64,000 nucleotides of DNA from Nautilus pompilius (Eukaryota; Mollusca; Cephalopoda; Nautilida; Nautilidae), in NCBI GenBank assembly GCA_018389105.1, contig JACATO010001069.1, positions 310,001-374,000 on the forward strand. Reading direction: 5' to 3'. Of the stretch, positions 1-64,000 are shown piece by piece. Under the pieces are notes generated by a model. That model was not told where the DNA came from, did no database searches, and saw only the letters and a list, made by a program, of their open reading frames with translations. Numbering within the stretch: position 1 is the first letter of the stretch; each line of letters opens with the position of its first letter. The translations under genes and the position numbers were made by a program.

Positions 1-114
1 TTGTCTACTTCTGCGCCGAGCGAGTCCAAATTAGATGCTTATTAACAACTATCCACTTTCAGTAACATGGCAACTATTTACCAAGGATTTAAAAACACTA
101 TTTAACCAATATAT

Positions 115-3100
115 TATCTATCAACATTACTCGAACCTGGGAACCTTGTATAGGACGCGATAGCCTCCTAACCTCGTGTATCCAGTATATATATTATCGA
201 TGGACATTATTCGAACCTTGGTACCTTGAATAGGAGGCCATCACCTCCAAACCTCGTGTACCCAGTATACTATATTATCTATGAATAGTACTCGAACCTG
301 GGAACCTTGTATAGGACGCTATAGCCTCCTAACTTCGTGTACCCAGTATACTATATTATCTATGAACATTACACGAACCTGGGAACCTTGAATAGGGCGC
401 GATGGCCTCCTAACCTCGTGTACCCAGTATATATATTATCGATGAACATTATTCGAACCTTGGTACCTTGAATAGGAGGCCATCACCTCCTAACCTCGTG
501 TACCCAGTATACTATATTATCTATGAATAGTACTCGAACCTGGGAACCTTGTATAGACGCTATAGCCTCCTAACTTCGTGTACCCAGTATACTATATTAT
601 CTATGAACATTACACGAACCTGGGAACCTTGAATAGGGCGCGATGGCCTCCTAACCTCGTGTACCCAGTATATATATTATCGATGAACATTATTCGAACC
701 TTGGTACCTTGAATAGGAGGCCATCACCTCCTAACCTCGTGTACCCAGTATACTATATTATCTATGAATAGTACTCGAACCTGGGAACCTTGTATAGGAC
801 GCTATAGCCTCCTAACTTCGTGTACCCAGTATACTATATTATCTATGAACATTACACGAACCTGGGAACCTTGAATAGGGCGCGATGGCCTCCTAACCTC
901 GTGTACCCAGTATATATATTATCGATGAACATTATTCGAACCTTGGTACCTTGAATAGGAGGCCATCACCTCCTAACCTCGTGTACCCAGTATACTATAT
1001 TATCTATGAATAGTACTCGAACCTGGAACCTTGTATAGGACGCTATAGCCTCCTAACTTCGTGTACCCAGTATACTATATTATCTATGAATATTACACGA
1101 ACCTGGGAACCTTGAATAGGGCGCGATGGCCTCCTAACCTCGTGTACCCAGTATATATATTATCGATGAACATTATTCGAACCTTGGTACCTTGAATAGG
1201 AGGCCATCACCTCCTAACCTCGTGTACCCAGTATACTATATTATCTATGAATAGTACTCGAACCTGGGAACCTTGTATAGGACGCTATAGCCTCCTAACT
1301 TCGTGTACCCAGTATACTATATTATCTATGAACATTACACGAACCTGGGAACCTTGAATAGGGCGCGATGGCCTCCTAACCTCGTGTACCCAGTATATAT
1401 ATATCGATGAACATTATTCGAACCTTGGTACCTTGAATAGGAGGCCATCACCTCCTAACCTCGTGTACCCAGTATACTATATTATCTATGAATAGTACTC
1501 GAACCTGGGAACCTTGTATAGGACGCGATAGCCTCCTAACTTCGTGTACCCAGTATACTATATTATCTATATGAACATTACACGAACCTGGGAACCTTAA
1601 ATAGGGCGCGATGGCCTCCTAACCTCGTGTAACCCAGTATATATATTATCGATGAACATTATTCGAACCTTGGTACCTTGAATAGGAGGCCATCACCTCC
1701 TAACCTCGTGTACCCAGTATACTATATTATCTATGAATAGTACTCGAACCTGGGAACCTTGTATAGGACGCTATAGCCTCCTAACTTCGTGTACCCAGTA
1801 TACTATATTATCTATGAACATTACACGAACCTGGGAACCTTGAATAGGGCGCGATGGCCTCCTAACCTCGTGTACCCAGTATATATATTATCGATGAACA
1901 TTATTCGAACCTTGGTACTTTGAATAGGAGGCCATCACCTCCTAACCTCGTGTACCCAGTATACTATATTATCTATGAATAGTACTCGAACCTGGGAACC
2001 TTGTATAGGACGCGATAGCCTCCTAACTTCGTGTACCCAGTATACTATATTATCTATGAAACACTACACTAACCTGGGAACCTTGAATAGGGCGCGATGG
2101 CCTCCTAACCTCGTGTACCCAGTATATATATTATCGATGAACATTATTCGAACCTTGGTACCTTGAATAGGAGGCCATCACCTCCTAACCTCGTGTACCC
2201 AGTATACTATATTATCTATGAATAGTACTCGAACCTGGGAACCTTGTATAGGACGTTATAGCCTCCTAACTTCGTGTACCCAGTATACTATATTATCTAT
2301 GAACATTACACGAACCTGGGAACCTTGAATAGGGCGCGATGGCCTTCTAACCTCGTGTACCCAGTATATATATTATCGATGAACATTATTCGAACCTTGG
2401 TACTTTGAATAGGAGGCCATCACCTCCTAACCTCGTGTACCCAGTATACTATATTATCTATGAATAGTACTCGAACCTGGGAACCTTGTATAGGACGCGA
2501 TAGCCTCCTAACTTCGTGTACCCAGTATACTATTTATCTATGAACACTACACTAACCTGGGAACCTTGAATAGGGCGCGATGGCCTCCTAACCTCGTGTA
2601 CCCAGTATATATATTATCGATGAACATTATTCGAACCTTGGTACCTTGAATAGGAGGCCATCACCTCCTAACCTCGTGTACCCAGTATACTATATTATCT
2701 ATGAATAGTACTCGAACCTGGGAACCTTGTATAGGACGCTATAGCCTCCTAACTTCGTGTACCCAGTATACTATATTATCTATGAACACTACACTAACCT
2801 GGGAACCTTGAATAGGGCGCGATGGCCTCCTAACCTCGTGTACCCAGTATATATATTATCGATGAACATTATTCGAACCTTGGTACCTTGAATAGGAGGC
2901 CATCACCTCCTAACCTCGTGTACCCAGTATACTATATTATCTATGAACACTACACTAACCTGGGAACCTTGAATAGGACGCGATAGCCTCCTAACCTCGT
3001 GTACCCAGTATATATATATTATCGATGAACATTATTCGAACCTTGGTACCTTGAATAGGAGGCCATCACCTCCTAACCTCGTGTACCCAGTATACTATAT

Positions 3101-6100
3101 TATCTATGAATAGTACTCGAACCTGGGAACCTTGTATAGGACGCGATAGCCTCCTAACTTCGTGTACCCAGTATACTATATTATCTATGAACACTACACT
3201 AACCTGGGAACCTTGAATAGGGCGCGATGGCCTCCTAACCTCGTGTACCCAGTATATATATTATCGATGAACATTATTCGAACCTTGGTACCTTGAATAG
3301 GAGGCCATCACCTCCTAACCTCGTGTACCCAGTATACTATATTATCTATGAATAGTACTCGAACCTGGGAACCTTGTATAGGACGCTATAGCCTCCTAAC
3401 TTCGTGTACCCAGTATACTATATTATCTATGAACACTACACTAACCTGGGAACCTTGAATAGGGCGCGATGGCCTCCTAACCTCGTGTACCCAGTATATA
3501 TATTATCGATGAACATTATTCGAACCTTGGTACCTTGAATAGGAGGCCATCACCTCCTAACCTCGTGTACCCAGTATACTATATTATCTATGAATAGTAC
3601 TCGAACCTGGGAACCTTGTATAGGACGCTATAGCCTCCTAACTTCGTGTACCCAGTATACTATATTATCTATGAACACTACACTAACCTGGGAACCTTGA
3701 ATAGGGCGCGATGGCCTCCTAACCTCGTGTACCCAGTATATATATTATCGATGAACATTATTCGAACCTTGGTACCTTGAATAGGAGGCCATCACCTCCT
3801 AACCTCGTGTACCCAGTATACTATATTATCTATGAATAGTACTCGAACCTGGGAACCTTGTATAGGACGCTATAGCCTCCTAACTTCGTGTACCCAGTAT
3901 ACTATATTATCTATGAACATTACACGAACCTGGGAACCTTGAATAGGGCGCGATGGCCTCCTAACCTCGTGTACCCAGTATATATATTATCGATGAACAT
4001 TATTCGAACCTTGGTACTTTGAATAGGAGGCCATCACCTCCCTAACCTCGTGTACCCAGTATACTATATTATCTATGAATAGTACTCGAACCTGGGAACC
4101 TTGTATAGGACGCGATAGCCTCCTAACTTCGTGTACCCAGTATACTATATTATCTATGAACACTACACTAACCTGGGAACCTTGAATAGGGCGCGATGGC
4201 CTCCTAACCTCGTGTACCCAGTATATATATTATCGATGAACATTATTCGAACCTTGGTACCTTGAATAGGAGGCCATCACCTCCTAACCTCGTGTACCCA
4301 GTATACTATATTATCTATGAATAGTACTCGAACCTGGGAACCTTGTATAGGACGCTATAGCCTCCTAACTTCGTGTACCCAGTATACTATATTATCTATG
4401 AACACTACACTAACCTGGGAACCTTGAATAGGGCGCGATGGCCTCCTAACCTCGTGTACCCAGTATATATATTATCGATGAACATTATTCGAACCTTGGT
4501 ACCTTGAATAGGAGGCCATCACCTCCTAACCTCGTGTACCCAGTATACTATATTATCTATGAATAGTACTCGAACCTGGGAACCTTGTATAGGACGCTAT
4601 AGCCTCCTAACTTCGTGTACCCAGTATACTATATTATCTATGAACATTACACGAACCTGGGAACCTTGAATAGGGCGCGATGGCCTCCTAACCTCGTGTA
4701 CCCAGTATATATATTATCGATGAACATTATTCGAACCTTGGTACTTTTAATAGGAGGCCATCACCTCCTAACCTCGTGTACCCAGTATACTATATTATCT
4801 ATGAATAGTACTCGAACCTGGGAACCTTGTATAGGACGCGATAGCCTCCTAACTTCGTGTACCCAGTATACTATATTATCTATGAACACTACACTAACCT
4901 GGGAACCTTGAATAGGGCGCGATGGCCTCCTAACCTCGTGTACCCAGTATATATATTATCGATGAACATTATTCGAACCTTGGTACCTTGAATAGGAGGC
5001 CATCACCTCCTAACCTCGTGTACCCAGTATACTATATTATCTATGAATAGTACTCGAACCTGGGAACCTTGTATAGGACGCTATAGCCTCCTAACTTCGT
5101 GTACCCAGTATACTATATTATCTATGAACACTACACTAACCTGGGAACCTTGAATAGGGCGCGATGGCCTCCTAACCTCGTGTACCCAGTATATATATTA
5201 TCGATGAACATTATTCGAACCTTGGTACCTTGAATAGGAGGCCATCACCTCCTAACCTCGTGTACCCAGTATACTATATTATCTATGAATAGTACTCGAA
5301 CCTGGGAACCTTGTATAGGACGCTATAGCCTCCTAACTTCGTGTACCCAGTATACTATATTATCTATGAACATTACACTAACCTGGGAACCTTGAATAGG
5401 GCGCGATGGCCTCCTAACCTCGTGTACCCAGTATATATATTATCGATGAACATTATTCGAACCTTGGTACCTTGAATAGGAGGCCATCACCTCCTAACCT
5501 CGTGTACCCAGTATACCTATATTATCTATGAATAGTACTCGAACCTGGGTAACCTTGTATAGGACGCGATAGCCTCCTAACTTCGTGTACCCAGTATACT
5601 ATATTATCTATGAACATTACACGAACCTGGGAACCTTGAATAGGGCGCGATTGCCTCCTAACCTCGTGTACCCAGTATTATATTATCGATGAACATTATT
5701 CGAACCTTGGTACCTTGAATAGGAGGCCATCACCTCCTAACCTCGTGTTACCCAGTATACTATATTATCTATGAATAGTACTCGAACCTGGAACCTTGTA
5801 TAGGACGCTATAGCCTCCTAACTTCGTGTACCCAGTTATACTATATTATCTATGAACATACACGAACCTGGGAACCTTGAATAGGGCGCGATGGCTCCTA
5901 ACCTCGTGTACCTAGTTATATTATTATCGATGAACATTATTCGAACCTTGGTACTTGAATAGGAGGCCCATCACCTCCTATCCTCGTGTACCCCGTATAC
6001 TATATTATCTATGAACATTTTTCGAACCTTGGTACCTTGAATAGGAGGCCATCACCTACCTAACTTCGTGTCCCCAGTATACTATATTATCTATGAACAT

Positions 6101-6290
6101 TACACGAACCTGGGAACCTTGATTGGAAGCGATTACCTCCTATCCTGGAATACCTAATATACTATCTTATCGATGAATATTATTCGAACCTGGCTACCTT
6201 GAATAGGACACGATGGCCTCCTAACCTCGTGTACCCAGTATACTATACTATCTATTGACATTACACCTTCCTGGGATCCTTGTATTTGGA
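115..6290. repeat. Satellite array, 242-bp higher-order repeat made of three 80/81-bp monomers
   Basis: Nearly the whole of this stretch is one tandem array. Successive copies of the marker atgaatagtactcg start at 281, 523, 764, 1006, 1247 and 1488, giving a period of 241-242 bp. Inside each period the core cgaacct recurs at spacings of 81, 80 and 81 bp, so the unit is a trimer A-B-C. A carries tataggacgctatagcctcc, B carries aatagggcgcgatggcctcc, C carries aataggaggccatcacctcc, and all share cctcgtgtacccagtat or a close variant. I count 23 A monomers. The left edge is abrupt near 115; the right edge decays over 5500-6290. Short open frames inside the array are by-products of the repeat and not genes. 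Nothing identifies it as centromeric or otherwise functional. Confidence 0.97.
2925..3110. repeat. Dimeric variant unit inside the satellite (A monomer lost)
   Basis: Between the A monomers near 2700 and 3107 the spacing is about 407 bp instead of 484. Here a C monomer is followed directly by a B-type monomer that carries the A-like core ggacgcgatagcctcc, then C. This is what an unequal exchange between A and B monomers would leave. Confidence 0.8.
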
Positions 6291-6975
6291 GTAACAATGT
6301 CTTGCCTTCGTGTCTTATTGTACTATTAATATATACTATAGTTCATATTAAATTCTATTTAATTACTTAAATTAAGTTTGTTTGCATGTTTTATTAAAAC
6401 AAACTGTTATATTATTTGTTATTAGGTTTGCAATATAGTATAAAAAGTTAAATAATATTTAGCCTTTTTTATTATCTCATTTTTTACCATATTTGTAGAA
6501 CGGTTCGTTTTTGATCGAAAACAGGAAAACTAAAACTAATTCGAAAGCTAAAGGCTTCAGCTTAGATTTGGCTGAATCTAAGTTTGGAAATGGATGATCA
6601 GAAGAGTGGACGCCCAGATGGAATCATTAACTGTGTTACCGTTTGTAGAAAGAATCTATAATTTCTCCTTTTTCCCAGGTATTAAAAAATGACATCCGTT
6701 CATTTAGTACTCGTTTAAAAAGTGAGATGATTAGAGATGCGTTTTATCTTTCTTTTGTCTTACATTTATTATTGATGCTGGATTTATCTCGAACTAAGCG
6801 ATTATGTGGTACTGTAGCAAATTATCCGTCCGTGCTGACCATCTTATTTTCTTTCGAAAAGTCCAGAATCTATAAGGCATATACCACATGAAAGCTAATA
6901 TAACCCTGTTTTCATTAGAAATTCATGCGAAAAAAATTCTTTCGAAGTTTATACTAATAATAATAATAATAATAA

Positions 6976-7008
<33 letters not shown>

Positions 7009-7300
7009 CCCCATCTTTCCTAAATTGTTGTTGTTTCTTCACCTCTCTCCCAATTCCAAGACCACGATTCACCGATTAGAACAGTTCTGAAAATGGATTT
7101 TTTAATAGAGAGAACTCGGGAAATCATGCGGCTAATTTTCGTTTGAGCGGAGAATAGCAGTGGTTACAAAAGTTCTATTTAAAAAAATATAATTTCCATC
7201 TAATTACTAGTGAGCTGAAAAATTACAATTTTCCTGGAACAGTTCTCCATATACGAATTTTCGTTACCATTACAAACTTTCTAGTTAATATTCCAGTAAA
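6291..7300. other. AT-rich stretch without a recognisable gene
   Basis: This follows the decayed edge of the satellite. I see no conserved coding segment on either strand, only an AAT microsatellite at 6953-7007. Confidence 0.6.
6953..7007. repeat. (AAT)n microsatellite
   Basis: About 18 AAT/TAA units with one interruption (aag). The poly-isoleucine open frame that crosses it is an artefact. Confidence 0.95.
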
Positions 7301-8000
7301 ACTCTAAGGTGATGAACTGTTGTTGTGCACAATATTAGGTTTACGCGCTAGTGAAGTAGCAGGGGTCTTTATTGTGGACAAACGCATGCGAAGATTATCG
7401 GGAGACGGAAAAAAATCCGGGAGACAGAGGTTAGATCAATACGCAATATGTTACCAAGCGACCAGATACAACTGCTTTCTGTGTGCGATCGTTTAGATAT
7501 TCGTTACCAATCTGTTATACCTTCGTCTGGTCTACTAGTCGGGTTTGGTTTAACGTGTTTGATGTTGTTTCGGTCGTTAGGTGTTTTGTTTTGTTTTGGT
7601 TTGCGGGGAACGGGGGTTGTGGGCGCACTCTTCCTTTTACTTTCTCTAATAAAACAAACGATCGGTTACGTAAGGCGTAGCTATAGTTCACTCTACAGTA
7701 GCCGGGTAGAGAAGTCAAGTGCCCCCACGTCACGGCGTCCACACTGCAGTGCGCGAATATCCGCACGAATACGACCGACGTTGTCTCCGATGATGATGAT
7801 GATGATGATGCAAAGACCAATCCGATCGAAGGATGCGATTTAAAATTTCTCGCTGAGAATGTGCGCGTATTCATAGTAAAAACTAAATATTTTCGCTGAG
7901 TAAAACAGTTGCACAAATGATTGTTAGTGGGGTGAAGAACTTTATGTGGCCGTGTCCTCAGCCATTACGAGGGGTGAACGATTTGGTTTAACCCTCTTCA
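7300..8000. other. CpG-richer patch, no gene recognised
   Basis: CpG dinucleotides (cgcatgcg, gatcgt, cgcgaatatccgc, acgaccgacg) are clearly denser here than in the surrounding AT-rich DNA. Open frames of about 130 codons exist on both strands (7448-7843 plus, 7515-7916 minus), but neither shows a domain I recognise and both run through a GAT microsatellite. It could be a promoter or a 5' exon of an unrecognised gene; the sequence does not decide. Confidence 0.35.
7789..7810. repeat. (GAT)n microsatellite
   Basis: Seven consecutive GAT units. They give the runs of Met or Ser seen in overlapping open frames. Confidence 0.95.
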
Positions 8001-8717
8001 AACCAGATTTAAAGCACGAGTCAAACTGTTTTAATTGAATCACGACGTTCATAACATGAATGACAGAAACTTATATAAAGAAGGACAAGCACTCCAGCTG
8101 TCGAATATTTCCTGTTTCAACTTTAAAAATGGAAAATTTTCTTGTTAAAATAAAATATGATTCTTTAGATGTATTCTTTGTCTTGTTATTGTGGCCTATT
8201 AAAAAATCTCGTCTAAAACGTTTAACCCATGTATGTTTTTATCTTGTATAACTTTTTACCAAATAAAATAACCGTAGCCACTACATTTGTCGTTTACCAC
8301 GATATATACATTGTACGGTTTTGTTTTGTACAACATTCCAGTTGATTTTTAAATGATAGACCAAGGGACGTAATCCCAAATTGTTTTTTTTTGGATGAGT
8401 TATTGTTCTACTCCACTGTAATGCGTTTTTTTTATAATTCTTAAGAATAATAACAGAAAATATGTTGATACATTCTAACCTGTCACCTCACGCTTTAAAA
8501 TTTTTCTTTAAACGCTCGTTATATTTAACAATTTTTTGAAATATCTCCACAATATGTAGGCGCTAATAAATTATGCAAAGCAGTTTTTTTCTATTTAGCA
8601 ATTTTTTTGTTTAATGATTATAACACGTGACTTTTAAATACTCCTGAGTGGGAAATTTACACGAGCATTTATTCGTATTATGTGGTATTATTTTGTACAG
8701 TAATTTAAATGTGAAAA

Positions 8718-8757
<40 letters not shown>

Positions 8758-9199
8758 TCTTTTGTTGGCATATTTCATTTTCAACATTAATTTTTTTACT
8801 AAAATTTTTAATTTATAGGAGCAGATTAGGATTATTTACGAACAAGATAAACTGTGTGTATTATCCTAAATACTGGTTATTGGTGAAGGTGACCCTTTAA
8901 CGGGATGTTACTATTAAATAAAGGGAGGTAATTAATAGCGTTTGGAAAACTGGAATATAATTCACATTAACGAAGAGATCAAATATCTAAGACTTCATTC
9001 TAACAAAACGCAACTGAAATCCTTCTTATAAATAACACATTTACCTTAATTTCCTAACTTTCAGCAAATTCAAAAATATATATATACTGAAAACCCAACT
9101 CCCTCGCAAAAAAGACAACCGAAAACTTCCATTTTCTAGGTCAGCGGATATTTCGTATTGAGATAAGCCTTTGGAAGTTAAGTTAATCGTCTGCTTGAA
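8001..9199. other. AT-rich stretch without a recognisable gene
   Basis: No coding segment can be supported. The only structure I see is the ATT microsatellite at 8719-8757. Confidence 0.55.
8719..8757. repeat. (ATT)n microsatellite
   Basis: About 13 uninterrupted ATT units. Confidence 0.95.
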
Positions 9200-9950
9200 C
9201 TTTGGTTGTCTTGATCTAACTGAAGGCGATTCTTGACCATTAACTAGGTCGGCCTGACATCCGACCGTGGGGGTCTCGCGCATTCTGGAGCGGTAACGAG
9301 AGCGGGTCGAGCATCCATACCATATCAGGTTATCAAAGTGAGCGGTATGATTTCACGTCACAGAGCCGACTACCAAATCGAGCCAAGGGGAAGGGAGGAT
9401 CGTGGAAAATTACTATGAAATAAAATAGTTTAAAAATAGTCGGCTGCAGCTTCAGATTTTTGACATTTCTAAATCGCATATTGTTCGAGTGAGTTGGCCT
9501 GATATTACACGTAGCTTCAATGGATCCTACAGTCACAGCAGTTTATTACGTATATTATTTCAGAGAGAGAGAGAGGGGGGGATATAAATTATCGCGCTTC
9601 TAGTAACTGAACACTTCGCCTGTCAGGGTTAGTTTGATACAAAAACCTGGTCGGGATGCGTATTTTCGTGAATGAGCAGCTCTCGGACAGCGGAGTAGAA
9701 GTCGCGTGACTGGCTTATTTATCGCCCATGAAATATTATCTCACTTTCGATTTAAGGCGTGTCCGGCAGATTTCGCCAGATATCTTCTCGATAGGATATC
9801 CGCCCGACCGGCTGATGAAGAGCAGGCAGCCACCCCCAGGGAAGTAGTTTAATAAAAGAACAGTTAACATTTCGTAGCGGAGGGGTGTGTGTGACAGTTT
9901 AGTTGGTGTGGTAGACTTCAGCGTCCTTTCTTTCCAATCAAAGGTCAGCT
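9200..9950. other. Second CpG-richer patch with a (GA)n/G-run
   Basis: CpG is again raised (gaccgtgggggtctcgcgc, ggtaacgagagcgggtcgagc, ggatatccgcccgaccggc). A (GA)n tract at 9562-9575 runs into seven Gs. No coding segment is recognised. Like 7300-8000 it could be promoter DNA, but no core-promoter element or neighbouring first exon supports that. Confidence 0.35.
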
Positions 9951-12300
9951 GGGACGTGACTGATTTAAATCTAAATTTGCTAGAAAGTTTCTAGGTTTTA
10001 TATTTGAAAGGAAATGTATTCGAATTATACTCGGCTAGTTTGGGTACCAGATCTTTGTGAAAAAAAAGCGGACAAGGCTTTCAAAATGATTTCGATATTT
10101 TATTATCAAACTCACCCATGGCAATAAAAAAAAGAAAATTAAATAGCTGTGCTAAAATTACCAGTTATAACTGATAATATTATTGGAAAATAAAATCGTT
10201 TTCCCGCCTTTATAATCTATAATGGATTTTTTGGCAACCCTGACCCAGTTTTTCTTTCTCGTAACGCCTTTGAAAACGTTAAGTAACATTATTAGAAACC
10301 ACCAACATGCTTTCATTTGTTTTTAAATAATACGTTAATCATATATCAGGCTGTTCTTTTAGGTTATAGGCTATTAAAATTAAATTTTATACTTCTCAAA
10401 TACATCTAAGAACTAACTTAATTTTATTCTGATTTGTTGAGAATTAATTTGAGAATCTTTATAAACTTCTGAGGGGTTTCACTATCTAATAAACCATTGA
10501 ACACTTTAGATGCTGAAAGTTTCTTTTTGTTCAGATTGCTGTGAAACCAAAATGGTAATAAGGTTAACTGCACTGAAATGAAGTTGATTTAGCCAGGCAC
10601 CACGCAAGAGACCACTGCAGCTGTCAGAGAGGCCCCTAGAAATCATTTTTTTCCAGAACATTCCCTTTCCAAGGTTTGTGTAGTGAGGCTGCATCATCAA
10701 CGCAGTTATCAGTCACCTCACAGCTGGAGAATACATTCATAAAGCATATTAGATGATGTAATCACTGAAAATGGCTAGTATGTAGAAGTTGAAGGGCTCA
10801 TGGCTACATAACTCAAAAACTAATCGCATTAACTACATAAGATAAACAAAAGATAAAGTACTGAAATAAATTGCATTAAACTACTCAAGACTAAGTAACA
10901 CAATGCAGAAGCATAATTCTGATTAAAACAAATGCAAATTTATTTTTTTTTATAAATTAACAGTGTAATTTCAATGAAAGCTGCTTGAGTGAATGAAAAT
11001 AGAAATATTCTACCCTGGACACAGAACTAGGGTTACTGTATAGTGATTAGGATACACTATCCAAATTATTACAGCTGACTAAATCAGATTACCATTGCAG
11101 ACTACTTACGCATAGGTCTAGAAGCAGCAATAAATACAGTCAGCACATGAACCCTATCTTATGGAAAACACCCTCCACAAATGTAGTAAAAAAAGATTTT
11201 TTAATGCATGTTCACTGGCTATGGCATACTCACAAAAATCTACTCTATTTCTTGAACCAAGCAAAGGTTAACCATATACAAACTGCAAATTGCATAGCTA
11301 ATAGGCTAAATGTATGCATTCTACCCACACAAAAAAAAGAATTTGCTAGCAGATGTCTGTCCAGCCAGCCAGCAAAATCCCTCTTCACCAGGCAGCTCCA
11401 TGCCAATCTCCTTCAAACTTACTCAAGTAATGTTTTGAGGAGAGAAGGCTAAGTTTGGATTCCTCTAACAGTGGCATCAGAGTACTACGCCACTCGTACT
11501 AAGCAGTAAAGTCTCTAAGGTGGCAGGCCTCCCAGTTATCATTCCAAGTCCCCTCCCTAATCTCAATCTAAACTAGGTACCTCTGACCAAAATGTGCACT
11601 CTAACCCTGACAATGCCAACCACTGCAATTCACATTATCCACCAGGTTCTCTGCTCTTTCCTCCATCTCTTCAACATGCAGAAGACAGAAATACCAACTC
11701 AAAGCATGACTGACAAACATCTGATCATATATGCGGATCTGCTAGATAAAGTCCACACAACCAGAGAATCACTGTCCAAACCCCAGCGTTAACTGTTCAC
11801 AGCATCAAACCAAAGATGCTGAAAACACACTCGCATCAATCACTCCACTTGTGACAAAAGTTACTAACTCACTTACAGACATTGCAGGGAGTTCTATAGC
11901 AAAACACCTAAGGGTCTTATAAGAAATTGTTTCATTCCTCAACACAATTTGACCAAATTAGTCAGTTTATTTCAAGTGTTTTTCACATCTTTTCAAATTT
12001 CTATTTTTTTTTAGAAAAAAATTAAATCAATATAGTCCGAATCTTATACTAATGGTCGTAATAACCAAAGTGATCACTGGTAGGTTGTGTAAGATAACTT
12101 CAAATTACAAAATTGCTTAAATCTAGTTTTAGTTTTAAATTCACTCAAGGTATCTTTTATATAAAGCAGCTATTTAGTCAATCCAATACACCAACTCATT
12201 TTTTTATAGTTCTTCTTAGCAGCTAGCTTGTGCAAGGACCTCCAATGTAGAGAAATAGCACACGCAGTGTATAACACTGCCATGCAACAATTCTGCTCAT
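9951..12300. other. No gene recognised
   Basis: AT-rich DNA. The open frames at 11147-11452 and 11592-11792 (plus) match no family I recognise and lack splice context. The right part may overlap the 3' flank of cyclophilin copy 1. Confidence 0.5.
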
Positions 12301-12612
12301 AATGCAGCCCTAACCAATAAGAGTTTTTCATAATGGAAAATAAAATTTTTGACTTCTATCGTCACTTTTGGGAACTAAGCACAGTCCAATCCAGATTATC
12401 AAACTGAACAAACAGTCAGTTGCAACATTTTTATTTTTTATTTTTTTTGATGTCATCTTACATTTGGTAGGATAAACATTACTGACAAAAAAAGTGACAA
12501 CATATTGCATTCTTAGGCTGCTGTAAGTAACAGCAGGAGAATGAATATAGTTCACTCTGGTCAGATAGCAGAAAGGGCAGTGAAACTGCATATTGTCACA
12601 TTCATTTACAAT

Positions 12613-12618
12613 TTTATT
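12613..12618 (-). other. Poly(A) signal candidate of cyclophilin copy 1
   Basis: The minus strand reads AATAAA about 130 nt past the canonical-frame stop. A second AATAAA lies at 12435-12430. The open frame at 12666-12328 on this strand is probably 3' UTR. Confidence 0.45.
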
Positions 12619-12749
12619 TAAAAAAACAAAACAAAAAAAAACACATTCCTCAACTTTTAGAAGCATACATTTTAAAAATTAAAAAAAAATGTTCACATTA
12701 GAAAGTTAATTAAACCAGGTTAATTAACTGAAGCATTACATCCAGCAAT

Positions 12750-15700
12750 TTATAACTGTCCACAGTTTACTATAACCACATCCTGTCTGGGTATACCAGT
12801 GCTTTGGCCTTGTTCCTCCATCTTTTTCAATACATTACTTCTTCGATCATCTTTCCAAAAACAACATGCTTTTTATCTAACCTGTAAGATAAAAGTATAT
12901 AAAAACATCTGGTCGACTTTGAAACTAGACAAATTGATGTGCTATAGAAAATATTTATTACATTCCTACTGAGGGAAATGTAGCACCAGTTATCTGCTAG
13001 AGCAGCACATCATGACACTAGAGGTGCTTTAGATTCAGCAGAGAAATCCCTACTAGAACTTTACTTTATAGACATGGGAAGAGCATAATGTACTAAAGCA
13101 AGTAATGGAATACCAAAAAGTTAAATGCTGCAGTTTATGAAACTTGTCTGCAGTCTAGTTATAATTAGCTAAAAATAAAGTTCCAGCTAGTCAAAAGCTC
13201 ATGGACTAATGCACTATATTTCCAACTATTTACTAGTATAGAAAATTCTAGTAATGTAACACTAAGATTTCTCCACATTTTGCTAATCAAGCATCACATG
13301 AAAACATCACTTCTTTTAAAGTGGTAAATTGAAATCATTTCATTATATACACTGGCAACAACAAAAAGAAAATTCTGAAATGGTTAGTTTTATTCACTAG
13401 ATAAACAGATTCTCCAATTCTGGTAAAAGAAATATATAAATTTTAGAGGTATAAAGAAAACAAGAAAGACCAAATCAAAAAATGAAATTCTAACAGAACA
13501 AGCATAAATTAGTCAATAGAAGTGGTCCCACTCACAGCAACTTTGCATGCTGGTCATAAATTTTTGGAAGGGACTAGAGGTAGACAACAAATCTTCTTAA
13601 AATATCCCCAAGTTTCAATAAAATTTAGCTTAGGAGACCATGCTAACCATATCTTACAGGTAATGGTTTGGTCACAGTAGATTACATGCCCAAAAATGAA
13701 GTTATCTCTAATAATACTGGCACATGGTCTGACAGATTATCTTTGAAACACACAGGTCTTTATGCCCATCCAATGAAATTCCTGCTTAGACCGCTATCAT
13801 AGTAATCCTTTTCCATGCTTTTGGGTTGATTGTATGTTCCACGTGATATGTACTCTCCAGAAGAGCATTAGTCACATTGGAGCCATATTCTCTTTACTAA
13901 AGAGTTGAGATTTGGCCTTCAGTCAAGTAGTGACCAAGCAACATTCACTTGAAATGGTCCCCATAGTCAAGAAACAACACGTGTGTATTTAGCCATTTGT
14001 CCACCTAGGTCCTGACTGTTTGGTTTATATCCTACCACCTATAGGTCTCCACTTTAGAGAAGCTTCCAAACAAATATTTAACAAGCCAAAACTGATGTGA
14101 TGTGAACAAGACAAATTGTCTTCAGTATAAAGACTGCCACTAAAAATGTAGGTTCTCATTTACATATTTCTTTGATGAAAGTTGTTACATGGAGTTTGTG
14201 TTGAATATTTGACAAATAGGAGCCAGCCATTTTAGAAAATTTATTTCTTCACTTTGAAAACCAAAAGTAGTTTCAACTATTTCTGAATATTAAAAAAGTT
14301 GTTTAAACAGTTTATCGTATTAGTTAAAAGATGCTTCTTTCATAAATGATTTTTTGTCTTTCTTTCAACAAATTTTTAAAATGTTAAGTTTACATTTTGT
14401 CAACATACATAGCAAATACTGAATATAAACAACCCAAACCTTGGGTTGTTGTTGCAGTTTAGAAAACTAATGTTTCAAAGTAAAGAACAAGACTACAAGT
14501 AAACTGTGTCTCGTCACCAGAAATCCACTTACCAGGATGTCTTTGTTGTGCAAATAAAAAATTGAGAACCATTTGTATTTGGACCAGCATTAGCCATGGA
14601 TAAGATACCTGGAATGAAAAAATAGAAGATTTTCTCTAGGAAGAAATACTATGCATAGGGAAGCAATGATTTAATGTTATACCCCTCCAGAACTGGTTTG
14701 TCAAATACACACCACCTGACTGTATTTAAGTGTGCTTTTAATCATTATCAAAAAATTATTCATTATCTGTAGTAATGGCAATTTTGAAAAAAAAAAAAAA
14801 AGCTTTCTTTCACGAGTAAAGCATTAAAAGAAATTCCACCGAATCAATTCTTACCTTCACCAGTGTGGGATAAAGTGAAATTTTCATCTGCAAATTTCTC
14901 GCCATAGATACTCTTTCCACCAGTGCCATCTCCTCTGGTAAAGTCACCTCCTTGGCACATGAACTTTGGAATTATACGATGAAAAGAGGATCCCTTATAC
15001 CCAAAGCCTTTTTCTCCAGTGCAAAGAGCACGAAAATTCTCTAGAGAAAAAAAAAAAGATTCCTAGAAGAAATTTTTCAAAGTTTCTCATGATGAAGAAT
15101 AGTACTTTACTTTACATTGGTATTGTACAGAATTATTCTAGCTTTGAGACTGACATCTGAGCAGAACTTTTCAAACTAAAATACAAATAGTTTTGAAAAA
15201 AGCAGATAGCAGCAGTGGGTTAAATAAACGCCTGCGTCAGCCTTAACTCATCTATTTTCCATAAATTATTTAGCTAAGAAAATTGTCAAAGCAAAATACC
15301 TAATCCTAATTATGTAAGCTTCTAAATGTATACCTAGATAAACAGCATTTATCAAGTAAGTAATTATCTAAATTCTATTTAGTTATATCTAAAAACATTT
15401 TACTTTGGAGGCATAATATCTATTCACAAACAATTTGATGTATTTTTCAAATTCCGGAGTAGAGTTTAATTAATGTTGACAAGACTTATTTAATATTAGG
15501 TCGTTACAGAAATGTTGGTTTTTTTATTATGTTAATTAGGGGTTCATTTTTTTTGCACGCTTGTGAAGGTGTATGTAGATAAGTTATATACCATTTTGTA
15601 GCATGTGCTTTAGCATACATTATACAAAACTTACCTTTTTAAAAATCATAAAATGGATATTTGTTTCAGGTTTCTGAGTGAAGCATGGATAGAAACATTT

Positions 15701-18700
15701 TTTGTGCCATTTTGCTTCACGAGTTCAAGCTGGGCCACAAAGAGAGTGAGGCAACTCGTGACATTAAGCAAACATGGGGCGAAGACACAGCAAACGAGCA
15801 AACAGTACAATGATGGTTTGCAAAGTTTCGATCAGTGATATGAGCCTCGAAGATAAGGAACATGTTGTCAGCAGTTGGAAGGATGTCCGCTGACTGTCTA
15901 AAAACTGCAGTTGAAGCTGATCCAAGAAAAACAGTCTGAAGAAATTGCTGGAGAGCTTGACATAAGCATTGCAATTGTTTCCCGGCATCTTTACACAATT
16001 GGCAAGGTGGAAAAGCTTGACAAGTGGGTGCCTCACAAGTTGAATGAACAACAACAAAATTGTCGATTGGGGATCTGCTCTTCGCTCATCATAAGAAACA
16101 AAACCTGGTGAAACCATCGCAACTGAAAGGTACTGTCATGAAGTAAATGTTGTTCATCAGAAACTCTCCAAACCACAGCTGGCGTTGGTGAATCGAAGAG
16201 GTCTAATCCTGCTCCACGACAATGCTCGCCCCCATGTTGCAAAAGTGACTCTTCAGAAACTGAACATGTTAGGTACAAAGTTCTCCCTCACCCAGCCTAT
16301 TCACCAGACTTTTCTCCAACAGACTACCACCTTTTCAAACACCTCAACAGCTTCTTCCATATGAAATCCTTCTCCAACCATGCAGCAGTTGAAACTGTCT
16401 TCCAACAGTTTATTGACTCCAGAAATCAAGATTTTTTTTTGAAAATGGGGGCAGAAATGAAATGATTGTAATGGAACTTACTCTGATTAATGAACTCCAC
16501 GTTCGGCAACGATATGAAGTCTCATTGTTGTGGTAAAAAAAAAAAACCAACAACTTCTGTAACAACCTAATACATTTCTTGAAAGAAGTCTGTTTTAAAG
16601 GAGGAAATACTCACCAACTGTTTTTGGAACAACATCAGCATCCAGCTATTTAAAATAAAAAAAAATTTGTTTCATTAGAATGAAAGCTCATTTTATTGTA
16701 TGTTACTTAGTCATGTTGAACAAACAAAAAGACTACAGTATCTTCACAATAGTTAGAAACCATATGGTGACATTCCTAGTTATTTGATTATTGTAAGAGG
16801 CAGCTTGGGTTTTAGACCTATCCACTGTTAGACAGAGCCTTACCTCCAGTTCCAACTCTTAAGTGTAAGGATAACATCAACACTTACATGCCAGAGTTTT
16901 CGTTTCTTTAGACACTATATGGGCATCCATTTGATTCATTGTGCAGCAAAGTACCATTTTATGGCAGAAATATTTCAGGAAACCAAACCTACCTTCTAAA
17001 CCATAAAGAGAAATTAAGTACCAATGTGATATAATATATTGCTTCAGAAAACTGCAACCTAATTTTGGCTAACTTAGGTCATTTTATTCAATGCAACACC
17101 TTCTATAAAATTACAATAAGGAAAAGACACACTTTTAGAAAAAGATACTTGCAAGCTATATTCTTTTGGTAACCAATAACCCTGGTCATAATGTATAGCC
17201 AGAGCACCAGTAACGTTCTTGGTGTTAACACATCCAAGACCCTCTTGTAGTAGCGTGCCACAGGAGGCATGCCACCACATCTAGGCAACTGTTAATCTCA
17301 ATTTACAGATTTTGTACTAATATAGTGGTTTTAGTTAATCAATGGCACACCAACAGCACCCAGCAGAGACTAAGTTAGTCTAGTGCTTTCATGTTATTTG
17401 CAAGTTTTCAAAGTGACGGGTTCTATATTTTTTTTTTTAACCATTTTGGAAAGATCTGACAAAAATTCAATTTCCAAGTGCATTTTTTAAAATGAATTTT
17501 AAGTAAAATCAACCTATTTGATACGATGCCAAAGTTTTTGAATGACTTGTGCAAAACAAATTACAAGGATGGATGCATTTTGTTTGTTTGAGTATCGCTC
17601 CAAAATTGACTATTAATCTAAAAGCGATTCTCTTAGCTTACACTTGGCAAAAGTTGTGATTCTGAAGATATGTCTGTCTTTGAGAAATGCTTCATCTCCT
17701 TCCCGTAAGCCATGAATAGGATAAGTGCTGAGCAGACTAGATTGCAGCTAAGTGTGGAGATGGAAACTGCTTATTTAATGTTGTTTCTAAACTTAACTGG
17801 AGATGAAGATAGCTCTAGGAAATTGAGAGGCAATGAAATCAGCAGGATGGTTAACACCTGAGATGGACAACTTTTGTCTTAGCTTTGAAGAGATTCATCT
17901 CCTGTGCAAAAAAAAAAAAAAAAAACTATTCATTCACCAGCATGGATAATTCATGAACTAGCAAACAGTGAATAAAGACCTGTCCACCAATTAAAAAGCA
18001 CACAGTGTACTGAAACTTTAAACTTAGAGATAACAGTGAACACTGCTCCTCAGTAACTGGTGCAGTGTGCTTTTGTTAAGGGTGTTGAACCATTTTTTAT
18101 CCACTTGTCTCCGGAGAAAATCTTTACAATAAAGTAGAAATTATATCAGTAAATTCAAGCAGTCATGGAACCAATTAAGGATCTGAAAGTGGAGATACTC
18201 AAATCTTCATTTATTATATCTCCATTGTTGCAAGAGGCATGCTTTAAAGATATTACAATCACCTCACATTATGGAACAAGACCCATGCACTGAAAATACT
18301 TCTAGTGTTGTTGAAAAAGCAATCTTGTCTAGTCTTAATCCTTTCCAGGTAACTCTGCTGCTTTTGGATGAACTGCAAGTCATCTGATGATCATTTCCAT
18401 ATCATACTAAAAGATGGTAGATGCAGAAAGATGCTGGTCCACATTATCATTTAATTACGCCTGGGCCAAAACTCTCTGCACAAGCTTTTCTGTTGTGATT
18501 GTATTTCATCTATGATGAGTAGTATCAGAAGGAAATATGGGTTTAACGTGAGTATACCTTGGATCACTTATTCGATTGGTCTTGACTGATTCAGACAAGT
18601 TGCAAAATGCATTTGATGTCTATAGTGACCAGAAGGCAGGATGGAAAAGAAAAAAAAAAAGTAGTTGAGTAGAGTTCAGATCTGCAGCTAATGCACACAT

Positions 18701-20739
18701 TTTCCTAGCCCATGGAGAAGATCAATCAGTATGGTGAGCAAATGCAGACAGCCACAACAGATAACACCTAGACCATCTCCTTTGGTGGTGTTAGGTTTTT
18801 TTGTAGCAGTAAACATCAACATGGCCTTCATTCCATTCCAGCCAACAATTTTTGGAGTACAGAGCGAATCAAGAAATTGAATCAGTATTCATACCTCTGA
18901 AACAAGTCAGTGCCCATTTCTAATGACCCCAACAGACCAGCTGCTCAAAATTAGACTGCTCCTTGATGTGGGGCATAGTCAGACTTTAGGCTAGATGCTC
19001 AGTGTCTGAGGTTGCTTCTGCTCCAGGAAAGAAAGTGACATTCAGGCATACCTAAATAACCAAGGCCATCACATTCTAGCAAAGATCAAGGGGAGGGGAA
19101 AAAAAACAAACAACCCGAATGCTATGCTCCAGGAGTGGCTGCAAAACCCTTTCTGGCCATGGAGTGGAAAACTGCTTCTACTGCCAACCCTGTACCATTT
19201 CTCTGTACAGGATGGAAAATTTTATCAACCACATGATGAATGGAATGACAAGCAGTTACTGACCACTTCCTGGAAGTAAATGATTTTACTTTTTCTTCTA
19301 CTTTCTGCACTAAAAATTGAATTTTTCCCTTTCATTTTCTGAATACATTTCCCTCTGATTTGGATTACTAAACTACATAATTTACTAGTTGAGTCAGCCA
19401 CGACTCCCTAGCATACTTTCTTAATGATTTTAATCACAATGCACCAATCTTGCAAACTGTCTGCTCCTGAAGGATTAAACAAGATTCACGCTTTGACGAT
19501 TTAAAATTATGAAGTTTTCTTGAACAGTTAGTGTCACATCATTAATATTTGCTGGTAAACTTAACTTCAAAAATTCCAAACTTTTTAAATTTCAAAGTTA
19601 GCAGTAAGTAAAACCGAGCATTGAGCTAAGAGCCTAAGTAATACCTTGTAATGAAAAGGTAGTTCTACCTGGCATTTCTTAATTTTTAAGACTCCAATAT
19701 AACATCTCTCCACACCCTGAAAGAAAGTATACATTTTACTCTTGAATCTCAGATCTGTTGAGATCTCAAGGGGAAAGATGAAGACAGACCAATATATGGT
19801 AAAAATTCTCTCACTGGCAATTTAATACAATTTTCATTATCAAAAAGAGAATGGTTTAAGTATTTGATGAGTAAAAGAATCTAGCTCCAGGAAATTTATT
19901 CCCTACAAGCCCTAAAATAGAAAAGTTGAGCAGGGCCTAGAAAGAGACATGGACCACCTCTAACTCTTGTCGTCGAGGGAAGGAAAGGTTCAAGACTAGA
20001 ACACATTTCAGAATTCTGCTTCGATTGAGAAGTGTAGCTAAGTCAGAGAGTGGCAGGAACTAAGTAACCATAACGTCACCAACTTATCTGCAGTCTGTCA
20101 CCAGTTTTAAACTCGGAACAGACTTAACGGATCAAAATGCCAGATTTTGTTTCAAACTAGTGGCCACCACGTACAGTCAGCAGTGACCTGCCGAAAGCAT
20201 GCGCTCCTCGTGTCGGCACCCTGACCGAGCAAAGTCAACGAGCTATTGACTCAAAGACGCAGGAAATATAATTTTATTTTACAAGATTTGTTTGACAATC
20301 AGGATGCGCATTTTCCTGGATTTTTCTTTAGACTACGTAATTAACTCTAGATTTTATATAGACACTTTATAATTTTAAAAAGTGAAAAGAATTACATTAA
20401 TATACAACGCGAGTAAAAATGAACATTTAAATATTAAATCCCAAAACAGCGCGCTCGCTGTTTGTCATTATATTAAATACGAAAGCCTACTTGATTTAGC
20501 GAGGTACATCTCCATAGAATGCACCAGACGCAAGTCGAACTATTAGCTCTGAGAGCGCTAGAGATTAGGCACAGTATCACAATGCACCAGCTGTCTTACT
20601 TCGCCGACATCTTCTGTACCCACCCACACACACACTCTCTCTCTAATGAATTATTAACGGAGCTCACCTGAAAAACCATGCGGCCAATCGGTTTTAGGTC
20701 GATTTCTATATCGAAGAAACATTTCACCTTACCAGCCAT
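12750..20739 (-). CDS. Cyclophilin A-like peptidyl-prolyl cis-trans isomerase, copy 1 (frameshift in last exon)
   Basis: Five coding exons on the minus strand: 20739-20668 (24 codons, start [14 protein letters not shown]), 16645-16615 (31 bp), 15040-14855 (186 bp), 14608-14533 (76 bp) and 12881-12750. All junctions are GT-AG and in phase. The family catalyses prolyl cis-trans isomerisation, usually in the cytosol. Catalytic residues in human cyclophilin A numbering are present: R55, F60, M61 and Q63 in [16 protein letters not shown]113 in FFICT, W121, L122 and H126 (WLDKKH). The last exon is one base short. After KMIEEVM the frame reads Y-stop (TGA at 12829-12827); the next frame continues with [12 protein letters not shown] and ends NCGQL with TAA at 12752-12750, the usual cyclophilin end. 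So this is either a damaged copy or an assembly indel. AATAAA lies at 12618-12613. The intended product is about 165 residues. Confidence 0.9.
15496..16570 (+). mobile_element. Mariner transposon, TIR-bounded and degraded, in intron 2 of cyclophilin copy 1
   Basis: The left end ttaggtcgttacagaaatgt is mirrored at the right end, which reverse-complements to ttaggttgttacagaagttg. Both ends abut a TA dinucleotide, the mariner target duplication. The ttaggt tip resembles cecropia/Hsmar-type mariners. Transposase remnants read forward: an N-terminal helix-turn-helix piece ([17 protein letters not shown], from about 15690), [11 protein letters not shown] near 16030, the catalytic DNARPHV motif near 16220, then after a frame change [16 protein letters not shown]. 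Frameshifts and stops make it inactive. At about 1075 bp it is shorter than a full mariner of about 1.3 kb. It fills most of intron 2. Confidence 0.93.
16646..20667 (-). other. Intron 1 of cyclophilin copy 1
   Basis: A 4.0-kb intron between the first coding exon and the 31-bp exon. I recognise no gene or transposon in it. Poly(A) stretches near 17910 and 18648 are the only simple repeats. Confidence 0.6.
20623..20644. repeat. (CA)n/(CT)n short tandem repeat
   Basis: The plus strand reads cacccacacacacacactctctctct immediately inside intron 1 of cyclophilin copy 1, about 25 bp past the donor of exon 1. Confidence 0.85.
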
Positions 20740-20806
20740 GGTCGATAAAAGACGCGTCTGTCGTAAAACAGCAATCTTGACGGGGGTGACCAACCGCCTA
20801 TACAAT

Positions 20807-20813
20807 CTTTATA
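20807..20813 (-). promoter_or_regulatory. TATA-like element upstream of cyclophilin copy 1
   Basis: The minus strand reads TATAAAG at 20813-20807, about 70 bp before the ATG at 20739. Transcription would be expected to begin near 20780, leaving a 5' leader of about 40 nt. The surrounding 20000-20820 stretch is relatively CpG-rich, as promoters in such a genome often are. Confidence 0.5.
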
Positions 20814-20829
20814 CGGCGCGATAACCTTT

Positions 20830-23800
20830 TGACCTCACGAGAGAATAACATTTTAATTCGAAAGAAAGCTTTAAGCAAATCTTTAAATCAGATTATTTAG
20901 AAATCAGCAAAAATTGTATTAATAAAATGATCAAAATTAAAATAGCAAGCATTATATTAATAGTTCTTTTTTGGACTCAAAAAATATCTATTTTACTAAA
21001 ACACACTTAACATCATTACCACCCCAGCCTCCCTTCACTGCTATGACTCACACCCGTAGATTTTTTATCGTTTGGTTATCTTTCGAAAAGTTTTGGCCGT
21101 CAAAATAATAATAAGAATAAAAATGAATAAATTTAGCGAAGAGAAAATGATATAAAACTTAAATAAAAATCTTTGATGATGAGTAGCTATGTTTTCAAAG
21201 AGAAATACAAATTTTTATTGGAATTCGATGCTGTTTAGACCTGAATCTGCTTCTTTGTATTATAGACTAAGAACAGCACTTACGTCGTATGTCCTTCTTG
21301 GCAGCTGGTTAACAAGAGATAACGTAACACTTAATTACTTAGACAGGTGCAACACTCCATTCCTGGAGCCTCCTTTATTCTTTTTGTAGAATAACCCGTA
21401 TTCATTTTCCCCACAACTTGTACATTTTTTTTTAGATACTATAGAAAGATATCTGCTTAATAGCATCAAAGCTGAACGACAATTGAGAATTAATGTTGAT
21501 GTGCCTTATGGTTTAGTGTTGAATTGTGGTAATATACTTATAAATACTAATCGGTTGTTTTGGTATTTAAAAGAGATAAAGGACACAACAATAGCCAGCT
21601 AGATGCCTAGGTATTAGGGGAAACTTATCTTAAAATATAGAAATAAACTTTACACAGCTTTTGCCATTTATGGCTACTATTATTCAAAGCAAAGAATTTT
21701 CAAGTTTGGAGAGCTTTCTGTTCATAAGGTAATTTTTTGGACATGTATTAAATTTTAATTGACAGTGATCTATATAAATCTTAGGATTTATATGCCAAAA
21801 TTTAGTGCAGGTTATGATGGGGCACAGTGAGACAGATGACTTACTACATATTTCAAGTGGACTTTAATAGAATTGATCTGTTAATAACAAGCTAAAAAAA
21901 AGCAAACATTTAATAGAAAAAAGGGAGAAGTTTAAATATGGAGTTACATGATCAAGTATGAAAAATATAGGACTATCTATATATTGGTTTACTTAAAGCT
22001 CAAAACGGGATGCATCATACATTCATTGGATTAAAAAATGTGAATATTTAGTTATAAGCTGGTTTCATGTTTTCTACACCCTGTCTCAATGTACTCCATC
22101 AGCCATCTCACTCTGCCACTTTAGCAGGGCAGAATGAGACAAATTATGACCATTCTTTGTCGTTCTTGAAGCATAGTATGGTAATTTGTTGTGTATTGTT
22201 ATGGTAGGTAAGTTCAATAAATAAGTGCAATGAGTGAAAACTTTTCTGTCTCACTGTGTCCCTCCCCTTTCCCATACTTAATATCAGACTTGAAAAAGCT
22301 GGTTTGAAAACAACTCATCAAATTTTTTTCAAACACATTTGCAAGGGGAGGTCACAAGAAGCAACTGATATCACTAGCATAAATCTGCTGAAAATGAAGT
22401 GACATTGTTCTGATGACATAGTACATTCTGTTTTACTTGATACAAGAATATTTTTGAATTTATAACATAGTGACAATCCCAGAGGAAGACGTCATTTTTT
22501 TTAAACTTAAAGCTGAAAGAGCTTGTTTGGTAAGCTAACAGCTCTATCATGAAGAGGGTCATCAGCTTATGCTCAAGATTCTATCAAGCTCACCTGGTGG
22601 TGTTAGCGAACAATGCAGAGGATATGTTCCCACTCTCATTTCTTGCTGACACTTGCAATTGATGCCACTCAAGTTTTACTCCTTGGAACAGTTTGTGCAT
22701 CCAAGTCTATTCTTTTGTACTCACTTTGTGCATCACAATAGCCAAAAACATTTAACTGTTTGAAGATATATGATCAAAACCCTTGATTCTGTTGAAAATC
22801 TTTGAGGTTTTTCCTAAGTGTCTAATAATAGGTAAATCTCCCTCTCTATATATATTTTTTGTTGTTCTGACAGGTATAATAAAAAATATAATGAAAGTTT
22901 ACAACTACATGATACTTTATCCCTGGGGATTTAAGATAAAAATACTTGGTCAATGCTACTAAATATCAAGTTTTGCTACTCTAAATTTCATACTTTGTGC
23001 AGCAACCATTCTTTCACCATCCAGAGGAGAGTTCAGGGCAAAATTTTAGAACATAACAGCAACAGAGAGAAAAGGAAAAAATACAGATCTTTGTTATCTG
23101 TTAGATGGTCTCCCCTAATAAACAACTACATCCCCCCCAACCTTGGCTATTGCTCTGACTGTTAAATCCAAATGAGGGAAGCAATAGGATTTTTTATCCT
23201 TAAAATCTTTGCTCCAATTATATAATTCTACAACCTTCTTAGCAGCTTATTAGTCATTTCACCTTTCTATTAAATATGGTTTCTCCAATAAACAAAAAGT
23301 ATTCTTAAATACAAGACCAGAGTTTGAGGGAAATTTGTATAAAATTCTGACCTCTATGGCCAATCATTAAGAATGCTATTACATATAGTGTTAATTTTTT
23401 TATAAATTCTATAACATATTTAAAGATTGAGCAAGTATAAGCTCTCACCTACTTTAAATACTGCACTCACAAATATCTATTAACATGCCCTCACGAGCCA
23501 TGTAGTCACTCTTTACTATGGGGTTGTTGATATCCCCTAGGTTGTCATTGCAGAAGCATCCAAAATGGTGTTATTTGAACATTTCACACATCTTTCAGAA
23601 CAAAAATTGAAAAAGGAATGAAAGTTTAACACCATTAGAGTTTTCAGTACTACGCAGTACAAATGTATACTAAAGTATGCAGATATAGTCCCAAGGCAAT
23701 ACAACACAGAAAGCAGGCAGCACATGTGATCAATTCTTACTGCTTCAACAAACTGATGAAGCATTTAACTTTATCAGTAGGAAAGCTGTTTATCTGACTG

Positions 23801-26200
23801 TCTTCCTCAAACATCACCAGCACTGCCATGGGACTAATTGCATTGTAATTAGGAGCTACTTTTGTTGTACTGGACATTATTAATGCTTCACTAGAGTTTC
23901 TACTTATGAAGCTGGGGGAGAGATTATTCAAGTTTCTCACGATGCACCAAGAATGAAATAGAGGGCAAACAGCTTCTCTCTGCCCACGGAAATTTTAAAC
24001 AAAAAATAAAAACGAAATCTATTTATCTGCAATGACCGGAGTTTTTGTATAAGTGACCACCTGACTCATGTGGGGCATGTTAAAATACTTTATATACAGC
24101 AGTCAATGAGAATCTGATACAGCAAACTACTGCAATACATTTTTATGAATTATGGGCAAATCCATACTTCCAAAATCACTTAAACACCAAATTTTTTTTT
24201 TGAACTATCAAACAGTGTAGGGGCAAACTGAATGCAAAGTTGTTTATTTTTCCATGTAAACATTAATTTAAAAATAATTTTGGTTCAGCACAAAAATCAT
24301 TGCATCAAGAATTTTACATTTAATTTCATGTGAAGCAAAAAAACATGTATTCCTTATCCAAATCAGTTCACTGATTTTATTACATATTGATGTATTGTAG
24401 GATTTATAGTTACACAACACTTGGCAGTCCATTATTGGAAATGGACACCTTGGGATTGTATACAAATGTCACAAACCTACTTGAAAAAATCTGTTGCACT
24501 TGGGTCAAGGCCCTCCAGCTTACAATGGTTTTTAGCCTTAGGTATCTCCATGTTTAATATTTTGGTTGTTGTCCTAGGGAACACACACTACCTATAAGCT
24601 GGCATTGCAGTCCTGGAACACTAAGTGTTTATCTTGCTATCTCATCCAGTCCTTGAACAACATGCAGGATGCCTTACCACATTGCCAACAAAAGTGTACT
24701 GAACAACAAAATTTGAAGTCATCAGGAAAATATCACTTGCTGCCATTGGACCTTTATCTAAATGAATTCCATATTGATCTCTGGAATGTAATTCCTCAGG
24801 CTAATGGTTTCTCAAAAGACAAAGATAACAAGTATAGTCAGCTGATGATAACTTTGTGAAGCACTAAAATGTATAGTATGCCATTCTGAACCAAACCTAC
24901 TAAAAGCATCTTATCACTTATTGCCTGCAGATTACAAATATGGAATTCAAAAGCCCAACTGATGTCATCTACAAACCTATCATTTATACCCAGAAACATT
25001 TCAAAAGTAATGTTTTAAACAATTTGTTCCAGACTACCCAGTCCTGAATGTCATTTATTTCCAGAAATAGATTTTTGGCCAGAGTAAACAGCCCATGGTA
25101 GAGTGTTCTTTGGTGTCAAATATCTAGGTAAAGTAGTGAGTGCACTGTTTTATTCAGTTAAATTGACAAAGGATAAAAAAGGTAGCTATTTTTGACAAAT
25201 CAAATTTCCCAAGTTTTTTTTATTTTTTTTTTTTTTACAAATTTAGCATAGCACATTTCACAAAATCTACTTTACAGTAAATCCAGCTGTATTTTGCTAG
25301 ATTTAACTGTTTTTAAAAACTAATTGAAAATTAACTACAAAGTATGACTAAAACAAAAATTTTAGTGCTATGAATTAAAAATTAATGCATAACAGAAATA
25401 TAAATGTTCCTAAGGAACCCACCCAGGCACATTCTGATCAATAACTCAAATGTTGAAATTTGGGCCAAATTCTACAGACCAATAACTAAGGAGCCACTTA
25501 TGAAGATAATATACCAGATATAAGAAAACTGCTTAATATTACACTATTCAGTATCCCTAAATGTATAGAACTGTCTACTACAGGATACTTAACATGTTTA
25601 ATTTGCAAATCCTATCCAGGCTATTCTATTGTAAAAACTATTTTATTCTTAAAGACCATAAGGCTTGCACAATGTATAACAGTAACTTTTTTTTTTTGCA
25701 TTAGAAAAATTGTTAGCAATGCTATCAATTCAGCATCGACAGAAAATTTCTGCCTTAAAGGAGCTCTAACATTACAAACTAGCTTAACTCAAAAGATTGT
25801 AGTCAAGAATGTAATTGAATACCAAACATTTCATAATTTAAAAAATAACTTTCACAAAACCATCCCCATTTAGCACAGCATAAAGAAATTAAATTTTCAT
25901 AAATTTAGGGTTATTTCCAAATTAAACAATACTCAATAAATATTCCAAAACACAGAAAGATGTAAGTCAAATTTATTACATCAAATATTATATTAATATT
26001 GAATGGTTAATTTTCTTTACTAATGCATGTGATGAGATTTGCATCCCAAGACAGCTACACAAATGAACTGCAACACTTTAAAATTAATGACAGAATGTAG
26101 AATTCATTTAATATCCAATAATGTGGGCCTCCATCAATACAAGACAAAATTGAAAAGCATTAGATTATTTAAAGAATTTTTTTTGTTGCTGGTTTAATGA
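20830..26200. other. Intergenic DNA between cyclophilin copies 1 and 2
   Basis: About 5 kb of AT-rich DNA between the promoter of copy 1 and the 3' end of copy 2. I can support no coding exon. The one structured item is the inverted repeat at 21819-22262. AATAAA for copy 2 lies at 25977-25972 on the minus strand. Confidence 0.5.
21819..22262. repeat. Inverted-repeat element, possible MITE
   Basis: The left arm ggggcacagtgagacaga (21819-21836) is repeated inverted as tctgtctcactgtgtccc (22245-22262), with a single mismatch. In the middle, around 22105-22140, catctcactctgcc and gggcagaatgagac form another inverted pair of the same flavour. The size of about 440 bp fits a small non-autonomous DNA transposon, but I see no convincing target duplication. 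Confidence 0.45.
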
Positions 26201-26231
26201 AATAAACAGATGCACTTCAAGGAGAGGTTAA

Positions 26232-37932
<11,701 letters not shown>

Positions 37933-38842
37933 GCTTACAGCAGACAATTCTTCCCGCACAAACCGAGTCAGCAACTGCCACTAAGTCAACATTCAAAATG
38001 TACTGGCTCTTTAGCCTCTACCCCAAAATCATCTCGAAAACACGTGAATGCGTGAACCGACAAAAAATTACTTTTCTAACTCAAACTTATGAAGGCATTT
38101 TAACAATTTAGGCTAAAAGAATTAAATTTGATAAAATTTTTATCATTTTAATTTTTAATGTCTTCAGATCTCCATTTCGTTGAATGATCGGAACCTGTAG
38201 CTACATTACGTCATGGTATAGGGAAATCCCATTAATAATTAAAATAAAGGTAAATCTAATATTATTATACCCAATTTTGAATAAAATTTGTTTATGAGTA
38301 AATAGATCGAGTTATATTAGAATATACACTGTTTTGTCTGTTGTTATAAGGTTAATATAAGTGTTTATTAGGTACGTATTGCACCCCTTAAGTCAACTTT
38401 ACTGTTTAATTTAATATCAAAATATTAATATTCTGTAAACTGTCGTTGTTTTTAAATACGAAATTTACCCCTGAGTAAAATGACTATTAATAACAAACAA
38501 AAAAATGTAGAAAATACTTGATGTTTTTTATTATTCCAATTACTCACGATTTCCTCCCACGTTACGATCTTCGATTGGAAGGGATAGAACCAATGCCATG
38601 TTCAAAAGATAATTAGGTGGAGTCATGAGAACTAGTTAACTAAACAGTTCTCAAATGTTGTGATGGTTTCCTGCTTCCTTATAAACTCTGGATTATATTA
38701 TGGTATTGATAACAACAAAATGCCATGAAATCTTTTTATTTCCAATTAATTTTGAAGCTCCAAAACTGCAAACAGGTCTACAGCAATATTAACAACTGAT
38801 TAATTTCAATTTATTCAGGATCTTGGAAAGGTGACCACTGAT

Positions 38843-41800
38843 CTACAGCTGTCCACATTCAGCAATGATAACCTTTTTATGTGGCTTACTGCTATCCTTA
38901 GACACCAGCCCTTCCATCTTCTCTACATATTTGTAGCCCTCAACCACTTTTCCAAAGACAACATGTTTTCCATCTTGCCTGGAAAAAAAACAAAACTAAA
39001 AGGTGACTATAGAAAGGATATTCCAATTGCATAGTGTCTGATAATCATGATCTTTTAATACTAACAATAGAAATAATTAGCTGATTTGTATTCCATGAAA
39101 GCAATTCCTATTGGTTTTATTGACACTGTATCAATAGTATTTATATTTTATTGGTATGCACTCCTACTTCAGCCGCATTATCACTGACCAAAACAGTTAC
39201 CACATTAGCAAAAAAATAAAATGAGAGTATAACACGCTGTATACATTGTTATCGGAATACAGTTGGATTAACCACCATATAAGAAAGCATTTGTCTATTC
39301 AGAACATTTATTTTCTTTGAAAGTCTTAAAACTTTGATGTTGTATTAGTTTATAGTAAACGGCTGTAATTATTCACAATCTTAACTTTCTATTGGTTTGA
39401 CTGATGTGTGTTAGATTGTTCATGTAGCAACAAAAAAAAAAAGGTACAAATATCAGTCTGATCTACAAAACAAAATACATGGATAAAAGGAGGCAAATGC
39501 AATAATAAATATTTGCTTTTTGTTTTGGGGGGTTGTAATTCTACATAAACTTGAGTCACCTGCATTCAGGAGATTGCCAAATTCATGAAGACTAGCTTTG
39601 CAAGTTCCAATACAGGATGCTAAGAACATTGCAAAAAAAGTTCAAATGCTAATGGGCTGACAGACATCCCACATAACAGTAATTATTGCCCACCAGCAAT
39701 GTTGGTAGTGGTTTGAGTTTAGATAACTACAGGACATTTTTGGCCATTTTCTCTTCAGACCAGTATATGGCATGCCATCATATCAGGATTGCTGTCATCA
39801 GGTGAAAATGGTTGGGCTTGTAGAAGCGATTTAGGATTGTTTTAAACCTTTAGCATACCATAGCATGTCTTCTGCATCTCATAGGACAAAGAGGAATGAC
39901 ATTTCAGCCAAGGTTTATGGTGGCAGTCTTATCAAGATGGCATGTCTCTATTTAGAGTTCCTCTATTATAGGAGCTGCAACATGTTAAAGATTTCCTAAT
40001 CCAGAAATGATGCCGAGAACTTAAAAAATTTATGTTTTCGTTACATGACTTAGACAACAGTCCAAGTGTTACAATTTTTACAAAATACCCAAGGAATTAG
40101 TTAATACTTCATTCAACATATGTTCAGTCTCGTGTATAAGAAAACGAGAACAAAAATGGCAACATAAATTAATGTTTTATCATAAATTACCATTGTAATG
40201 ACAATTATGTACATGATGGATTGTTAGTGCCACTAGATACATATTTTTATCTTAGAAGTTCAATATTTTATCAATTATTCAGCAAATGAATTCAGTTTTT
40301 CTTCATGAATTAATAAGAAAATTGTTTCAACTCAGAACATTTCTCATTGCTACATATTTTAACCATTAAAATACTAGATAATAGTTTTGTTTTCTGTCCA
40401 TGTGCATACATTAGCATGTTTATAAGTATTGCCAATGAAACTGATTTCATTTAGTTTGGTGGTGTTACTTAATCAAAAATTACATAGGTACTGTACAAAA
40501 ATTAAAATTAAAGATGGGTGCAGGTGAGTTATCTTGTCTTTGTGGTAGCTGTGATGGTGGTTCCTGATAGGTAAAGGACCCCTCCCCCATTTGCTCTCTG
40601 GCATGCCTTCTCAGAGTCTTCTGTACCAGCCTTGCTATGCACAGGGTTTCATTAGCATACTTTTATTGGGTTTTTTAATTTTTGATGAAGTTCAGTGCCT
40701 GTGGGGGGGGGTGGAATCTTGAGGGCTAAGATGGAAACTAACCCCTTAGGTCAGTTGTCAACCTCACAGTTCACCAGGGCCAACATCAAGCAATCTCATG
40801 ATTCTGCAAAGCCAGAGATGTCCCAAAACATCTGCACAAGATCAAAAAGAAACTAATTTTGTATCAATTTAGGTCTGTATAATACATAAAATTTGGATAA
40901 TAGCTATGCTAAATCAGTTTTAATATACTCTTAAAAATAAAATAAAATAAATAAGTAACAAGCATTTCCATGCCCACAGTGTCTGTATGGTACTTTGTTC
41001 AAGCAACTGCTCATATTCTGAAAGGGACCAAAGAAACCCACTCATGACATCACACGTACAACATACAATGTTATAGCCATCTTCTCTGGAACTGAGACTC
41101 ACACATGCAAATGAACCATCATCATTTTCTCTATAAACTGGCTGCACATGGTGTAAGTCAGCTTAAGAATGCCTAGATGTCATTTAATACCAAATGAGGT
41201 GGTTCTTCATCTGGATGTTTCAAGGAGAAATGTAAGACTGCTGTTGCTTCACAGTAAAATATTCAATGCAATACTCTTGAGTACCATCAGATTGGCCAGT
41301 TCATGGAGAAACCCCATTTGTGGTCCAAGGGTTACAATAATCCCCTCCCTGTGAGAATTACCATGTCATCCTTGCCAGAAGAAACAATTTTTTTTTTCTT
41401 TTTTAACACCACAATCTCTCCAAATGACCTCTGAAGAGCAGCCAAGCATAGAATTTTGACAAAGATTGCAACAGGTTTATGCTAGTGGTATGCTGCAGTC
41501 CAGAAAATATCTGCAGCATATTTCTCTAACATAGTAATATTGATAGCTAACATGTAATGGGTGACAAAACATCACAAATTGAGGTTGAACCATTGATGCC
41601 ATATTCTTTTCACTGAGGAATCTAGACACCAACAATGATGATTTGCTAACTGTTCTATTACTCAGCATTATCGATTTTACGCATGCTGCATGTTAGTGCT
41701 GCAATTCAGGTCCACAACACCACTTGCATGGTGTGGCCTGCATGATGTCCGGACTTAGAGGTGTGTTTGTGGTTGCCAAGTCTGCTTGCAATCTCCTGAG

Positions 41801-44433
41801 CAGCTGGAGGTGGTCCTGACTGAAGAATGAAGCAACATCTTACAGTGACAGCTGAATCATCTGATTTGGTTGATAGCAAGATGCGTATGGCCACATATGT
41901 TATTAAAACCTTCTCTGGCAATGTTAGTTTGTATGTGATCATTTTCAGACTGGCATCATTGCCATTTTACATGCTCATTGGAGTTGGCCAATTTGTTTTC
42001 AACAAAATATTTCACTTAGCTTGATGTTAGTGGGAGCTTTTTTTTTTATTAAATGGAGAGTTTAGATCAGTATGCAGGAAGGTCCTCTTCAACCAGAATA
42101 TGAACACGTGTGAACAAACTACCATACAGAAGGCTTACATATGATGCTTGTGGCTGTATGTGTGTGTGGGGTGTGTCGGGGAAGATGGAACTCATCCAGA
42201 TCTACTAAACTGCAGTCATAGCTGAATAACTTAAAAATTATTATTATTACTCTGAATGGGGGGCCCTTTATTTTTTTTCTTCCTGATTGTTGAAAATGTG
42301 TGAACACTCACCAGTCTGTTTTTGCAGTGCAGATGAAAAACTGAGAGCCATTTGTATTTTGTCCAGCATTGGCCATGGAAAGGATGCCTGGGGGGGAGTA
42401 AAAAAAAGAAAATTGAAAAATCTAAGTTTCCTTGCTAAGTGTGATACAAAAAAAAAAAAAACCAAATGATTAGTTATAACAAAATTAAAAAATTATCAAA
42501 AATCTTGACTTTTCTCTTACCTTCACCAGTGTGGGATAAAGTGAAATTTTCATCTGCAAATTTCTCGCCATAGATACTCTTTCCACCAGTGCCATTTCCT
42601 CTGGTAAAGTCACCTCCTTGGCACATGAACTTTGGAATTATACGATGAAAAGAGGATCCCTTATACCCAAAGCCTTTTTCTCCAGTGCAAAGAGCACGAA
42701 AATTCTCTAGAAACAAACATAAAAAAGGTTATTTACAATAATTGGCCTAACAAATACCAACAAGCTTTCAAAAATTCAAACACATCCATCACAAGCAGCT
42801 GTGCAAAAAGACAATTGATCTTTATTTTAAGAAAAGACAATAAGCTCAGAGCTTTCTAGAAAAACTACTATCATACAACTTGCTGTTGACATTCATTGTT
42901 GGATGTATAACTTTAATTTCCTTATATTTACTTGTGAGAATAAAAAAATTAATCATTAAAGTCCAAAAGATCCTAGACATGTTTATCTGCAAAGTGAACA
43001 TTTCTTTAGTAAATTCTAGTCATAAAAATGGCAACTATCTGTTTTTCTCTTTGTTTATTATTTACCGAGCCCTGCAAAAATAAACTTGAGTACTCCCTGA
43101 AGCAAAAGTAATTTTCAATGTGTCACTTATGTATATTTAAGAGTCATGAAGAATAACAAAAAATAAAATAAAAATCACATGGAATTAATATCCAGTAGCT
43201 TTTCATAGTGACTTATGAAGTGCAAGGACAAGCTGTAACAAGGATGCAATGAGAGTTTGTATGATAGCATGGTCCAAATTTTGCCAAAATTCAGTCCATT
43301 TTACCATCAGATGTACTACAAATATAGATGATCTTGTTTACTGCAGTTGGCTATCACAATTCATCAAGGCTGTTATTTTCCCAGAAACAAGTCTTTTCTG
43401 TCTCTTCAATAAGATGCTGACTTTTGAAATGCAGAAAATGTTTTGAACTGCATAACCTCTTGTTGAAAGAATGGAATAGATTATGAGAGAAGATGAATAA
43501 GCATGCAACAGAATTCAGACATCCCTCATTCAACAAGTCATTTGGGACACTGGAAAGGCTCTCTCCACAAACCATCACACTAAAACTATTGTATTGAAAT
43601 TCTTGACTGGCCTTTCTTGACAAATATGTTCATCTATCTAATGTGAATTGATGAAATTGAGACTTGTCAGAACAGGACAGATATCCAAAATATCATGGGT
43701 TTCTTTTTCATTTCCTGGCCCATGCAAACCTGTGCTTACATTGACTTTAAGCAGTGATTTTTGCCAAACCATGCATCCATTGTAGCCCAGTTTGTGCAAA
43801 TAGTAATGAGCTGTACATTGCAACACATCTATAGTATTGGCAATGTCTGCAAGCCTTGTGCATGAAATAGACTTCGTGTGACAAACAAGGGTTTATTTTT
43901 TTTTAGTGCTGTAACCATAGGATTACTGTCTTGGTCTATAGTTAGTTGCTCTTTCATTTGCCTGATGAAAATTAACAATGATATGCACCATCCTATTTAC
44001 AAGTCCAAATTCTGTGCTATCTGCCTCTCACTTTGATCAGTCTGATTTTCCAATCACTCTACTTTGTGAGAATGGTGATATATCCCAAACACTAACCATA
44101 CAAGTATCTTTAACATTATACAAGGTCCACTGTGTCATCAAGTGCTATTTATAGCTTGTGTGCACAGCTCCCTGGGTAAAACAGATCATGCGATTACTTT
44201 CATGGATGGTTATTTTATTGTGGAAGGGCTCTGTAGTTTTAAGTTTGATTAATTATTTTTACTGTGTGAAAATTTATTCCTCTTGTTTTGAAAAAATTTA
44301 TATTTATGTATGATGCATTGAAAATTTGAGTTATGTACAAAAATGTTACCATGGTTTTGGTGGTTTTGAAAATTAATTTGAAATATTAAAAGTGAAACTC
44401 ACCGACTGTCTTTGGAACTACATCATTACGCAG
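38843..44433 (-). CDS. Cyclophilin A-like peptidyl-prolyl cis-trans isomerase, copy 3 (first exon not found)
   Basis: Four exons on the minus strand: 44433-44403 (31 bp), 42706-42521 (186 bp), 42387-42312 (76 bp) and 38978-38843 (136 bp, ends AECGQL-TAG). Unlike copies 1 and 2, all four read through without a break. Splice sites are GT-AG and phases match the family. R55, F60, M61, Q63, F113, W121 and H126 are kept. Two usually conserved positions differ: AGPNTNGS reads AGQNTNGS (P105Q), and the residue after W121 is Q instead of L (WQDGKH; L122Q). The C-terminal half ([20 protein letters not shown]) is distinct from the other copies. I could not find an exon with a start codon and FFDI-type strand between 44434 and 53000, so the 5' end is missing, very divergent, or lies elsewhere. 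AATAAA candidates are at 38815-38810 and 38740-38735. Confidence 0.88.
39000..42300 (-). other. Last intron of cyclophilin copy 3
   Basis: A 3.3-kb intron between the 76-bp exon and the last exon. Open frames in it (for example 41147-40920 minus, 41827-42024 plus) match nothing I recognise. Confidence 0.5.
43130..44330 (-). mobile_element. Tc1-like transposon remnant in intron of cyclophilin copy 3
   Basis: At 43826-43640 on the minus strand [18 protein letters not shown] closely follows the Tc1 transposase pattern LHKLGYxGRVARxKPLL, and a worn SVMVCG (Tc1 GGGSVMVWG box) follows near 43570. The rest is broken by stops. Possible ends are suggested by attttcaatg at about 43111 and its inverted counterpart cattgaaaat near 44320, but the terminal repeats are too worn to fix the borders. 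It fills most of the intron between the 31-bp and 186-bp exons. Confidence 0.7.
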
Positions 44434-47400
44434 CTGAAATAAAAATTGTCAGTTTTTAGGAAGGTGTCATAAAAGCATAAAAATATTTAATTATACAATA
44501 ACTAAGTAAGAACGTTAACTAAAATAATTTATAATTTTCCAAAAAAATTCCAGTCGAGTAAATAAGAAAACTGAAAGCAGGTTCTAAAATAGTATTGCAA
44601 TGCATAGTTTATTTTTTTAAATATATATACTTACAAAATGTGCATATAGATGTTTATCTCTTATTGTTTCACTCATTTCAAATGCAGTGAAAGAAGCAAA
44701 AAACAAAACATTAATATCATCATTTTAAGTGTTTTTATTAGCTATAATGGTTTCCCTCCCACCTTGTATATTTTAACCAGGACATTTTAAAAAGCAAGAA
44801 ATAATTTGTCCTCCATTAAAATCCATATTGTACCACACTGCTATATTTACTTAACTATTATTGTAAATTTTTTCTTTCTCATGTACAGATATTTAAGTGG
44901 AAAAGTTTCGTAATTTAAAATAGGGTTGAGATTACTTATTAAATAAAGATTCCTGACTGAATTTGAATTTTAGAATATTTAAAGGACCAGATCTTATAAA
45001 CATGTCCAGACAAACTCTTATCCATCAGTCACAATTTTACTATTGAAACTTCAAATCCAGTGTTAAATTTGAAACTTGAACTAATGACCTCTTCTTCCTG
45101 AATAATTTGGCAGATAGTTATGTGATTTTCTGAAGGCAATAACAACAAAAAAGCTGAAATGTTAACAGTCTATCAACACAGAACAACAAGAAATCCCAGA
45201 TTGCTTCCTCTTGAGCTATAAGCTGGAGTATGAGATGGTGAGGACTGTCTTGCAGACTTTGTTTTATCTTTTACACTTGAAAAATAACAATCAGCAGCAG
45301 AACTGGGTTTAAAAAGTGCCAAGGAAGAAATCAATTAGCTAATGAAAACCAGGACATAGAATTAAACTGGAACAGACTCACATCTGACAAAGGTGAGGTG
45401 GAGTATTGGTGAGAAAGACAACCTACCTTACTGGAAATGGTACACACTAACTATAATCTTTAGGCAACTCTGTAATTGAAAAGGTCATCAAAAGATTAAT
45501 CCATGAGAATAACATTGAACAAAGAGGTGTATCTGTGCTGCAAAAACAATGGCATTGTGTCAAGAACGAGAAACCAGGTTATCCAGCAGTGCATCATAAC
45601 TCCACTGGTTTCCATTATAACAACATCACCATTGTTTCTCTTGAAACATTTTGAAATAAACAGGATTATATTAATATGTTGTAGCTATCAATCATTCTAT
45701 GAAATATGTGAAAGCATAACATCACCAAAAATAACTTCAGAAAACTTATTTAAAAAAAAAAAACATCTGAGAATTTTATTTTAAAATTTGAGTAACTTTG
45801 TAAAAACCACAATAAAAGATGAGTATGAAAATTACCTATGTAATAAGATCAGCAGTGTATCTTCCACAAGGAATTAGTCACAGTCTAACAGAACTTTCTT
45901 GAGAGAGCTGACAGAGTTGCATCAAGATAAAAGCATCTGGCAACAATGTTAGTACCATGGTGTGCTCACAACTGCACAAATATTGAAACAAATAGTTATT
46001 TGTGTCTGTCTTCTCTTTTCTTTTTCTCTACTTGGACAGTCCAGTCAAAGACTTCCAAATGAATTAATTTTTAGTACCAAAAAAGATATTGATTATCACC
46101 AGGATGTACAGAAGTGAAGCAGAAACAATGCTTGTAGAGTAGAAAATAGCATCCAATAAAAGCAACCAGTTTAAAAAGGTGCTAGAACAAAATAACAAGT
46201 GGATCAGTACTCAAGGATAGTTTGTAAAATAGTGAAGCATTTAAGCAGACTCCATTCTTTGGTCTTAGACATGAGGCTAAAACAAAAACAAACACTTTAT
46301 CACAATCTCATGTTAAAAGCAGAGTTGTTGTTGCAGCTATCATTCAATGTTCTCCAAAAGTTACAGAAAAACAAAAAAAAAAAACTTGTTGCCTGAACTT
46401 CAAATGGTGAGTAATACCTCAGGCACAGATTTTCCATACAGGGTGGACCACTAATTAGGACCTTACAGTTTTGTCAACAATAAATATGTTGAGAACGAGA
46501 AAGCAGCGCCAGAAACTGGCTATCATGTTCAGCTACTGAAGTACAAGTAAACATGCAAGCTCTGATTGGCTCCCACAATTTTCTAAAAGAGATTACGATA
46601 AAGATGCAGTGCAAGATCATCTTTCAAAGTGGTGCTATAAGTAATGCCTTTTTAGATGATCATGTTAAGTTACCAATTCCTTGATGGTTTAAAAACCATT
46701 AGTGTACACTATATGCCAACAAAACTGATCTGCATATATTTTATGATACACTAAATATTCCAGAACAGGCATGAAAATATGAAGTGGCTGAAAGTGAAAG
46801 AAAAATTAACAAATACAGCTTAAATTGTAGTGTTGTAATAGGCAGAAAATGATGACAAAGTGAACACATATATCATGTACAAGATATGTAGTTACTTTAC
46901 TGACTTAAAATCTATCTAGTAATTGATTAGCAGTTTCATGGATAAAGGAGGACTGACTAAGGAATTGGCTACCTAAATAATACTAATATAGATATTTACC
47001 ACAGATTAGCTAGTCCGCTTCATGGTATCATTAGCTGTCCTCTACAGTATGAAAACCCATCCATTATGTATGTCCACATGCATTGTTAAAATTATCTAGC
47101 CATTATTTTACAATTTTTATTTTTTTAGCAAAGGGCAGTGCAGCTAAGGACTGGGTTCAAGATATCTCAAAATTATCTTTAATTAACAGGAAGACAGAGA
47201 AACCCTGCATAGCAAGGCCGACATAATAAACCAGACTTACACCCATCTTATCCTGATTAGACCAAAGGGTTAAGCTCTCAGCAATTTGTGCTTGCCTTTT
47301 TGAACTCCAGAATTGATGCCAAAAAGAATAGCATTAAAAAGCACCCGTATCAAAAACTTCTAACTACTTTTGGAAAGAACACCACAGTGCCCCAATTATC

Positions 47401-49585
47401 TTTGTTTCATAAATATTTTGTTATTGTTAATTGTCATAATCACTGACATGCAGTGAACAAATTCTGGTTGGAATTTGTATACACAATAATGTACCCACAA
47501 GGGAGTAACTTTAACATACTAAGCACATGTTAGAAATTTATTTCACAGATCTGGGAGAGTTGTATTAAAGATAAACAAATCAACAGCATGCAAATCTTGT
47601 AAAAATAAATATTAATATGGAATGTAAATTTTAAGCAGACCATCCTGTAGCAGTAGTGAGTAGTCAGCAGCCTACTACTACTCAGAGGGGACTTTTTCAG
47701 CAGGGAAACAGGCAGACAGTTAAGATGATCTCTGCTAATCAGCTCCCTTTGGTGATATACAAAGTTTCTGAACCTCACTGGAGAAAATGAGAGACTACAA
47801 TTTTCTTTCAGTGTTTGAACAATTTGGTGCTTAATCCGAAACCCTCAAGAGATATAATACTTGTTTTAATTTTTCAAATTATTCTTCTTTGAGACCAAAT
47901 ATAAGCGAAACGTTCTGTACAAATCGCAAACTCTGGTTAGGTTTACTTTAATACAGATTAGATTGGTGTCATTTTTATCACACACAAAACAACATTATAG
48001 ACATTGCAGCAGGAAAAGGGACAAACGGGGACTCAAACTACGCCAGAACACTGGTGCAGCATTTTCCCACAGTGGATAGCACATTGAACTAGTAACTGCA
48101 GATTTTTGAAAGGTTAAACTTATCAGCCTGTTTTTTTTTTTTTATTTTTTAAAACTAATGTTCGTGTATTTAATGCTAAGTTGTATAGTCGCATTCTAAT
48201 ATTTTAAAGATTAATTAGAAAGCTGACCACAATAATGAAGTCTGAAACCCTAATCTCACGAGAAATTGTTGAATCATCTAATTTGTACAACTTGACATTT
48301 CATGTGCTACATACCAATTTTTTTTTGTTTTACTCAATCCATGCAATTTTTCACCCAACTCGAATTTAGTTTAATACAAAGAGGTGAAGTGTTTGATTTT
48401 GATATCTTTAAAAAATTATATTACCAGTTAAGTTTATACAAGAGGAAAAGAAATTAGAGAAATCGTTTAACAACTTTTTTTTGCGGGCTAAAATTTTAAA
48501 CTAAGATTGCAAGGGAAGTAACTCTGTGACAACTGTTTTATATTTTTGTCAGTATTATCATCACGTAGTGTCTCGTAATATACGTCTGTAAAGACTCCCC
48601 ATTACTCATGTATTGTACTTTTAGCAGTTTCTTAAGTTCGTGTCTACAATGAATTAACCCAGTTCTATTTTATGAAATAAACTATGAGCGATTAAGTTTG
48701 TTAATATGGAAAACACTTTCATCTCAAAGAATCAGGGGAAAATAGTTGTAAATAAAAACTGAATTTATTAGAAGGGAATCTGCATACTTGAAAAAATGTT
48801 TTACGTTGCTGCCTATATATGTGAATTAATTACGATTACTGATGAACTAGTTAACTAGAAAAAATAAAAAGGCAGCTTTTTTGGACAAAAGAACAACTTT
48901 AACTCCTTAATTTAGCAATGAAAATAAAAAAAAAATAAATTTAAAATCTCTACTTGGTAAACATATACATATGGTAGAAGGCTATTCTACCCCATGTTAA
49001 TATGTACAGTTATGGAATAAAATGTATAAATGTACAATTAACAGGATTTTTTAAATGTTAAGTATTCTCTGGGTAATGACAGGACCACTAATAGTTAAGA
49101 TATATTTCTGCACACCTATTTGTTCAGTCTTTCATTGAACTATGTTCAAGTAATCTGCATGGCCACTTAATAGCACCACCAATGGTCTCTCATTTAGAAG
49201 TCTTCAGAAGCAGAAGTGGTTTTTTGTGATATCAAGATAATAGAATGCCACTGTTTTCATTATTAAAGGCCTGTTGTGCATCTGAAAAGTCCCATCCTAG
49301 CGCTGCAGTGTGCACAGGAATGAGATTTAATTCTGCAGAAAAGCCCCATAACAACATCTGTACTTGTAACACAGTAAGCCAGAACTAGTATAGAAAAGTA
49401 AAAACCCTGTCATGAGTAATCCTTGGGGACCAGAATCTAAATGCACCAGTTTTGTTTGGTCAAAATGCCAAGTAGGGAACCAGAAAGACTTTTCCATATT
49501 AGTCCCAGTATTTTCTAAAAACATGGAATTCTGAAATGCAAACAGGTTGTCTGATTAATGACAAAACACATTTTTTTCATCTATA
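44434..49585. other. Stretch without a recognised gene
   Basis: This is where the first exon of cyclophilin copy 3 would be expected. I searched for a short exon encoding Met followed by an FFDI-like strand and a GR-V/I-F end with a donor, and found none. No RNA gene or further transposon can be supported. Confidence 0.5.
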
Positions 49586-49593
49586 CTCTACAT
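49586..49593 (+). repeat. Left target-site duplication of the hAT element
   Basis: ctctacat, matched by ctctacac at 52920-52927 with one difference. Confidence 0.75.
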
Positions 49594-52500
49594 CAGTGAT
49601 CCTCAAACTGTGGATCACGAGCATCTTTGAGGGAGACGTCGCAAAACTTTTTAAAAACATTGCCTCAGGTATGATAGTTCGGCTCAGACTTATGAGCTTA
49701 TGAATCAGTTTTCCACCTGCTTCCTTTTCTTAGCAGAGGCACAAGGGTTCTATAAACCACCAACAATATTGCATTCTTTACATTATTTTGAAATGCTTTT
49801 ATTATACTCGCATTCCCCGACATTGCCACGTCTCGCGCTGCCAGTGATGTTGTAAAGGGAAAGAAATAAACTGAAAGTAATATATTCATATTTCTGGGGG
49901 CTACAGAATTGAAAAAAAACTCAAAGGAATATACTTATATTTCATATATTTCAAAGAAAATTTTAAACAACAACAACTATTATTAAACATGCATGCTTGG
50001 AAAATTCGGTAAATGTTTTATTATTAAACAAACAATTATTATTATCGAACATGAGTTTCTGCTGCATGTTTTTGGAAGCTGGAGGCAGTGAAAAATTCTA
50101 AAGACATGGATGATGAGCAACATGCATGGAACTCAAGAGGACTTAATAAATAATTCACATCTGGTCAAATTCTGGTGGAGATCCAGGCCACACCCTGAAA
50201 ACTTCTTCCATAAATCTGTAGAGTACTTTGATCTGGCCTCTCAGCACTATCCAATAAACTGGTGAATATAAAACAAGGGCATAACTTCCAGCTTCCAAAC
50301 ATAAGCGATGGAAACTAGTGTTGTTTAAGAATAATTATTGTTTGCTTAATAATAAAATATCTTTACCAACTTTTCTAGAAAATGAATGTTACTTTCAGTT
50401 TATTTCTTTCACTTTCATCCCAGTCATCAGCTGAAAGATTACCAAATATGGCAATTATTTGGCTAAATTTATCTGCTAAAATCTGCCATTGTGTCAAAAA
50501 CTTTGATAAAGTTTTGTAATTTGCTTTGATATGAACGTAATGTGTCGTGGATTGGGGTTTTTAACGCAATTAAAATGAACAAAACTCATTTCTGCAGAGA
50601 ATAACTGATGCCTATTGATCATGTGACAAGCAATTATTGGATATTGGCAATCGATTGACACTGAATTCTGATAGTCAGGTTAGACTTCTCTTGAAAACAT
50701 TCGCCCCCCCCCCCTGCTAGTGTGGCGTGTAGTACTATATCCAGTCTTCAGTGTGTCTGTAGAAGTGTACATGTTAGTAATGTTCAGTAGTTTTATCTGT
50801 TATTTTTCATTTTTTGCCTTTCAATGGAAGTATCTTTGTTGGGTATTAAGAGAAAAGCTAAAGATGACCAATCTACCGGTAGTCCTGATAAAAGCCAGCC
50901 AAAGTCAAGAAAGTATGATAAAAGTTACGTATCATCTGGTTTCATGGTGTTTCTGTTACTGGAGAAGAATGGCCTCATTGTGTTATTTGTCATAAAATGC
51001 TGTTTGCTGAGTATGAAGCCAAGCAATGACACCTAGAAGCAAGTCAAGCAGACTTAGCTAACAAACCTCGAGATTTTTTCATCCTTAGAGATGAAATGAA
51101 GCAACAAAACATGAGTCTAGTTAAATGTATTTGTCCCTTCGAAATCACTTTTAGCTTCTTATCAAGTTGCATACAAAATTCCCCAGTGCAAAAAGCCCCA
51201 CACAATTGGAGAAAATCTAATTCTTCCAGCAGCTATTGATATGGTTACAACTGTTGGGGGAAGTCAAGTGCCAACTAGCTTTTAAGTATCCCTTTGTCTA
51301 ATGACAGTTTCCTGCCGAATCACAGATATAGCAAAGGATCTAAATGAGCAACTAATTGAAAAGATAAGAAACAAACCATTTGCCATTCAGATAGATGAGG
51401 CCACAGATAAAGGATGCTCATTTAATAACATACGCTAGATTTGTTGAGCAAAATAGATGAGGATTTATTCTTCTGTAAAGAAATTACAAGGATGAACAAA
51501 GCTGAGGACCTTTTCAGTATTAATGATAGCTATATAAATGCAAATCTCTTAGTGGTCAAACTGCATGGGGATATGCACCAACGGAGCACACTCTGTCAGG
51601 CTGTCACTGAGGACTTCAGGCTTTAATACACCGAAAATTTCCTAGTGCTGTTTAGACACACTGTACAATACACAGGCAAGCTCTTGCTATGAAAGATTTG
51701 AGCCCAGCATTGGAGGTTCTACAAACTGTAAATGTTGTGAACTATTTAAAAAACAGGCCTGTAAATGTGAGGGTGTTTGCAAAGTTTTGTGAAGAGATGG
51801 GTGCTGAACACATTTCTTTAATGTGAATCAAGATGGCTATCTCGGGGAAACATTTTTGAACTGAGACATGAACTTTACAAGCATTTAACTGTGAAAGGCA
51901 TAGTAGTGCACATGTTTATTGACTGTAATTTCAATATGCAGTTACTCTTAATACCTCATTGCAAGGTGGTGATAACAAAATTCTTCAACTCAATGACAAA
52001 TTAAAATCAATTATTAGGAAAGTTGAAGTGTGGCAGAGTAAAATGGAAAATGCAAATTTAGACTTGTTTCCTACTTTAAAACAATTTATTGAGAGCAGTA
52101 AGACACGAATTAGTGAAGATGTGAAAATTTGTATTTTACGTGACCTCTCTCCTCTAAAATTTCACTTTCATAACTATTTCCCAGATGTGGAAATAGAAAA
52201 ATTTGACTGGATAAGGAACCCAATCGATGCTAAACTGATAGCTGGTATACTCAACACTATCGAGGAGAAATTCATTGATGTCTCTGCTGACACTTCTTTA
52301 AAAATAAAATTCCCAACAATTTCTTTGGATCAGTGAGCAAAATCAGTACAAAGAATTAAGCGAGAAGGCTATGAGAATACTGATTCTGTTTGCAACATCC
52401 TATTTGTGCAAGTCAGGGTTTTCTACAGTTGCTGCAATAAAAAACAAATACTGATCCAAAATAAATGTGGAACGAGAAATGGGAGCAGCTGTCTCGAAAA

Positions 52501-52919
52501 TAACAGCAAGATTTCGGAATAATGCAAAAGCAAGCAAGCACATCCTTCCCATTATAAAGTTAGTGTATTCAGACATGCCACTTTTCCAGACAGATTTGTT
52601 GAAAAAATATTCCAGACTTACAGTATAAAACAGCTTAATAAGCCATTGCAAATAAATCTGATCTGTTTTATACATTGTTATTGCAACAACAAAAAAAAAA
52701 AAATTGAACACAGGAAATTTGCCCAAATGTTCATGAACTGTAATTGAATTAGTTTTAAAAAAATATTATTTTTAATCATTACTCCTATCTGTACATCTAT
52801 TTCTTGTCAAACCCTAACCCAATGAAATCATTAGTTTTATTCATAGGAGAGGGTCACAAAAATATTATTATTATTATTATTTTAGGGGGTCACGGTATCA
52901 CAAAGTTTGAGAACCCATA
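49594..52919 (+). mobile_element. hAT transposon with ends and 8-bp target duplication, ZBED5-like transposase (degraded)
   Basis: The left end cagtgatcctcaaactgtgg (49594) pairs with the right end, which reverse-complements to tatgggttctcaaactttgt: the hAT-type CTCAAACT tip. The flanks ctctacat (49586-49593) and ctctacac (52920-52927) are an 8-bp target duplication with one mismatch, as hAT elements make. Forward-strand coding remains start near 50824 with LLGIKRKAKDDQ and SRKYDKSYVSSGF, the N-terminal signature of ZBED5/FAM200-type hAT proteins. At 51959-52336 there is a middle segment (DLFPTLKQFI, NYFPDVEIEKFDWIRNP), and near 52380-52440 the hATC dimerisation motif FATSYLCKSGFSTVAAIKNK. 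Stops and frameshifts separate the pieces, so the 3.3-kb element is inactive but close to full length. Confidence 0.9.
50704..50714. repeat. Poly(C) run
   Basis: Eleven consecutive C inside the hAT element; a likely spot for sequencing length error. Confidence 0.9.
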
Positions 52920-52927
52920 CTCTACAC

Positions 52928-55900
52928 AATGCTAAAAATTTCAAAAGCATTTTCTAAATAGAATTTTCTTTGGAATCTGATGAAAACACTGAAAGTACCA
53001 ATCAATCTAAACTATTTTTTTTAGCAAACACCAGAAAATAAACAAAAAAGTACATAATTGAAGCAAGTTTTATTTGCATTGTAAATGTGGCAGGTCACAG
53101 AAGAAACCTGATGTCAAGACCAGTGCCCTCTGGCAGATACAAAAGAGATCAGGGAACATAAAGGGAAATAAATCTGGCCCAAGTTACATATATACATACA
53201 TGTCTGTTATATATAGTGAAAGAGAAAAAAAGACAATATTTACAATTTTCCCCATAACATCTCAAATATACAACCTTCTGTAATTATGCTTCTGTTGTAT
53301 GTTATAGTGAGCATGAATAACCTTCCAATTTCCACGTGATAGCTAATGATACATAGAATGCTAATAGCGCCCATCAGATGATTTGGGTAAGCAACCCTAC
53401 TGACAACATTGAAGCTGAGGTGAGATCATTTGTATTCTTAAATTAACAGTAATCATTACATGATTCTACAAAAAATATTTACAGAAAAAAATTAAATATA
53501 AAAATGCAATCCACAATGACATGCTCCTTGTTCTAATAAGGTATGTAAATATTGAAAACATTCCTTATCTGCTGCACTGTGGCCATCATCTTCGGCACTT
53601 CACTATCCATGAATTTAGCAGCTATCAACTGTCTTGAATTGGTAGCTGTGCTAGTGTTGCTAGAGTTAAGGTGAATGCATTTTCTTCTGTTGTCCTTCTG
53701 GAATGTTTTTGCACTAATTTAGATCAGCAAACCTACAGTCTAGGTGTGACAACCTCCGTTATGAAAAATTATTAAAACAGTAAATTTCTTATTTTAAACC
53801 ATTTAGATAAGTAAACAATAGACATGTATTAACAACATACCCTTCAAACTTCATGTGGAACAGGATGTAAAGAAAAATGTCAGTGATGTTTTCTTATAAA
53901 ATTTATCAATGCAGTAGTCTTAAATATCATTAATTTTTAAAATCGTATTATAAGAGGCTAACTTTGTATCACATTCACCGATTCACGTGGTACTGCACAT
54001 AAATAAAATCAGTTTTGTTTGGATGTATGTGCAAAATACTGTCTGCAATTGTATACAAGGAAGAATCCAAGAATACTGACCCCACTTCCATTGCCAAAAA
54101 GCTTATTTTTCTAAACAAGGCAAATATTTTCAGTATTTTGCAATTATATCTTTTTTCTGAATATTAGAATTTTATCACAATTTCTTCAGAAATATACCAA
54201 AATATCCATAATTCTACAACTTAAGCAAAAAAATTACTAATAATTCTATACACAATACATTTTAGAAAGGTGAATAAATTGAATAAACATTTTTCTGAAT
54301 TAAAAATTACTATTTAATATAATTTCATTTTCAGAAGCTTTTGCAAACAAAAATTTTAAAATAAAAATAAACTATAGTTTTCACACACATCCCTCACTTT
54401 AGTATGCAATTTTGATATTGACCTTTTTTAATTTTCAAATTCATTACTTACAAGAATCCTTTTAAAAAGAATTAAGTCAGTGAAGATATATTTCCAATTT
54501 TCCACTCAGATCTTAAAAACTAGTGTTCTAGCTACAGGGGCTTCTCAAAAAAGACTACTCTCAGCACTGAACACCACCTGTCTTACAATAAAAATGGCAT
54601 GATATTTCAAAAGAAATCAAACAAGCAGAACCCGAAAACTTTGATGTATCAGATTTATTCTAGCTGCTCAATCCACTTGTGCACCCATCTGTAATGGCAT
54701 TCATAGTTTTATGTTTTCATATTTTTTTAAATTGGCCCCACAAAATGCCCTGATATCAGAAAAAAATTTTTTTAATTAAATAAAAAATAAATTACAAGAA
54801 AAAAAAAGTAAATAAATAAAAGCTAATTATTTCATCACAACCACCAAATAACTTGACCCTCCTAAGCTAGACACAATACTGGCCACAGTGAATTGAACCA
54901 GAGCACTGTTGAGTCCTGCCAAACACAGAGGTTGGAAATGTTATGCAACAATATTGGGCTAGATAACTCAGCTAGATTATTCATACTGGGGGAAAGAAAA
55001 TCTTCGAAATTTAAAATCACAAACCTACATCATCCTCTGTTAAAAGATCTCAAACAGTACTTATCCAAGTAACCACTATCTACAGTGTACAATCTGCATG
55101 CTGATTGAAATGAAAACTTTTCATTCATTAATTTTTTAGTATTTATAATTTAGTTTTAAATAGAAGATTGATCAATGTTTAGCATGCAGATCTATAGCTA
55201 TCCTACTGGGCTGTGGTACCCAACAGAACTGGCAGAGCCAATGGGGTACACTGCATAGTAACTGGCCACTAACATTTAGGGATTTAGCTACGAGGAGCTT
55301 AATGAAGTTGAGTATTACACTGTCTCACAGTGACCTAGCCAGAGTACCCATGATCATCAAAGGTTCTGAACAAAGCTGACCACCATTTGATTGATAGACC
55401 CCTGTTGGTCACCACTAGTGCCACTGAAAATCAGGGGATGCACAGATGAAGCTAAGCACCGTGTTATCCATACATTTTTTAACTCAATAGTGAAACTTAA
55501 GTGAAATACAAAGTTTCATTAAAAAAAAAAGTCTAGTTAAATATCTTTAAGAATTGTCCAAGAAAAATCATAAAAATTACATATTAAATTTAAAAATTAA
55601 AAAAAATAACTTGAATCATTTTTTGGCAAGTATAAAATAATGATCAACCAGCCGAAAGAATTATTTTAGAAAAACCCAACAAAGTTAGAGCTATCACTAT
55701 TACTAGAGCCCGTAGGTAAATTGTTTGTTCCCAATTATCATTGTGATATGTACATCTAAATGATCAATAGTACCATCAATATAACAGACCACCTTTAAAG
55801 TTCTTCGACAAAATATAGAAAGTCACATATTACATTTCATCTTTGTAGCAACAAAAATTCTAAGAATATTCTAACTAGTAGCCACTACAGTTCTCAGTTT

Positions 55901-57119
55901 TTATAAGTACTCCATCAGCAAGCAAAAAGCTCACAATCTCTTAGTCTGATTTCATGATTATATTAAAGACCTATAATTCAGTTTTGTCCATTAAGCTGTT
56001 TGGAAGTACTAACTCCCAATATTTCATATAAAATGGGTATTGAATCCCATAAATGGCATTTGTATGGTTTCATGGGTTTACGCTCTCGAATCAATACCCC
56101 TCACCATAAACATATGGGAATGCTCTTCAAGGGCTAAATCACTTTTTCTTACAATATTTGTGTGCACCAACATGTTGTTGGTTTAATGGAGTGTGGTGGA
56201 AAATAGCCCACCAATTTTAACAACCAACCACCACTATCAAACAGATGGGATGTTATAAGGGTCCAGGGGTTGTCTGGGTTGATTTTGTGTGTTTTCTGAT
56301 GGGTGTTGGGTTGATCTGGTTGTATCTTGGAAGTTAGTTGGGTTAAGTGAGTTATGTTTGGCTTTTTACTGTGTTTAAATCTTCAAAGTTTGGCAAAATT
56401 TACTATTTGCACATGTGTTCTTTGGCCTACATGTTGAATAAACTGAACATTATAATGCATTAAAAATAAGATTGTTGTATTTTTCTCAGCAGGTAACATA
56501 AATGCTGTTTGTTTTTCTTTCAAATAACAGTGGGACACTGATAACCAACCACAGGTTAACCGACAAATGCTACACTAGAGATGTTACATACTTCCAGCTG
56601 TGTCAAAAGGTTTTTTTCTTTTAAATTAAGCCAAATTTTATCTTAAAAATCTCTCTACATCAAAGGCTGGTAGTCAAAAACAAAAATATGAAAAAATGTT
56701 ACAATGTATAGAAATAATTCCCATTTAGCTATGCAAAGTAAAAAATGCATTTTTAAAAATAATCTAATGATCCATTTAATACAGATAATCATGAGTGTTA
56801 AAAATATATTTGAAAAATGCACAACTGCCAGTGTGATGTATGAACTTGCTGTTCAATTATAATTCAATAACCTTTTCTTTCAAAAATTTGTAAGTGAAAT
56901 TATAAGAAACTATTGAGAGAGAGAAGGGAATGTGGCAGTAGTGGTGAAAGTCAAACAGAGAAAAAAGAGTAACAACACAAGGAACTATTGCAGTGCTGCA
57001 TACACATGAAATCATCTGACATGTAGAGTTTCAGCATAAAATGGTTCTTGCTGAAAATATTCACAGCAAACAACCTTGTTTGTTGGTATTCAAAACCCCC
57101 CAATGGCTATCACATGACT
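52928..57119 (-). other. 3' flank, probably partly 3' UTR of the DLG5-like gene
   Basis: No coding exon is supported on either strand. It directly follows the DLG5-like stop codons on the minus strand, and AATAAA lies at 53074-53069, so a long 3' UTR is possible, but the true cleavage site cannot be told from sequence alone. Confidence 0.35.
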
Positions 57120-57250
57120 TTAACAACATTGGGGCTGGCAAATTTTATAAGGGCCCGAGGAAATCCAAATCACTTTCTGCTGCTCACTGTCTCACGACAC
57201 TCGCTTGATCTGCATGCACATCTCTGCCAGGTTCCCACCCTGAACCACTG
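57120..57250 (-). CDS. dlg5: DLG5-like last coding exon, interrupted by TGA
   Basis: After acceptor TTTTACAG the exon encodes AVVQGGNLAEMCMQIKRVS and then TGA (57194-57192). Beyond the TGA the same frame reads DSEQQKVIWISSGP, matching the conserved end of DLG5 proteins, then YKICQPQCC and TAA at 57122-57120. In related proteins the end lies just after this W-I-x-x-x-P segment; here CCT TAT AA would become P-L-stop with one more T. Either the protein stops early, losing roughly 15-20 residues, or the exon carries sequence errors. Confidence 0.75.
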
Positions 57251-59748
57251 CTGTAAAAAAAAAAAAAAAAAAAAAAAACAAACAAACAACAAAAGAAAAT
57301 GACTGAGTTAGACTAGTTTACTTAATGATGACAATTTTACAAGCCACTGAAAAGAGAAAAAGTTGCTGCCTTAATACTAACAGGCCTATGCATATGAGAA
57401 TCACCAGGAAAAAAAAAAAAGTTCTTCCAAACATTATAAAAATCTTATCTATCTTTCAGTTTTGTTACTACCCTAACTGTTTGTTGTGCCAAAGTAACAA
57501 TTAAGTTTTCCTTCTTGAGCAATGATACAAGACAGAATGAGCAAGCATATATGTGTGTATTTAATCACAGGCACACTACTTTCTAATTCCTCCAACACTC
57601 ATTTCCATATCTTCAGGATCCATGCCCAAAGCAGCGGACAAAATATCAGAAGAAACTAACCTGGAAACAGGTGCCTGCTTTCTTCTTCAATTTTCTGGAA
57701 CTGCTCAAAGAGTTCTTTTGCATTTTTACTACTGATTTTATCTGGGAGGAACTGAACATCTTTAACTTCTCTGGAAATAAACAATGTCAAATATAAAGTA
57801 AAATTCAAAACAAGTAAAAACGAACAAACTATTACGTAATGATTTTAACCAGCTAAATTCTCCTGAATATAATTTGTTTTCAAATGTGCTTCAGTGTCAG
57901 TCTGAATACAGAGGTGGTGCAATAATAACATCATTTGTTATTTATTAGTATGTTCTCTTTTAGTCATGATTTGATTCATTTTCTTGTATTAAAGAGACTG
58001 ATGGAACACACTAAAAATGCCCTGGTCTGCACAAAGTCCTGATATGAACATCATTGAGAATGTATGGAGTTACATGGCAACCAAATACAATGGATGAATT
58101 CTGGAAAGTGCTACAGGATATTTGGAACAATATTCCAGTAAATTATTGATGATCTGTATAAGAGCATGAAAACAAGGTGCATATTCTATATAAAGACCAA
58201 ATACTAATGCACTTCAGAATATATATATATATATTCATTTTGTTTTTGTATATTTTCTGTAACATTGCATATTCCATGTTTCCTTACTTATTTCCAATAC
58301 TGTACATATTTGTATGAATGCATTTTACTTGTTTTGACACATCTACTTCACAGTAATAAATATTCAGTTTGAAAATAATGATAAAATTAAGACTAACAAA
58401 GGTTTATTCAGTAATTATCATTTGAAAAGAAAGCATTCTAAAAGCATTTAGATATACACAACTCTGCATGTACTAAGAACATTCAGACAAAACCTGGCTG
58501 ACCAAATTTCCAAATACTACATAACTCTGGACATTTGTATAGGAAGAGACTGCCAATCTTATAAGCTGCTATATAAAACTCTAGCTGCCTATGCACAAAC
58601 TGGTTTAGATGCCTTGTCTTGTTGACCCAGGAAAAAAGAAAACATTTTCAAATGCTTAAAAATATTTTGGTTTCAAGGTGCACACATTTTTAGAAGACAA
58701 AGTTAGGTTGTTAGTATCTTGTGACACTTGAATAGTAGTATTTATTTATTTATAGGCTGTGAGGTGTTGGTATAATTAGGACCAAAATATCAACTTGTTT
58801 TATACATCATACACACTGACAAAAATTAATTACTGTGCAAGCAACAGACAGACTTCATCTTGATGATACACCAGAACACACACACACACAGTAAGACATT
58901 AACATTGTTTTGGCACACACAAAAGTTCATTTTTGCTTAAATCCACGACAAGCAAACTGCATGCTAAAGCTAATGTGTACACTATAAAATTCTATGCCTT
59001 ACAATAGTTATTCACCTGATCTGTTTGGCTGATTTGTGTCTAGTATAGATTACAATTGGGTAAATTTGTAACCGATGAAGCCTTTCAATAGCTGCTGGGC
59101 TGATGTTGAGCAAACAATGGCAATTCTGGAAGAAGAAAAAAACAAAAAAACTGAAATAGTCCTATGTTAAAACAGTGCTGTATTGAATACCTTGGCTGAT
59201 TCTGTTCATTCCACAGTTTCTAATGTCATAAGGTAATGCAGAATCAGCCAATAAGAAAACAGCCAAGATGGATTACTTTACAGTTGTGTAGACCTTTGAT
59301 AAACAAACTAAAAAATTGAATAAGCTCACCTTATCACAGATTTCTTTTATTCCAGAGACAGCAATGCATTCATAGCAGTCATCTCGCTTATGGTACTCAA
59401 TGAAAATTCCATCAGCCTGACCCTTCTCCATTGTCTGAGCTGTAGTTTTCATAATTGCTGAAAAAACAAAATGAATGAATGTAGTAGTAATATAGTAGTA
59501 GTAGTAGTAGTAAATAGGGATAAATTAGCTAAATTTTTGCAGCAAGTTAACAGAAAAACCATGCAGAAAATAAATAATCTATAATTCTAAACAATGATAA
59601 ATGAAGAGAAATTGCAATGTCTGATAACCTCATCAGCAAATAAAATAGCATCTGGCTGGGCATTCCCAAGGCTTCGACTTAGACATTCACAATAGGCCAA
59701 CATCACCAGCTTAGAATTCACAAAAATGTATAAAAAAAAACCAAAATG

Positions 59749-59779
<31 letters not shown>

Positions 59780-62700
59780 TAAAAAGAACAAACTTACTAC
59801 TGGAATTACACACCTGAGTACCTGTCTGGAGATTCTGAGGTCAGTTTACAGATCAGTGGCTCAGCAAGTGGAGCAAGAAAAACAACTGGCCGTACTGTGT
59901 TATCTAGAAAATCAATAAAATTAGATCAGATTTAAAAAGAAATGAAAAGAGGAAAAGAAAGATGCTTTATTAAAACCAAAACCTGTTAAACTTGTATATT
60001 TAAAATCAGCTGATGAATCAAGCTGAACAAATGAAAATTAGACCAATCAATCAGTAACTAGCAAAATACAACTGTAAAGATTGTAATGTTTAAAACAAAA
60101 TTTTATTATGTATGAGAAAACAAAAAAGTCCAGAACATGCAGAGTAAGACAATAATTCCATAGAAAATTGAAGAATATTTTACAAGATCAGCATAAATGA
60201 AAACTAGCTAGTTTACTACTAGTACTGTCGACCCCCGCAGCCCTGGTTATTCGCGGAATTTTCCTTAGAACCTAACTAATAATCGTTCGTGGAAACCCCT
60301 GCATATTCGCGGAATTGCAAATATCTTCCGCGATTTTTTTATGGCTTTTTTCGTGGCAATATATATATTTTCACGCTTTTTAACACTAAATTATTAATAA
60401 CAATATAATTTACTAATTTTGTAATATAAATACTAACGTAAATTCAGCAAAATATCAATATAAAATAAATGCTATTGGCTGGAAGTTTGAAAGTAGCCAA
60501 TCAGAGAGTGTTATTCATTTCTCCTCGCTGCTGATTGGCTGCTGCCCACGAGGCGCTGTCTCAGGCAGATGCAGCCCAGCAGCATCCCAGTTTACCGCAT
60601 GTAGCTATCTCGAGTGTTTCTCTGAGTGTTGTATTTTTTAATTAAATTATTATTATATATTTACTTATATTTTTTAAATTATATTTTGATGTTTATAGGC
60701 ATTTTTATGGACCACGTCCAATATTCGCGGTTTTTCACTCTTCACGGGTGCTCAAGGAACGTAACCCCCACAAATACCGGGGGACAACTGTATAGATAGA
60801 ATGAAATAAGTACTTACATTCTTTTCTTTCCACTTTTGTGTATGTGTAAAGAAAGCCATCTAAACAGAAATGAAAATTAAACTATTTTGATATTTTATTA
60901 AATATTGTAAAAAAACCTATTTTATTTAAGTGTGTAAAAAAAGAAGCTTTAGTCACTTAGTATGCTTCAAATGGAAAATGAAATTCTATGAAAACTATGT
61001 AGACTCATTTTCTTTAGATATAAAATTTGTATCACTATTGCAGCACTGTACACATTAACAAAAACAATACAGAATTAAGCCTGACATTTTCTAGGATGAC
61101 TTAACACTTACCATCCAAAATGGGAGATGAATCATTTAAAGAAATATCTGAAAAGGAATTTAATTCTCTACTGTCTTTGGAATTATTTCTTTGATGCTTC
61201 TTCCGTTTAAAAAAACTCCTGCGTACTGTTGCTGAACCTCGCCGCGTAGATCCTTTGAGTTCATCCTCATGAAGGCTCAAGCTCTCTGACCGACTTCTCT
61301 TCAGCACTAAAGTTGGTTCCAGCCTTAAAAGAAATTAAGATGCTGATATTGAAATCCTATGAAGAAGGGAGGAAAACTAGAAAAGCCAAATGCTATTATA
61401 CAAATATAGATTTCCCAATTGTATATATGCATGTTATTTAGTTATTCCTAAAACCCACCCATTTTATTATACTTTCCATTACCAGTAAGGTTTGTTGCTA
61501 GTAATACTACTACTACTACATTGAATACTGAAAGGAAGTTAACCTAACAAGCTGAATCCAACCCCCCCAACAATTCCATCAGTTTCCTCCCCAACAATTT
61601 TGCACATAGGCTAAACAAAATTTATTACAATGGAATTTGTAAAAATAATTATACAGATACACAACTGTAAGGATTAAACAGAAAGACAAAAAATAATGAA
61701 AAAACAACAACAACAAATGAAGCCAAAACCATTTGTTTCACTATAAATCCATGTTTGTTTTCTTTTCTGCTGGGAGTGGAATTAAATATGAAGGGGTCAA
61801 ACTGCTGTGACTCATACTAAATCCCAATAATAAGCATTTACATTCCCTGGTACAAAAAGGCAGACTGAGTATGAAGTTACCAGAAACACCTTATTAAATT
61901 AGATTTTCAACAAGTCCACTATAAAGATTAAAAGGTTACTTTACTGTTACTCATTATACAAGACTTTCCTGACCTTAGCTGCATTTGTACTGAACAATTC
62001 TAAAATGGTGTTGTCTTAAAGAAATCAAATTTGTATGCAGTTTTTCTGAAACCAAAGCTCTATGAAAAAAGTAAGAATCACCGCAGTAATACATACATGT
62101 TGTCACAATACTATTTTTTTTAATACCACACACACACAGCAGTAATTTTCAGCAACACAATAGAGATTGCCACCATGATTTACTTTGCTTTTATTTCTCA
62201 TCTTTAGTGGGGCTCATTTACAACAATTAAAACCATATATAGTATGTTTCCAGTAAAATACTAATATACTATTATTATGAAAAAAAAAGACAAATGTAAT
62301 ATTTTTTTAAAATAAATATATTAAACAGTTATGAAAATGTTTTTCATGCATGGCTACCTTAAGAAATAGTCAAACATTTGCAGTTTTGCAATCATGATTA
62401 ATCTCTGAATTGTATTATTAATCAATGCATTATGAACAAATCACAGCATTCTTTTTTACTTTAATTTTTATCCTCACCTCATTTTGCTAGGAATCATTCC
62501 ACATTCAACTTTGTTTCCTTCATCATCCACACGCCAGGCAAGCCACATCCCTGAGTCTTCACTGCTGTACGTATTCTCCACATACAGGATGTCGTCTTTC
62601 TTGAACCCTAGCTCTTTCTCACTTCTTGCTGGACGATCAAAATGCGTTTGGATATAAAATGATTCCCTAGTTTTGTTCTTGATTTGGTTATAGTCTGTTC

Positions 62701-64000
62701 AAAACAAACAAAAACTGATAATACTACCAAACAAACTCAGGTGGTTTGATACTAATAATTCAAAAGGTAGACTGAATTTGTTGTGCTAACACTGCTAGGG
62801 TTGATAAGTAATTTTAGGGTTCATGTACATGCTATTGATTGCAAGAAATGAATACTGAAATGGTGCTACAAGCACCAAAACAGTTCTATACTCTTTGCAA
62901 TCCACTGTCTAAACAGGGTTTTCTCAAAATCTAATTCCAACTCAGTTTTTCATTAATTCCAACCAAGCTACCCATGCTCATGACAGGGTTCAAAAGTCAC
63001 TCTATTAATAATTAGAATAATTCTGAATATATATCAGTTTTCTCTTGTTCAGTTGTATTTTCATATACACCTATGTCTTGACAGTAATTTGTATAAATTC
63101 ATCTTTAATCTGAGCTCCTGCAACTTGTAAACTCTCTCCCAACAGTAGCTTATGTCTGCTTCTCTGATGCCTAAGTGCCAACATTTTGGAAATTTTATAT
63201 AATTTTTTTTTTCCTTCTTCAAACACCAAGACAGAGACAGTCAGAGTCACCGTCTACTACCTGACAGTTGCATACTTACTGGAAGGGTTGTACTGTGCCA
63301 AAATAGTTATTGTTTGAGAAGCTTTGGACAGCTCTCTCCTAGCTTGTTCAGCATTAGCTGTGCGGAGGTCCACACCATTGAACTAAAAGGAAATGGCAAC
63401 TAGTGTTAAAAAACAACAAGAAAAATGTTGGCACATTTATAAAATTTTTAAAAATCTGTTTAAAAATCAACCAGTTCTATCCATAGTTTTCAGCCTGAAG
63501 CTAGGATTGGTAATTTTAAGATTGGGAGAAATTCTTCTTAAGAATCCCACATTACAACACCACTTAAAAAATCTAGATGAGATACAGTGCTTGTACCTAT
63601 GTCATAGAGAAAAGTGGACCAGACTGGTTGGTTGAATCAGATATTAAACATCTCTTCAGTCTCCACAAAAGAATTATAAGTTTGTGCATTTTTGTTAAAA
63701 TTTTAGAAAATGTAATCGATATAAAAACCATTTCTTTTTCAAGATTTGTTCTAAACAGGCTTTCTAAATACCACAACAGTCAGCAAACCGCATTTCCTGT
63801 TGAGATACTGCGATAAGCATGCAAATGAAGCAGGGCATTTGAATTAGATAAAGAAGTTTGAAAGAAAAAAGAGGTTGTGTTTTTTTTTAAAAAAAATGCT
63901 CACCTCTAAAATTGATCTCCACTTCGCAGCCCGTCCAGTTTAGCAGCAACACTATCTGACTGAACCTCATCCACAAATACACCAACACCATTCCCTCCAA
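57120..64000 (-). CDS. dlg5: DLG5-like MAGUK scaffold protein, 3' part (PDZ-SH3-guanylate kinase)
   Basis: Ten exons of a minus-strand gene continuing past the right edge: 64000-63904, 63382-63280, 62694-62478, 61324-61112, 60859-60818, 59903-59814, 59457-59330, 59125-59016, 57770-57661 and 57250-57192 (or to 57120). All junctions are GT-AG with consistent phases. In order they encode the last PDZ domain, an SH3 domain, a basic Ser-rich linker and a guanylate-kinase-like domain. Segments such as LEFNGVDL, ITILAQYNP, FKKDDILYV, VRRSFFKRKKH and AIERLH with YPIVI are typical of DLG5 and not of DLG1-4 or ZO proteins. DLG5 is a scaffold at cell junctions and centrosome/cilia-related sites that supports polarity and adhesion. 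Two defects are visible: a missing base in the PDZ exon and an in-frame TGA in the last exon. Confidence 0.92.
57661..57770 (-). CDS. dlg5: DLG5-like GK domain, fourth exon
   Basis: Encodes EVKDVQFLPDKISSKNAKEL and FEQFQKIEEESRHLFP, the C-terminal helices of the GK domain. Acceptor TATTTCCAG, donor GTTAGTTTC. Confidence 0.9.
57985..58230 (+). mobile_element. Tc1-like transposase 3' fragment in a DLG5-like intron
   Basis: The plus strand reads WSAQSPDMNIIENVWSYM near 58020-58075, the Tc1 catalytic box (SPDLNxIENxW), followed in other frames by a ...GYLEQYSSKLLMI piece with stops. Upstream transposase sequence is missing, so only a short relic remains. Confidence 0.8.
59016..59125 (-). CDS. 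dlg5: DLG5-like GK domain, third exon
   Basis: Encodes NCHCLLNISPAAIERLHRLQ and IYPIVIYTRHKSAKQIR. CLLxIxPxAIERLH followed by IYPIVI and KSAKxI is nearly diagnostic of DLG5. Confidence 0.94.
59330..59457 (-). CDS. dlg5: DLG5-like GK domain, second exon
   Basis: Encodes IMKTTAQTMEKGQADGIFIE, then YHKRDDCYECIAVSGIKEIC and DK. It ends in phase 0 with donor GTGAGCTT. The IFIEYHKRxxxxECIAVxxIKEI pattern is the GMP-binding subdomain of MAGUK GK folds. Confidence 0.92.
59481..59512. repeat. (TAG)n microsatellite
   Basis: Interrupted TAG/GTA units immediately next to the exon ending at 59457, at its acceptor side. Confidence 0.85.
59753..59779. repeat. Poly(A) tract, 27 nt
   Basis: A pure A run in a DLG5-like intron about 35 bp from the exon at 59814. 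Confidence 0.95.
59814..59903 (-). CDS. dlg5: DLG5-like GK domain, first exon
   Basis: Encodes NTVRPVVFLAPLAEPLICKL then TSESPDRYS. The segment VVFLAPLAEPL sits where true guanylate kinases have the ATP-binding P-loop GxxGxGK(S/T). That motif is absent, as in other DLG5 proteins, so the domain is a protein-binding pseudokinase. Confidence 0.9.
60225..60790. mobile_element. Tigger/pogo-type MITE in a DLG5-like intron
   Basis: The left end ctgtcgacccccgc follows a TA, and the right end gggggacaactg (reverse complement cagttgtccccc) is followed by TA. The ends share the C-GT-G-CCCCC pattern, and the inner parts carry repeated attcgcgg, ggaac and cgcggttttt blocks typical of Tigger/MER2-like non-autonomous elements. 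The 566-bp element has no open frame and makes up more than half of the 914-bp intron. Confidence 0.72.
60818..60859 (-). CDS. dlg5: DLG5-like 42-bp exon before the GK domain
   Basis: Encodes DGFLYTYTKVERKE between acceptor CTGTTTAG and donor GTAAGTAC. It aligns in position with the DLG5 segment ahead of the GK domain. A MITE starts 27 nt past its donor. Confidence 0.8.
61112..61324 (-). CDS. dlg5: DLG5-like basic/Ser-rich linker (hook region)
   Basis: Encodes RLEPTLVLKRSRSESLSL, GSTRRGSATVRRSFFKRKKH and NSFSDISLNDSSPILD. The RRSFFKRKKH block corresponds to the basic segment between SH3 and GK in DLG5; many Ser residues next to basic ones suggest phosphorylation, which is inference. Confidence 0.9.
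62478..62694 (-). CDS. dlg5: DLG5-like SH3 domain
   Basis: A 217-bp exon encoding NYNQIKNKTRESFYIQTHFD, the SH3 strand ELGFKKDDILYVENT, then MWLAWRVDDEGNKVECGMIP and SKM. Only about ten residues separate the preceding PDZ from the SH3. MAGUK SH3 domains of this kind pack against the guanylate-kinase domain and do not bind classical PxxP ligands. Confidence 0.93.
63280..63382 (-). CDS. dlg5: DLG5-like PDZ domain, second part
   Basis: Encodes FNGVDLRTANAEQARREL and SKASQTITILAQYNPS, the last helix and strand of the PDZ fold. Acceptor TTTTAG and donor GTAAGTATG. The ITILAQYNP end is strongly DLG5-like. Confidence 0.92.
63904..64000 (-). CDS. dlg5: DLG5-like PDZ domain, first part (exon cut by window edge, one base missing)
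   Basis: The minus strand gives GGNGVGVFVDEVQSDSVAAK then LDGLRSGDQ. After this TTT TAG appears in frame, but the next exon (phase 0) requires ATT TTA GAG, i.e. GDQ-ILE, as in PDZ domains of this family. The stretch GATCAATTTTAGAG is therefore one base short. Donor GTGAGCAT follows. Confidence 0.85.

Follow-up and report, generated by a model that had tools for sequence, protein, structure and literature searches.

Near-identity confined to one exon of two diverged tandem cyclophilin genes in Nautilus pompilius, a probable case of interlocus gene conversion

Two of the three tandem cyclophilin A-type genes in a genomic region of Nautilus pompilius share one exon almost base for base (185/186 identical), while the exons and introns around it are diverged. 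The most satisfactory explanation is ectopic (interlocus) gene conversion: very probably, the DNA of this 186-bp exon was recently copied between copies 1 and 3 by ectopic repair, from a genomic template and in a single event. All three genes are on the minus strand of the window, which is the whole stretch of 64,000 nucleotides analysed (contig JACATO010001069.1, positions 310,001 to 374,000). Their exons, in window positions, are as follows.

20668..20739, minus strand: copy 1, first coding exon (placed by tblastn and splice donor)
16615..16645, minus strand: copy 1, 31-bp exon
14855..15040, minus strand: copy 1, 186-bp exon with GAT (Asp), near-identical to 42521-42706 (1 mismatch in 186); AG/GT borders
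14533..14608, minus strand: copy 1, 76-bp exon
12750..12881, minus strand: copy 1, last coding exon, with a 1-bp frameshift leading to an early stop
37849..37932, minus strand: copy 2, first coding exon
29096..29126, minus strand: copy 2, 31-bp exon
27836..28022, minus strand: copy 2, diverged counterpart of the 186-bp exon, 187 bp long; a 1-bp frameshift lies close to the 3' end, at an A5 run
27319..27394, minus strand: copy 2, 76-bp exon
26232..26364, minus strand: copy 2, last coding exon, frame intact
44403..44433, minus strand: copy 3, 31-bp exon
42521..42706, minus strand: copy 3, 186-bp exon with AAT (Asn), partner of the copy 1 exon by direct comparison
42312..42387, minus strand: copy 3, 76-bp exon
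38843..38978, minus strand: copy 3, last coding exon, frame intact

The Pro_isomerase domain (PF00160) is recognized in copy 3 (E 1.1e-44), in copy 1 up to its early stop (E 2.9e-41) and in copy 2 up to its frameshift (E 4.9e-21), and among solved relatives PPIA (8g9q_D, E 1.1e-69) matches copy 3 best. No copy has a complete intact frame, copies 1 and 2 being frameshifted and copy 3 having no detected first exon; some of these defects may be assembly errors. The first exon of copy 3 was not found by tblastn in contig positions 300001-453000 with the first exons of copy 1, copy 2, human and generic cyclophilins as queries; it was also absent from the best 60 matches over the window and the contig as far as position 403000, and from the matches listed above position 420000. 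Scans for ATG-to-donor exons and a scan of CpG density yielded no first exon either. The only minus-strand tblastn match upstream of copy 3 at E <= 0.5 (window 60820-60776, E 0.27) lies beside a transposon-like element and lacks the cyclophilin motif. CpG peaks at ~60.1-60.7 kb fall in a transposon-like element, and a weaker peak at ~48.2-48.5 kb contains no ATG-to-donor exon. Against human PPIA, even the copy 2 first exon scores weakly (E 6.0), and a diverged counterpart in copy 3 could therefore escape detection. Two short pieces of a neighbouring DLG5-like gene had no Pfam match, and an open reading frame at 51959-52336 had sub-threshold ones only. We take a further feature to be a nuclear copy of mitochondrial DNA, presumably nad2 adjoining cox1, with TGA for Trp, a combination that points to a lophotrochozoan (annelid or mollusc).

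The paired exons of copies 1 and 3 have the same orientation and lie 27.7 kb apart on one contig. Read on the coding (minus) strand, they differ at a single codon, GAT (Asp) in copy 1 and AAT (Asn) in copy 3. In a self-BLAST of window 7201-64000, satellite excluded (E <= 1e-10, low complexity masked), they form the only pair with at least 90% identity. Between the same two genes, identity is 24/31 in the 31-bp exon, 61/76 in the 76-bp exon and 70/131, in a gapped alignment, in the last exon. Synonymous differences amount to 0/38 sites in the 186-bp exon, compared with 3.0/8.3, 9.0/16.2 and 22.7/24.7 in the 31-bp, 76-bp and last exons. The copy 2 counterpart is 74.7-75.3% identical to copies 1 and 3 over the full alignment, and 80-81% within the part aligned by BLAST. 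A sequence-only reading of this DNA had given the coordinates and the lone substitution, which direct comparison reproduced exactly. It had also described identical synonymous sites, clearly diverged remaining exons and a far more different copy 2, and had proposed computing synonymous divergence exon by exon; all three descriptions hold in the counts above. The 187-bp length and frameshift of the copy 2 exon and the frameshifted last exon of copy 1 are additions to that reading.

The contrast along the gene pair is far beyond chance. One difference in 186 positions of the exon compares with 22/107 in the two adjacent exons (Fisher p 8e-10) and with 83/238 in the three other exons compared (Fisher p 6e-23). 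Even at the smaller of the synonymous rates of difference among the neighbouring exons, 0/38 has a binomial probability of 4e-8. Synonymous identity inside a bounded tract, far above the flanking divergence of the same pair, is the pattern by which interlocus conversion is recognized, and this pair shows it. A GENECONV-like permutation, the type of test that the sequence-only reading had suggested, gave the same picture: the longest run of agreement between copies 1 and 3 covers 23 polymorphic columns, or 47 with one mismatch allowed, and was attained in 0/20,000 shuffles, in which the largest run was 17 (18 with one mismatch). Copies 1 and 2 agree fully across the first 40 bp of the 76-bp exon; their longest run is 6 columns (attained in 131/20,000 shuffles), or 7 with one mismatch (683/20,000), which weakly hints at a small mosaic of copies 1 and 2 and thus at more than one event.

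The edges of the tract lie at or very near the splice sites. Outside the exon, the first difference between copies 1 and 3 comes after 5 matching bases on the acceptor side and 6 on the donor side; matching edge runs at the other pairs and borders examined are 2-7 bases long. At the donor of this exon the other two pairs share 2 intronic bases. The shared 5 + 6 bases could be tract, shared ancestry or splice consensus, and the few on the donor side may belong to the copy 1 and 3 tract. BLAST carries the alignment of the exon on for 21-24 bp within the A-rich end of intron 2, for copies 1 and 2 as well as for copies 1 and 3. For introns 2 and 3, no match between copies 1 and 3 was found at E <= 1. 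Given these unmatched introns, homology ends near the splice sites for any template, genomic DNA included.

The course of events may be pictured as follows. Of three old tandem cyclophilin A-type genes, copies 1 and 3 would have diverged until their introns were past alignment, leaving the 186-bp exon as an island of homology between the already diverged introns of copies 1 and 3. The exon DNA of one of these copies would then have been copied onto the other by ectopic homologous repair without crossover, in a tract comprising the entire exon and at most 5 + 6 bp outside it; such a tract would be limited to the exon because the flanking introns had already diverged beyond alignment. On the simplest view, the Asp/Asn substitution arose by mutation after the event. 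As to composition, the GC3 of 19/61 in the shared exon is intermediate between 11/48 for the remaining exons of copy 1 and 32/79 for those of copy 3, and points to neither as the donor. A homology block of 186 bp is short for ectopic conversion, which is a point against it.

It is improbable that misplacement or over-polishing, as an artefact of assembly or consensus, gave one exon the sequence of the other. Two of the three genes carry 1-bp frameshifts, one lying at a run of five A, and contig C2008 has a block duplicated at 99.7%, ~600 kb apart, possibly a false duplication, so the assembly may be imperfect. Against an artefact, the two exons are correctly bordered, lie in different introns and retain one difference; their neighbouring exons are not homogenised, and polishing with RNA reads should have homogenised or repaired other exons as well.

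Somewhat more doubtful still is a spliced template, cDNA or RNA, from one cyclophilin copy that guided repair of a single exon in its paralogue with all introns retained. Ends of the tract at both splice sites, or within 5-6 bases of them, are what such a template would produce. However, a DNA-templated tract would equally be forced to stop there, the introns being unmatched, so that the position of the ends cannot separate the two models. Junction crossing or intron removal, the marks of conversion from cDNA, are not seen: the introns are all present, the tract spans no junction and the adjacent exons are unconverted. A DNA search of the assembly returned four matches, namely copies 1, 3 and 2 and a 90-base match (79%) inside an intron-containing gene on contig C990, and hence no retrocopy of the exon. 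If the six donor-side intronic bases were part of the tract, a spliced template would be excluded, but ancestry or splice consensus explains them equally well. Of the sequence-only proposal of a recent, exon-confined conversion, possibly templated by mRNA or cDNA, the conversion is well supported by the permutation and synonymous counts, and the suggested template is not supported.

Extreme constraint or a local mutation cold spot, freezing the synonymous sites of the exon in copies 1 and 3 since duplication, draws on the identity alone and is very hard to credit, as copy 2 is normally diverged within the tract, its 18.5/32.7 synonymous differences (0.57) being no fewer than in the other exons (24.2/48.9 to copy 1 and 25.4/49.4 to copy 3, ~0.50). 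At a distance from copy 2 like that of the other exons, the exon is not inherently slow-evolving, which also disfavours the extreme codon constraint that the sequence-only reading had named as its possible refutation. Two successive unequal crossovers through the exon, or insertion of a duplicated exon, could leave a similar product in tandem genes of one orientation, but are just as hard to credit, requiring at least two events where a single conversion is enough and predicting, from the gene order, that the 27 kb in between, copy 2 included, would be gained or lost.

Read as ectopic conversion, the pair offers a natural case in which one exon was transferred between paralogues and the remainder kept separate. 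It also illustrates that tract ends at splice sites are, alone, no evidence for RNA-templated repair. For annotation, a tree built from the 186-bp exon would wrongly pair copies 1 and 3 as recent duplicates.

The process is known, and the exon shared by copies 1 and 3 adds a clean case to it; among the matches listed in a search of the gene-conversion literature, no title or abstract opening reported conversion of a cyclophilin exon. In a review on Caenorhabditis paralogues, conversion is described as usually reported for exons, with faster-diverging introns as a possible impediment, and the first tract estimate for C. elegans is over 191 bp (PMC3966223). The cyclophilin pair resembles these cases in its exonic tract of ~190 bp between linked paralogues; it differs in that a single whole exon only is affected and the remainder strongly diverged, while tracts entering introns are also reported there (PMC3966223). 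In the Dlx pair of the annelid Capitella teleta, the converted part is likewise the most conserved one of two linked paralogues, but the genes are inverted, tail to tail, and the mosaic tract enters some adjoining intron (PMC3199776). Parts of zebrafish NLR-B30.2 genes are homogenised independently, as judged by synonymous divergence; that system comprises nearly 400 NLR genes under ongoing conversion, as against three cyclophilin genes and one recent tract here (PMC4852459). Spider silk genes, for which the accessible text describes mainly within-gene homogenisation with some between-gene conversion, are not a close parallel (PMC9779670).

Three tandem cyclophilin A-type genes, copies 1 to 3, have exons that match the Pfam family Pro_isomerase (PF00160), and among solved structures the chain nearest to copy 3 is 8g9q_D, peptidyl-prolyl isomerase A (E 1.1e-69).

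Cyclophilin genes and the exons compared (window positions)
20739 down to 12750, minus strand, cyclophilin copy 1
37932 down to 26232, minus strand, cyclophilin copy 2
44433 down to 38843, minus strand, cyclophilin copy 3, first exon not recognised
14855-15040, minus strand, 186-bp exon of copy 1, AG and GT borders, GAT
42521-42706, minus strand, 186-bp exon of copy 3, AG and GT borders, AAT
14533-14608, minus strand, 76-bp exon of copy 1
27319-27394, minus strand, 76-bp exon of copy 2
42312-42387, minus strand, 76-bp exon of copy 3

The 186-bp exons of copies 1 and 3 are separated by a single base (1/186), giving GAT in copy 1 and AAT in copy 3, and the sequence-only reading that reported this was sound. 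The same two genes differ at 7/31 bases in the 31-bp exon, 15/76 in the 76-bp exon and 61/131 in the last exon (gapped alignment). Synonymous differences (Nei-Gojobori, own script) number 0 at 38.0 sites in the 186-bp exon, 3.0/8.3 in the 31-bp exon and 9.0/16.2 in the 76-bp exon, in agreement with the earlier claim that synonymous identity is confined to one exon while the others have diverged. The last-exon figure (22.7/24.7) has reached saturation and rests on an uncertain alignment, given the copy 1 frameshift in that exon. The two adjacent exons are therefore the safer comparison: 22/107 differences against 1/186 (Fisher p 8e-10), or 83/238 against 1/186 with the last exon added (p 6e-23). 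The first exon, not recognised in copy 3, was left out. In a GENECONV-like permutation of 150 polymorphic columns, the type of test suggested with the original observation, no shuffle out of 20,000 produced as long a run of identity between copies 1 and 3 as the longest one observed (23 columns; 47 if one mismatch is allowed). Self-BLAST of window positions 7201-64000 (E <= 1e-10, low complexity masked, satellite 109-6282 left out) returned the exon pair alone at 90% identity or above.

The satellite array at 109-6282 has an 81-bp unit (85% matches) and is better described by a 242-bp period of three units (25.4 copies, 96% matches). The 76-bp exon appears mosaic: its first 40 bp are identical in copies 1 and 2, and its second half is nearly identical in copies 2 and 3; an extra small conversion tract here is weakly suggested by permutation (131 of 20,000 shuffles).

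The near-identity is best read as the product of a single recent ectopic gene conversion between copies 1 and 3, which have the same orientation and lie 27.7 kb apart; a block of homology the size of the exon would have limited the tract. The cause of the exon identity is most likely a known process, and the conversion claim is independent of which cyclophilin copy is functional. The GAT/AAT difference would most simply be a mutation after conversion, and since copy 2 also has AAT, the derived base would be that of copy 1. As a guide to which copy was the donor, GC3 is intermediate in the 186-bp exon (19/61), lying between the values of the other exons, 11/48 for copy 1 (in-frame part alone) and 32/79 for copy 3.

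When the introns of copies 1 and 3 were compared by BLAST, neither the intron 2 pair nor the intron 3 pair had a listed match at E <= 1. The remaining intron pairs gave short matches alone (14-44 bases), with the lowest E (0.002) for copy 1 intron 3 and the non-corresponding region upstream of copy 3. Past the exon, copies 1 and 3 agree over 6 bases on the donor side and over 5 on the acceptor side. In other pairs and at other borders the agreement is 2-7 bases, and for the other two pairs at the donor of the 186-bp exon it is 2. In whole-locus BLAST, the copy 1/3 alignment continues into the A-rich end of intron 2 for a further 21-24 bases, and the alignment of copies 1 and 2 is extended similarly. 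Intron 2 of copy 1 also holds a broken transposon remnant (15660-16540, plus strand) with frameshifts and stops, which we take, by resemblance alone, to be mariner-like.

As introns 2 and 3 gave no match at E <= 1, any donor, genomic or cDNA, exhausts its homology at the exon borders, and tract borders at splice sites carry no implication of an RNA template. A cDNA-templated event is recognised by the loss of an intron or by conversion that runs across an exon junction; the copy 1/copy 3 comparison showed neither. DNA search of the 728-Mb assembly gave four matches, copies 1, 2 and 3 and one on contig C990 (90 bases, 79% identity, inside a gene with exons spread over kilobases). No retrocopy of the 186-bp exon was found by this search, an absence that is not absolute because the search skips common words and scores the best candidates alone. 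Of the exon-confined tract with a possible mRNA/cDNA template proposed in the sequence-only reading, the recent exon-limited conversion is well supported and the template is not.

A 1-bp frameshift in the last exon of copy 1 leads to an early stop, and the copy 2 version of the 186-bp exon has another of 1 bp near its 3' end, at a run of five A. Both sit in otherwise open frames, which leaves recent damage or errors in the consensus as the explanations. The first exons of copies 1 and 2 each lie inside a CpG-dense stretch (CpG observed/expected 1.17 and 1.02, respectively, vs. a median of 0.18). A search for the first exon of copy 3 found none between 44434 and the point near 57150 where a DLG5-like gene has its 3' end, nor further upstream as far as contig position 453000. 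Exons of this DLG5-resembling MAGUK gene (57150-62700, minus strand) lie directly upstream of copy 3. Its guanylate kinase-like part (57150-59892) gave a best tblastn E of 2e-11; pieces at 61.1-61.3 and 62.5-62.7 kb were placed in the gene by eye. The two short pieces of the gene compared with Pfam matched no family. A CpG-rich short element inside it (about 60220-60790) is, by resemblance, presumably pogo/Tigger-like.

It is unlikely that the near-identical exon is an assembly artefact: a duplicate on contig C2008 and the two frameshifts are reason for caution, but neither fault alone would be expected to yield one identical exon within two different introns. On C2008 a stretch of 9.9 kb or more with a cyclophilin gene is present twice (L046 near 0.94 Mb and L047 near 1.54 Mb), the copies being 99.7% identical over 9.9 kb, introns included, and 600 kb apart; either the stretch was duplicated recently or the assembly duplicates it falsely. 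A COX1 probe gave 151 scored matches in the same assembly, with TGA stops in most among the matches listed, and many nuclear copies of mitochondrial DNA are present (e.g., locus L052). Constraint as the cause of the identity is contradicted by copy 2, whose version of this exon, as first noticed, is much more different (18.5/32.7 synonymous sites against copies 1 and 3, in codons before the copy 2 frameshift) and as diverged as its other exons (24.2/48.9 from copy 1, 25.4/49.4 from copy 3), so that the exon is not slow-evolving relative to the remainder of the gene.

A review describes paralogue conversion as mostly reported for exonic regions, and states that introns, diverging faster, may impede it, that the first C. 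elegans tract estimate was over 191 bp, and that some tracts do extend into introns (PMC3966223). Partial-gene conversion comparable to that proposed for copies 1 and 3 is described for the Dlx genes of an annelid (PMC3199776) and for NLR genes of the zebrafish (PMC4852459).
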